Assembly: GCA_025174535.1 (NCBI GenBank)
Contig: JALBUN010000023.1
Coordinates: forward strand, 3,472,001 to 3,536,000
DNA: 64,000 bases
Direction: 5' to 3'
Source of the DNA: Cantharellus purpuraceus
Lineage: Eukaryota; Basidiomycota; Agaricomycetes; Cantharellales; Hydnaceae
This document shows positions 1 through 64,000 of this stretch, one piece after another; within the stretch, counting starts at the first letter, position 1, and each line of letters opens with the position of its first letter. Both the position numbers and the translations under genes were made by a program. Under the pieces are notes generated by a model. That model was given only the letters and a program-made list of their open reading frames with translations. It did not search any database and was not told the DNA's origin.

Positions 1-1
1 C

Positions 2-402
2 ATAGCGAGACTTGCAGCCGACACACACAAGTTTGAGTCACGATATGCCGATGGGCTATTAGGAGGCTCTCCCGAAGAAGTCCCAGACGTATACAAAGAA
101 AGATCTCCCGTGACGCATGCGGATAAGATTGAGGCACCTCTTTTGGTCAGTCATGGTTCTGTCGTGATTGAACAGACTACGACAAGCATTTCCTCCAGAT
201 TCTCCAGGGCTCCATTGATGCTGTCGTTCCTCCTGCTCAAGCAGAAACAATGGTGAAAGCGATCGAAGCAAAAGGGGGGCGTGTCAAGTACATATTATTC
301 GAAGGCGAAGGACACGGATGGAGACAAGCTGAGCATATTAGAAAGGGTCTCGAAGCTGAACTCGCATGGTACCAGGACGTCTTTGGGCTGAAGGAGGTGT
401 GA
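2..402 (+). CDS. S9 prolyl oligopeptidase-type serine peptidase, C-terminal end (5' truncated by window edge)
   Basis: Only the last ~115 residues are present. Reading frame 2 gives an alpha/beta-hydrolase tail typical of S9 dipeptidyl/oligopeptidases: a segment ending LLGGSPEEVPDVY, then the acid-residue loop (SIDAVVPPAQAE, D of the catalytic triad) and the catalytic His motif FEGEGHGW, then an amphipathic end and TGA at 400-402. One intron is needed: GT at 161 to AG at 207 (47 nt), joining SHGS to GSIDAVVPP in frame. A second AG at 198 is also in frame but would make a 38-nt intron, so 207 is preferred. The active-site Ser lies upstream of the window. Family assignment rests on the D/H motif spacing; substrate cannot be inferred. 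Confidence 0.8.
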
Positions 403-614
403 AACGCTATGTTGTCATTGCTTCCATATATTGTGAAGCAGTCCACTAGGGTTCAGTGTCCACAGTGCTGTCACTTGAACAGATGTATCAATTTAAATGC
501 TCGAGTTCTATTTAACTCAGAGCGGTTTTCATTCACGAAAATAGCATTGAGGTAACCTTTCCGTGCACCAGATCAAGCTATTCGACACATTCGACTGGTT
601 TGGGAACCCATACT
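403..614. other. Intergenic, 3' flank of peptidase gene
   Basis: No gene or recognisable repeat seen. It ends where the 128-bp tandem duplication begins. Confidence 0.5.
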
Positions 615-870
615 CCAATACCAGACAGAAATGCCAGACAAATCCAAATGCCGACTACACACCAGAAGAAGTCTGCTGGAATACCGTCCATAAGGGGGCT
701 ACCTGACATCGATCGAGCATGAACGTAGTAGGCATGGAACATCCAATACCAGACAGAAATGCCAGACAAATCCAAATGCCGACTACACACCAGAAGAAGT
801 CTGCTGGAATACCGTCCATAAGGGGGCTACCTGACATCGATCGAGCATGAACGTAGTAGGCATGGAACAT
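615..870. repeat. Perfect tandem duplication, 2 x 128 bp
   Basis: The sequence from CCAATACCAGACAGAAATGC at 615 recurs without visible change at 743. A third start at 871 diverges after a few bases. The open frames read through it on both strands are by-products of the duplication; no protein family is recognisable. Confidence 0.9.
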
Positions 871-1194
871 CCAATATCTGACAGTCCTCGTGGCGTCTAC
901 TCGTGATGGTCGTCCAATCTTGTCTCTCGCAACTATCGGTTCGTGGTCGCGGGTAAACATTCCTGGGTACACCTACCCCGGTCGTTACGCAGCAGGTGGG
1001 TTGTCTTAACCTACCTCGCAAGGTTATCAACCATGGCAGCGAAGAGGACAAGTCAGGCGCAGCCATTCATAAGCGACTTGGGGGAGCAGCGCATGCGGTG
1101 CAATTGGCAGCCTAGGGCACATATCAATACCACATCACTTTTAATGATCCCAAGGCGCATGCTCTTCCTATAGAGCCTGGCCACGTGCCCCACA
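871..1194. other. Intergenic, nothing recognised
   Basis: No coding pattern or known repeat was seen between the tandem duplication and the peptidase relic. Confidence 0.4.
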
Positions 1195-1312
1195 CCCATT
1201 TGGGGGCGTTTTTAATAAGAATCATTCGAAGGAGAGGGACATGAGTGGAAGAGGAATGGCTTGGAGGCTGAACTTGCATGGCACAAGAATGTCGGGGGGT
1301 TGGGAGATTTCC
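1195..1312 (+). pseudogene. Relic of an S9 peptidase C-terminal end (duplicate of the 2-402 gene tail)
   Basis: DNA aligns base for base, without gaps over about 50 nt, with the region around the catalytic His of the upstream gene (its 268-320). FEGEGHGW becomes FEGEGHEW, and the following segment keeps LEAELAW. In the frame that matches the gene, two TAA codons occur just before the motif (near 1212-1217) and the copy stops abruptly. It is therefore a decayed tandem copy of the gene end, not a working peptidase. Confidence 0.8.
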
Positions 1313-1538
1313 GATTGTCAGAGACACCTATGAAAATGTTTCTTTTCTGCAGCCACGCAAGGACTCTCTGGATACTGTAATATCGTTGCTTAGAAGCAAT
1401 CTGTATTTCAGTGTCCACCGTGTCCAAACGCCAGGCGTGGAACATTATCTAAGGCGTCTAAATGCTAGTCGCCTCAAGGCCGGTTCGCCCTCCAGTTTAC
1501 CATCCCTCTAGCAGCTGACTGCTCGTGTAAGTATTGTT

Positions 1539-1545
1539 TATAAAA
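1539..1545 (+). promoter_or_regulatory. TATA box, probable promoter of the CM1 gene
   Basis: TATAAAA sits 175 nt upstream of the ATG at 1720. The intervening DNA has a possible 5'-UTR intron acceptor (TATTCATTACAG near 1662). Inference only; no transcript data. Confidence 0.45.
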
Positions 1546-1719
1546 GCCAAGGCAGACACCAATTGCAACTAATCAAAACTTATTTCGGCTTTATCTAGCT
1601 TCAGACTTCAGAACCTTGAGCCGCCAACAATTCGTGACCTTGTCTCCCCATATTCATTACAGGCGCGTTATGTGTCTCTGCAACCGCGTTTTTGGAGACT
1701 AAATTTCGCTCAGACCCCC

Positions 1720-4700
1720 ATGTCGCCTCCATCTGATGGGCCTGACGAGTCTGCAGGAACACTGGCAGACCTATCTCTGGGTTCCCTTGGTTCCGCTTCA
1801 TTCCGCTCACCTCCAAGACCCCAACACAAACTCGCATCTGTGGCATCGCTTTCAACAGCTCCATCGTCTGCGACCCTTTCCACCCCTTCCCCGTCTCAGC
1901 CCATAGATCCGTACTCTCGGCTCAAGACAGACATAACTACCACCCCTGTCGCGCTGAGGCGCACATCGTATTCTGGAGATGATTTGGACGGTGACGAAAT
2001 GGAACCCCGGGAAGAGCCAGCGACACCTGTGGCTACAAGAGGAAAGCGTGGTCAGTCTGGTGTGGGGGCGTCTAAAGGGGGCGTCAACCTCACATTGCGG
2101 GAACAGGAGAAGGTACGAGAACCCTTTTTATCCGACGTCGTATCTTTGATTAAATGTAGCATTCAGGTCATTGACTCTCTCAAGAAGGAAAACTTTTCGC
2201 TCAAGCTCAAAGTACACTTTCTTGAAGAGCGTCTTAATCAGCTTGCACCCGAACACGTCGAGGCAGCCTTCAAACAGAATATCAATTTGAAGATTGAGGT
2301 TCAATCGCGAGGCGTGGAGCTAAAAAAGTACAAGAAACTACTTCTCGAGCTTGAGAAGGAGCTCCAGAATGCACAGAAGGGTGTTGGGGGATCCAAGGCA
2401 CGGGAACGCGAACTTGAGGAAGCTCTTGCGGATCGAGAACGTGAAGTGAGAGAGTTGAGACGTCGGCAGGCTGTTGGACCTGAGGATGGTGCGCTGCGTG
2501 AAGCTGAAGCACGTAATGAGGAACTCGAAGAGAGACAGGCGGCCCTGGAGGAGCAATTGGAGAACATGAAGGCTGTGATGGAGGATAACATGGACGAGAT
2601 CGACCGTCTCAAAGATGAGTTGGTCCAGAAGGGCAATGCGTCAATGACTTCGGAAGGTGGTGAGAGCAGGCGGGCAAGGTTAGAACGGAGGCTTGCAGAG
2701 GTGGAAGATGAGAATGAGGACCTCCGCGTACAGCACGAGCAAAACATCCAAGTGATTGAGCGTCATGAGGAAGAGAAGGAGGTGCTCGAGGATGAGGTTG
2801 AGCGGTTAAAGCTAGAGTTGGAGGATCTAGAACGACGGAGAGAAGCTGAGACGCTTGAGAGAAGTGAAAGTCGGGCTCAGGTTTTCGAGGAGCGCGAAGA
2901 GCGTGAGGCGATCGAAGATAATCTTAACGCGGTCCGGGACCAGCTAGCTGCTACGACAATCGAGCTTCAGCAGCGAGAGGACGAGCTAGAGATCAGATCT
3001 CGGGAGGTGGAGGAGATGGCTATTGAGCACAGACGACAGCTTGAGGCTGTGGATGATGTGTGGAGAGGCGAGGTTGAGGAGCACAGGGCTCGAGCGGATG
3101 GTCTTCGTGATGTATGTGTTGCGGCTGTCGACTTGTGAAACTGACCCCGATGCCACGTAGGTGATTGCTGACCGTGATGCTGAGTCCAGAGAACTCCGCA
3201 CGCAAGTCGAAGAATTGGAAGAGTCACATAGGGATGCGCATGCCAAGTTCGAGGCCGCGCTGGAACATCAGGAGCGTCAATTGGAATTGAAGGAAGATGA
3301 GATCGAGGCAGCGAACCTTGAGATCCAGCGGCTTGGCGAACGCGTGTGGGAACTGGAAGACGAAGGCGAGCGTCTCAAAGACGACAATGAACGTGTAAGA
3401 GAGGAGGCAGCTGTAGATCGTGAAGCGTTGGAGAGCGTAAGCACTGCCTTGAAAGAGGTTCGCCCCAATATTTTTCTTCGGCAGCACTGCCTATCCCAAC
3501 TTATCCTCTAGAAAGTGGCATCCGCAAAGGATCAATTGCAAGAAATGTCATCACTCTATGAGCAATGTCGGAAAGAAATCCTCGCACATCGGGAACGCCA
3601 AGAAGAGCTTGGTCGACATGCTGAAAACTTGGCGGCGGAGGTTCAAGCCGAGCGTGAGGGGCGAGAGCAGCTAGAGAACGAACTAGACTCACTAGAGCGT
3701 CAGAGAGAGGATGACAAACGTCGTCATCAGCGCACCCTTGAGGAAAAAGAGAGAGAATTTCGCTCGGCCTTGGATAACGCTTCTCGACAGAAGGCCATCC
3801 TTTCTGAGCGAGATGCGGATCTCGCTGCGCTCCAGGCGGCGCTCAAGAACCTTGAGGTCGAGACACGGCGTGCAGGAGAGTCACATACTAGCGACAAGTT
3901 CTCATTAGAGCTTGAACTGGATCGTCTCAAACGAGATGTGGCAAGAATGGAGGACGATTTGAACCGTGCGCGTGCTGAACTGGCTGATCGCGAGGCGCAG
4001 ACCCGAGAACGCGAAGGCCAAGTCGATAGGCTCCATGCAGCAAACCGAGATTTGACTGCAGAACTCGCAACGCAAACGCAGGCACGGTTGAATGCAACCG
4101 AAAAGCTTGATAGTACCCAAGCTAGTCTCAGAACGGCCGAGACGGAGCTGACAGCCATGCGGTCGCGCATGGGTGGCTTGGAACAGAGGCTATCGAAGGA
4201 CCAGAGGTCGTTGCTTGCCAACGAAAGCCAGTTCAGGGACCAGCTTACTGAAAGGAACACCCTCTTACTCACAATTTACCAGTATATGGACAAGATTCTA
4301 GGAGTGGACAAATCACCAGTGAGCTGTGCTCGAATTTCGAATATTGATGATACTTATACTTCGCCCAGAGGAAGCCCGGTTCCGAAACCAAGCCATTTAC
4401 CAATTTCAGTGTTTTCCACGACAGTCTGATATTAAAGCTGAAGTCTCTTAGCCAGATTCAATTGGACTTTGACAAACGTGCCAAGGAAGCAGAAGCACGT
4501 CTAATGGAAAAGTACAACGTCGTGAGAAAACGGCTAGATAACTATTCAAAACAGATCGATGGCTTCGAGAAGGCTGTGAAGGCTGCTTTAGAGAACAAGC
4601 ATTCCTGGAGACGCAAATATATGGCCAAAGAAGGCGAATTGGAGGCCCTGAAGGTATGTTTAAGACCCATTAATTTTTAGTTGACGTAGCTAACAGTGAG

Positions 4701-5162
4701 CGGTTATCAAGACTTCAAATACGGCGCTCACTTCTCAACTCAACCTTGTCAAAACGTCGCCTATATCTAAGGATGCAGAATTACGAGCAGCTAATGCCAA
4801 GTACATGAACGCCGAGCGCCGCGTTGTGAATTATCAGAACCAACTAGCAACCGCCGAAGAGACCAACGCTCACCTTGTGGAGAAGCATCTCACAGCGGAG
4901 CAGAAGTGGGAGGCGCGGGTCAAGGAATATGAATTCCGGATGAAGGCGGGAGAAGAGAGAGTCAAGAGAGAGAGACAAGGGGCGAAAGAGAGGGTTAGCG
5001 AACTGGAAAACCATGTCAAGTAAGCTACCGATGGTTCCCAGTTTGACGATGGAGTGCTGACTCGCTCCTCTCAGAACCTTACAGAAACAGATCGAGCAAG
5101 CTAAGCGTCATGGCGCTCAACTCGCTGATATCGTTGAAAAGACCGCTCCTACAGGGCGATGA
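1720..5162 (+). CDS. Centrosomin CM1-motif coiled-coil protein (gamma-tubulin complex recruiter, Mto1/Pcp1-like)
   Basis: Predicted 1011 aa in seven exons: 1720-2112, 2167-3111, 3161-3457, 3512-4318, 4456-4653, 4712-5019, 5075-5162. After a Ser/Pro-rich head (about residues 1-120) comes the CM1 motif, TLREQEK joined by splicing to VIDSLKKENFSLKLKVHFLE (about 125-155). Left unspliced, the 54-nt intron stays open in frame and would disrupt the motif. The rest is almost unbroken coiled coil. CM1 proteins dock gamma-tubulin complexes at spindle pole bodies or cytoplasmic MTOCs. I see no PACT-type C-terminal anchor, so an Mto1-like cytoplasmic role or a truncated Pcp1-like form are both possible. 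Start: the first ATG in frame is 1720; the frame is open further upstream only via GTG. Alternative donor GTAAGC at 3437 would shorten exon 3 in frame. Confidence 0.85.
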
Positions 5163-5638
5163 CATTTCTACACGCAATCTGTATCTTGTTTGTCTTGTTT
5201 CTGTGCTGTGTCCATTCTCATCGTTTCTTCCATCTGGACATGTTTCTACGATGCTGTATCCATCTCATTTTACAAAGTGCAACATTAATCGAATGCTATC
5301 CAACCCCCAGACCGACTGGTATGCTAGCAGGTGCTAGCGCAGGACCCCTGATCATGCGTTGGTAATCAGACTTGAGGATCAGGCGGGAGGGAAAGGTTGA
5401 GCCCTACAACCTCCGGGCAGCAAGGGACTCCGCCCTACCGAACAGATACAGGACATTTGTCGCTGACACCCGGGATCACGCCAATTCCTAGAGAACAAGA
5501 CGTTGAAGTCAAATCTCTCTTCTGACGGTGCATGGTCTTCGTCATATCTCCATGGAGATATTGACATCGATTCCACGGACTTGCTAGCGCACGTTCTCGA
5601 CTTACATATTTCCAAATCATTATCTTTGTAGACTTGCC
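5163..5638. other. Intergenic; may contain unrecognisable 5' part of the glycosyltransferase relic
   Basis: Nothing that can be assigned. The UDP-glycosyltransferase relic downstream must once have extended into this stretch, but no collinear similarity to the intact paralogue could be read here. Confidence 0.4.
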
Positions 5639-6562
5639 CGCGGATTCTGCAGCAAAGCGTACGACGAGAGCCTCGAGGTGATGCGCATGTGGCTTGGGGG
5701 GACAAGCCCCCAATGTAGGCCATAGGATCATTGAATCCTCCTGGTCGGAGACGATCGGCTCTCTCCGAGGTGGCGAAGCAGACGAACATTGAAATATTGA
5801 TTCTTCAACGAATGGTGGTAAATACCCAATTTTCAAACTACCAAAGAGTCACCGAAAGCGTTCCTTTAACCCTGTAAGTCACCTGCGCAATAAACTTGAT
5901 GATCGAGAGCAGGTGCTTATGCGTATTTTCTCGGGTCTTTCGGTATTGTCTTTTGGTCTGCTCAGGGCAGATACTTATAACTGTCCTTCTAGAGCTCAAG
6001 TTCCCATTGGTGAGAGTCTCTGTAATCTATATCCCTTCTTGTCATGGCTCCAGACTAACTGGACTTCAGATAACAGCTTATGCCTCACCCAGGGCTATCG
6101 TACCAGCTGAATGTGCGGAAAAGATCAAGCAATCTGGGGTTGGGTTACTCTCGGGATGGTCCTCTCAATTACAGCATTCATCGGTGCCCGAATACAACGT
6201 TTTGAATGTTTGACATTTACATAGAACCTTATGGCCTCAGGCTACTGGATGGTCCCTGACACAGGGCAGAACAGCATAGCAGAGTCAATTCAGGGATATC
6301 AATGCGCGTTTGCTCTCATGACTGTCGTCCTTTATCTTGTTATCTCTCCTCAGAATCACATAACCATTCGATGCTGCCAGGAAATGTCACATATCTCACT
6401 CTAACGCTTGACGTGGCGTTTCAGATGGTTGAAATTCGTACGGAACGGCATGGATTAAAGCCACTCTATCGGGGGGTGCAGCCCATGAGTACTGATGAAG
6501 CCATCGTAGCTAAGGGCGCAGCATATATCAGAATGCGTGGGGCTCTGAAGGAAAGGGAATAA
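5639..6562 (+). pseudogene. Decayed UDP-glycosyltransferase (paralogue of the gene at 19763-22002)
   Basis: Collinear fragments match the intact minus-strand gene. SAA near 5652 corresponds to its SSAAYDQ. MxAIGSLNPPG corresponds to VYAVGPLVPPG, with an in-frame TAG. FGIVFWSAQG near 5938 corresponds to VSFGSYWWPT. LLELKFPL near 5990 is followed by a retained intron (about 6010-6069) and YASPRAIVPAECAEKIKQSG. GLLSGWSSQ corresponds to GLLSAWSPQQ. An ATGWSLTQG remnant near 6235 stands in place of ATGWFLTHCGQNS. VAFQMVEIRTERHGLKPLYR near 6415 is nearly intact. Frame changes several times, so no full protein can be made. It lies on the opposite strand to its paralogue, about 14 kb away. Confidence 0.85.
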
Positions 6563-7362
6563 GACAGAATGTGGAGTCGCCGAGAGAGGTAGAGGGCGGA
6601 GCAGGAGGGCCGGAGTATGCTAGTGGACTTGAGGAAACTTTCGACTGTTGCACGTAGAACTGAATAAAATGATACTTATCCTCTAGGAAAATATCGATTT
6701 ATGCACATGGGAAATATATTTTCCCACGCTGAACTTCCAAACTAGAGGAAAGGCCGGGTCCCCCTGCCCGGCAGAACCCTTGCTCGGTAAAAAAAGCGTC
6801 AGATACCCGCGAGAGTCCTTAGAGCTTGGCGCTTAAGCTTAAGAGCTTATGATTCCATTCTCAATAGAGTGTATTTGTTTGCCAATAATCATCAAGTACA
6901 GTAACCAATAATTATTGTCGGGCAGATGATATAAGCGCCGGAGCCATCAATAGCGCCCGAACGCGTGGTTTCCTGCATGTTGCGCCACGGTGTCCTCTGG
7001 ACTTTCAGAGAGGCAGAGACGGACTCTGCTTGCCATCCTACTAATTGATGAAACCGTCCTCACTACACCTCTTCAAGATAGTTTTTGAGGGTGCTCTGGC
7101 AATAGACATGGTCAACACTGTAGCTAGTTTTACGTCTCATGATCTCAAGCCGAGTCCCGATCAAGGCGGTGAGCGTATATCACAGAATACAGGGCTGGAA
7201 GTGCGCGACAGGGGACAGCATATAGTAGTAATTAGATTATCACGATCGCGGTGAGTAATCACCAGCGAACCTAATACATTCTAATGAAAGTCAGCTTCGC
7301 TTGGCAGCGCTGGAGGTTGCCTTACCCTCAAATTATTGTGATCTCAGTAATAAGTGCTATAG
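6563..7362. other. Intergenic, upstream of the MFS gene
   Basis: No gene recognised. Several short AT-rich runs occur (6660-6720, 6880-6930). The MFS promoter should lie here, but no clear TATA box was picked out. Confidence 0.4.
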
Positions 7363-9401
7363 ATGTCTGAGACTACACCACTACTTTCAGCTCCTACGGA
7401 TGATATTTCACAAACCGATGATGTCTACAATCGATTCTCGAAGAAGCAAAAGCGAGTCATCGTGGCGGTCATCGCTCTGGCTGGTGTCATTGCTCGTGAG
7501 TCAGATATTGTTTGTATACTGCCCACCCTCCTACCGTTCTGTTTCGTGTGGACCTTGTGGCTAGCATTTGCATCCAACTCCTTTGTTCCCTGCGTACCAG
7601 ACGTAGCCAAGGATCTGAATACCACAGGCACGGTTATCAAGTGAGTCCTCGGTGTCGTAATCGTGAAGATCCAACCCTAAGACACTGACATCAGCTTCAC
7701 GGTTGGAATCTACATATTTGTAATGGCCGTAGGCACCTTGGTATGGGCACCTTATTCTACATTTTGTTCGTCAGAGGAAAATTATCTATTGACTTTTTCA
7801 CTGATGGATACGAATTCTCAGATGGTCGCCAGCCGATCTACTTGATTTCCTTGCCGTTGTTGTGTATCGGATCGCTAGGTGTTTCTGCATCAAATACCGT
7901 GACACAGCTTGTCATAGGCCGTGTTTTTCAGGCGTTCGGAGCATCCAGCGTCATGAGTGTCGGTGCGGCAACGATATCTGATATATACAAGCTGGAAGAA
8001 CGCGGTGCTGCCATGGGCATTTTTTTTGGCGTACGTTTGGTTAACTAAAACCGTTCCTTAGCCTGATATGAAAATTTGAAGGCCGTTTTTCTGGGTCCAG
8101 CTCTTGCACCCTTCGCAGGAGGTCTTGCAGCAACCTATTCTTCATGGCGTACCATGCAGGTGGTATTATTCGGAATGGCATTCATGGTTTTAATCTGCAT
8201 CATCACACTCCTTCCAGAGACAAGCCATCCAGGATCTAGAGGCATAGACAAATTGTCAGACCAGGCGCCTGATATTGGGCTTACACTTGGGACGACCGTC
8301 CCGAAGTGGAAATGGGTTTGGTTGAACCCGTTTAAGTCATTGGCTATGCTACGTGCACCAAATTTATTATTTGTTGTGAGCGCATTTTATAGACGACCTG
8401 CAAAAACGCCTCTTACTCACAGAATGACAGGCCATTGCTGGAGCACTTACACTGATCAGTGACTTTGGTAATCTCACTACGATATTTTTTACAACAGAAA
8501 CCTAACACAGTTTTTCACCTCAAAGTTCTCTTGATCCCAATGTCATACACTTTGGTTTGTTAACACCTCATACCCTCTCAGACATGGCTCATGATAAATT
8601 TTCAGGGACCTCGTTATGGTCTAACAAGCCCTGCTCTGGTTGGCGCATGCTTTTTCTTTGCAGGCTTCGGCAACGTCGGTGAGTCTGACAAAACTATTCA
8701 TGGTTATGATTAACAGTACCCTCCAGTTGGTGCTCCTCTGGCCGGTCACCTTTCGGATCAAGCAATCATCAAGGAGCGGAAAAAACGAGGTGGCGAATGT
8801 GTTCCAGAGGATCGCCTCATTAGCAGCCTTCCTGGGGCCTTAATTCTTGTTCCTTTCTCGGTGTTGATATTTGGAGTAACAACACAATTTGTATCAGGAA
8901 AGCTTGGCCTCGTGATCAATCTGGCGTGCTTATTTATGAATGGAGTAGGGGTATGTGAGTCTTCACGCTCACTAGAAACATTCCTGACCATCATCGCGCC
9001 ATGATTTCATCTATAACATAAGGTGGATGTTGTTCTTTCCCCTGCAGGAATATATACCGTGGACATTTGTCATACACGTAGTGCTGAAGTGATGGCAGTC
9101 AACAGGTATGTCCGGTCACTCATTTTTATTCGAGGATCTCCTATCTCAGCGGTTAAGTGCTTTTCGAAATGTGTTCTGCGCCCTTGCTTCTTCCGCCGTA
9201 CTACCGGCAATCAATGCCATTGGTGTAGGAGCGACAAACGCAATCGCTGCAGTGTTGGGATGGATTGCCTTTGGGTAAGCCTGGATAGACGCTTGTCTCT
9301 ACATGTTTAATGAATTACGGTTATTTTCAAGCCTGTTGTGGGCCACGATACGCTACGGCAAGGCGTTGCGCGCATGGACAGATATCAGCTATACCAGCTG
9401 A
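7363..9401 (+). CDS. Major facilitator superfamily transporter, DHA1 (12-TMS drug:H+ antiporter) type
   Basis: Predicted 471 aa in twelve exons: 7363-7495, 7565-7640, 7695-7765, 7822-8030, 8082-8375, 8431-8467, 8526-8554, 8606-8678, 8727-8950, 9023-9105, 9158-9274, 9332-9401. Splicing restores the family landmarks: PFASNSFVPCVPDVAKDL (TMS1 and first loop), WAPYSTFYGRQPIYL (loop 2-3, about residues 85-100), QLVIGRVFQAFGAS (TMS4), GAVFLGPALAPFAGG (antiporter motif C, TMS5), a central LPETSHPGSRG loop, and AIAGALTLISDFVLLIPMSY in the second half. It ends at TGA 9399-9401. It probably sits in the plasma membrane and exports small toxic or signalling compounds; the substrate cannot be told. Donor of intron 3 is GTTCGT, weaker than the others. 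All exon joins keep frame, so the gene looks intact. Confidence 0.85.
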
Positions 9402-10089
9402 GTACAGGACCCATGACCGTGACTATGCAAGTATACATGCATGAAACTTCTGCTACACGGACGGACGAACCTTTATATTGCAAATGCAATGTTTGTCAAC
9501 CTTCCCCAATGAATCTTATAACATTGCGCTTGCATCTCGTTCCAACTGAGTGTGACGACCCATCAGACTATAGATCGACAGATAGATGCCTTTCATCGTC
9601 TCCTGAAATTATTTGGCGGGAGTCAAATATTTATACCCATAACTTCGAGTGGTGACGTCGGGCCTTATGGAAAAATGTCTCCAACTAAGAGCATACGAAC
9701 CAGTTTACTAATACTGCGATCATGATCCTACTTATACAAGCATATAGGAAGCTAGCCTGCGTCGTATTGTCGAAAGGTACTAGTGTCTCCATTCAGAGTC
9801 TCGCTCAGAATTGTATTGCGGTGCCTCTTGGGTGCAGGGCCGTGGCTGCCAGCGCCCCCACCTTTTTACAGCATAGATCTCACCAAGTTCTTTGTCTGCC
9901 GAATGGTGGGAGCTATGCAAGTGGCATGTCTGGTTACCGGTCAGCAGTTCAGATCATATTACCATTCTTATAAATCGATTTCCCATCGGTGTACCAGTCA
10001 TTCGAGTCCGATTTCTCAGGTCTGAATCATCCATTCTGCATCTTACAGTTCCAAAGTAACCTTCACTGCCCATCGAACGAATTCCTGCA
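9402..10089. other. Intergenic between MFS and cyclase genes
   Basis: No gene recognised. Open frames near 9722-10025 show no family similarity I can name. It contains the MFS terminator and the cyclase promoter. Confidence 0.4.
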
Positions 10090-11821
10090 ATGTCATTCAA
10101 CAATCTCCCACCTTTCGACCAGCTGCCCAACTTCAGTCAACACTCAGGTTGTGCATGGGATGTGTGGGGAAAGGACGATGAGCTTGGTACTGTCAATCTA
10201 CTCACAGATGAGGTCGTCCTGCGTGCGGCTAGTGAGGGAATACAGTGAGTGATCAATCGACCTCACTCCGTGTTGTACAACGATATGCACAAGCGAGTTC
10301 CCAGGATGGGGAGGAGAGTCTGTCTAAACTGGTGCGTTCACCGCAGAAATGTTAATGTTTCCACCTCCACTTATGACATCTCCACAGGCCTTTTCATTTT
10401 CCAGCTCTGGTGTATACTCAATGGATAGCTTGAAATCAAGAAACCTATTAACTTCTCCAAATCGTCGCAGCCTATACTCAACCGACAAGCATCACCGGTG
10501 CACAAGATCATCCAAAGGACCGTCATTGCTAGACCCGCGACTAACGATGATGAGTTACAATTCGTAAGAAATTGAGCCGTAAGAAGATGACTTACAGTTA
10601 TTAAGCTTCCTCCTAGGACACCCAATCTGGGACTCATTGGGACGGTCTCAGACACATGGGAATACACTCGCATGGTGTTTTTTATCAAGGGTACGTGTCT
10701 CTTTCTTCCGTTTTCCAAACAACACATGTTTACCAGTTGTATATCAGCGTTGGGACCGATAAGATTCTCAAAGGCAAGACACAGATCAGTGACCCTTTAA
10801 ACATTGATCCGGACCTTGTCAGGCTTGGAATTCATGGTATGTCTCCAACTCATTTTAAGAGCTTGCACTTGTATTTTGACATTGCCTCCAGCCTGGGCAC
10901 AACATGGTTTGGTGGTTTCATTTTGTCAAGTTTACACAATATGAGAAGCACCACAGGTATCTGTGGACGAGGCGTGTTTATCGATCTCGTCAAGTTCTAC
11001 ACAGAGTCTGGAACAAAACCACTTCCTTACGACCCATGGAACTCTCACTCTATCCCAGTGATGGATATCAAAGCTGCCGCGAAGAAACAAGGAGTCGAAT
11101 TCCGACAAGGAGATATCTTACTCATAAGGATGGGTTTTATGCTAGTCCGTGCTCAACCTTATGATCATAGCGAATTCACGCTCACTAACCTTGCTTCTGA
11201 TCCAGAGAGTAGTCTCCAGTTCTCACGCTGAGAGGAACGGCCTGGGAGGCAAGTCAGGGACCTTGTAGGTGCCTTCTGCAGCAAATTTTGCCCTAGAGTG
11301 AATCGCAAATAGTGCTGGACTTGAACAAAGCCTTGAAATGAAGGAATTTTTGTGGTGAGACTGCCGGCCATCGTCTCTTGAAATAGCAACAAAAAGTCTT
11401 TTCCAAAGGAATAATCACTTCGCCGCCGTGGCCTCCGACCAACCGGCACTTGAGCGTTGTCCTGCCATCGACGACGGATATCTGTTGCGTGAGGTACGTT
11501 CCCAGTCCTACCGCGAGATTCATATTTAAATATACTGGCAGACACTCCTCGGGTAAGCATTCTCCATTGATACATTCGAACTAGTCGCCAATTTTCCGGT
11601 ACCAAAGACTCTGGGGTATGCCAATCGGTAATGCTTCCTAGTACTGTTCGCCTTTCTAACAACGCTGAGCTTCACGGTGCTGCATAGGCCATTTCTTTGA
11701 CCTGGAAGCCCTGTCAAAGGTTGCCGAGGAGACAGGGAGGTACACGTTTTTCTTCTCTTCGCGGCCTCTCAATGTCCTGGGTGGCGTAGCATCACCAGCC
11801 AACGCAGCTGCAATATTTTAA
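10090..11821 (+). CDS. Cyclase-family (kynurenine formamidase-like, PF04199-type) enzyme
   Basis: Predicted 345 aa in 13 exons: 10090-10244, 10305-10335, 10429-10563, 10617-10690, 10748-10836, 10892-10906, 10957-11144, 11206-11264, 11313-11354, 11409-11493, 11542-11552, 11608-11627, 11688-11821. Landmarks after splicing: LPPFDQLPNF at the start, DTQSGTHWDGLRHMG (metal-binding strand region), HGICGRGVFIDLVKFY, RQGDILLIRMGFM, NNHFAAVASDQPALE, LLGLWGMPIGHFFDLEALSK and YTFFFSSRPLNVLGGVASP with TAA at 11819. Length fits the fungal family (about 330-345 aa). Related enzymes hydrolyse amides or lactones such as N-formylkynurenine; the substrate here is unknown. Weak point: the exon 2/3 junction needs a GTTCAC donor at 10336 (an acceptor at 10440 is an alternative). 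If no splice works there, the gene is damaged. It includes exons of 11, 15 and 20 nt. Confidence 0.78.
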
Positions 11822-12120
11822 GGTCGCAAAGGGAGGAATATGCTTGCACGTAGAACATTAACCTGTGCATTTATATTTGAAACCGTTTTCTTCCAACCCG
11901 GTGCTTACAATCAGGACAGAATTTGAAAGAAGGCACATATGTCGGCTTCAAAGGGGATGCCTCCTGAAGACAAAATGTCACACATTTAAATAGAAAAAGA
12001 TGATTCTATTTGGGGTCTCGAAACTTTGCGTGCTTTGGTATCGTGTCAATTTCTTCGCTCCTGCTGCAGCTCATTAGCATTAGGCATAGCAATGCTATCA
12101 TAACGAGCATTGAACCTTTT
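11822..12120. other. Intergenic
   Basis: 3' flanks of two convergent genes. Nothing recognised. Confidence 0.4.
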
Positions 12121-12396
12121 TCATTCACGACAACCTTCGCACATTGTCAAAGAAGCGTGTCTATAGCGCGTCTGATATTCGTTGAATGCACGACAGGTAT
12201 GGTGGTGGTTGCAAGCCCCATTAATTTGAATGCATCCAAGGCAGTTCGTTTGTGTCCCATGAGGGCAAACTCCTTGAGAATGTGTTTGACTCCTCAGGCA
12301 GTGGGATGACTTGCAGTCTTCCTCGTATGTGCGAGGGTTTGAAGCATGGCCACAGCCCAAGTATTTTGTGTCACCTGCACTAATGGTGAAGCACAT
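12121..12396 (-). CDS. Small Cys-rich hypothetical protein
   Basis: A 91-codon ORF with ATG at 12396 and 11 cysteines arranged as a single Cys, paired CxxC or CxnC spacings (including NCLGC and CEGC at the end), plus HHH and several His. The opening TKYLGCGH followed by spaced Cys resembles a widespread uncharacterised basidiomycete family of short Cys/His proteins that begin with a YxxCGH motif (recalled family pattern, not searched). No signal peptide is visible. A possible upstream exon exists beyond an AG at 12397-12398, so the true N terminus may differ. Function unknown. Confidence 0.5.
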   Translation of the reverse strand: MCFTISAGDTKYLGCGHASNPRTYEEDCKSSHCLRSQTHSQGVCPHGTQTNCLGCIQINGACNHHHTCRAFNEYQTRYRHASLTMCEGCRE

Positions 12397-13336
12397 CTAC
12401 ATATAAGAATGAGTATGCCGCTGGTGCATGACGATGGAGAATACATACGGTACATTGCAATGAGTGTCTACGTGAGGGATATCGTTTCAAGACCTAGGTA
12501 CGTATAGGTGACCCCGATTATGTGGACTCGGGCCGACGTTGTATCTGTCTCCCGATTACCAGTTAGCACAAGCCCTGAACCCTTGCCCATGGTTGTCAAA
12601 CATGCGAACTAGTATACAAGTCGCATTTCGTTGCTGGTGCAGTTGCAAGATCCAGTTCCAGGACGCAAGACATAATGATAACGATGAGAGGCGATCTACA
12701 TCGAAAGAGAAAGCTACTAATTCAACTAGGAATCAAATATTTCCCTCCACCACGAGTATAAGCAATAAGCAATATAGCACAATCATCACAGGAGATGATA
12801 CTGTACCATTTCGTGTCCGAGCCTAATAACTTGAAGATGTTTGTCACGCGTCACGGTGCCTTCGACTATGGTTATGCCGTAGCAAAAATGTATACCAATT
12901 ACTGTACTAAATCGACGGTAGGTTCATGTCATTTTTGCGTGACCACCTGGTCACGCCAGTTCACTACAGGCGGTGACCTGTGACACGTCGGCTTGGTAAG
13001 TTCAGTGAACTTTAGTCCACTGCGCTTCCTGTTAAAGAAATAGAAATATGCTCAGGCATTGTGGGGCATTTTTACACCCCTTGTTACCTGTCATTCAGCA
13101 CAATGTGACGCGTGACGTCCTCCCAAAATGTTCAGTTTAGGAGAGCGTCCAAGCTACTGGGATGGTCTATGGACTTCTTATGGACGCATCATGGGTGTCG
13201 ATAGTGTGGACTGCGTAGGGTCCATAGGTCCAGGTCTACAGGTCAATAGACCAGCTCCTGGCGGCGCGGAACTTCTGCAGTTTAGGGGGTCGTGTGACAT
13301 GTCTACGATCGATTTAATACTAGTAAGTTGAGAATA
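12397..13336. other. Intergenic, nothing coding recognised
   Basis: Short self-similar stretches (TGACC/GGTCA-rich DNA at 12940-12990; GGTCTA/GGTCCA at 13160-13260). Small open frames look random. Confidence 0.4.
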
Positions 13337-13436
13337 TCCCAGGCACTGGGAAAGCTACCATGGCAAGTGGCCATGGCAGAGCAGCCATTAGTCAGCAGTG
13401 AACTCTCGTCATGTGACGCGGTCATGTGAGCAAAGG
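13337..13436. repeat. Left arm of a broken inverted-repeat element (partner 19261-19355)
   Basis: Read from CACTGGGAAA to GTGAGCAAA, this arm matches the reverse complement of 19261-19355 at about four bases in five, including TGGCAGAGCAGC, ATTAGTCAGC and TCATGTGACGCG. The arm ends one base-pair step before the next repeat starts. The pair probably were the arms of one small inverted-repeat element that has since been filled by the insertions between them. Confidence 0.75.
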
Positions 13437-13443
13437 CGGTCTT

Positions 13444-14136
13444 TGTTCAGACTCACGGCAACGGAGTCCTCAGCATCTCCTACGTCGTGCACCCATCACT
13501 CCCACCACAGGTGAAGTTCACTCAGTTGTAAATCCTTAAGTGTGAACTGAAGTCTTGCGCTCAGTTGTAAATACTTAAGGGTGTGACTAGCACATCAGGT
13601 GATCGTCTGGGTTGTGCTGTACTCACCATTACTGCCATCGTTCTTGCAATCGCCACAAGCGTTCCAACCCTGTTTTCTCCCTCACTATCGTTGTCGTCGC
13701 ACGCGACATTATGTCATTCTTTCAAGTCATTGACTACTGCTCACAGCACCCGGATCTTCGAGCCATATCCGTCAATGAACTCTTTCTTTACTTATCCCTC
13801 ATCCGGCATTTAAAGCCTCGCATTGATTTTGCGTTTTCTTCATCACACGTTGCAAACCGGAACTGATAGTAGGGCATGTAGTCGTCAACCGACAGTGCGT
13901 GTCGTTAGTTATGTACGTGTTATGGCTCGGTGCAGTGGATTGTGGGGTGATGGAGACTGGAGTGTGACTCTGGCTCCACGACGAGTATGACCGATTGCAC
14001 CTTTGTAACCCTTAAGGATTGACAACTGAGCGCAAGGCTTCAGTTCAATTTAAGGATTTACACCTGAGCACTTCAGGTCACCTAAGTGCTTGGTGGTGGG
14101 AGTGATGGATGCACGACGTTGCTGTGAGTCTGAACA
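13444..14136. mobile_element. TIR DNA element (~690 bp, non-autonomous)
   Basis: Both ends read TGTTCAGACTCAC inwards. The first ~130 bp and last ~130 bp are imperfect inverted repeats sharing CATCACTCCCACCAC, GTAAATCCTTAA and CTTGCGCTCAGTTGT. The left arm carries a ~20-bp insertion near 13465 relative to the right. The interior holds a short frame (13711-13866) beginning MSFFQVIDYCSQHPDLR that I cannot assign. No clear target-site duplication could be fixed. The superfamily is unknown. Confidence 0.7.
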
Positions 14137-14393
14137 ATCTATCTATCATATAATAAAAAGGCCATGGTGGGTCCATGGGTGCTTTCTGACATAAGCTTAT
14201 GTAAGCTTACTTAATATTGCATAAGCACAGGTCAGGTGACAAGTCGCGGCACGCTCAATGCGCGCTTGCGAAATGAAAATTTTCATTCGCTTTCTACTCC
14301 CGACCTCCACAAGCTCGCTCGCCGTCTTGCTGATAGCTGTCGCTCTCCTGGCTCTCCCTGTCTGTAGCTCTTGCTCTCTGTTGCTGTCTACTA

Positions 14394-14510
14394 GCTCTTG
14401 CTGTTGGTCGCTGTACTAGCTCTTGCTGTTGGTCGCTGTACTAGCTCTTGCTGTTGGTCGCTGTACTAGCTCTTGCTGTTGGTCGCTGTACTAGCTCTTG
14501 CTGTCTGTTG
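14394..14510. repeat. 25-bp tandem repeat
   Basis: Three to four near-exact copies of CTTGCTGTTGGTCGCTGTAC plus TAGCT. A degenerate version occurs in unit B at 16450-16640, and blocks containing ACAATCTGACGCTGTCCGG are repeated three times between 14515 and 14665. Confidence 0.85.
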
Positions 14511-14664
14511 CTGTCTACAATCTGACGCTGTCCGGTGTTGCTGATAGCTGTCGCTCTCTCTTGCTGTCTGTCGCTGTCTACAATCTGACGCTGTCCGGTA
14601 TATTTTCACTTGATGATACTAGCTTTTGCTGTCTGTCGCTGTCTACAATCTGATGCTGTCCGGT

Positions 14665-15540
14665 TTATTTTAGCTTGCACTCGCGTCCGCACTCGCACTC
14701 ACGCCTCCTCCAGCCCACACTCGCATCCGCACCCGCACTGACGCCCCTCCAGCTCCACTCGCGTTCGCGCTGCACCGCACTCGCGCCCCCTCCAGCCTGC
14801 ACTCGCGTCTGCAGTCGCATTCGCACTCGCGTCCCCTCCAGCCCGCACTTGCGCCCCCTCCAGCCCACACTCGCGTCCGCACTGGCACTCGCATTCGCAC
14901 TCGCGTCCGCACCCGCACTCGCGCCCCTCCAGCCCACACTCGCGTCCGCACTCGCGCCGCCTCTAGCCCGTACTCGCGCGCCCCCTCCAGCCCAAACTTG
15001 GGTCCGCACCCACACTCAGGCCTCCTCCAGCCCAGACTCGCGTCCGCACCCGCACTGACGCCCCTCCAGCTCCACTTGCGTTCGCGCTGCACCCGCACTC
15101 GCGCCCCCTCCAGCCCCCACTCGCGTTCACGCCGCACCCGGACTCGCGCCCTCGCACTCGCGTCCCTACAGCCCACACTCGCGTCCGACTCGCACTCGCG
15201 CCCCCTCTATCCCGTACTCGCGCCCCCTCCAACCCACACTCGCGCCCTCGCACTCGCGTCCCTACAGCCCACACTCGCATCCGACTCGCACTCGCGCCCC
15301 CTCTATCCCGTACTCGCGCCTCCCCTCCAGCCCACACTCGCGTCCGCACCCACACTCGCGCCTCCTCCAGCCCACACTCACGTGCACACCCGCACTGACG
15401 CCACCTCCAGCCCGCACTCGCGTCCACACCCTCACTCGCGCCCCCTCTAGCCCGCACTCGCGTCCGACTCACACTCGCGCCCCCTCCAGCCCACACTCGC
15501 GTCTGCACTCGCGCCCGCACCCCCTCCAGCCCGCATGGGT
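14665..15540. repeat. GC-rich minisatellite (unit A)
   Basis: Degenerate tandem array built from CGCACTCGCGCC, CCCTCCAGCCC and ACACTCGCGTCCGCACC. It gives long Arg/Ala/Ser/Pro- or Gly/Ala/Arg-rich frames on both strands. These are open only because the array lacks stops and should not be called genes. Confidence 0.9.
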
Positions 15541-15874
15541 GCCCGCTGACATGCACCGTGTTGTCCCCGCCACCCAGTCCGTCCCACATGCCCCGCCAGC
15601 ATCCACCCCGGCGCAGGTGGCGACGACGCATACGGTGTACCCCCCGACGACAGAGACGACGACGGCCCGGAGGAGGGCGCACCACTTTCGCCTGCGCACT
15701 AGCGCCCGCACTCGCACCTGCCGTACTTGCCCCTGCCAACATGTATTTAGTGAAAAAATAGTTTAATTCTTTGTTATTACTTTACTTTTTTGAGCAAAGA
15801 GTTATTCAGAGATTAATGGTATTTAAGTTGACAAACGCTAAGGACAAATGGAAAATAAAGATGACATGAGAGAG

Positions 15875-15945
15875 ATTTGAACCTCCAACCAAATAAAAAA
15901 ACACATGCGGCTGACCACTGATCCAAAGTACTCAATGCAACTGCT
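15875..15945 (-). ncRNA. tRNA-derived SINE-like segment, pol III promoter boxes (unit A)
   Basis: On the minus strand TGGATCAGTGGTCAGC (A-box-like) is followed about 30 nt later by GGAGGTTCAAATCTC (B box consensus GGTTCRANNCC). A nearly identical segment occurs in unit B. The cloverleaf is degenerate and the inter-box DNA is T-rich, so this is tRNA-derived rather than a tRNA gene. Confidence 0.55.
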
Positions 15946-16759
15946 CTGCATCATGCTATATATTATAGTACTGCCAAAGGAATATGTATGGACAGATCAG
16001 AGGAGGGTTTGATGTGGTGTATCTGAGTGCATCAAAAGATGTACACATCCAAAATCACATGTACACATCCAAATCAACACATACATATCCATGGTGACCT
16101 CCTGAACTCAATATATGATGTGTGCATATATGCATTTCTAATCCACATGTAAAAGCACTATCCATCCCATAAAATTCTAATCCATGCATAAAAGCATTTT
16201 TTAATGCACTAAATCTAATGCATGCATATAAGATCTACTTGGGTCCTTCCGAAGGAAGGGGTACTCTGCTAGTATAATACAAAAGGCCTAGGTGGGTTGT
16301 GGGCGCACGCTTATGTCAGCTTATCTAATCTGCGCCAGCCTCCCGTTCACCTGCTGTCCGGTCATGTGACAAGTCGCGTGAGGTTGCTGAGTGCGCGCTT
16401 GCAAAAATGAAAATTTTCATTCACTTTCTACCCCCGACCTCCACCAGCTCGCTGTCCACAATCTGTTCTCTACTAGCTCTTGCTGTCTTTTGCTGTCTGC
16501 TAGCTCTTGCTCCCTGTTGCTGTCTACTAGCTCTTGCTGTCTGTCATTGTCTACTAGCTTCTTGCTCCCTGTTGGTGTACTCTTGCTCTCTGTTGGTGTA
16601 CTCTTGCTCTCTGTTGCTGTCTACTAGCTCTTGCTGTGGGTCACTGTCTACAATCTGACGCTGCCCGGTATATTTTAACTTGATACTAGCTTTTGTTGTC
16701 TGTCGCTGTCTGCAATCTGACGCTGTCCAGTTTATTTGACTGCTATAACTAGCTAGCCA

Positions 16760-17350
16760 TCACCCAGCACTCGCGTCCGCGCGCGCACTCGGGCCCCCTC
16801 CAGCCCACAGTCGCGTCCGCACTCGCACTCGGGCCCCCTCTAGCTCGCACTCGCGTCCGCATCCGTACTCGCGCCTCCTCCAGCCCAAACTCGCGTCCGC
16901 ACCCGCACTGACGCCCCCTCCAGCCCTCACTCGCGTTCGCGCTGCACCCGCACTTGCGCCCCCTCCAGCCTACACTCGCGTCTGCACTCGCACTCGCGCC
17001 CATCCAGCCCACAGTCGCATCCGCACTCGCACTCACGCCCCCTCTAGCTTGCACTCGCGCCCCCTCTAGCCCGTACTCGCGCCCCCTCCAGCCCAAACTT
17101 GCGTCCGCACCCGCACTGACGCCCCCTCCAGCCCCCACTCGCGTCCGCACCCGCACTGACGCCTCCTACAGCCCTCACTCGCATTCGCACTCGCGTCCGC
17201 ACCCGCACTTGCGCTGCCTCCAGCCCACACTCGCATTCGACTCGCATCCGCACCCCCCGCGCCGCCTCCAGCCCGCACTTGCGTCCGCATTCGCACTGAC
17301 GCCCCCTCCAGCCCACACTCACGTTCACGCCGCACCCCACACTCGCGCCC
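16760..17350. repeat. GC-rich minisatellite (unit B, first block)
   Basis: Same CGCACTCGCGCC / CCCCTCCAGCCC array as in unit A. It stops where the exon-like fragment begins. Confidence 0.9.
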
Positions 17351-18095
17351 CCTGGCCGTAGGTACTCTATATATCTCCGGCGGATTCAGAGATCGCGAGT
17401 GACGTGCACCGCACGTCGTCCTTTTTCAACGCCCCTCGCGCCGCACATCAACCTCACCATCGAGTTCGCGCCCACCGAGCGCGGCGGACGTCCCACCTGC
17501 CGGGTGCGCAAGTTCAGCGTCTGGCACATCCCCATGAGAAAGGTACCTGCACCCGCCGCACTCCCACCCGCCCCCTCCAGTCCCGGCGAGATTTTTTGGT
17601 TCGCTTTCTACCCCCAACGATCTCCACAAGCCGCTGTTGCGGCCCACAACGTGAGTGACTTGGTGTACTTGGTGTATATAACTAACTATGGCGGTAGGTA
17701 CTCTATATATCGCCGACGATTCAGAGATCGCGAGTGGCGTGCACCACGCGCCGTCCTTTTTCAACGCCCCTCGCGCTGCACATCAACCTCACCATCGAGT
17801 TCGCGCCCACCAAGCGCGGCGGAGGTCCCACCTGCTGGGTGCGCGAGTTCAGCGTCTGGCGCATCCCCCTGAGAAAGGTACCTGCACCCGCCCCCTTGCA
17901 CTCGCCGCACTCGCACCCGCCTCCTCCAGCCCATCTGCCACCCAGGGCAGGCCAGAATCCCACACCACCCATCGCGTCTCTGCATCTCTGACCTCAACAT
18001 TTGCTGCCCCAGCCTGCTCTACAGCACCATCGTAGATGTGGGCGAACGCGTCACACTTGCCGGATATACCTCCGACTTCACATTCTCCAATTCCC
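17351..18095 (+). pseudogene. Captured, duplicated host-exon fragments inside unit B
   Basis: Two copies (17355-17542 and 17695-17878) of a protein-like frame containing RPFSTPLA, HINLTIEFAPT, GGRPTCRVRKFSVW (or GGGPTCWVREFSVW) and HIPMRK or RIPLRK. Each is followed by a GTACCTGCACCC splice donor. Between them lies a short GEIFWFAFYPQR stretch. After a CCCCAG acceptor near 18010, a second exon-like frame reads SLLYSTIVDVGERVTLAGYT to about 18095. Codon-like conservation between the copies, plus donor and acceptor signals, suggest pieces of one host gene captured with an intron. The gene of origin was not recognised. Confidence 0.5.
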
Positions 18096-18194
18096 GCACC
18101 CGCCGCACTCGCTCCTCCACAACTCCCGCATCCGCCGCACTTGCCGCCGCACCCACCGCACCCAACGCACTTGCCCCCTCCGCACCCGCACCTG

Positions 18195-18520
18195 CTCCCT
18201 CCAGCCCACACTCGCATCCGACTCGCATCCGCACCCGCCGCGCCGCCTCCAGCCCCACTCGCGTCCACACCCACACTCGCGCCTCTTCCAGCCCACACTC
18301 GCAGACTCGCATCCGCATCCGTCGCGCCGCCTCCAGCCCGCACTCGCGTCCGCACCTGCACTCGCGCCGCCTCCAGCTCACACTCGCGTCCTCGCGTCTG
18401 ACTCGCACTTGCGCCCTCTCCAGCCCTCACTCGCGCCCCCTGCAGCCCACACTCGCGTCCGCACCCGCACTGTTGTCCGACTCGCGCTCGCACCCCCTCC
18501 AGCCCGCATGCGTGCCCGCT
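18195..18520. repeat. GC-rich minisatellite (unit B, second block)
   Basis: Same array family as 14665-15540, mixed with CGCATCCGCACCCGCCGCGC variants. Confidence 0.85.
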
Positions 18521-18624
18521 GGCGACCGCTCGCGCCTGCGCACTAGCGCCCGCATTCGCACTGCTGCACTTGCCCCCTGCCCCCGCACGCGCGACTTGAC
18601 AAACCCTAAGGACAAATGGAAAAT

Positions 18625-18700
18625 AAAAATGACGAGAGATTTGAACCTGCAACAAAACAGAAAAGATGCATGCAGTTAACCACTGATCCCGGACACAGAC
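18625..18700 (-). ncRNA. tRNA-derived SINE-like segment, pol III promoter boxes (unit B)
   Basis: Minus strand reads GGGATCAGTGGTTAACTGCA (A-box-like) and, about 30 nt on, GCAGGTTCAAATCTC (B box). It is flanked on the same side as in unit A by AAGGACAAATGGAAAATAAA. The A box is closer to a real tRNA here than in unit A. Confidence 0.6.
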
Positions 18701-18924
18701 AGATGCCCATCACGCCATATATTATAGGGGTTTGTCTCAAGTACCACCAAAGGAATATGTATGAATAGATTAGAGGAGGATTGGAAATTTGATGTGGTGT
18801 ATCTGAGTGTATCTGAAAAAGACATACACTTCCAAAATCACACGTACACATCCATGGTGACCTCCTGAACCCACCAGGCCATGACTGCCTGAACCCATCC
18901 ATATATGATGTGTGTATATATGCA

Positions 18925-19210
18925 TTTCTAATCCATGCATGAAAGCACTTCCTAACCTGCACGAAAAAGCACTTCCTAACCCACATGTAAAAGCACTTCC
19001 TAACCCATGCGTAAAAGCATTTCCTAACCCGCACATAAAAGCACTTCCTAACCCACACATAAAAGCACTTCCTAACCCACATGTAAAAGCCTTTTCTAAT
19101 CCCCACGTAAAAGCATTTTCTAATCCCCACGTAAAAGCATTTTCTAATCCACACATAAAAGCATTTTCCAATCTGTGCATAAAAGCATTGTCTAATGCAT
19201 GCATATAAGA
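18925..19210. repeat. ~24-bp tandem array, about 11 copies
   Basis: Copies of TAAAAGCACTTCCTAACCCA with variable ends, becoming GCATTTTCTAATCC towards the right. Unit A has only two or three decayed copies (16130-16220). A 238-codon minus-strand frame through it is an artefact of the periodicity. Confidence 0.85.
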
Positions 19211-19260
19211 TGTGATGACCACCGAAATGGGTCCTTCCGAAGGAAGGGGTCTCACCTAGT

Positions 19261-19355
19261 TTGCTCACATGACGCGTCACATGATGGGAGTCCAGACCGC
19301 TGACTAATAGCTGCTCTGCCATAGCAAACGGCCATGGTAATTTTCCCAGCGGACG
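19261..19355. repeat. Right arm of the broken inverted-repeat element
   Basis: Reverse complement of 13337-13436. It starts one base after the CTAG end of Helitron-like unit B. Confidence 0.75.
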
Positions 19356-19762
19356 CGAATTTATGGCTTCTCCATGCTATATTTTTATGTACACTGCATT
19401 GTCACGGACTCGGACTGCGCGCCAGTGATGATATCTAGTGGTAGCACAAACCACTAAGTATAATTTTCCTGTTGACGATCTATAACATACATATCGGCCT
19501 GTAGTTTCGCACGGGTGTTCTGGCATAGGACGCTCGGGCACGGGGAAGGATGAAGGTGAAAGACAGCCACTACGCATCCCTTACAATTAGCTGGAGGCAA
19601 CATGCTGCGTGAAGCGCCTCTTCGTTTCATAGTGGGACGTCAAGTATTGGGGACATGGTAAACGCAGCTGCTGGCGATGGTATATGGGTATGCTATTGGA
19701 GTGTAAGGCTAGATAGTCCCTAAGGCATAAAGCTATGGATCACCCGGGAATATCAGCGAGGC
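19356..19762. other. Intergenic, 3' of the glycosyltransferase
   Basis: No gene or known repeat recognised. Confidence 0.4.
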
Positions 19763-22002
19763 CTATAGTCTTGCGTTCCGGTTGAACAGAGATTCAAATT
19801 GGTTCGGAATTTGCGGGGAACATGGGGGTCGACATCCGGATCTGTTACAATAGTCAGTCAGAAATCTCCGCAGATCCTTCAGCGCCTCCCCGCCTTCCTC
19901 CCATTCCTCCTTCCACTTGTCTCTCAATGATTCCGCATTCTGTCTCTTTCGCTTCCCTTCAGACCCTCGAGCTTTTTGCAATATACTGCGTGCCTCAGCT
20001 GCGATGGCTTTCACTGTACCTGTAGGCTGCACCCCACGATAAAGTGGCTTCAATCCAGGTCCCGTACGAACTTCAACCATCTCAAACGCCACGTCGAGGC
20101 TTAGAGTAAGATGTGCAGCATTCCCTGGTTGATCAGCGTCAAGTGGCCACGCAATCCTGCAGGAACGGACGGAGAAGGGACAAGGAGTAAGAAGTTATAT
20201 CAATGCATTTTGTGCGACGTGACGTACATTGGTATCCCTGATGCCAACGCCTCTGTTACGCTATTTTGCCCACAATGTGTCAGGAACCATCCAGTGGCCT
20301 AAAAATAGACTTCTCGATGAACAGAAATTGATTTCGATCGTGGCATTTGAAACTGACCGGATGGTTCAATATGGTCTGCTGAGGCGACCAGGCTGACAGA
20401 AGACCAATTCCAGACTTCTTAGTCTTCTCGGCGTAACTGGGTGGGATAACAGCGTTATGTGAGGCATGAGACAAGATCTAACATCGCACTCAATATCGAG
20501 CTAGAAGGGAAATAGGGAGATGCTCACAAATGGAAAGTCAAGCTCCAGAAGGGCATCCACTAGTATCCAAACGTGTTCATTCCTCGTGGGCCACCAGTAG
20601 CTTCCAAAGGAGACCTAGCAGTAGATACAGAGGTCATCCACTCGTCCAATAACATATGCAAGTGTGAATTACGTAGACAAGAGAACGCTTTCCGTGGCTT
20701 TTCAGCGTCTTTTCAAGGAAGGCTTGGATTTCTCCCCCATTATTTGAAGAATCAATTTCCATCTTCTTTGCTGTGTCCGAGAGCCCAGTGTCCCCGAAGC
20801 CAGGAGGAACCAATGGGCCAACAGCATAGACTGGACGATTGGTCTCCCTGAGCCACATGCTCATCGCCTCGAGGCTCATCTGGTCATAGGCGGCACTTGA
20901 GACTGATACGAATCCGTCACATTCACGAGCAAACCTACGAGCGCAGTGGTAGTAGTCAATGGGAGCCAACAGCGATCGAATCACATAAAAGACAAAAAGC
21001 GAACGCACATATACGCAGCCATAGAGATGCCGTTCTGGGTGACTGTAAGTGTTGGCTAGTAAAATGTTACCCGCGCCAACGTTAATCATCATCAGCGCCG
21101 GCGCAGTTATTCACGTAGACCACACCTCCTGAGGGAACCATTCATAGTCATACATTGGAGGCGTCCCAGGCACAGTAAGCAGTCTTCCGTATAATGGATG
21201 ATACATCTGGGGCCAAATCTTGGATGACTCGTAAATAATACGAATGGAGTGTGCCAACCTCATTAATGACATCCTTTACTTTCCTCCCAGTCGCTTCAGC
21301 GTGGATCTTGGCCTTCGTTTTCACATCTCCAAACCCTCCGTACTTTTCGGGACCCCATATGTGAAGCGCAGGAGCGGCATACGCGCTCTCCCACCCAAGA
21401 ACAGGAACATCTTTGCCGGTCACAGAACGAATGTGCCGTAAAACCTCAAGGAAGAAAAACTAAAGTTGAAATGAGCAAAATGGTGGCCCTGTGCACACGA
21501 TAACACCTACATCAAGAACGACAACGGACGGCTTCGGCACTACATTAAAGATCCGTTTTGTTTCGAGACATTGGATAGGTTGACAATTTACAAGATCGGA
21601 GTAATAGGCTGGAAACTCTCGCGGTATGATAGGTACTATTGTGAAAGGGTCTGTTCCTTTTCCACCAATGGTAACGAGTCTTTGGGAAGGTCAGTTAAGC
21701 TGATGAACAAACTGGATAGACCTGTCACCTAATATTGGCCTTGGCCCTCGAATCCACCTCGCTTGTAGTGAAGTACCTAGTGATCTCTCGTTCCAGTTGT
21801 TTGTGAAACTCCCCCGCTGACATGAAAGTGATGAAAATATCAGAGCGCTCTTTTACGACTTTACATGCGAGTGCGCAAAGTGGTCTGAGGTGTCCTGGAC
21901 CAATAGGAATATAACGAATCCGTGAGAAACCGTGGACCACTCACCCCAGGCAGGAGCACAGAGCAGAACAAGATGTTCAGAGACAGTAGATTGTGGTTCC
22001 AT
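19763..22002 (-). CDS. UDP-glycosyltransferase (GT1-type, fungal)
   Basis: Predicted 544 aa. Exons in transcript order: 22002-21945, 21894-21729, 21679-21511, 21459-21259, 21206-21126, 21034-21009, 20934-20673, 20614-20528, 20477-20358, 20298-20228, 20156-19763. All joins keep frame. N-terminal acceptor domain: LLCAPAWGHLRPL with the likely catalytic His at residue 21. Middle: VPGTPPMYDYEWFPQE and FARECDGFVSVSSAAYDQ. C-terminal nucleotide-sugar domain: VSFGSYWWPT, GLLSAWSPQQTILNHP, then GWFLTHCGQNSVTEALASGI and WPLDADQPGN (about 393-430), the PSPG-like donor-binding box (HCGQNS where plants have HCGWNS). It transfers sugar from a UDP-sugar to a small acceptor; donor and acceptor are unknown. 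A paralogous relic lies at 5639-6562. An apparent frameshift near 21190 disappears with the 52-nt intron 21207-21258. Confidence 0.88.
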
Positions 22003-22857
22003 GGTACAGAGAAGAGTGTGTGGAAGGAACGGTTTTTACTATAAATAAGAACGAGTTGATGTGGGTATAGCAAGAGTTAAGATAGTCACGCCATGTTGAT
22101 ATCAGGCATGTGAGATCGATCAGGAAGGCGTACAGGAGCTGGTGCATGACCTAACGTCTCCGATGAGCAATTTTCAATATCTCTTAAACAGACTTCACGA
22201 ACCAAGGATGCAACAAGTACACTCCAGCTATTGCAGAGGAGCTGCATTCACTTCTCGCTGTCGCGAGGCACATACGGCAAACAGTTCTCACCTTCCCACG
22301 AGCTTCAATATGCATAGCTTAAAAGTGAGATATTTCCCACGGGGTCCATCATCTATCTTCGCATTTGCTGTGAGTTCTATAGAACCGCAGAGAATACTTC
22401 GATTCTGTTGGTGGTCATGCATCATGATAGCGCACCTGGGTGTGAAATTCAACAAGTCGGCGCGTCCACTGCACGTCCGCAGCGTTCAGCGCGATAAACA
22501 AAAATTGGAAGCTGCGGAACAAGCTCCAGGCGCCAGCAAGAGTTGCAGAACGAAACTGTAAATCTGAAGTGGTGAGGGAGGCGTTGAATCTTGTGCAGAT
22601 TTGAAGGTACAGCCAGTGAAGGGTATATTCTGCATGCAACCCCGGGCCGGAAGGAGCCGCGTGGCCTGTTCCTGTCCGGTAACAAGGAACTTCGTCTTTT
22701 CTAAGCCAAAGTACTGCTCCGCTTCTGTATAAGTAGAAGGAAATGAAATAGGCACTAAGCCTATTAAGGCGCGCCTTATGTGGGAAACGAGGGAAGCGAG
22801 ATAGGTCGTTTGTCCTGTATAGTGCCACCAACAAGTCATCGTCCTCCACAGTCCGCC
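22003..22857. other. Intergenic
   Basis: No gene recognised. Overlapping minus-strand frames at 22415-22941 have no family motif I can name. Confidence 0.4.
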
Positions 22858-25746
22858 ATGAATGAGCCTACCACACAAATAACACCGCCTACTGCTGTAC
22901 CACCTGAAGTAAACAATGCACCCGCTGCTGTAGAATCTCAAACTAAAGAGTACATGTACATGTGCTTATCTATTGATATTCATGCGTTTTTCCGGACCTG
23001 AAGACGTTCTCCTAGATATCCCGGACCCGGCGCAAAAATTTGTCTTCTTTCCACACACAGGAAAGGATGTAGCCTCCACATATGAGCGAGTAGCGAAAAC
23101 AACATGACGACGAATTTTTTAATAGGCATAATGGTGATCTAGAGCGCTCCTCGTATTACCGCCATATTTCGTCTCATCTGGACTCAACGGAAGCCACTTC
23201 AGGCTGATCGTTTTTCCTCTGTCGGCTCTGCGTTCATTGTCAACATGAAGTCTAGCCTAAGTCCCTGCCCAGTGACATTACAAATGCACTTCTCCAAGTG
23301 TTGATCAATAACGTCGATAACGGCACATTCTCAGATCAAGAGGCTGCCCTTCCAGTCTGGACGGGACCAAGCTCTAAAATTATATGGGTTCAGACACTTG
23401 CATATACGAGCCTATCAATAAGTCTTCTTGCTGCCTTTGGCGGTGTGCTTGGAAAACAATGGCTTGGATATTTCAAGACATCTCGATTTGGACTGGGCGC
23501 ATTACATGAACGCTGCACCCGAAGGCAACAGAAGCTGGACGGATTGAAGACCTGGCGTTTTGATACCATAATTTCTGCCCTTCCAATCCTCCTGCAGCTC
23601 TTTTTGCTGTTCTTTGGTATCGCTCTTGTCGCAAATATGTGGACCCAGCGGCGTACCGTTGCAAGCGTCATTATGAGAACACGTTACTTGGAGTCATATT
23701 CTATTTCTTCACCATGGTCGCCTCGTTGAAATCTCCAGACTGCCCATCCCAGACGCCAGTATCAACTATCTTTAACCATGTCCTGCACATTTTCCGAGAG
23801 GCGATCATAGCTTGGCACATCGAGCGCGCCACAAAACCTGGGTAGGTTTTCTGAACGCTTTGCGCGACTTTTCAAGAGGTGTCTTATCTGCAAAAGCACG
23901 CTTTCTCGCATCTTTCTCGCGGCTGTCCTTAGCTCTGTGGTCAAGACACTTATCGCCGACCGATGACCCGGAGTCAGCTGGAGGTTCAGACGAGCCAGCG
24001 TCTTTAAACGAGATTCATCTTCGACCTAGATTCTCCTGCAGAGCCAGCTGGGGCACGTTCAATCCAATGGATTATTGAGACATCTACAGATTGGACAACA
24101 TCACTACTGCAGTGATGATGGTACCTGAAGTCGAGTGGCCGGACGAGCACGATGTGGCCTTCGTGTTGGATCAACTGACAAGCCGGCTACATGGGCACTT
24201 TAAATCTAGATGGCAGCTAATTCCTCACATACGAGAGCAAGTGCGGACTTGCTTGAAGGCAATATTCCACTTGTACACCGAACGAGGTTTGCTGGGTCCA
24301 TTGAACATACGGAACAATAACGTGTATGGCGATGATCTTGTTTTAGACGCACTGCCTCTAGATCAAGACTTCCAGCCCATTTCATGTGTGATGGAGGGGC
24401 TCGATGGACTGGAGATCGCTTCCCTCTCATCCTTTGACCGCATGTGGACGGCACACATTCTCATTTATCGCCTTCACAACTTAGTCCGATACTCAAACAA
24501 TCTCTCCTTCGTGCATGGTTTCATCGAGAAGTGCCTCAATGACTCGAAGTCCCCTCCCCGTCTAGTGACCGACTGTCTGATATTGGCAGGCTGCATGTTG
24601 GCCTTCGAGTAGATCGGCGATATTTGGCAAAGATTAACAAGAAGTAAGGTCGTTCATGTTCAATGGTGTGTCGCCACCTCATCATTCTCCAGTGCAGCCA
24701 TGGGGCATCTTCAAATTTCGGTGATATTCCCCATGTTACATTTGCTTGACGGTGATGTGCCAGTTTCACAAAGAGGGCATGCCTTGGAGGCAAGGAAGCT
24801 CCTTCGACCACTAACATATAGTAAACACGGTCAAGATTACATCAATATTATCTCTCCATCCGGTGGCTCAATTCAGCTTCCATCTCCTTCAGGATACTAA
24901 AGAGCATGATGTCTAGTCATACCTGTGCCTATCCACGTCCGACAAGTCACGGCCTTATTGGGGTGGGGCGCCATACTGGCATACACAGACACAGTTTGAC
25001 CTGCTGGTGGATTACCTTGTACAGGTCTGTCAAGGCACTGATTATACTACACTTTCGCAGTGTTGGCGGGTCTGCGTTTTTCTCCCAGCACTCTCCAACG
25101 GAAGCGCCTACATTCAGACGACGATCCAGTTCATGGGGTCAGAAATACCGGTTCGTACTCGTCATGCAACCATGAGCGCGGCTTTCGGACTTCGAACAGA
25201 AGTAGCTTCATTAGTCAAAAGGACGAATCACTCCGAGAGCTCTTCTCGCAGGCTCTTATTTCTGTGGTGCGAGCACGTGATTCTGCTATGCAATCACACA
25301 AGCATGTCTGTCGATGATAACCCATTCAAGGAGTTGTCAATATTCAACTGGCGCCGGCATCGATGCTACCTCGGCTTACTCTGTGCCCTTTCCAAAGAGC
25401 CAATTTGGCCTAGTCACCTTGATCACAACGGCCATTTAAAGAGTGGTCTTGCGTTGCAGGAGTACTGTCGTCCCGACTCCAGACTGAAGGTGACAACGCA
25501 TTGTTGGCCGTGCATCTGATACACCAGTTTGCAATTGTTGATGCACTGGAACAAGACCACCAGTTCCTTAGAACTGTCCAGACGTATCCTATTTGGCCAC
25601 TTATTCTGCGAGCCTGGCATAAAACATTCTCGTATCTCTTCTTTTCTGACCCCACCGTGGATAATTAGGAGGAGCTTTCTAGTTGGGACATAGTCGAAAG
25701 TCTTTCATCAGTCGCTGCATATGCCATGAGATATTGGGAGCAATGA
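22858..25746 (+). pseudogene. DUF6535-type basidiomycete membrane protein, frameshifted
   Basis: It opens with ATG 22858 (MNEPTTQITPP). The DUF6535 core follows: FSSVGSAFIVNM near 23220, a one-base loss near 23270 (CPVTL where CP-SDITNALLQ is expected), then VLINNVDNGTFSDQEAALPV, WVQTLAYTSLSISLLAAFGG, VLGKQWLGYFKTSRFG and LPILLQLFLLFFGIALVANM (two membrane segments). A second frame change near 23675 leads into LLGVIFYFFTMVASLKSPDC. Downstream is the large soluble part in shifting frames (24091-24612, 24700-24900, 25007-25519), ending with LVLHQF/WHKTFSYLFF-like helices near 25650 and stops by 25746. The family is abundant in ectomycorrhizal and wood-decay fungi; its function is unknown. At least three frame changes argue for a pseudogene, although unrecognised introns could explain some. 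Confidence 0.7.
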
Positions 25747-25749
25747 GAC

Positions 25750-27194
25750 AACAGGAAGAAATACCTCGATTGATTCAGCTGGTCGAAACAGGTCTGCGGC
25801 AAGTTTGATGAAGAAAAATGGAGAGGCGAACAAAGTGTGTGTCCGGTGGAACTTGGACAGGGAAATGACTCATTTGGGGTTCGGGGAATACCAAACCTGA
25901 GGATCGAAATATGGAACTTACTGGATGTCTTCTGGGGAAACATGACACGGTAGCATTGCGTGTTTTGTACTGTCACTAGGTAGCAAAACATCGGTAATTG
26001 AAAGTCAATTGAGGAGAATGGAATGAGTTGGGTGCTTGACTGACATGCTGCACCAGTTCCCAATTACATGAGAGAGAGATAGCCTTGTGATATCCAGTAT
26101 CCTGGTGCCGGAGTGAATATACATCCTGGTTATGCATCAAGACTACATAACCCGGTGCCATCTTCCCTGGATCACCCCCCAAACACTGTAGAAAAAACTT
26201 GCACTAAATTTCAGTGCCTTACGCACTTGTATGTAGCTTGACTTCAGTGCTCTAGAACTGAAAACAAGTGCCATCGCCATGAACACCTCCTTTTGGTGTG
26301 TACTGAAATCTAGTAGAACCAACCGGACTAAAAGTGCCTTTTGGTACTTCTTTTAATACACATTACCACTTCATAGGAGCTCCTTTAGTACTCAATAAAA
26401 GTCAATTATATACTGCAATTCAGGTAGAAAGGAATACATGACAATTGGTACTAGAGCTTCTGTTTTGTGTTGATGGGCTACTGGCCATAGTACATCATAC
26501 AAATATGGTATGTGCCCAACTGCAAAATTAGCATCCATCAGGAAACTCTTGGGTGCATTTCATCAATACTGTATGTACATACCTACAACATGATTATACA
26601 CATGGATAGGTACTTGCATTACCCTGCTTTGTTGACATTCCATGTCACCAGACAATATGGTTGAGCCTACCTGCATAGAAGTAGCAGGTCCTGATGATAA
26701 GGGGGATACAAAGGGTGTTGATGTGTGACATGTGCCAACTATCAATTGGTACAAGAAGTGCATTGCACAGCCTTTGAATGTTGGGGGAAGGTTTACAGGT
26801 AGCTCAAGCATGTACAAATCTGATCTTGGATGTGGCTGCTTGTCATACAACTCTGGGTCTCACCTGCAGTGAGGGCCTGGTCTACTGCCAACATGCTCAG
26901 CTGTGTCTCTAGTGTGGGTGATGATTTATTGCTGTCTTCATCTTTAACAGCTGTGACTGCCGTATTTCCTCCCATGACTGGGCTTTTCAAAGCACTGTTA
27001 CTGGAGGAACTTAACAACAAAAGAAAGCCAAAGAAATAGCTACTGGTATGATGTTGATGAGTTCCTGACCCAATCTCAAGTGACCCCCCACCAACAGTGG
27101 CATTCTTGCATAGTGCATCACAAAGGTTAAGAAACTCTGGGGAGGTGGGCATGAAGGCAGGATCTAGGCTCAGTGTCCCTGTAGGTCATGTATA
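25750..27194. other. Gene-poor stretch, probably old transposon debris
   Basis: 26183 onward (CACTGTAGAAAAAACTTGCA) looks like a DNA-transposon terminus, but no matching inverted end was found. Minus-strand frames at 26563-26850 and 26793-27152 have no recognisable domain. Composition becomes AT-richer to the right. Confidence 0.35.
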
Positions 27195-27489
27195 TGTTAT
27201 GCACTAGGTCCAATTGGGGGTTGGAACCTGGATTGGAGTTTGGGGTCAGAGTTGGAGTGGGGATTGGGGTGCATTGTGGGGGTCAGAATGGACTTGGCTT
27301 CAGCTTATGTGCTGCACCCTCACTAATACTTGTGTCCGAGATTTTGGAGACAGAGTACAACTTAGATAGTTTGGATCAGACTTAGGAGCTAGGCATGATT
27401 CAATATTTGAACTGGGGAATGAGGTCCCCAGTAGTACAACTTAAATACATATTTGAAATCTAATAATAGTTACTCTGGTGATGGGTCTC
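27195..27489. repeat. Truncated Ty3/gypsy LTR (family of elements A and B)
   Basis: Begins TGTTATGCACTAGGTCC and follows the other LTR copies through GGACTTGGCTTCAGCTTATG and TGGGGAATGAGGTCCCCAGT. It is cut off at TGATGGGTCTC, where a different LTR starts, so the second LTR inserted into it or joined by deletion. Confidence 0.85.
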
Positions 27490-27931
27490 TGTAAGTACCC
27501 AAGGTACTTACTTACTATAGTATATAGCTAGATAGTTATAATTAGTGTATGCAGCATTCCATTAAGGGATGCTGTCTTCTTGATAGATATATGCACCCAT
27601 AGGGTGCATATGTATAGTTATTATGTAAGCCAGTGGACCCAAGTACATGTGTGGGTCCACATATAGTAGATAGAAAAACTTAGTAACTACCACACTGTAC
27701 AGCACATTGCCCAACCAATACACTTGGTTGAGTTCTGTGCAACAGTGTGAACTAAGACACCCTTTAACACTTTTTTGAACTTCCAAAGGAAGAATCAATT
27801 GATTCTTCCTCATTATTGAAGTTTTCTAGTCAATACTAGAAAACCAGCTGTTGCTGGTGTACAGACATATACCAACCCCCTCAGTCGCTCATATAAGTGA
27901 GCAACTAGTAGACTAACTTAATTAGCCTACA
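27490..27931 (+). repeat. LTR of a second retroelement family, packed with hairpins
   Basis: 442 bp beginning TGTAAGTACC and ending CCTACA (TG...CA). It contains a series of perfect or near-perfect inverted repeats, including AAGTACC-CAA-GGTACTT (27493), ATGCACCC-ATA-GGGTGCAT (27591), GTGGACCC...GGGTCCAC (27633-27660), GAAGAATCAATTGATTCTTC (27789) and TTTTCTAG...CTAGAAAA (27822-27843). A gag-like ORF follows 30 nt later, supporting a 5' LTR. Confidence 0.65.
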
Positions 27932-27960
27932 AAGATAAAAGAAAGAAAGGAGTCATCATA

Positions 27961-28815
27961 ATGATGACTTGCAGTAGAGTGAGTCGTGCTGGCAGCACAC
28001 AGGACATCATAAATGATGAACGGCAGCATGTAGCCAGCAGCAGAAGCTCCCAGGAAGGGGAACTAGACCCTAGAGAAGTTGCAGGGACTTCTCATAAGGA
28101 AGACTCTAGAAGAGAGTCACCATGATTGCAAGACCACACAGATGATTGCACAGTAGATTGTCTGTCAAACAAGAGCCCTTCATTGAGTGGTTCTTTGATT
28201 AGAGAAGAAAGGAGGAGACAGTCATCTACTGTCTCCAATGCTCCTAAAGGAAAGGAACATGCTCAATATACAAGCACAAGTAGAAGTAGCAATACTTCTA
28301 CTAGGGAATTGCACAGCATGGAATGGCATGAAACCCACAGGTCAATCGCAAGATTGACTGAACAACTCATGCATAATCAACATGAGATGAAGAGCATTAG
28401 TGAAGCTAGTGCTCAGGCAGCTAAGATAGCTGCTGAAGCAGGGCATGCTGCCACTACTATGGGGCAGCAAATAGCAGAGCTAGGAATGATGTTAAAATTG
28501 CTCCAAGAGAACTCTGAGCAACACAAGTCACGTTGCTGAAGATCAGATTCTCAAGAGGAATCTGAATCCAGAGAGTCTGGACCTCCCTGGGGTGGGAGGT
28601 CATGATCGGTTAGACAGAGGAAATGAAGTTCCCCCAATGGAGGGAATTAGAGACCCAGTAATCCACGAAAAAGTATCAGCTATAGAAGTGGCTGATGAAT
28701 GGGATGAGGAGGTTGCCCCATACAAATGGGATGACCAAGATGATGCCCCTGAAAGGGAGGCTACGCCAATGTATTGCTCTAATGTGATATACGAAGAAAG
28801 AGTGTTGGCATGAAT
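27961..28815 (+). pseudogene. Gag-like ORF of the 27490 retroelement, interrupted
   Basis: ATG 27961, then an in-frame TGA at 28123-28125, then an open frame to TGA 28539. The hydrophilic protein has a coiled-coil-like part (MEWHETHRSIARLTEQLMHN) and an Ala-rich helix (ASAQAAKIAAEAGHAATTM). A second frame continues at 28592 (VPPMEGIRDPVIHEK, DEWDEEVAPYKWDDQDDAP). Position after an LTR and composition suit Gag; no zinc knuckle is seen. The element is interrupted at 28873 by TIR element M, and its pol-like continuation is found at 37133. Confidence 0.5.
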
Positions 28816-28873
28816 AAATGATGGCAAGGGGGTAACTCTAAACATGAGCTACCCACAATGCAGTCCTTTCTAA

Positions 28874-28918
28874 GACGCTTGTTCGGAATCATGTCAGTAT
28901 ACAATATTCTGATGTATA
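28874..28918 (-). mobile_element. TIR element M, copy a, left piece
   Basis: The first 45 bp of a reverse-oriented M (GACGCTTGTTCGGAATCATG...). Its remainder lies at 36609-37129. The outer flanks of the two pieces carry the same TAA (28871-28873 and 37130-37132), showing that they are one insertion later split by the 28919-36605 unit. Confidence 0.85.
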
Positions 28919-29472
28919 GACGCTTATTCAGAAATACAACAAATACGTATGTACAACCTATTTTCCTCAAATTTTATACAATACACTTCAATTCAAACTT
29001 ATTTTCATATTTCAACATGATTCTCAAATTTTAGATTAAAACATATTTTGATATTTTGGCATAATTCTCAAAAATAATTCTTTTTTTCCTGATTTAGTGG
29101 TGGCAACTCTCTTGAAGGAACATCCAAATATCATTGATTCTTTCTTATACAATACTTATAACATAATTTGAACTATCTTTAATCCCCACCTGGTATTTGT
29201 ATATCTAAATACCCTATATAATACCAATTATATTAATACATACATTCCTATTATATCCATGTAAATAATTATGTTCATCTCAACCAAATGTCTTATCTTT
29301 AAAAGTTTATTAAAATATAGAATATATGTTTATATTTATGAAAATTTCACACATCTGAAATCTTTTAAGATATCCAAATTGTAACTCCCTGGCTTTATGT
29401 ATCATTGAAATTCTGATGTATATCTCATATACATCAGAATATTGTATACTGACATGATTCCGAACAAGCGTC
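28919..29472 (+). mobile_element. TIR element M, copy b (left end of composite unit)
   Basis: 554 bp. 15-bp terminal inverted repeat GACGCTTATTCAGAA / GACGCTTGTTCGGAA. AT-rich interior, and a subterminal hairpin TTCTGATGTATAT-CTC-ATATACATCAGAA. No coding capacity. Left flank is ATA and right flank is TAG, so on its own this copy has no target duplication. Confidence 0.88.
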
Positions 29473-29551
29473 TAGGGAGGTCATTTTAAAAACAAAAATC
29501 ATCACCTTATATCATCAACAAGCTTCTTTCTCCATAGATTTAGACATGCCA

Positions 29552-30049
29552 TTATGAATTCTTATCTTCATTGGTATGTCTGGACACTGTCCAACACAGC
29601 AAAGCCAATAGTATACCAATACTAGTTATGTAGATCATGTGCACTGTATGGCCAAGATATAGTTTCTGCCTATTTATATCTGGGCCTGGCTGTCTAACAA
29701 ACGCCTGATTCACATGTGTGGTTATAATGTGTGCATATCCAGAGGTTGGATCAGAACCACTTACAAATCTGTTGGTTTTATTCAGAAAACCTGCAAATTC
29801 TGCTACAAAAATAGGATCACTTTCATTATAGCCTATTTTATCAGGTTGTAGACCAAGAAATACATATTTGATATGAGGATACTTTGAAAGCTGGAACACT
29901 TCACCTTCAGCATATGAACGGTCCAGATACTGCCCAAAGGGGTACCAGTCACACGTTGCACAATTAGCTAGCCGGTGTGGATTGCTGTGAAAAGGCTTTT
30001 GGTAAAACTGTTGATTGAGACGCTGTTTCAGTAATGGATCAGTCTCCAT
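29552..30049 (-). CDS. Cassette protein with C-terminal membrane anchor, unknown function
   Basis: 165 codons from ATG 30049 (METDPLLKQRLNQQFYQK). The soluble part contains CATCDWYPFGQYLD and PHIKYVFLGLQPDKIGYN. A single hydrophobic helix (MIYITSIGILLALLCW, about residues 138-153) lies near the end, with a short charged tail, suggesting a tail-anchored protein. It lies immediately downstream of, and on the same strand as, the transposase. No family recognised. The frame is intact despite the surrounding decay. Confidence 0.55.
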   Translation of the reverse strand: METDPLLKQRLNQQFYQKPFHSNPHRLANCATCDWYPFGQYLDRSYAEGEVFQLSKYPHIKYVFLGLQPDKIGYNESDPIFVAEFAGFLNKTNRFVSGSDPTSGYAHIITTHVNQAFVRQPGPDINRQKLYLGHTVHMIYITSIGILLALLCWTVSRHTNEDKNS

Positions 30050-30231
30050 AGATACCTATAAGTATAAAACATACAAATATTCAATTTTATTCTGGGAAAA
30101 AAATTTACAGTTGAATGTAGCATAGGTATACAATAATACTATTACTATTGTCTTTCCAATACTCTTTAATACATTCTGTAGATTTAAAGCTTGATGTTGC
30201 TTCCCAAGTTTTCTCTGCATAACATTTCCAT

Positions 30232-31580
30232 TTAACTAAATATTCTACGTACTTTCCTTTTTCTTTGCCTTATTATTTGTTCTACTTCATTTTCAGTCTC
30301 ATAATGCATCTCCACATCATACTCACATCTTTCTAATAGTCGTTGTTGAGATAGAGTCATCTTGTCAACATCTTCTGCTCTTTCCAGTAATGATCTGGGT
30401 GGCTCAATATCTGGGTCCTCTTCCTCAGGGTAATCAAAATATTGTTCACACCATTTTTCATGATAAGGGGATGGTTTGATCTTACGTAGTTCTACAAATT
30501 TCTTAATATTCCATAATAGACATGCTACCTTTAATTCCAGATTAAAGACAGCAGGATTTGTAGTTCTAATAGATCTCTTATTATCAAATTTTTCAAACAA
30601 TATTGCAAACCCTCCAAAGAATGCTTCTACTGTTGAACTAAAGGCACCAAACTTCTTATTAAAAATCTTTTCTTCAGGTTTAAGTTCAACATTTTTTGGC
30701 TTACGAAAAGGATAAAAGAAGTTCTTAGGCTTTAATATACTTGCCTTTACTACTTCTGGAATAGCAGATGGATAAGCTCCATCAAAGCCTATCTGATCAT
30801 TCTTATCTATTTTATTCCATACAGCCATCTCTACAAACATTTTTGCATCAGGATTTAGTTTACATGCCAATGAAGGTGAGGTGAATAGAACCATTTGATT
30901 AATGTCAATGCATACTTGAGTACGAAATCCTGCCTTTTTAAATTTATGTGAGTACCCCTCTTCAGATGTCGATCCAATCAAAATTCCTCTTGTATCATGA
31001 CCATCAAGAAGTAATGTCACTGATTCCATTTTTGGAGGATTCTTTATAAGAGCTGATAATATCCTTATTATTATATTTGAGAACATTGTACGCAGTGAAT
31101 CAGTAACTTGTTTATCTAGATCAAAGTTAAGATGATGCAGACGACCATAAAATTCCTTATGAACATCATAAAAGCTACTTGATGGCATGAAATTTCCTAT
31201 TTCTTCATAAGTAGGACCTTTGAGTAGATGATATAGTACTAACAAGCCTTTTTCTATCTCTCTATAAGGTGTAGAATGTTCTTCAACTGAAAACAATACC
31301 ACAAGAAAGAAAAATACTGGTATTGGTCCAAGCTTGTTATATACTACTTTTTTACATCATCCATGTCATTCATATCTTTTAGTTTTGTTCTATGATATTT
31401 TTTGTGTTCTAAGACAGGCCACTTTGTGTATAGAAAATTCCAATGATTGTCCATCAACTTATTATATGCTCTGTCCCTTTGATCATTCCACATTTTAAGT
31501 TGCTGAAGCTCTTTTTCTTCTTTCTCTTTTTGCTCTTTCTCTTTTTGCTCCTTTGTGCATTTTTGCTGGTCTGAGGGCAT
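30232..31580 (-). CDS. DDE transposase, PIF/Harbinger-IS5 (DDE_Tnp_4-like), in two overlapping frames
   Basis: Frame 1 (31580-31344, 78 codons) is a Lys/Glu-rich coiled start and ends GTA AAA AAG TAG. Frame 2, one base back, runs from about 31346 to 30232 and encodes the catalytic core. The core has LLLDGHDTRG (first Asp, residue 100 counted from the GTG at 31302), FRTQVCIDINQMVLF, GFDGAYPSAIP (second Asp, 174) and FGAFSSTVEAFFGGF (Glu, 226), the latter equivalent to the VERAFG helix of Harbinger enzymes. Frame 2 has no ATG before the core, so it needs frame 1 by -1 slippage on A AAA AAG or by one extra A. A very similar DDE protein type is known from Rhizophagus (recollection, not searched). 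The M elements in the window, with 3-bp duplications, are plausible substrates. Confidence 0.75.
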
Positions 31581-31676
31581 TTTGACTAAGATACTCTTAT
31601 ATTACAGTAAAACAAAAATATGTTCATTTTTTTGATAATTGAATTTTAAATTAAATAATATTTATTCTATGAAGCT

Positions 31677-32327
31677 ATGTTGTCTGTCTCTAAGCAAGTT
31701 GTTCGTAAAATATCTACTGTCTTTGTTAAAAAAGAACCAGAGAATGATGAAAATCCTTTGTATATAGACTCTGACACCATCTACATAAAATTCAGATTAA
31801 GAAATCCCCCAAAGGACTTCTTTCCAGCTGGATCGGTTTCTCAGGAAAGAGATAAAACACCAGAAGCACTGTACAATAAGATGATTGAAAAGGGCAATGA
31901 AATAAGTAATTCAACCTGGATTCAACAAAATCATTGTATGTCAAGTCTGCAAACCATGCAACAGGATAATCTGCCTAGTTGTAATATTTCTATTGCTAGA
32001 GAAACTGGCAAGAAGTGTGATATTTCTATTGCTGGGGAAACTTGTAAGAACTGTGATGTGTATAACAATTTGGTTACATCAATGGTTGTTGCATTGAAAC
32101 AACAGCAGAGAGTTTTCAAGAAAAGTAAAATCACAATCTATGGTATGATCATAACTAAGGATGGTAGGTTAAAATTATATGAAACCACCAATAACAATCA
32201 GGGTGTTTCAATTGTTGTATATCCTTCCTCTGGATACAGCATAGAAGCTCAGTTTGAAGAGTGTTCTAATGCTATTGACATTATATTCCAAAGTATAAGA
32301 AATCAGATGTTCAAAGAATCCTCATAA
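31677..32327 (+). CDS. Cassette protein of unknown function, 216 aa
   Basis: ATG 31677 to TAA 32327, divergent from the transposase frame (97 nt between starts, a possible shared promoter in AT-rich DNA). It begins MLSVSKQVVRKISTVFVKKE. The middle has an imperfect repeat (ISIARETGKKC / ISIAGETCKNC) giving spaced cysteines. The end folds plausibly as alternating strands (ITIYGMIITKDGRLKLYETT, GVSIVVYPSSGYSIEAQFEE). No domain recognised. Confidence 0.5.
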   Translation: MLSVSKQVVRKISTVFVKKEPENDENPLYIDSDTIYIKFRLRNPPKDFFPAGSVSQERDKTPEALYNKMIEKGNEISNSTWIQQNHCMSSLQTMQQDNLPSCNISIARETGKKCDISIAGETCKNCDVYNNLVTSMVVALKQQQRVFKKSKITIYGMIITKDGRLKLYETTNNNQGVSIVVYPSSGYSIEAQFEECSNAIDIIFQSIRNQMFKESS

Positions 32328-32619
32328 GGAGTTGATTTAAAAGTCCTAGTTTCTACACTCACAACATTTTTCATCTATTTTCACTTGGATAATTTCAAGA
32401 TTTGAACTTTTGTTCACACAACAATAAGTACCATTAGTATCATGATGAGTATTTTTGAATGTTCAGAGCTCTTAGGACATTTAATATCCTTACAATCTGT
32501 AACTACAGATGTAGTAGTTATATGATTGCACTTCCAAGTAATTTGAATTTTTCACTATCACCACACATGCCTTCATTTGAGTGAATAAAAATATTGCATA
32601 TTCACTTATCTGATTTATC

Positions 32620-32799
32620 TTATACTTGTTGTAGTGCACATAGTGGTAGCTGAATCTCATTGTCATCATAAGTAACAGTTATTAGCAAAGTGTCATCTGA
32701 CAAAGTGCCAGTTACTAATGTAACAATACCTGTCACTGTCATTTGTGTTCTTGCATTGATAAATGATACCTTATCACCAATCTCGGGTATATTCAACAT
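32620..32799 (-). CDS. Small cassette ORF, 59 aa
   Basis: ATG 32799, TAA 32620. It reads MLNIPEIGDKVSFINARTQM, then TVTGIVTLVTGTLSDDTLLI and ends LPLCALQQV. The short alternating beta pattern resembles a small barrel (KOW/SH3-like) but this is only a visual impression. Confidence 0.4.
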   Translation of the reverse strand: MLNIPEIGDKVSFINARTQMTVTGIVTLVTGTLSDDTLLITVTYDDNEIQLPLCALQQV

Positions 32800-32837
32800 G
32801 GTGTCTCTGGTTATTATATATTAATTTTCAAAACTCA

Positions 32838-33083
32838 TTATTTCTCATCTAATTTCCTATCAAGTATATCTACAAACTTCTTAAATGCTTCAAAACACTG
32901 TAGAACATTCTTTCTACTATTAATATGTTTCATACCTGTTACTGTTACAGGAAAACAACACCTTACATTTGTTATCACTTCTGAAAACAACCCTTCTGTG
33001 ATAGCATGATCAAGCTCTCTTGTAACAGTTACTAGGTAAAACTGGGGGACTTTTCTCGATGTTTGAATGCAAGGTATTGTCAT
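32838..33083 (-). CDS. Small cassette ORF, 81 aa
   Basis: ATG 33083 (MTIPCIQTSRKVPQFYLVTV), TAA at 32838. It ends with an amphipathic helix (FEAFKKFVDILDRKLDEK). It lies head-to-tail with the 59-aa and 55-aa ORFs on the same strand. No family recognised. Confidence 0.4.
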   Translation of the reverse strand: MTIPCIQTSRKVPQFYLVTVTRELDHAITEGLFSEVITNVRCCFPVTVTGMKHINSRKNVLQCFEAFKKFVDILDRKLDEK

Positions 33084-33160
33084 TTCCTCTAAAGCACTTT
33101 TTCCCTTATTCTTCCTTATCTAAGTATGTAAAAATTTTCTTGAAGACTCCTTTAAACATT

Positions 33161-33328
33161 TCACATCATCTTTTTGTAATCAAAACTGAGGATCTCATCA
33201 TCAGTATCTAAAGTAATATCTCTAAAATCTGTCTCAAAAAACTGTTTAGTCCATTGTGTGTCAACCATTATACCATAATCCCAAAGATCATGAGAACTCC
33301 AATCATTGCACTTCTTATCTTTACCCAT
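33161..33328 (-). CDS. Small cassette ORF, 55 aa
   Basis: ATG 33328, TGA 33161. Acidic, with MGKDKKCNDWSSHDLWDYGI at the start and DITLDTDDEILSFDYKK at the end. Unknown. It is third in a compact same-strand row with 32620-32799 and 32838-33083. Confidence 0.35.
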   Translation of the reverse strand: MGKDKKCNDWSSHDLWDYGIMVDTQWTKQFFETDFRDITLDTDDEILSFDYKKMM

Positions 33329-33821
33329 GATGTCAATAAAGAAGGATATATAAAATTTATTTACTAGATATGTGCATAGTTCTGAAGAGCAGAATGTCCA
33401 TATTTTTATCTAATATTTATAAATTGAATTATATATATTTTCTAAAGTTGTCAATAGCCAGATGCATGCACTCGTTCTGAATACTACAACAAAGTCCCAT
33501 ACAGAATTCCCTGTCCTTTCATCTATCATTCTTCTACCAGTTCCTTGTTTCCTATCTTGCCAGTCTTTCATTCCAAATTCTTTGCTGCATAGCTAAATAG
33601 GTGTACCAGCCGATTGGATATTATCATATCATGGTAATGACGTCGGATGGAAGGTCACCTTGTCAGGAGCAGTTTGATCACATTATCAAAGGACAGCCTT
33701 TTGGCTGTGAGGGTTGATAATGATGCACTTACTGAGCAGACAGTAGGTGAGACTTTGCAGCGGCATGGTGTACCAGATAATTGAATCGTTGTCCTTGAGC
33801 AGCCCGATGATGTCACTCGGT

Positions 33822-34375
33822 GTCGGTTCGCTTATGGAATAGATCCTATAAGCCTGCGTGCAATGGTCCTAGCAAGCAGACGGTGTGTAACGCAGTTGTT
33901 CAGCACTCCAAAGATCAATCAGGGCGAGGGGTACGTAACAGGGAAGTGGGATAGTGCTCTGTGGTTGGATGAGGATGGGAGCAAAAGGTTGGTCCCGATG
34001 GCTGATCGTGCTCTGTGACTGGATGACAATGCGGAGCCCGGTTGGGAGGTACGCGAAAGCTGGTTTCAGGAGAAGCAACCTCTCGGTGGCGGAGGGAAAT
34101 CTGATCGTTGAACCAAGGTGTTTTACCTCAGTGTAGAGATGATGGATTGTGATGTAGAGTGTAGACTTAGAGCGTTGGCTGAAAACTTGTTTTTTGATTC
34201 CAAAGGCAAAAACTAGCGCCCTTTTATATACAAATTCCCAGGGCACAACGACACAATATGAGGAGCAAATGATGCAAGAAATGCTGATCAAGCCAGCTGA
34301 CGAAGCGTGTGAAGTTGAGCTACTAAAGGGGAAATCATGGAGAAATGAAACGACAGATAGGGACATCATTAGACT
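33822..34375 (-). repeat. Fragment of a long LTR family (L3), inside the cassette
   Basis: From TGTCGGTTCGCTTATGG it matches the reverse complement of 41560-42147, including the TTTTATATACAAATTCCCAG promoter-like stretch and CGACGCGTGTGAAGTTGAG-type flanks, then stops. A third, shorter copy is at 39950-40230. The fragment separates the coiled-coil gene from the small ORFs. Confidence 0.75.
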
Positions 34376-34459
34376 GCTCATGGACAGCCATTCACTCCAA
34401 GGTGACCTTGTATCCTACGTCTTCGGAGGCTTACATTACTGGGTTCTCCCTCTACATCT

Positions 34460-35506
34460 TTTTCTTGAACTAGGAATTTGAGATTGATCAGAGTCTGAAT
34501 CAGATCGTTCCTTAGACCTTTTTTCTTGATGCCTTGAACTAGGAGTTTGAGATCGTTCATCACCTTTTTTCTTGATGCCTTAAACCTTGAGTCATTCCTT
34601 GCTTCCATGTTTGAAAATTAATCCTATTACCATCTACGTCATATGATGACATTTCATTCTTTCTAGTATATATTGTAGATAGTTTTCTAGGCTCACCATT
34701 TATGAATAATTCCATTCTATTTAGTCTACAAGACTGATCTGAGTCTATAAGTATATAGTCTACACCTCTTTTCACTATCTTAAATGTCACCTTTCTGGTA
34801 CCATTTTCCTGTAACCTTGTTACCTCCTGTTCTTGTTTTCCAGCCCAGTGATTCATATCAAATTTCCAGTCAACAATCTCAGATATTATTGCTTTATATT
34901 TATCACCCTGTTTCTGAAGTTTATTAATGTCTGTTCCAAGTTCCACTACAGTATCATCTGTTTCTACAATCCACTCATGCACTTCAGATTTCCATTCCAC
35001 AATGTCTGATATTGTTGCAATACATCTATTAACCTGTTTCTGAAGTTTATGAATATCTGTTCTATAGTCCAATATAAGATTCTCTGCATTATGTGTATTG
35101 ACCTGTTGATGAATATCTGTTCCATGGTCTGATATTGTGGCAACACACCTATTAACCTGTCTCTGAAGTTTATGAATATCTGTTCCAAATCCTGATACAA
35201 TATCATTCATTTCACTCATCCATTCATCTAAATTCTCTTTCCTGTCTGTCAAAGTAGTTATAATTGTATTTTTTCCTCAACCTGTTTCTTAAGCACCTGA
35301 ATTTCCTGACTCTGGGAATTAACCTGTTGTTCAAGCATAGTGATCTGCCTATCCTTTTCACTCATCCAAGACTTGACATTTATAAGATCAGATATTAATT
35401 CATCTTTTACTTCCATTTGACTTGCCATAGCTTTTATCAGTGCATCATTGTCACTTATCCAGCCTTTGATTGCTTTTATATCTTCAAAGATTTGTGGCAT
35501 TTTCAA
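34460..35506 (-). CDS. Coiled-coil cassette protein, frame broken at an A6 run
   Basis: Part 1 (35506-35258, 82 codons, MKMPQIFEDIKAIKGWISDN) ends shortly after QVEEK. Part 2 (35252-34560) continues the coiled coil in the other frame. The switch lies at an A6 run (plus strand T at 35269-35274); one extra A would join them into about 310 aa. Part 2 has a repeated unit, GTDIHKLQRQVNRC(V/I)ATISD, present about four times, then a likely folded end (VTFKIVKRGVDYILIDSDQS). The tail past another A6 run (near 34565) would read into Ser/Arg-rich repeats (SSRHQEKRSKERSDSDSDQS). Fibre-like or DNA-bridging roles are conceivable; nothing identifies it. Confidence 0.5.
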
Positions 35507-35646
35507 ATCCCTCTCTGCTTATAAAACAGAAATGAAAAAACATAATAATCATTTTTTCTGAACATTTGATATTTTGTATAGGCAGTAGATATATACATCT
35601 TGCTTTCTTAATAAAATGATTATTATGTTTTTATGTTATAAGCATT

Positions 35647-35973
35647 ATGAAGATGCTCTCTTTTATGCTTCAATGCAAGATAGAGTTTGATAGAAGAGTT
35701 AATGATTGGTATATATCTCGGATAGGATCCCTCCATGATTTGTTTCTGAGGTAAGTTCCTTTATAAATATCAAGGTTCCAATCACTGACTTTATACAGAT
35801 GTACTGATGGCACACTTCTGGAACAGAAATTAACAGAGTTATATACTAGTATGGAGCAGGATCATTATTTTCCACCACTTTGGATGGAAAATCTGATGGT
35901 ATTGCACCCTAAAGTACGAGGGATAGTCATACAGTCTCATGTTAGAACAAGATTATCTACCACTATGCCCTAA
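35647..35973 (+). CDS. Two-exon cassette gene, 92 aa
   Basis: Exons 35647-35750 and 35799-35973; the intron (48 nt) has canonical GTAAGT...TTATACAG and restores one frame. The protein starts MKMLSFMLQCKIEFDRRVND and continues CTDGTLLEQKLTELYTSMEQ, YFPPLWMENLMVLHPKVRG, ending at TAA 35971-35973. The intron matches the size of host introns, so this is expressed, if at all, as nuclear pol II mRNA. Not included among unspliced ORFs. No family recognised. Confidence 0.5.
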
Positions 35974-36039
35974 CTAAGTTACTTTGTTTTAAAAATAGCT
36001 TCACTGCATTAAAGGTGTTTGTTTCCAAGACTTTCCTAA

Positions 36040-36605
36040 GACGCTTATTCAGAAATACAACAAATACGTATGTACAACCTATTTTCCTCAAATTTTATAC
36101 AATACACTTCAATTCAAACTTATTTTCATATTTCAACATGATTCTCAAATTTTACACAATATACTAGATTAAAACATATTTTGATATTTTGGCATAATTC
36201 TCAAAAATAATTGTTTTTTTCCTGATTTAGTGGTGGCAACTCTCTTGAAGGAACATCCAAATATCATTGATTCTTTCTTATACAATACTTGTAACATAAT
36301 TTGAACTATCTTTAATCCCCACCTGGTATTTGTATATCTAAATACCCTATATAATACCAATTATATTCATATATACATTCCTATTATATCCATGTAAATA
36401 ATTATGTTCATCTCAACCAAATGTCTTATCTTTAAAAGTTTATTAAAATATAGAATATATGTTTATATTTATGAAAATTTCACACATCCGAAATCTTTTA
36501 AGATATCCAAATTGTAACTCCCTGGCTTTATGTATCATTGAAATTCTGATGTATATCTCATATACATCAGAATATTGTATACTGACATGATTCCGAACAA
36601 GCGTC
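36040..36605 (+). mobile_element. TIR element M, copy c (right end of composite unit)
   Basis: 566 bp, nearly identical to copy b and in the same orientation. It keeps an ACACAATATACTAG stretch deleted in b. Left flank TAA, right flank ATA. Confidence 0.88.
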
Positions 36606-36608
36606 ATA

Positions 36609-37129
36609 GGAGATATACATCAGGATTTCAATGATACATAAAGCCAGGGAGTTACAATTTGGATATCTTAAAAGATTTCGGATGTGTGAAATTTTCATAA
36701 ATATAAACATATATTCTATATTTTAATAAACTTTAAAAGATAAGATATTTGGTTGAGATGAACATAATTATTTACATGGATATAATAGGAATGTATATAT
36801 GAATATAATTGGTATTATATAGGGTATTTAGATATACAAATACCAGGTGGGGATTAAAGATAGTTCAAATTATGTTACAAGTATTGTATAAGAAAGAATC
36901 AATGATATTTGGATGTTCCCTCAAGAGAGTTGCCACCACTAAATCAGGAAAAAAACAATTATTTTTGAGAATTATGCCAAAATATCAAAATATGTTTTAA
37001 TCTAGTATATTGTGTAAAATTTGAGAATCATGTTGAAATATGAAAATAAGTTTGAATTGAAGTGTATTGTATAAAATTTGAGGAAAATAGGTTGTACATA
37101 CGTATTTGTTGTATTTCTGAATAAGCGTC
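36609..37129 (-). mobile_element. TIR element M, copy a, right piece
   Basis: Continuation of 28874-28918 in reverse orientation. It ends AATAAGCGTC, followed by the TAA duplication. Confidence 0.85.
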
Positions 37130-37132
37130 TAA

Positions 37133-37350
37133 AAGAAGGACTAGACTCAGTAAAGGACCCCCCAATGGAGGATCCAAATAAGAACACAATGTGAATAGCT
37201 TCGTCTCGTGAAGGATCAACCACTTACATGGCTGGTCAGATCTCTCAGTTGAGGGATCAATGGAAAGAAAAGTATGACCTATTCAGCAGCATACCTTTAG
37301 AACTTCCCCCATTTAGGGAAGTTTTATCTGGCAATGGTGGCTCGTGAGGC
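37133..37350 (+). pseudogene. Gypsy pol fragment (spacer before reverse transcriptase)
   Basis: The frame at 37230-37345 reads QISQLRDQWKEKYDLFSSIP then LELPPFREVLSGNGG, the conserved region just before RT in one class of basidiomycete Ty3/gypsy elements. It directly continues the gag-like element cut at 28873 once M and the composite unit are removed. RT itself is missing, so the element is a remnant. Confidence 0.6.
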
Positions 37351-39226
37351 TTGCTGATAGGTTTGGTTGGTTGTTGTATAGGTATCCACAAGAACATAAA
37401 TACCGTCCAGCTGCATCCTCCATTGTCAGAGAGACACTTAAGTAATGGATGGATTAGGCTTAGGGGTGCAAATCTGTGAGACCCATGCAGATTAGAGTGG
37501 CATGCGGTTTGTGGGTGAGGGTTTAGCTAAATGAATATTGACATGTGAGCTGATCTTATTGCTTGACCCAGAAAAGTACAGCATGACATTTGCAGCAGTG
37601 ACATACAGATGGACATCATTTTATACAATATACATTCTGTGTGTTGTGGAACTTATTTTGGTCATTGAAGAGGTTGTGTGGCTATCATGTCATAGCATGG
37701 AAGATGTCATATCTGGGACCTTGGCAAACTATGCTTTGGAAAAGCCATTGAGTAGCTGAGTAGTCTGGGCCCCCTGTCTCTTTTCCCTGTTTGCCATGGC
37801 AGGGGAGGTGTCAATTCACTGAGAATATGTGTTACACACTTTTAAGCAGCCTGAGAGAGACCAGATCGTACAGATCTTTACACTAGGTAGGATATTTTCA
37901 TTAATACCCATGTGTGAGTGACAAAACACCAGCTAAGCCCAGATGCTGGAAAGTTCAACTTCCCACCACATGCCAACACCAACAACATGGCTTACTTTTG
38001 AAAAAAAACAAGCATGGCTCAGTAATAGTGTTCCTCGCCGGGGGAAACTCATTTGCTTGCAGTTAAAAAAACAGTTTATGGAGGTTAAGAACTCAATGGC
38101 ACCTAATAGAGTGAGAGGAAAGTCAGTACAGAAGGGTTAAGGGTCGCCAGCTGCATATTTGACTTGAGTGTGGCATTGTCTTTGATAACAGACTGTGTCT
38201 ACCTCATTCACTAGTTTCAATTCACATGTATTCTCATTCCTTAAACACATTACAGGGCACTTCTCACTACCAAAAAGCATGTGAGGCATGCCATAGAAAT
38301 AACAGACCCACCTGCCGCTCCATCCCAGGCCTGTTGTGAGCTCTATGCCACCATGCAACAATTGACCATCCTTGTGCCTAGCACACCCATGAGCTGTGTT
38401 GTGTGTCATGCAGTGGTGGCATGGATTGAGGTGGCCATGGTAGAGGTGGTGGGTGTTGGCATGGGAACCCACTGCAAGACGTAAGCAAGCAAAGCATGGA
38501 GAGAGGGCCTACACACCCATGTCCATGCTGGCTGTAGGTGAGACGCAGCCCTCTTCCCCCTCGGCAGCCATGGCAGAGGCATGTAATAGTTGATCATGTC
38601 ATCGTTGAGGGAGACAGCAGGTCCATCAATGTTGCAGGGAGCTTGACCCATGCACCTGTGCCACATAACCTGAACCCAAGCCCCATCATGTACCCTAACA
38701 CCCACTCTCACTCCAACCCCAAACTCCAACCCAGGTTCCAACCCAGGTTCCAACCCCACCATCAGATCTACTGTAACAATACCTCTCATTTCACCTCCAC
38801 ATATCATCATTATCCTTACTTATCATTACATATCCACATGTATTATATTCATATCTATCATACATATCATTTCACATCCACATATATTCAGATCTGCATG
38901 TATCATATCCATACATATCATAATACAGACATATTATTTCAGATCTGCATGTGTCATATCTATATGTATCATTATCCATACTTATCATTTTCTATCATTC
39001 ACATATTTCAGATGGTTTCAGATCCTCACCTATTGTTTCATCCATCATGCACAGATATGTCTCTTCCAAGGCTCAGTCCATTTACTGGTCATGTGAACTG
39101 TCTCTACACCAACTCTACACCAACTCTACACTGTCTCTACCCCATCTCTACCCCATCTCTACACCACCTCTACCCTATTATCACACTTGTCTGCACATCC
39201 TCAGTATACCTCTGTGCCTGCATATC
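37351..39226. other. Degenerate retroelement and simple-repeat DNA
   Basis: Contains an inverted, diverged LTR-like stretch (about 38610-38770, with CCAACCCCAAACTCCAACCC), CATAT/ATATC-rich simple sequence (38790-39010) and a CTCTACACCAA/CTCTACCCCAT tandem run (39100-39180). No intact gene seen. Confidence 0.4.
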
Positions 39227-39753
39227 TGTTATGCACTAGGTCCGATTGGTGGTCGGAGATTGGGTTGGAGGTTTGGTCGGAGTCAGAGAAGGAGTTGGGT
39301 ACATCGTGGGGGTCGGAATGGACTTGGCTTCAGCTTATATGCTGCACCCTCACTAATACCGGTGTCCGAGATTTCAGAGATGGAGTATGACTTAGAGAGT
39401 TAGGATTGGACTTAGGAACTAGGTGTGATTCAATATTTGAACTGGGGAATGAAGTCCCCAGTTGGGCAACTTAAATACATATTGAAAATCTAATAATAAT
39501 TACTCCAGTGATGGGTCTCCAAGGCCGGCGGCCTTACATGAGTATGTCCGAGTCCGACAGGGATGGATGTCTGGGTTCCTATGGTGATGCTGATGCATCA
39601 ATTGGAACCGGAGATGGATGGGTGGAATTGGCAGTGACAATCAGACAGGTAGAGGGAGATGTGGTGGTTTCCAAATGGAGTATAGATTTTATATGCACGG
39701 GGATCTGAGTGGATTGGATGGGGATCTGGGCATTAATGAATATAGTCATAACA
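39227..39753. repeat. Solo LTR of the A/B gypsy family with intact target duplication
   Basis: 527 bp, TGTTATGCAC...GTCATAACA. The 5 bp on both sides are ATATC (39222-39226 and 39754-39758). It sits inside the 39754-39949 minisatellite, whose unit is interrupted exactly at ATATC. Confidence 0.92.
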
Positions 39754-39949
39754 ATATCTGTCCAGGAGGAACACATGCACATCCCTCCATATACCTCTGT
39801 GCCTGCATGTCTGTCCAGGAGGAACACATGCACATCCTCTATATATTCTTGTCTAGTACACATACACATCCCTCCATATACCTCTGTGCCTGCACATCTG
39901 TCCAGGAGGAACACATGCACATCCCTCCATACACCTCTGTGCCTGCATG
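39754..39949. repeat. ~57-bp minisatellite
   Basis: Three to four copies of ATCTGTCCAGGAGGAACACA...CCTCTGTGCCTG. The stretch just left of the solo LTR (39205-39226) is the start of the same unit. Confidence 0.8.
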
Positions 39950-40230
39950 TTGTTGGTTCGCTTATGGAATAGATCCTATAAGCCTGTGTGCAATGGTCCT
40001 AGCAAACAGACGGTGTGTAACACAGTTGTTCAGCATGCCAAAGAACAATCAGGTCGAGGGGTAGGGGTAGCACTGAGTAACAGGTAAGTGTAATAGTGCT
40101 CTGTGGTTGGAGGAGGATGGGGAGCGAAAAGGATGGTCCAGATGATTGATCATGCTCTGTGACTGGATGACAATGGGGAGCCCAGTTGGGAGGTATGCGA
40201 AAGCTGGTTTCAGGAGATGCGACCTCTGGG
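39950..40230 (-). repeat. Fragment of LTR family L3
   Basis: TGTTGGTTCGCTTATGG... matches 33822 onward and is cut at 40230, where repeat family R begins. Confidence 0.75.
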
Positions 40231-43080
40231 TGGCTGTTTTGGAACCCACAAAATTATAGTGTTAGGGCAAACTCTAAATCACCACAATTCCATGAATGAA
40301 CAGCTGAGAAGAATATCAAACCCTGCTCCAGCACAACTCCAGAAACAATTTAACGTTTGTACTTTGGTTACAATCCTTTGTATTGGTCAATGCAGACTAT
40401 ATGCAGAAAGGTAATATGTTTCTTAGCAGCAAGAAATGAATAAGACTTCCAGAGTCTAGAGTTCACGGACACTTAGGGGTCCAGATATTCCAAAAAGAGG
40501 GGAATGCACTTAGAGGCTAAAGGAAGTAGGTGGATGAATCCAACCGTCCAACCAGTGACACTCTGAAGCGGGTAACAGCAATGTGTGAAGTAGTCTAGCA
40601 ACTGTTTCACACAAGTTCAAGCTTCTAATGCTCTGCAAAGGCAGTACACACTAGTAACTTAAACAAGAGCACTAATGGCAGGACTATCGACAGACAATCT
40701 CACCCTGTAGATTTGTAGTCACGTTGACAAGCCAGGATGCATTGAGTACGTATATTGAACCACTCTGACAGTCCAACTCCGCCAGTGTCTTTTCATATCA
40801 ACTTTTAAATAGCATCGCAACTCCCTCTCCACCTCAGTCTCTAATTCTAGCCATCGATTGTCACTCATGTTTCATCACCATCAATCATTATCAGCCTTCT
40901 ATTCACACCGATCTTTTCATCATCATTCATATGGCTTCCAATCCTATTCCTCTCTCCAGCATCTTCTAATAATACGTCACACTGGTCTCTGGACACAGAG
41001 GACTATCAAAAATACACTGAGCTCCACGGGCATGTCAAGCCACCTCCACATGTCAAAATACTTCCCAAACTCTTTCAACGTCCAAGATCCCCACCATGTC
41101 TCTCCTATGCCATTGGCGATCCTATATTCTTTCACAATTCTGTTGAACCATATACATTCCTCGGCATTTCACCTCTATATTGTAACACGGATAGAAGAGT
41201 TGAACGTGAGGTAGAATTTCAGTCGCCATTGCTGACCTATCCTCCCACTTCAATACAACTCAGGTTACATTGTGTCAGGCAAAGGGACCGAATACCCTTG
41301 GAATGGGATACCATATGGAGATGTATCACTAAGACAATAAGGAGTATTTGTTGTGGATGCTGACTGAAGTCCTCATGTGACTCAGGGTCAATTTACCTTT
41401 GGAGCTGTAGGGAAGATGGTATTGGTGGACATTTCTATTGTTCTTTTATATGACTCACCCCTGTTTCATCTTTTAATTCATTCATACACGACTTACTCAT
41501 CCTTGTTCTATTTTTAGTTCTTTTATTACTCATCACCTCCTATTCTTACAAAGATTACCCCTATCTGTCGCTTCATTTCTCCATGATTTCCCCATTAGTA
41601 GTTCAACTTCACATGCTTCATCAGCTGGCTTGATCGGCATAACTTGCATCATATTGCATTATTTGCTCCTCATATTGTGTCGTTGTGCCCTGGGGATTTG
41701 TATATAAAAGGGCGCTAGTTTTCACCTTTGGAATCAATCAACAAGTTTTCAGCCAACGCTCTAAAGTCAAAGTCCACGCTCTAAGTCTACGCTCTATGCT
41801 CTACATCACAATCCATCATCTACACTGAGGTAAAACACCTTGGTTCAACGATCAGATTTCCCTCCGCCACCGAGAGGTTGCTTCTCCTGAAACCAGCTTT
41901 CGCGTACCTCCCAACCAGGCTCCGCATTGTCATCCAGTCACAGAGCATGATCAGCCATTGGGACCAACCTTTTGCTCCCATCCTCATCCAACCACAGAGC
42001 ACTATTCCACTTCCCTGTTACTAAGTGCTACCTCTACCCCTCGACCTGATTGATCTTTGGAGTGCTGAACAACTGCATTACACACCGTCTGTTTGCTAGG
42101 ACCGTTGCACGCAGGCTTATAGGATCTATTCCTTAAGCGAACCGACAACATGAGGCAGATACTACACTCACACCCAAAGCAGGAATATCACTACTTTGAG
42201 TGCAATCAAGACAGTTACACAACTGTAAAGAACTGGTAATCAACAGTTACTGAGATATAGAGGATGACACTGTATGTCACTCTAGTCACACTGGTGTGCA
42301 GAAGATGGGTAGGATATGTTGCTATTTCAGAGGCAGAATGACCTCCTTATATATTGTATTTACAGGGGCTGACTAATGGTTCTGGGATATTCTACCTATT
42401 AATAGATGGAAACTACTGGAAGGTTGTGGAAGGTGGAAGAAAGGGGTGGGATATTCCAAGCTAATCACAGGTTCTGATCACTGCACTAATACTGATCAGG
42501 GGCTGAATCATGGTTCTGGAATGTTCTATCTAATAATAGAAGGAAACAGCTAGAATGTTATGGAAAGGGGTAGAATATTCCAAGGCAATCACCTGATTTG
42601 ATCACCCATCACCTGATCTGATCCCTGAATTAGGCACTGATCAGGCCAAAAGAAGGGTATCCACCCTGTTTTCTGCACTGGTTTGGACAGCCATGGATAG
42701 TCACATCTCAGGTGATGATCTCCATGGAAAATAGTGCCCTGAGAGGCTGTGGTTGTCAAGTTACAGAATATTTATTGATCAGAGACATCTGAGCTTGAAT
42801 TCAGGCCAAATGCCTGGTCCAAAGGTGGAGAGCCAGCTGTGGGAAGGTTTGTGGGTGCCTATGGGTCCACAACTGTAGCACAGCAGAAATAAATCATTCT
42901 GGGCCAAGTTCTGCATGGAATATTCCTGAAAAAATATGGAAAAATAGAGAATATTTGAATAAGTCCATTCCAGGTACAAGCACCAAATATATGCTGACAT
43001 TTAGGAATGGAAAAGCAAAGTATAGCACATTGGTGCTGCATAAATAGGATTTGATAGGGAAAAGGTGGTTCCCATACACC
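40231..43080. repeat. Repeat family R (probable solo LTR, ~1.45 kb) split by an L3 LTR
   Basis: 40231-40721 and 42148-43080 match the two halves of the uninterrupted copy at 46471-47929. Ends are mutually inverted (TGTTTTGGAACC / GGTTCCCATACA), as in LTRs. Between the halves lies L3 (40722-42147). No open frames of note in R itself. Confidence 0.7.
40722..42147 (+). repeat. Long LTR L3, near full length, inside repeat R
   Basis: It ends AAGCGAACCGACA. It has a promoter-like TATATAAAAGGGCGC at about 41701 followed by a transcript-leader-like CT-rich stretch, so its orientation is plus. A 170-codon frame without ATG (40851-41362, with DYQKYTELHGHVKPPPH and AIGDPIFFHNSVEPYTFLGI) lies in its left half and looks protein-like; it could be captured sequence. 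The target duplication is unclear. Confidence 0.55.
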
Positions 43081-43322
43081 ATCTCCACTTCCCCTTCAGC
43101 AGTCTCATCATCATCATCTTCCAGCTGGTTGATGCCCTGGTCCCTGTCACTTGCTTGGCACCTATCAGGGCCTCTTACCAATGCCACCACTGGATCTGCC
43201 ACCCACTTCCCTGCCTGACTTGCTCATCTTCATTCTGCACCTCCCCACCCACCACTGCATGCTGCTCATTCAACACCTCCCCACCCACATCCTGTCCATC
43301 CCCCTCAAGTCATCCCACCACC

Positions 43323-43861
43323 TGTTATGCACTAGGTCCGAATTGGGGTCGGAGATTGGGTTGAAGGTTGGGTTGGAGGTTGGGTTGGAGTTGGAGAGGG
43401 AGTCGGGGTATGTTGTGGGGGTTGGAATGGACTTGGCTTCAGCTTATGTACTGTGCCCTCACTAATACTGGTGTCTGAGATTTTGGCGATGGAGTATGAC
43501 TTAGATAGTTAGGATTGGACTTAGGAACTAGGTGTGATTTGATATTTGAACTGGGGATGAAGTCCCCAGTTGGACAGCTTAAATACATATTTGAAATCTA
43601 ATAATAATTACTCCGGTGATGGGTCTCTGAGGCCAACAGCCTTACATGAGTATGTGCAAGTCTGACAGGGACAGATGTCCAGGTTCCTATGGTGATGCTG
43701 ATGCATCAATCGGAACCAGAGATGGATGGGCAGAATCGGCAGTGACAATTGGACAGGTAGAGGGAGACATGGCGGTTTCCAAATGGAGTATAGATTTCAT
43801 ATGCACAGGGATCTGAGTGGATCGGATGGGGATCTGGGCATTAATGAATATAGTCATAACA
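43323..43861 (-). repeat. 3' LTR of gypsy element A
   Basis: 539 bp, TGTTATG...CATAACA, in the orientation expected for the minus-strand element A. The outer 5 bp (CCACC) do not match those of the right LTR (TTGCT). Confidence 0.85.
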
Positions 43862-43963
43862 GTATCTCTCCATTTAAGGCTGAGCCCCTGAGGCCTCATG
43901 TCCGTGGATTGAATAGGTGAGACGGTTGGGTGCAGTTGGAGTTATACTGGGGGTCTGGAGACA

Positions 43964-43970
43964 TATAAAA
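43964..43970 (+). promoter_or_regulatory. TATA box of the antisense ORF of element A
   Basis: TATAAAA is followed 39 nt later by ATG 44003. It lies 103 nt inside the 3' LTR boundary, pointing away from the LTR. Confidence 0.5.
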
Positions 43971-44002
43971 GGAGGGGCATGATTGAGGTCTTATCCTCAA
44001 TG

Positions 44003-45677
44003 ATGTCAAATCCTTTGGCAAACATGAGTGTGGCCAAGCTTGAGCAGTTGCTCTTGGCCCAACGGAAGGAAGGGGAAGAGGAGCAGAGATGGAAAGAGGA
44101 GGAGGAGTTAGAACGGAGATGGAAGGAGGAGGAGGAGGTGGAACGGAGATGGAAGGAGGAGGAGGAGTGGAGATGGAAGGAGGAGGAGGAGTGGAGATGG
44201 AAGGAGGAGGCGGAGACAGAACAGAGAAGGAAGGAGGAAGAGGAGCGGAGATGGAAGGAGGAGGTGGAGATGGAACAGAGAAGGAAGGAGGAAGAAGCGA
44301 AAGCCAAGTGAGCCCACAGGGTCAAGGAGCTTGTGGCCACGATGGCCATGGGACTGAGGGAAGTGGAAGAGCAGGCCCACAAGCTAGAAGCCACCATGGA
44401 GGTAGAGGAGGAGGTGACTGGGGCAGGGGCGACCAGTCACTTGGGGAGTCTGAGTGTGCCAATACGGGCAGGGACCCCCAAGGTTACCATCATCTCGATT
44501 ACATGGATGGAGACAACCCGTCTGACAACTGTTCTTACAGTGGACTCACCGTTACATCTGCAGTCATGGCCGTTATTTGCAGTGGGTGTGGCTGAGGAAG
44601 ATGATGTGGTGGAGGTGGAGAGGGCAGAGGTGGAGGTGGACCCCGATGCCAATATGGAGCTTGATGCAAATGCAGAGCCAGAGGTGGGTGTGGATGTTGG
44701 GGTGGATATGGAGCTGGATCCAACTTCAAATTGCTATGAGGAGATGGCTTGGGTAGCTGCGGTCGAAGCTTGCAAAAGGGTGGAGCTCTATGCTGCTACC
44801 ACCAAGAAGAACCTCAAGGTCACAATCTTTTCATTGAAGGCACACCCAAGTGCTGATACAGAGAAGCAGGAGGTGGACTGGAGGGTCATATGGTGCAAAG
44901 CAGAGAATCGTGTATTGGCGACTTGTAAGAAGGAGCTACATGTCACTAGGTCAGCGATCCAGCTTCGCAAGCATGAGATGGAGAAGGTGGCGGTGGAACA
45001 GCAGAACAAGGAGGAGGAGAGGGCACTTGGAGGCCACGTTGAGAAGGAGCGGACCCCCCAAGGCTCTGGCTCCGATGGAGCCATTTGGCAGGCCCAGTGT
45101 AATTTGCAACTTGTGTCGTGATGCAGGCATGGAGTGTGTGTGGCCTACTGGCCCAACTTGTTGTGTTTGGTCCTGCGATCATGGAGGGTATAGGATCGAT
45201 GGAAAGTTCGATCCCCAGAGTTGGAGTGTCAAGCCCCAACTAGTGGTACAAGGAGGGGCGGAGAAAGAATCAGAAGGTCATCCAACCAAAAAGTGGCAGA
45301 TGGAGACGGGTGCTGTGGCAGCTGGGGGTAGCGGTGTCAGCTCAGAAGGGGCAATGACCAGTGCAGGTATGGGGCATGTCTCTGTGCCCAACAGTACCAT
45401 GGGCCAGCTTATCGGGCTGGTTAACCTGCAGTTGGAGCACCTCTGGCAGATGGAAGGGTTGTTAGTGGACTTGGTGAAGACAATGAAACGGAAGGAGGTT
45501 CTGGAGGGTCGGCAGACTGCTGAGTTGTGTTGGCTGCAGAAGTTCATAGCCCCCTTGGATGAGGATTCAGATCTGGGGGATGAGAAAGATTGGGTGTTGG
45601 ATGTAGAGAGTGATGATGAGTCGGAGACGGAGCCTGAGGTAGACAAGGGGAAGGGAAAAAGGAAACGCAATGTATAA
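44003..45677 (+). pseudogene. Antisense ORF of gypsy element A (between chromodomain and 3' LTR)
   Basis: Runs opposite to gag-pol. ATG 44003 (MSNPLANMSVAKLEQLLLAQ). A Lys/Glu-rich tandem stretch (44079-44300, units such as RRWKEEEE). One in-frame TGA at 44309-44311. Frame continues to a C6 run (45054-45059), where a one-base shift is needed. Then MEPFGRPSVICNLC, GMECVWPTGPTC and CDHGGYR (a CxxC-x5-C-x-WP pattern like the Zn-cluster of hypothetical basidiomycete proteins). It ends in an acidic/basic tail (SDDESETEPEVDKGKGKRKR) and TAA 45675. About 555 codons in all. The same C-terminal region is present in element B, so the gene belongs to the element family. DNA binding is an inference from the Cys pattern and basic tail. 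Confidence 0.6.
44079..44300 (+). repeat. GAGGAGGA/GATGGAAGG tandem repeat in the antisense ORF
   Basis: 24-27-bp units encoding RRWKEEEE-type repeats. Frames on all six readings stay open here because of the purine bias. Confidence 0.85.
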
Positions 45678-46470
45678 CTTAGAAATGAAAATGATTGATT
45701 GTAATGTTTCGGAGTGGAGAAAAATGGGGCAGAGTGAGATTCCTTCAGAGTTTGGGGGTAGACTTGTAATTTCCTTTTGACTTTGTAATGAATGATCATG
45801 TGAAATAATATAATTAGCATCAGCAATGAAACTTAAAGATTCATAAGAGGGCCAGGTTTGTCAGGATAAGCGGAGTGAAAATCGGAGATGGATTTGGATG
45901 CATGATCAAGTTCAGATGTGGAGATCCATGAGGACTCTTCATTGGTGCCTTTGTATCCAGTCCATTTGACTAAGTACTGGAGCTTGCACTTGTATCAATG
46001 ATCAATCTTTGAGTCCAGGATCTCAGATATCTCATATTCATTATCTCCTTTGATGATGATCGGAGGAGGTGGAGGTTGCGTGTGACTGGAGATCTTGTTT
46101 GTAGTAGCAGGTTTGAGCATTGATATATGGAAGACTGGATGAACTGCTTGGAAGTGTTCAGGGAGGTGGAGGGTGAAGGACCTGCTGCCAGCATGAGCAA
46201 TGACCTCATAAGGACCTAAGTATTTCTCAGAGAGTTTCTTTGATGGACAGGTGGTCCGGAAGTGTTTGGCCTTAATGAATACTTTGTCTCCAATTTGCAG
46301 GTCTGGAGCTGGAATGCGGCATTGGTCTGGAGAGACTTGGTATTGTTTCTGAGCATTGGAGATGGTTTCTTGGAGATGTTGGTGTAGTTGATTGAGGTTG
46401 GTTATGAATTGGCGGGCTTTGGTGGAGGTGAGTTCCTTCTTGGGGTGGACGGAGATGTTTGGATGGTAGC

Positions 46471-47929
46471 TGTTTTGGAATCCGCAAAATTATGGTGTTA
46501 GGGCAAACTCTAAATCACCACAATTCCGTGAATGAACAGCTGAGAAGAATATCAAATCCTACTGCAGCACAACTCCAGAAATGATTTAACGTTTGTACTT
46601 TGGTTACAATCTGTTGTAATGGTCAATGCAGACGATACACAGGAAGGTAATACATTTCTTAGCAGTAGGGAATGAATAAGACTTCCAGAGTCTAGAGTTC
46701 ACGGACACTTAGGGGTCCAGATATTCCAAAAAGAGGGGAATGCACTTAGAGGCTAGAGGAAGTAGGTGGATGAATCCAACTGTCCAACCAGTGACACTCT
46801 GAAGCGGGTAACAGCAATGTGTGAAGTAGTCTAGCAACTGCTTCACACGAGTTCAAGATCCTAATGCTCTGCAAAGGCAGTACACACTAGTAACTTAAAC
46901 AAGAGCACTAATGGCAGGACTATTGACAGACAATCTCACCCTGTAGATTTGTAGTCATGCAAGGTAGATACTACACTCACGCCCAAAGCAGGACAATCAC
47001 TACTTTGAGTGCAATCAAATACAGTTACACAACTGTAAGTGACCCTTGAACTGGACAATCAACAGTTACTGAGATATAGAGAATGACACTGTATGTCACT
47101 CTAGTCACACTGATGTGCAAATGATGGGGTAGAAATGGTTATTTATTCAGAGGCAGAATGGCCTCCTTTTATATTGTATTTACAGGAGCTGACTAATACT
47201 ACTGGAAACTTCTACCTATTAATAGATGGAAACTACTGGAAGCTAGTGGAATATGTGAAAAGGGGGTGGAAGTTTCCTAGCCAATGAGCTGCTTGGATTT
47301 GCTCTGACTCATGGCATGAGTCATGGATGGAGTCATAGTGTGACTCAGAGCAGGAGTCATAGTATGAGTAATCACAGGAGTCATGGTATGAGTCATGGAA
47401 GGAGTCATAGCATGAGTCATGGCAGGAGTCATTGCATGAGTCACCATTACTCAAATAACTCGGTCAATACTTTGTTTCCCAGGCCGATCAGCACAGCTAT
47501 GGGTAGGCACGGACTCTATTGAACTCTCCACTGAAAATGGAGTCAGGAGGTGCAGTGGTTGCGAAGATATTGAGCATTTACTGGCAGTGGTGACCAGATT
47601 GAGTCGGAGATTGAAATGAGTCATGTGATTGAAAATGAGTCAGTTGTCCGGGTGACTCTGGCTGACTTTGGGGCTGCTGACATCTGCGAAGGTTTGTGGG
47701 TCCATGTGGGTCCCAAAACTTTGCCCAGCAGAACAATAAGTTTGTAGACTCATTTCTGCATGGAAAATTCCCAAAAAAATATGAAAAAAATAGAGAATAT
47801 TTGAATGGCCCTGAATCAAGAGAAAGCAGCACATATATGCTAATATTTTAAGGCCATGAAGCGAAATTGTATAGTTTCAGGACTTTAAACAAGATCTTTT
47901 AAGGGAAAACCAGTTCCCATACGCCTTTA
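46471..47929. repeat. Repeat family R inserted in the integrase of element A
   Basis: The empty site is visible in element B (62200-62225, FFANKVYHLNISVHP), so this is an insertion. Begins TGTTTTGGAATCCGC and ends GTTCCCATAC. Its middle (47300-47445) has a run of GAGTCAT/TGACTC repeats absent from the other R copy. Confidence 0.8.
47300..47445. repeat. Short tandem array of TGA(G/C)TCA-type sites
   Basis: About six TGAGTCA or TGACTCA heptamers spaced ~22 bp (GGAGTCATGGTATGAGTCAT). The heptamer is the Gcn4/AP-1 binding sequence; regulatory use is speculation. Confidence 0.7.
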
Positions 47930-50900
47930 TTAGCAAAGAATGGAGAGACGCTGGTAGTCACATTCGGAGTGTTGTTGTAGGCAAACTCTGCTATCGGAAG
48001 TAGATCAGCCCAGTTGTCTTGTTGATAGTTACAATAGACTTGGAGATATTGTTCCAGGGACTGACTGATTCATTTGTTCCGTTTGTCCATCTCCTTCTGG
48101 ATGGTATCCAGAGGTGAAATGAAGTTTCATGTCAAGAGCCTTTCCTAATGTGCGGAAGAAGGAGGACATGAATTCCAAGCCCCGATCGGATGTGACATGT
48201 GATGGGACTCCATGTTTAGAGAATATGTAGAGAATGAACAACTTAGCTAGTGAGGTGGAGGTGATGGTGTCATGCGTCGGAACGAATAGTGACTGTTTAG
48301 TGAACCTGTCAACAATTACAATTATGATGTCATATCCGAGCGATGGGGGGAGTTTCTCTATGAAATCCATGGAGATGGAGTTCCATGGTTGCTCTGGGAC
48401 TGGAAGTTGCTTAAGCGTTCCGTAGGGTTTGTGCCTTTGTGATTTTGAGTGCATACACATGGTACAGGAGTTACAGTAGTGTTGAATGTATTCTCACATT
48501 TTTGGCCATATGTGTCAGTCTCGTCGGATTAGTCCTTGTGTGCGATTTTGCCCAAAATGGCCAGAGATCAGGTGATCATGATAATACTGCAAAACTCAGA
48601 GTTGGAGACCATTGGCATCAGGGACATATATCCAGTTGTTGTGTCGGAGGTGTCCTTTGGGGTCAAGTGACCACTTCAGATCAGAAGGGTTGTCCAAGTG
48701 TTTAACTGCAACAGGATCGGATCGGAGAGATGAGTGGATGTCAGAGCGGAGTTGGTCAATATCCATACTGGTGACAGCTTGGAGGGTGGGAGTCATGAGG
48801 GTGGATGCTCGTAGGGACGATGCCAGCTGCTCATTAGTGAACACAGGATGAAAGTTGTGTGGGTTTACAGTGGCATAGTCACTACTCCCCTCTTTAGGGT
48901 AGACGTCCCAGCATCTAGTTAATGCATCCAGTTTTGCTCCCAGTCGACTAGGACAGAAATGGATAATGAGGTTGAACTGAGACAGGTATTCGGACCATCA
49001 GACTTGTCTCTGGGTGAACAGTTTCATTGTGGAGAAGTATTCCAAGTTCTTGTGGTCCATTATGATGTCCACCAGATCAAGGGGCCTTCGAGGTAGTGTC
49101 TCCATATCCAGAAGGCTTCATATATGGCAAGGAGCTCTTTGTCATGGACATCATAGTTCAGTTTGGGGGGCATGAATGTATGTGAGTGAAAAGCGATTGG
49201 ATGGACTTGTCCATTGTCCGGAGAGATGATGGACAGGATGGTGGCCAGTGCATAGTCAGAGGCGTCGGTTTCTAATAGGATAGGAATGTCTGGAACCCAA
49301 TGAGTCAGTATCGGAGCAGAAGTAAAGGCCTTCTTCAAGGTCCCAAAGCTCTGTCCACATTTGTCAGTGAAATTCCATGGGTACCCTTCCTAGTAAGTCA
49401 GGTGAGCAGAATGGTGATATCGGAGTAGCCATAAATGAAGCAGCGGTAGAAGTTGGCGAACCCCAGGAAGGACTGTATGTCTTTGACTTTCCATGGTTCC
49501 GGCCATTCCTTTATGGCTTTGATTTTGTCATCAGACATTGTCACTCCTGTGGGGGATAGGATATAGCCTAGATACTCGACTGAGTCAGAGTGGAATTTGC
49601 ATTTGTCAGCGCAGGTGAAAAGGCCATGTTTTCGGAGATGTCGGAGTACTTCTCAGACATGTGTCTGATGTTCTTCTTTGTTATCCGAATATACCAAAAT
49701 GTCGTCTAAGTAAATGAGGACGGTCACATCCAGGAGGTCAGCAAAGGTATCATTCATGAACCTCTGGAAAGCAGCCAGAGCATTGGTTAGTCCAAAGGGC
49801 ATGACACACCATTTGAAAGATCCATATCGAGTGTGAAAAGTTGTTTTCCACTCATTGCCTTCTTGGATGTGGACTAGATGGTAGGCATGTCGGAGATCTA
49901 TTTTGGAATAGATCTTAGCCTTTTGCAGGCTCTCAAGTAGGTCCACAGTGTGGGGGGTGATCTTGTTAAGTCCACAGAAGTCGATGCATAGACGGAGTGA
50001 TCCATCCTTTTTGTGGACAAATAGGACTGGAGTTCCATGGGGAGATAGGGATGGGCAGATGAAGCCTGTGGCCAAGTTCTTGTCTATGAATGTTTAGAGA
50101 GTCAGTAGCTCTTTTTGGGATAGTGAGTAGATAGGGCCAAGCAGAGGGGTGGAGTTGTCATCCAACTCAATCTTGAGATTGTATGGTCGGTGTTCCACTA
50201 GGGAGTTGGCTTTAGACTTGCTGAACATGTCGGCGAACTCATGATACTCCTTAGGAACCATAAATAGGTCCAGTGGAGTTGATCGGGTGGAACGGGTGGT
50301 GAGGAATATCAGATTGGAGAGGTGAACCTGGAACATGTGAGAACCATCCAGTTTGCTTAGTCTGGCAAAGACCATAGTGTCCACCATTGATATAGATGGA
50401 GGGGTAGGCAGAGTATCTATCGGAGTGGAGTCAGCAGAGGCAGAAGATAATTTTGCACCTAATGTTGCTGGTGATGTCAGGGATGACACAGCCTGTACTG
50501 GGGAATGGAATGTGATATGGCCCAATGCCCAGTCAATCAACAGATTGTAGCAGGTGAGCCAATTATGTCCAAGAACCACAGAACAGCTGGAGTCAAGTGG
50601 AGTAACATAGAATGTAAGGTTCTGGATTTCTCCAATAGAAAAATGGATAGACAGATCTATAGCTCATGAAATAACAGCATTAGTAGTGCCATCAAATAAT
50701 CAGAGCAATATTGGAGTTATGGTGTATGTATGGAGTTTATGTAAATCAGAAAAAGAGGAATCAAGGAAACAGTGACTAGAACTGGAGTCAATTAATGCTT
50801 GGATAGCAGTATCGGGGATGGAGTTGGAGTAGATGAGGAGGGTAAGGGAGTTGGAGTGGGAAGAGTGGATGTGTTCAGGTGGACCTTGTTTGTCGTATGG

Positions 50901-50959
50901 GGAGTACCCATGCAGCCCTCAGCCTGTACAGAGGCTATAGGACTGCTTACTACTTTTTT

Positions 50960-52069
50960 TGGTCTGTCATGGCATTGGTGGCATGGCCCTTTGCCTTTGC
51001 TGTGGACAAGGTTGCCTTGTTGCAATCCTTAGCTTGGTGGCCAGGTTTTCTGCAGAACAGACAGAGGTTGTTGTCCATGCGGTGCTGGCGTTCCTGCTGG
51101 GTAAGTTTGCCATCCTTCCCCAGCTTGGTGGAGAGGTCCGGAGCGCTCTTGTGAGCTCTGGAGCTATTGCCGGTTCTGGAGTTGTTCTGACCAGAACTGG
51201 AAGCAGCAGCATTACCTGTTGTTTGACTTCTGGCCTGAGTTGGTGGTGGTCCTCTTATTGGACCCCTTGTTGGACTTTGGGGTCTTGTCTGATGATTTGT
51301 CCAATTTGTTGTTAGTCGAATTTTTGCAGGAGACCTCAGATTGATGTTCCCAATAATGGGCGTCGATGGATTGGGAAAGCTTGCGAAGGTTTACCAAAGT
51401 ATCTGGCTTACTGGCACGTGATATCTTGTCCTTGATGTGGGATGGAAGACCAACATAAAATTGGCGTTGGAGTGCAGCATCGCCCCATTGGACTTTTGGG
51501 GCTAGCTGCTGGAAACTCACAATGTATTTTGCAATTTTGTGATTTTCCTTCATCCAAAGTTGATTGAGTTCATTCTCGGCATTGGCCTTGGGGTTGTAAG
51601 GACTGAAATTGGTCTGAAGTTTGGAGATGAAGTCAGAGTAGTCATCTGACCATATCGGGTCATCGGAGTCGTCCATGAGTGCTGGCTCAAAGTAGTCCAG
51701 TGTGGTGCCCTTGAGATAGGACATAGCAAAGGTGACCTTCGCCTGATTGGAGGTGAACATGTCGGGGCAGTCACGGAAATTCAACCAGCATTGCACCAAG
51801 AATGACTGGAGTTTTCATGGATTGGAGCCATCGAATGGGTGGAGTTCCCAGACCTTGGTCCAGGACTTAGGGGCTTGTGGGTTACAGATGCTGCTGGCAA
51901 GCAGGGAGATGGCTTGTGCCAGATTTGGGGAGGGCGGGGTGTTGTCCTCTTCATTGATGGCCTCTATGTGGTCCATCAGTTCTTCGACAACCTCAGGGAT
52001 GGTGTCGATGCTGGGAGCAGGCACCTCGACAGTTCATGCATGTTCAGAGTTGGCAGTGGATTGTGGCAT
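50960..52069 (-). pseudogene. Gag of element A
   Basis: ATG 52069 (MPQSTANSEH) with TGA 11 codons later and a second TGA near 51815, both absent from element B. The capsid core is readable (VTFAMSYLKGTTLDYF, PIWSDDYSDFISKLQTNF, FYVGLPSHIKDKI). The frame ends ...QKSNNR then TAA at 51212. The zinc knuckle (CLFCRKPGHQAKDC, about 51050) lies in the +1 frame, exactly as in element B. Confidence 0.85.
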
Positions 52070-52101
52070 TGGTAGGAGTGAGTATGGCAGTTTGAATATA
52101 C

Positions 52102-52641
52102 TGTTATGCACTAGGTCTGATTGGGGGTTGGAGATTGGGTTGAAGGTTGGGTTGGAGGTTGGGTTGGAGTTGGAGAGGGAGTTGAAGTACATTGTGGGGG
52201 TTGGAATGGACTTGGCTTCAGCTTATGTGCTGTGCCCTCACTAATACTGGTGTCTGAGATTTTGGAGATGGAGTACAACTTAGATGGTTAGGATTGGACT
52301 TAGGAACTAGGTGTGATTTGATATTTGAACTGGGGATGAAGTCCCCAGTTGGACAGCTTAAATACATATTTGAAATCTAATAATAATTACTCTGGTGATG
52401 GGTCTCCGAGGCCGATGGCCTTATGTGAGTATGTGCAAGTCTGACAGGGACAGATGTCTGGGTTCCTATGGTGATGCTGATGCATCAATCGGAACCGGAG
52501 ACAGATGGGTGAGATTCAGCAGTGACAATCAGACAGATAGATGGAGATGTGATGGTTTCCAAATGGAGTATAGATTTCATATGTGCGGGGATCTGAGTGG
52601 ATCGGACGGGGATCTGGGCATTAATGAATATAGTCATAACA
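52102..52641 (-). repeat. 5' LTR of gypsy element A
   Basis: 540 bp, TGTTATG...CATAACA. About 35 bp separate it from the gag start. Confidence 0.88.
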
Positions 52642-53760
52642 TTGCTTTAGTTTCAGGATTCAATTCTCCACATACTTATATGGCCTACCCTCTGTCTATT
52701 ACAGTAGTTCGTATATCAACTAAGATTTGCCCCATCAACTTCTTGGTTGCTAGCTTCTTGGCAAGTACCTTCTTGACAAGTCAAACTCCAGACCCTTGAT
52801 CCAACTCCATACTCCAAACTCTGAAATATTGGACCAATGATCTGAGGGGATGCAACACACAAGTTGAAGCCAAGTCCACTTGATCTGACTCAATAGTTAT
52901 TGTCTCATTCTGTCTCCAGTTGAACTGGAACAGTAAAGTCCCTACCCTTCTTCACTAGCAGCCAAACTCCAGTTATTCCCCTTGACTCCCTGAGTTTTCC
53001 AGCCCTTAACAATTCTGAATCATATTGATCCCACAACTCACTGTTTTTGCTTCTTGAAGATTCCAATTACATATTGGAATACTATGCTATTGTTCTACTG
53101 ACTGCTATTTGTTTACTTAATCTCACAACAATCTCAACCCACTCTCTGACAAAATGATGTGCCACATCTATGTGCTTCAATCATACATGGAAAGATGCAT
53201 CCTTGGTCAGTGTGATAGTCCCAAGATTGTCACAAAAAATCACGATAGCTTCCTTTTGAGGTAGGGAAAGACAGTCGAGTAAGCTCCTCAACCATAATGC
53301 TTCCTTCACACAATGATTTGTCACCATATATTCAGCTTCACAGGATGAGTCAGCAACTGTCTTCTGTTTTTTTGGAACTCCAAGATATAACTCCTTTTCC
53401 TAGGCTGAAAAGGTAACCCGATATTGATCAACATCTGTCAGGGTCATTTCCTCAGTTGGAGTCAGTATACCTGGTGAGTTTTATGTCAGCTTTTCCTCCC
53501 AGTACCAGACAAAAATTGTGTGTGCCTTTAAGGTACCGTATTATGCATTTTGCTGCCTCCCAGTGCTCATGTCCTGAATTGTATGCATATTGGCTCAGTT
53601 GCTGAACAGCAAAGCTGATATCTGGCTGTGTGGTTATCGCTGAGTGATCCTACAGCCATCTGGTATGGTTTCTTTGACATTTTTTGTTTCTCTTCCTCAT
53701 TTGATAGACACATTGTTGTTGATAGTCAAGTTCCAGTATCAAGTGGTGCTGAAACATGGT
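52642..53760 (-). pseudogene. Ty1/copia relic 1 (RNase H end)
   Basis: After a diverged LTR-like patch (52790-52990), the minus strand reads copia RNase H pieces: SQYAYNSGHEHWEAAK-like near 53560, ISWSSKKQKTVADSS near 53360, CEAEYMVTNHCVKEALWLRS near 53320 and VIFCDNLGTITLTKDASFH near 53200. Stops and frame changes are frequent. It differs from the copia relic at 55084, so it is a separate family or an old copy. Confidence 0.7.
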
Positions 53761-55083
53761 AAGCACCTTGCATTTTGAACCATCCTATGATTGTGTCTAT
53801 GTATGATCCCCGAGATAGTGAGACAGTTCTGGCTTTGCAGTCACATGTGATTGCTACTCCCAGAAGCCAGTGGACATTTCCCAGGTCCTTTATCTCAAAT
53901 AGGTGCTACACAAAAGCCCAGCACCACAAGCAACTCACAAGCAGTCTCCCAACCCTCAAGCATTTGCAAAATTTCCTTCATCGTTGCTTCAACATGACAC
54001 ATGGTGTCCATCTGGAGATGTCCTAATCATTCACTCATCAAAACGACACATAGCCTTCACCTCACAGCCAACTCATGAGTCACCTCCTCTTTCAGCATTT
54101 GCAACATTTCCTCTGCCATATCTTCAACATGAAGCATGGTCTCCATCTGCAGTCCATCAGTCAGAGGAACCTAGCCTAGGGCTGTGGATATCCAAACAGG
54201 AGACCAGAATAACAGTCAAAGTGAAATCGTATGGAAGAATTTAAGTGATCCAATGGGTGAGAAGATGACAGTGTGACTTTCAAGCATACTGATGAATGAA
54301 TTCTCTGATAACAGCCGAGTGGGTGGACTTGTAATACTATGAGTCAGATAACAGTTGTCCACCTTCATATACTAGGCTCATCTCCCCTGCATATGGTTCT
54401 TACTCTCTGTCTGCTCTACTCTCTATCATGCTCACCTACCTTTCGGGTCCAATGGCTTGGCCCACCAAGCTCTAAATATCCCATGCAAGTGTTTCATCAT
54501 GATACAGTCTCGTGAGATTACAGGACTACTTTGTTCTATTTTTGACAGTTGCTTCCTATAGGATCGATGGAGAGTACATGGTACATATTATGTGAGGCAA
54601 ATGCAAGTGCCATCTCAATTGCCATCTCCATGTCGGTGTGCAGTCTACAGATTCTGACATGATGTGAACATTGAATGCGACAGCCTATTCTGACCCTTAT
54701 GTATCTTGATTGGCATATTGCACACAATGACCACTCACAATGATTGTGAGGAATGAAGCTAGGGTGAAAACCCCACAGCAATGCTCTCCCCAATGTTCAA
54801 CTGTGCTATTCAACAGCCAGGTACTGTGCAGCAATGTCATATGACAACATGAGGAAACAGCATGTGCAATCAGGTTCCAATTATTGCACAGTAAGTATGA
54901 AGAGATAGCTAGAGTTATAAACTCAGTCTCGGGGAAGTGAAGACTGAGGAATGGGACATAAGAAAATTTTAATCCTTTATACCTCACATGTCCTATTCAA
55001 TCCAGTAGCGACACAGCACTCCATGGACACCTGTGGGCCGTCACATATTTGGCAATGCACGCCTGTGATTCCTACAACATGCC
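53761..55083. other. Unassigned, transposon-flanking DNA
   Basis: Tandem-like CAAGCATTTGCAAAATTTCC / CAGCATTTGCAACATTTCCT repeats (53935-54120). No gene recognised; minus-strand frames at 54536-54987 lack motifs. Confidence 0.35.
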
Positions 55084-57250
55084 CACTCACAATGTGTCCT
55101 CACCAATCCATTTGAGTCCCATCCCATTGACGAAATAAATGAATTTCTCTTTGGGAAGGCCTTTAGTGAGTATATCAGCTACTTGCTCATTCGTAGGAAT
55201 GTACTGAGGATCAAGTTCCTCCTCTTCGATCTTCTCCCTAATGAAGTGATATCGGACTGCAATGTGCTTCATCCGATTGTGCAACTTGGGGTTTCATGCA
55301 AGCACAATGGCAGATTGACTGTCAACAAGAAGTGTGGTTGGTGAGTTTTGTGTCCTCCCAATTTCTGACAGAAATATTCTCAGCCACACTATCTCCTTTG
55401 CAGCATGTGCATCAGCCATATACTCCGCCTCTGTACTTGACTGTGCAGTGGAGGTTTGTTTCTTGGAACTCCAGCTTATGGTGCCACCACAGATGAGGAA
55501 GACATAGCCGGTGATAGAACTGGTCATTTTTGTCACCTGCCCAATCAGAATTGATGAAACCAGTAAGTTCAGCACTTTTCTTGGATCCATCATAAACTAA
55601 GACCAAGTCCATAGATGCTTGTTCAGAAATACAACAAATATGTATATACAACCTATTTTCCTCAAATTTTACACAACACACTTAGATCAACATGATTCTC
55701 AAATTTTACACAATATACTAGATTAAAACATATTGTGATATTTTGGCATAATTCTCAAAAATAATTCTTTTTTCCCTATTTAGTGGTGGCAACTCTCTTG
55801 AGGGAACATCCAAATATCATTGATTCTTTCTTATACAATACTATTAACATAATTTGCACTATCTTTAATCCCCACCTGGTATTTGTATATCTAAATACCC
55901 TATATAATACCAATTATATTAATACATACATTCCTATTATATCCATGTTCATCTCAACCAAATGTCTTATCTTTTAAAGTTTATTAGAATATAGAATATA
56001 TGTTTATATTTATAAAAATTTCACACATTGGAAATCTTTTTAAGATATCCAAATTGTAACTCCCTGGCTTTATGTATCATTGAAATTCTGATGTATATCT
56101 CATATACATCAGAATATTGTATACTGACATGATTCTGAACAAGCATCATAGAGCCGTGCAAATAGCGAAATACTCGCTTGAGTGCCATCCAGTGTTCACT
56201 ACCTGGATTGGCACTGAACTGGCTTAATATGCCCGCTGCATGACCTAAGTCTGGACATGTGCCAAGCATTGCATACATGAGCGAGCCAACTGCACTCTGG
56301 TAAGTTCTGGCATTGATTTCAGGGGCCATGAGTCGTGCTAATGTTAGATGTTAGCCATAGGGGTAGGTATCAGCTGTGACTCATTCATGCCATGCCGTTC
56401 TAGAATGTCCAAGATGTATCTTCATTGCGACAGAATCAGCATGTGCCTGGTAGGATCCCTTGTTACCTCTATTCCTAGGATCCATCAGGCTTCTCCAAGG
56501 TCAGTTATCTTGAATCAATCCTTGAGCTCTAGTTTGACCTTCACTATCTCAGCCAGTGAGTTTGACATAATTAGAAGGTCATCAACATATATTGCAATGA
56601 TCACTGTTGTTCCCTGCTTTGAGGAGTAAAAGATGCCATGGTCTGAGTGGCAGTGAGTGAAACCTAGAGTCTCAAACTCAGTGTGTATGGTTTTATACCA
56701 TTCTTGGCTAGCTTGCTTAAGACCATATAGACTTCTCCTTAGCTTCCAGACGATGTTTGGCTTGCAAAAACCTGGTGGTAAGTTGATATATATTTATTCA
56801 TCAAGCTTGCTGTTCAGGAACACTGTCTTAATGTCCATTTGTTGCAGGTCCCAGTCATTGTGTGCAATAAAGGCCAGGAGGATTCAGATTGAGGTAAATT
56901 TGACCACCAGAGCAAAAGTTTCCATGTAATCAATTCCTTTGACCTGGGTAAATCCACAAGCAACAAGTCAGGCTTTGTATCAGATCACCTCTCCACCTGG
57001 ACCTCATTTTACCCTGAAGACCCATTTACAGTCTACCACTTTCCACCCATTTGGCCAATCAACTTCATCATATAGGTGCGTTTTAATGAACGATAATAGC
57101 TCTTTGTTGCAGGCTTCTTGCCAGTATGGCACCTCTGGAGTTGACATGGCTTCTTCATAAGTCATCAGCTCAATAATGGTGCATGCAACCTTGGCTTGAT
57201 GTCTTCCTACTGAATTTGGCTGTGGTCTAGGTCCATACGATGTTATCTCA
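55084..57250 (-). pseudogene. Ty1/copia relic 2 (RT and RNase H), interrupted by element M
   Basis: In transcript order from about 57160: EVPYWQEACNKELLSFIKTH, VVDCKWVFRVK, LQQMDIKTVFLNSKLDE, LPPGFCKPNIVWKLRRSLYG, IIAIYVDDLLIMSNSLAEIV (catalytic YVDD intact), TYQSAVGSLMYAML and RYLHGSM. M (55614-56147) follows, then MDLVLVYDGSKKSAELTGFI, ISWSSKKQTSTAQSSTEAEY and YIPTNEQVADILTKGLPKEK. Several TGA/TAG stops. The M insertion is exactly reversible: removing it with one ATA rejoins GSMDLV. Confidence 0.85.
55614..56147 (+). mobile_element. TIR element M, copy d
   Basis: 534 bp. Perfect 15-bp TIR GATGCTTGTTCAGAA. ATA duplication at 55611-55613 and 56148-56150. Inserted in the copia RNase H region. 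Confidence 0.93.
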
Positions 57251-57379
57251 TATCAAGGATCATCATCTCAGATGGAGGCTATGCAAGTGTGAGCAGAGCA
57301 GTGCAATTCTGACTGTGGTGCATGTGTGGGTTCTGGTGTGGAGCTTCTACTCATGGGTCTAGGTAGTAACAGATCTTTG

Positions 57380-57514
57380 AGTTGCAAGGCATATGTACAT
57401 GTCCCAGATGAAAAACGGCACAAGCTAGATCCCAAGACCATTCAATGCATATTCATTGGGTATGCAGTTGACAAGCGAGCTTACCATTGCATCAACAGAC
57501 GTACTGGAACTGTA
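57380..57514 (+). pseudogene. Ty1/copia integrase C-terminal fragment, opposite strand to relic 2
   Basis: Reads KAYVHVPDEKRHKLDPKTIQ then CIFIGYAVDKRAYHCINRRT, the conserved end of copia integrase. It lies within 150 bp of the RT fragment but on the other strand, so the copia remnant was inverted or two copies met head-to-head. It is cut by the LTR of element B. Confidence 0.8.
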
Positions 57515-58041
57515 TGTTATGACTATATTCATTAATGCCCAGATCCCCATCTGATCCACTCAGATCCCTGCGCATATAAAATCTATACTCCATTTGGAAA
57601 CTGCCACATCTCCCTCTACCTGTCCAATTGTCACTGCCGATTCCGCCCATCTGTCTCCAGTTCCGATTGATGCATCAGCATCACCATAGGAACCTGGACA
57701 TCCATCCCCGTTGGACTCAGATATACTCATGTAAGGCTGTCGGCCTCAGAGACCCATCACCAGAGTAATTATTATTAGATTTTCAATATGTATTTAAGTT
57801 GCCCGACTGGGGACTTCATTCCCCAGTTCAAATATTGAATCACACCTAGTTCCTAAGTCCAATCCTAACTCTCTAAGTCATACTCCATCTCCGAAATCTT
57901 GGACACCGGTGTTGGTGAGGGCGCAGCACATAAGCTGAAGCCAAGTCTGTTCTGACCCCCATGACGTACCCGACTCCTTCTCTGACTCCAACCAAACCTC
58001 CAACCCAATGTCTGACCCCCAATCGGACCTAGTGCATAACA
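57515..58041 (+). repeat. 5' LTR of gypsy element B
   Basis: 527 bp, TGTTATGACTATATTC...GTGCATAACA, reverse complement of the solo LTR orientation. Left flank CTGTA belongs to the copia fragment. Confidence 0.9.
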
Positions 58042-58073
58042 GTATATTCAAACTGCCATACTCACTCCTACCA

Positions 58074-59181
58074 ATGCCACAATCCACCACCAATTCCAAA
58101 CACACACAAACCATTGAGGTGCCTGCTCCCAGCATCGACACCATCCCTGAGGTCGTCGAAGAACCGACAGACCACAATGAAGAGGATGACACTCTGCCCT
58201 CCCCAAACCTAGTGCAAGCCATCTCCCTGCTTGCCAGCAGCATCCATACACCACAAGTTCCTAAGTCCCAGACCAAGGTCCAGGAACCCAACCCATTCAA
58301 TGGCTCCAATCCATGCAAGCTCCAGCCATTCTTGGTGCAATGCCAGTTGAATTTCTGTGACCGCCCAGATGTGTTCACATCTGATCGGGCAAAGGTCACC
58401 TTTGCCATGTCCTATCTCAAGGGCACCACACTGGACTACTTCAAGCCAGTGCTCATGGATGACTCTGATGACCCGATATGGTCAGATGACTACTCTGACT
58501 TCATCTCCAAACTTCAGACCAATTTCGGTCCTTACAACCCCAAGGCCAATGCCGAGAATGAACTTGATCGACTTCAGATGAAGGAAAATCACAAAATCAC
58601 AAAATACATTGTGAGTTTCCAGCAGCTAGCCCCAAAAGTCCAATGGGGCGACGCCACACTCCGATGCCAATTTTACGTTGGTCTCCCATCCCACATCAAG
58701 GACGAGATATCACATGTCGGTAAGCCAGATACTTTGGTTAACCTTCGCAAGCTTTCCCAATCCATCGACGCCCATTATTGGGAACATCAATCTGAGGTCT
58801 CCTGCAAAAATTCGGCTAACAACAAATTGGACAAATCATCGGACAAGACCCCAAAGTCCAACAAGGGGTCCAATAAGAGGACCACCACCAACTCAGGACA
58901 GAAGTCAAACAACAGGTAATGCTGCTGCTTCCGGTTCCGGTCAGAACAACTCCGGCACCAGTGATAACTCCAGAGCTCGCAAGAGCACTCCAGACCTCTC
59001 CACCAAGCTGGGGAAAGATGGAAAACTTACCCAGCAGGAACACCAGCGCCGCATGGACAACAACCTCTGCCTGTTCTGCAGAAAGCCTGGCCACCAAGCC
59101 AAGGATTGCAACAAGGCAACCTCATCCACAGCCAAGGCAAAGGGCTGTGCTGCCAATGCCATGATGGACCAAAAAAAATAA
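58074..59181 (+). pseudogene. Gag of element B with frame change before the zinc knuckle
   Basis: ATG 58074 (MPQSTTNSKH), capsid-like core open to TAA 58917-58919. The nucleocapsid part (TTGNAAASGSGQNN, CLFCRKPGHQAKDC near 59075) is in the +1 frame from the codons AAC AAC AGG TAA and stops at 59181. Capsid length (~280 aa) suits chromoviral Gag. Either a programmed +1 shift or a defect shared with element A. Confidence 0.8.
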
Positions 59182-59259
59182 GCAGTCCTATAACCTCTGT
59201 ATGGGCTGAGGGCTGCATTGGTACTCCCATACAACAAACAAGGTCTGCCTGAATGCATC

Positions 59260-62200
59260 CACACTTTCCCACTCTGACTCCCTTACCCTCCACGTCTACT
59301 CCAACTCCATCCCCGATACTGCTATCCAAGCATTAATTGACTCCAGTTCTACTCACTGTGTCCTTGATTCCTCTTTTTCTGATTTACATAAACTCCATAC
59401 ATACACCATAACTCCAATATTGCTCTGATTATTTGATGGCACTACTAATGCTGTTATTTCATGAGCTATAGATCTGTCTATCCATTTTTCTGTTGGAGAA
59501 ATCCAGAACCTTACATTCTATGTTACTCCACTTGACTCCAGCTGTTCTGTGGTTCTTGGACATAATTGGCTCACCCGCTACAATCTGTTGATTGACTGGG
59601 CATTGGGCCATATCACATTCCATTCCCCAGTACAGGCTGTGTCATTCCCAATGTCACCAGAAACTTTAGGTGCGAAACTATCTTCCGCCTCTGCTGACTC
59701 CGCTCCGATAGATACTCCGTCTACCCCTCCATCTATATCAATGGTGGACACTATGGTCTTCACCAGACTAAGCAAACTGGATGGCTCTCGCACATTCCAG
59801 GTTCACCTGTCCGATCCGATATTCCTCACCGCCGGTTCTGCCCAATCAACTCCACCGGACCTATCTATGGTTCCTAAGGAGTGTCATGAGTTCGCTGACA
59901 TTTTCAGCAAGTCTAAAGCCAACTCCCTAGTGGAACACTGACCATACAATCTCAAGATTGAGTTGGATGACAACTCCACCCCTCTGCTTGGCCCTATCTA
60001 CTCGCTATCCCAAAAAGAGCTACTGGCTCTCTGAACATTCATAGACGAGAACTTGGCCACAGGCTTCATCCGCTCATCCCTATCGCCCCATGGAGCTCCG
60101 GTCCTATTTGTCCGCAAAAAGGACGGATCACTCCATCTATGTGTTGACTTCCATGGACTTAACAAGATCACCAAGAAAGACCGATACCCAATTCCCCACA
60201 CCGCGGACCTACTCGAGAGTCCTCGAAAGGCTAAGATCTATTCCAAAATAGATCTCCAACATGCCTACCATCTAGTCCACATCCGAGAAGGTGATGAAAG
60301 GAAAACAACTTTCCGCATGCGATATGGATCTTTCAAATGGTGTGTCATGCCCTTCAGACTAACCAATGCTCTGGCTGCATTCCAGAGGTTCATGAATGAT
60401 ACCTTTGCTGACCTCCTCAATGTAACCATCCTCATTTACTTGGACAACATTTTGGTATATTCAGACAATGAAGAAGAACATCAGACACATGTCCAAGAAG
60501 TACTCCAACGTCTCCGAAAACATGGCCTCTTTGCCTGCGCTGACAAATGCAAATTCCACTCTGACTCAGTCGAGTATCTAGGCTATATCCTCTCTCCGGC
60601 AGGACTGACAATGTCTGATGACAAAATCAAAGCCATACAGGAATGGCCAGAACCGCAGAAAGTTAAAGACATACAGCCCTTCCTGGGGTTCACCAACTTC
60701 TACCACCACTTCATTCACGGCTACTCTGATATCACTGTTCCGCTCACCCGACTTACTAGGAAGGGTACCCAATGGAATTTCACTGATGAATGCAGACAGA
60801 GCTTTGAGACCTTGAAAAAGGCCTTTACTTCCGCTCCGATACTGACTCATTGGGTTCCAGACGTGCTATCCTATTAGAAACCAATGCCTCCAACTATGCA
60901 CTTGCCGTGATCCTGTCCATCATCCGGAGAGATGATGGACAAGTCCATCCGATCACTTTTCACTTGCATACATTTACGCCCCCTGAACTGAACTATGATG
61001 TCCATGACAAAGAGCTCCTTGCCATATATGAAGCCTTCTGGATATGGAGACACTACCTTGAAGGCCCCTTGATCCGGTGGACATCATAACTGACCACAAG
61101 AACTTGGAATACTTCTCCACAACGAAACTACTCACCTGGAGACAAGTCCAATGGTCTGAATACCTATCTCAGTTCAATCTTGTTATCTGTTTCCATCCTG
61201 GTCGACTTGGAGCAAAGCCTGATGCATTAACTAGACGCTGGGATGTCTACCCTAAAGAGGGGAATAGCGACTATGCCACTGTAAACCCACACAACTTTCA
61301 TCCTGTGTTCACTAATGAGCAGCTGGCATCGTCCCTACGAGCATCCACCCTCATGACTCCCACCCTCTGAGCTGTCACCATTATGGACATCAACCAACTC
61401 CACTCCGACATCCACTCATCACTCTGATCCGATCCTATTGCAGTTAAACACTTGGACAACCCTTCTGATCCGAAGTGGTCACTTGACCCCAAAGGACACC
61501 TCTGACACAACAACCAGATATACATCCCCAACGCCAACAGTCTCTAACTCCAAGTTTTGCAGTATTATCATGATCACTCAATTTTGGCCATTTTGGGCAA
61601 AATCACACACTAGGATTAATCTGACGAGACTACATATGGCCAAAAATGCAAGAATACATTCAACACTACTGTAACTCCTGCACCACATGTATGCGCTCAA
61701 AATCACAAAGGCACAAACCCTACAGAACGCTTAAGCAACTTCCAGTCCCAGAGCAACCATGGAACTCCATCTCCATGGATTTCATAGAGAAGCTCCCCCC
61801 ATCGCTCGGATACGACACCATACTCGTAATTGTCGACAGGTTCACTAAACAATCACTATTCATTCTGACGCATGACACCATCACCTCCGCCTCACTAGCT
61901 AAATTGTTCATTCTCCATGTATTCTCTAAACATGGAGTCCCATCACATGTCACATCCAATCAGGGCTTGGAGTTTGTCTCCTCCCTCTTCCACACATTAG
62001 GAAAGGCTCTTGACATGAAACTTCATTTCACCTCTGGATACCATCCAGAAGGAGATGGACAAACGGAATAAATGAATCAGTCCCTGGAACAATATCTCCA
62101 AGTCTATTGTAACTATCAACAAGACAACTGGGCTGATCTACTTCCGATCGCAGAATTTGCCTACAACAACGCTCCAAACGCGACTACCAGCATCTCTCCG

Positions 62201-62855
62201 TTCTTTGCTAATAAAGTCTATCATCTGAACATCTCCGTCCACCCCAAGAAGGAACTCGCCTCCACCAAAGCCTGCCAATTCGTAACCAACCTCAATTAAC
62301 TACACCAACATCTCCAAGAAACCATCTCCAATGCTCAGAAACAATACCAAGTCTTTGCAGACCAATGCCGCATTTCCAGCTCCAGACCTGCAAATTGGAG
62401 ACAAAGTATTCATTAAGGCCAAACACTTCCAGACCACCCATCCATCGAAGAAACTCTCCGAGAAATACTTAGGTCCTTATGAGGTCATTGCTCATGCTGG
62501 CAGCAGGTCCTTCACCCTCCACCTCCCTGAACACTTCCAAGCAGTTCATCCAGTCTTCCATATATCAATGCTCAAACCTGCTACTACAAACAAGATCTCC
62601 AGTCACATGCAACCTCCACCTCCCCCGATCATCATCAAAGGAGATAATGAATATGAGATATCTGAGATCCTGGACTCAAAGATTGATCATTGATACAAGT
62701 GCAAGCTCCAGTACTTAGTCAAATGGACTGAATATGAAGGCACCGACAAAGAGTCCTCATGGATCTCCATGTCCGAACTCAATCACGCATCTGAATCCAT
62801 CTCCGACTTTCACTCCACTTATCCAGACAAACCTGGCCCTCTTATGAATCTTTAA
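59260..62855 (+). pseudogene. Pol of element B, catalytically damaged
   Basis: Protease-like part (ALIDSSSTHCVLDSS, about 59330) with in-frame TGA codons near 59430 and 59462. RT 60053-60877 (PVLFVRKKDGSLHLCVDFHG; catalytic YLDD changed to YLDN). RNase H 60850-61089 (LLETNASNYALAV; the Asp of ETDAS lost; frame break at GPLIRWTS), resuming at 61077 ([20 protein letters not shown]). Integrase about 61540-62470 (CTTCMRSKSQRH zinc end, MDFIEKLPPS, SNQGLEFVSS where the second Asp is lost, GYHPEGDGQTE then TAA). Chromodomain 62640-62855 (YLVKWTEYEGTDKESSW) after TGA. Confidence 0.85.
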
Positions 62856-62990
62856 GTTTGATTCTAATGCTAATTCTATTATTTCACATCATCAAGTCAC
62901 AAGGGAAATTACAAGTCTGCCCAAAAAGCTCTGAAGGAATCACTCCGCCTCATTTTTCTCTGCTCTGAAATTCATAATCATTTTCATTTT

Positions 62991-64000
62991 TTATACATTG
63001 CATTTCCTTTTCCCCTTCCCCTTGTCCACCTCAGGCTCCATCTCCGGCTCATCATCACTCTCTACATCTGACACCCAATCTTTCTCATCCCCCATGTCCG
63101 AATCCTCATCCAACAGGGCCATGAACTTCTGCAGCCGATGTAACTCAGCCATCTGCTGACCCTCCAGAACCTCCTTCTGTTTCATTGTCTTCACCAAGTC
63201 CACTAGCAACCCCTCCGTCCGTCAGAGGTGCTCTGACTGCAGGTTAACCAGCCAGATAAGCTGGCCCATGGTACTATTGGGCACAGAGACATGCCCCGTA
63301 CCTGCACCAGTCGTTGCCCCTTCCGATCTGACACCACTACCCCCAGCTGCCACAGCACCCGTCTCTGTCCACCGCTTTTTGGTCAGATGACCTTCTGATT
63401 CTTTCTCCACCCCTCCTTGACACTTGTTCAGAAATACATCAAATATGTATATACAACCCATTTCCTCAAATTTTATATAATATACTTATATTAAAACATA
63501 TTTTGATATTTTGACATGATTCTCAAAAATAATTCTTTTCTTTTAATTTACCAGTGGCAACTGCTTCAAGGGAATATTCTACTCCTGCTACACTTAATTT
63601 CTTTCACTCATTCTTTCTTGTACTATACTGGTCAAATAATCTAATGTACCTTGAATCCTCACCTGGCATTTGTATATCTAAATATTCTCTATTATACCAA
63701 TAATATTAATATATACATTACTGTTATATTCATATAAACAATTATGTTCATCCATAACAAACATCTTATCTTTTAAAGTTTATTAAAATATGAAATATAT
63801 ATTTATATTCATAAAAATTTAAGATATCCAAAAAAACTTGGATATCCGAAATCTTTAAAGATATCCAGATTGTAACTCCCTATTTTTATGATCATTATTA
63901 AAATTCTGATGTATATCTTGTATACATCAGAATATTGTATAACAGCATCCTTCTGAACAAGTGTCCTTGTACCACTAGTCAGGGCTTGACACTCCAACTC
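62991..64000 (-). pseudogene. Antisense ORF of element B, interrupted by M copy e
   Basis: Homologous to the 3' part of the antisense ORF of element A (its 45219-45677): ELECQALTSGT near 63990, M insertion, then GGVEKESEGHLTKK, MGQLIWLVNLQSEHL, stop, and LVDLVKTMKQKEVLEGQQMA to KGKGKRKCNV with TAA at 62991. Removing M (with one CTT) rejoins the frame seen in A. Confidence 0.75.
63419..63965 (+). mobile_element. TIR element M, copy e
   Basis: 547 bp. Perfect 15-bp TIR GACACTTGTTCAGAA. CTT duplication at 63416-63418 and 63966-63968. The matching empty site is present in element A near 45248 (GTACAAGGAGGGG). This copy is more diverged internally than b, c and d. Confidence 0.93.

Follow-up and report, generated by a model that had tools for sequence, protein, structure and literature searches.

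The window analysed here is a stretch of 64,000 nucleotides from the basidiomycete Cantharellus purpuraceus (contig JALBUN010000023.1). Between 28919 and 36605 it carries a 7,687-bp unit with one copy of a repeat, M, at each end, and the two copies (M-b and M-c, with the ends GACGCTTATTC...GAACAAGCGTC) lie in direct orientation around an internal region, INT. The unit is itself inserted in a third copy, M-a.

28871..28873 (left) and 37130..37132 (right), no strand: TAA target duplication of M-a
28874..28918, minus strand: first part of M-a, the M copy that received the unit (45 bp, one ATA included)
28916..28918 (left) and 36606..36608 (right), no strand: ATA target duplication of the unit
28919..29472, plus strand: M-b, left long terminal direct repeat (LTDR; 554 bp, with a 12-nt deletion)
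29473..36039, plus strand: INT, internal region (6,567 bp), with a TAG start and a TAA end in the 21 units read
36040..36605, plus strand: M-c, right LTDR (566 bp)
36609..37129, minus strand: second part of M-a (521 bp)

Both sequence reading and repeat finding confirm the arrangement described in an earlier note, namely directly oriented M-b and M-c, an ATA duplicated only at the outer flanks, and unequal inner flanks (TAG and TAA). The location of the unit inside a third M with TAA on both sides is also confirmed; the two parts of M-a (45 + 521 = 566 bp) are opposite in orientation to M-b and M-c, and the join position given earlier, 28873, is wrong by one nucleotide. Solo M copies elsewhere match the longer part of M-a (100% over 526 bp at L039 and 99.8% over 527 at L056). 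This layout is not due to chance, since the inner 3-mers and the junction position are identical in 21/21 units, and reversed-pattern controls gave 0 matches.

Coding content of INT

The G+C content of INT is mostly 32-33%, rising to 39-40% at 33-35 kb, and the following features are found within it.

29552..30049, minus strand: 165-aa ORF, no Pfam match; open frame of equal length in 21/21 copies
30108..30269, minus strand: chromodomain-like stretch (LVKWKCY...TWEA), in a different frame from the transposase
30232..31580, minus strand: DDE transposase (DDE_Tnp_4-like); in the window copy a short indel near 31345 breaks the frame in two
31677..32327, plus strand: 216-aa ORF without known relatives
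32620..32820, minus strand: short ORF, 66 codons stop to stop; equal length in 20/21 copies
32838..33119, minus strand: short ORF, 93 codons stop to stop; equal length in 18/21 copies
33161..33409, minus strand: short ORF, 82 codons stop to stop; equal length in 12/21 copies
33802..34380, no strand: passenger repeat with inverted ends GAGCAG...CTGCTC
34560..35518, minus strand: coiled-coil ORFs, a single continuous frame in some copies

The presence of a DDE transposase in the cargo, as proposed earlier, is supported by its relatives: PF13359 (DDE_Tnp_4) occurs in 58 of 65, and the proposed triad D118, D192 and E244 (numbered on the 374-aa frame) is invariant in 35/35 rows, while the query transposase itself scores 21.3 bits against DDE_Tnp_4, under the curated cut-off of 24.8. 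We take this Pfam family to be a marker of PIF/Harbinger, and the family match predicts an INT transposase that is PIF/Harbinger-like. An organism name is attached to eight of the 65 relatives, six from Mucoromycota and two from Mortierellomycota. The earlier reading of a spliced ORF has to be abandoned, as the supposed intron is the frame-breaking indel: an uninterrupted transposase ORF of 449 aa runs across it in L018 and L026, whose open frame of 456 codons recurs in L023. Several copies have a broken transposase frame. In none of 21 copies is the chromodomain-like stretch joined to the transposase frame; PF00385 is present in 42 of the 65 relatives.

A single-sequence structure model was unusable (pLDDT 35.6) and an alignment-based model was usable. 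Foldseek returned no match at E <= 0.001, a sequence search of the PDB gave no match, and VIA-align had DDE recombinases among the matches listed, none of the 50 rows listed being labelled Harbinger, which is neutral either way. Pfam scans of ten window ORFs and six L026 ORFs revealed neither a Myb/SANT domain, although a diverged one could escape them, nor a His-Me finger nuclease, and no reverse-transcriptase domain appeared in the Pfam scans of INT ORFs. A homology search with the 216-aa ORF gave zero matches. A variable minisatellite with SDSDQ-type repeats lies near 34480-34600, at the coiled-coil ORFs. Stretches similar to the passenger repeat occur elsewhere in the window, and the repeat is mostly absent from L022. 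M encodes no transposase and has short ORFs only; the longest internal stop-to-stop frame in M-c is 63 codons, and frames crossing an M edge reach 84.

Copies, target sites and divergence across the assembly

The single 40-Mb assembly contains 58 listed INT left ends, an estimated 265 or so solo repeats and several arrays, the units being 7.7-8.3 kb long and M typically 566 bp. The earlier note had asked whether copies of the cassette might be bounded by other sequences. None was seen among the INT ends listed across the assembly, all of which adjoin an M (58/58 left and 60/60 right), a listing that misses any INT copy without its end bases. The expected 3-bp duplication around the outer M ends was recovered in perfect form in 17 of 20 full units compared, the window unit included; unequal outer 3-mers are found in L012, L014 and L016, and the flanks of L014 derive from two separate places. 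Solo M copies show the duplication in 35 of 39 sampled cases, the other four being without equal flanks. Five M are each common to two INT in tandem arrays. The M-INT junction persists in three diverged relics, and the presumed 3'-end stretches of two relics gave no match to M or INT.

Among the 52 target sites with a perfect duplication, 35 are TNA and 30 TWA, and C|TNA|G is exact in 20, against an expectation of 0.4%, indicating a preference. The joined left flanks of five units (L009-L013) were searched for duplicated insertion sites that would reveal a solo M next to a unit, with 40 of 2,279 candidates scored; those of L009, L011 and L012 were found at their own loci only, and those of L010 and L013 match other repeat copies too. 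Contig C44, of which an M-INT array makes up 15.7 of 19.1 kb, is not an assembled circle because its units are unlike (99.62% over the longest alignment). Nor are contigs C36 and C37 duplicates: the flanks of their units differ, and hence they represent separate insertions.

M and INT have diverged differently. The two M of a unit differ on average at 2.05 of 566 positions (about 0.36%) and M from different units at 10.5 (1.85%), while INT divergence between units is 0.36%, so that M diversity is about five times greater; M and INT divergence between units are not significantly correlated (Mantel r 0.13, p 0.22). The partner is the nearest or joint nearest M in 13 of 20 units and not the nearest in the remaining seven. 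M-b and M-c of the window are less alike than most pairs and have zero common variants relative to the majority of 41 M; the same lack of any variant common to both M is seen in L014 and L025 (3/20 units in all). As M pairs are alike within units and unlike between them, with INT nearly uniform, the ends appear to evolve in concert and to exchange with other M. Recombination among M copies clearly happens.

Movement of the family and its relation to known transposons

M and INT form a stable LTDR-INT-LTDR family, and transposition of the whole unit is the best account of it. We consider it probable that this is a composite-like DNA transposon family of a basidiomycete, the whole unit being moved by the INT transposase via the outer M ends. 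The DDE_Tnp_4-class (PIF/Harbinger-like) enzyme would recognise the imperfect inverted ends (about 15 bp) of every M, and would cut at the outermost pair and place the entire unit, 7.7-8.3 kb long, in targets resembling C|TNA|G; the 3-bp duplication and the target preference are seen at the insertion sites themselves. Since solo M have both ends, they may move alone as non-autonomous elements or be products of recombination within an M pair. The observed M-INT-M-INT-M arrays may likewise have been generated by recombination between M copies, and after insertion conversion would keep the M pair of a unit alike and swap segments with other M, in keeping with the pattern described above.

Plain cut-and-paste of whole units, however, does not predict that M differs by 1.85% and INT by 0.36% between units. 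It is conceivable, though rather doubtful, that in this class II family both long terminal repeats are built anew from a single M in each round, LTR-like but without reverse transcription; INT might enter and duplicate a resident M, or a one-M circle might be the intermediate. A standing M network and a moving INT would in that case be partners of unequal age, as this gap and the near-identical pairs suggest. We think it unlikely that recombination into resident solo M is the main route by which INT spreads. On that reading a circular or broken molecule with INT and M would pair with a solo M to yield M-INT-M, and the outer duplication would belong to the older solo M. The lower and uncorrelated INT divergence favours this explanation, as does the equality of M divergence within pairs (about 0.36%) and INT divergence between units, whereby both M look as young as INT though they are unlike between units. 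Imperfect outer duplications (3/20) are also near the solo proportion (4/39), where about 0.2 would be expected by our own arithmetic if the insertions were as young as INT, and in the window and L025 the M on either side of a clean insertion are unlike. However, in L024 and L028 the M pair and INT reach a new site together, plain crossing-over of a circle predicts unlike M in each unit whereas no M lies closer than the partner in 13/20, and the pattern is also accounted for by ordinary conversion, whether between the M of one unit or with M elsewhere. Unequal 3-mers can, as L014 demonstrates, result from later rearrangement. The integration of a circle by homologous recombination, raised in the earlier note for M-b and M-c, is answered in part: most units have the outer duplication, but M copies clearly do recombine.

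In bacteria, composite transposons and IS26-type pseudo-composites consist of a cargo between two directly oriented copies of a smaller mobile unit. The fungal units resemble them in that directly oriented smaller units flank the cargo and the outer ends bear the duplication, but differ in the location of the transposase, which is part of the cargo, the flanking units being non-coding. From the earlier comparison with a bacterial composite we retain the movement of the whole unit by its outer M ends with a 3-bp duplication, in many copies. Chance bracketing of the cargo is not supported, as the M ORFs are short, the transposase is central, the junctions are constant and relics keep the M-INT junction. 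That two independent M merely chanced to flank and move the cargo is hence highly improbable: the layout of a single locus, the existence of solo M with ends and a duplication of their own, and the unequal inner flanks (TAG/TAA), as if two M insertions had first bracketed INT, would all fit, but the junction is identical in 21/21 units and at the listed INT ends genome-wide, it is retained in relics whose M and INT have both diverged, and M is without a transposase. Such an event may describe the ancestral origin rather than the present element. The long direct repeats, the solo repeats and the near-identical pairs resemble those of an LTR retrotransposon, or of a non-autonomous one with a replaced internal region. 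Either is extremely improbable, however, given inverted-repeat ends, a preferred C|TNA|G target with 3 bp duplicated, the DDE transposase of INT, and Pfam scans of its ORFs in which no reverse-transcriptase domain appeared.

In the paper on KolobokP, DNA transposons of a composite-like build, bounded by long direct repeats, are presented as one animal lineage. KolobokP is reported there from seven animal phyla; its LTDRs measure about 450 or 660 bp, its target duplications 3-4 or 4-5 bp, and its Kolobok-superfamily transposase is usually accompanied by a His-Me nuclease, although some published elements appear to be without the nuclease; INT copies with one LTDR missing are reported as well (Kojima and Bao 2022, PMC9587614). 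The fungal family shares with it the LTDR-INT-LTDR layout, LTDRs with their own short inverted ends, the DDE transposase in INT, solo LTDRs with target duplications, (LTDR-INT)n-LTDR arrays and 5'-RR...YY-3' termini. It differs in an LTDR of 566 bp, neither about 450 nor 660 bp, and perhaps in its transposase, whose Pfam match is to DDE_Tnp_4; its duplication is 3 bp long, and the 58 left and 60 right INT ends listed include no case of a missing LTDR. The PHIS superfamily, composed of PIF/Harbinger, ISL2EU and Spy, includes NuwaII, whose elements average about 4.7 kb, mostly have inverted ends beginning with GG and encode a Myb/SANT protein (Han et al. 2015, PMC4482050). On that description, the DDE_Tnp_4-type transposase, the 3-bp duplication with a T-N-A core and the short inverted ends are PHIS-like, and the C|TNA|G target is that of NuwaII; unlike in NuwaII, the fungal ends begin with GA and long direct repeats surround the coding region. 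No Myb/SANT match appeared in the ORFs scanned.

That a basidiomycete combines the KolobokP layout with a transposase of PIF/Harbinger-like type points to a second, probably independent origin of this architecture, and so suggests that the arrangement is in some way advantageous. With many INT, solo M and arrays in one assembly, the family is a good system for studying how the ends stay alike, and it also suits the question of whether an internal part can enter resident repeats.

Structure and copies of the M-INT-M unit

The unit in the window carries an internal cassette with a DDE transposase (INT) between two copies of a mobile repeat of about 566 bp (M), M-b on the left and M-c on the right:

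28919-36605, the whole unit, by direct reading of the sequence
M-b, 554 bp, left of INT, same orientation as M-c
INT, 6,567 bp, between M-b and M-c
M-c, 566 bp, right of INT, same orientation as M-b

Direct reading gave ATA on both outer flanks, and TAG after M-b and TAA before M-c on the inner flanks. The unit splits a further copy, M-a (45 + 521 bp), which has the opposite orientation and its own TAA flanks. The description of this locus in the earlier note, a composite unit nested in a third M, is borne out by direct reading of 28919-36605, exact to one base. Within INT, a repeat with inverted ends GAGCAG...CTGCTC occupies 33802-34380; similar stretches occur elsewhere in the window, and in one copy of the unit (L022) little of this repeat is left beyond its ends. 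A minisatellite (SDSDQ-type repeats) in a coiled-coil ORF, at about 34480-34600, differs in length among copies, including L018 and L026. Also in the window, at 14600-19400, is a skewed GC-rich stretch in which both strands have long ORFs of repetitive appearance.

In the assembly (40.15 Mb, 50 contigs) the first 2,167 bp of INT recur in at least 40 places at 98-100% (40 of 65 candidates scored). Twenty of these places and the window, 21 units altogether, were read; the inner 3-mers are identical and M lies on each side in 21/21, the match of the right M of L022 reaching position 319 only. The other cassette copies are likewise bounded by M ends, as the earlier note had supposed: all 58 left and 60 right INT ends found by pattern search of the whole assembly (<=3 mismatches) adjoin M, 57/58 and 59/60 by script comparison with the lists of M junctions and the other two by individual reading. 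No INT end without M was therefore seen among them, a count that INT copies lacking the end bases would escape. The left-end pattern of M occurs 379 times (<=3 mismatches). About 114 of these M are accounted for by units and arrays (from 58 + 61 junctions, 5 shared), leaving about 265 solo M, that is M without INT, as a rough estimate.

Insertion with 3-bp duplications

Insertions of whole units show a preference for certain sites and duplicate 3 bp of target, and both features recur at solo M. The duplication expected in the earlier note around other copies is present in 17/20 full units and fails in L012, L014 and L016, where the outer 3-mers are unequal. The solo sample comprised 40 putative copies from the listed M whose left end matched exactly over 34 bases; L053 was dropped, being the right M of a unit, and the flanking 3-mers are equal in 35 of the remaining 39. 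At sites with a perfect duplication, C|TNA|G is exact in 20/52 and TNA is present in 35/52, with C at -1 in 32/52 and G at +1 in 41/52. Repeat copies with a single 3 bp at the corresponding position were found for L010, L025 and L027, and also, judged from alignment ends, for L011 and L015. Gag- and reverse-transcriptase-like ORFs were seen by eye at 57939-60877 of the window, and related sequences house the insertions L011, L015 and L027. We suggest that the INT transposase would cut at the M ends, and that solo M may be mobile by themselves rather than leftovers of recombination.

Arrays, concerted ends and reshuffled variants

The two M of a unit are alike, with a mean of 2.05 differences over 20 units (gaps not counted) as against 10.49 for shuffled partners, and 0/20,000 shuffles gave a value as low; in 13/20 units no other M is closer than the partner. 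Of two additionally read pairs, the one on contig C29 consists of identical M and the one on C36 has 12 differing columns and lengths of 555 and 565 bp. The pairs of the window, L014 and L025 have no variant in common. In L014 (G000:C1:455602-465401) the M and the outer 3-mers are unlike and the flanks derive from different repeat positions, and for this last reason it is a rearranged copy, probably a recombinant between two insertions. Conversion may keep the M pairs of a unit alike.

Variants are reshuffled among M copies and likewise within INT (207/528 and 528/1,378 site pairs, respectively, fail the four-gamete test). Between units the left M diverges by 1.85% versus 0.36% for INT, without significant correlation of the two divergences (Mantel r 0.13, p 0.22). 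Entry of INT into a resident M by recombination would fit this gap in diversity equally well, but we consider it rather unlikely. L024 and L028 lie at different loci, one with a TTA and the other with a TTT duplication; they have an identical set of 17 M variants and mutually closest INT, so in this case the whole unit moved.

Arrays also occur, a single M standing between two INT at five places (C45:1750k, C45:2949k, C38:12k and two in C44). TTA stands on both outer sides of the dimer at C45:1742-1758k, in which any two of the three M show 2 differences. Contig C44 (19,130 bp; L083, L084) is a partial tandem INT-M-INT-M-INT-M array across 15.7 kb; one circle read twice was rejected here because the repeated part is only 99.62% identical over 8.5 kb.

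Relatives and age of the association

KolobokP, animal LTDR-INT-LTDR DNA transposons (PMC9587614), have the same architecture but differ in repeat length and transposase superfamily; their His-Me nuclease was not found in the INT/window ORFs scanned. Among matches listed from the open-licence literature (titles and abstract starts), only that paper has a layout of this type, which may nevertheless have been described elsewhere or have an entry in Repbase. The PIF/Harbinger, ISL2EU and Spy elements (PHIS; PMC4482050) share transposase type and target, whereas the ends of the M-INT-M family do not begin with GG as theirs do and their Myb/SANT protein was not found in the INT/window ORFs scanned. 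According to passages of PMC12730594, which show no composite layout, canonical Harbinger elements duplicate 3 bp.

The eight transposase relatives with an organism name (P0022, P0030, P0039, P0041, P0044, P0053, P0055, P0064) belong to Mucoromycota (6) and Mortierellomycota (2). The host, by contrast, looks like a basidiomycete, and INT has an AT-rich composition; horizontal transfer may therefore have taken place at some time.

The window has two diverged solo M, at 55613-56147 (90% to M-c, ATA at both flanks) and at 63419-63965 (about 76-85% to M-c, CTT at both flanks). Three relics were read on the side of the INT start (L079, L081, L082). In each, a diverged M (about 76-78% over the main stretch, with one further stretch of 71% in L082) directly precedes an INT start at 80-93% identity, and these M are nearer to the solo copy at 63419-63965 (84-96%) than to young M. 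Judging from these junctions, the association of M and INT is older than the present burst.
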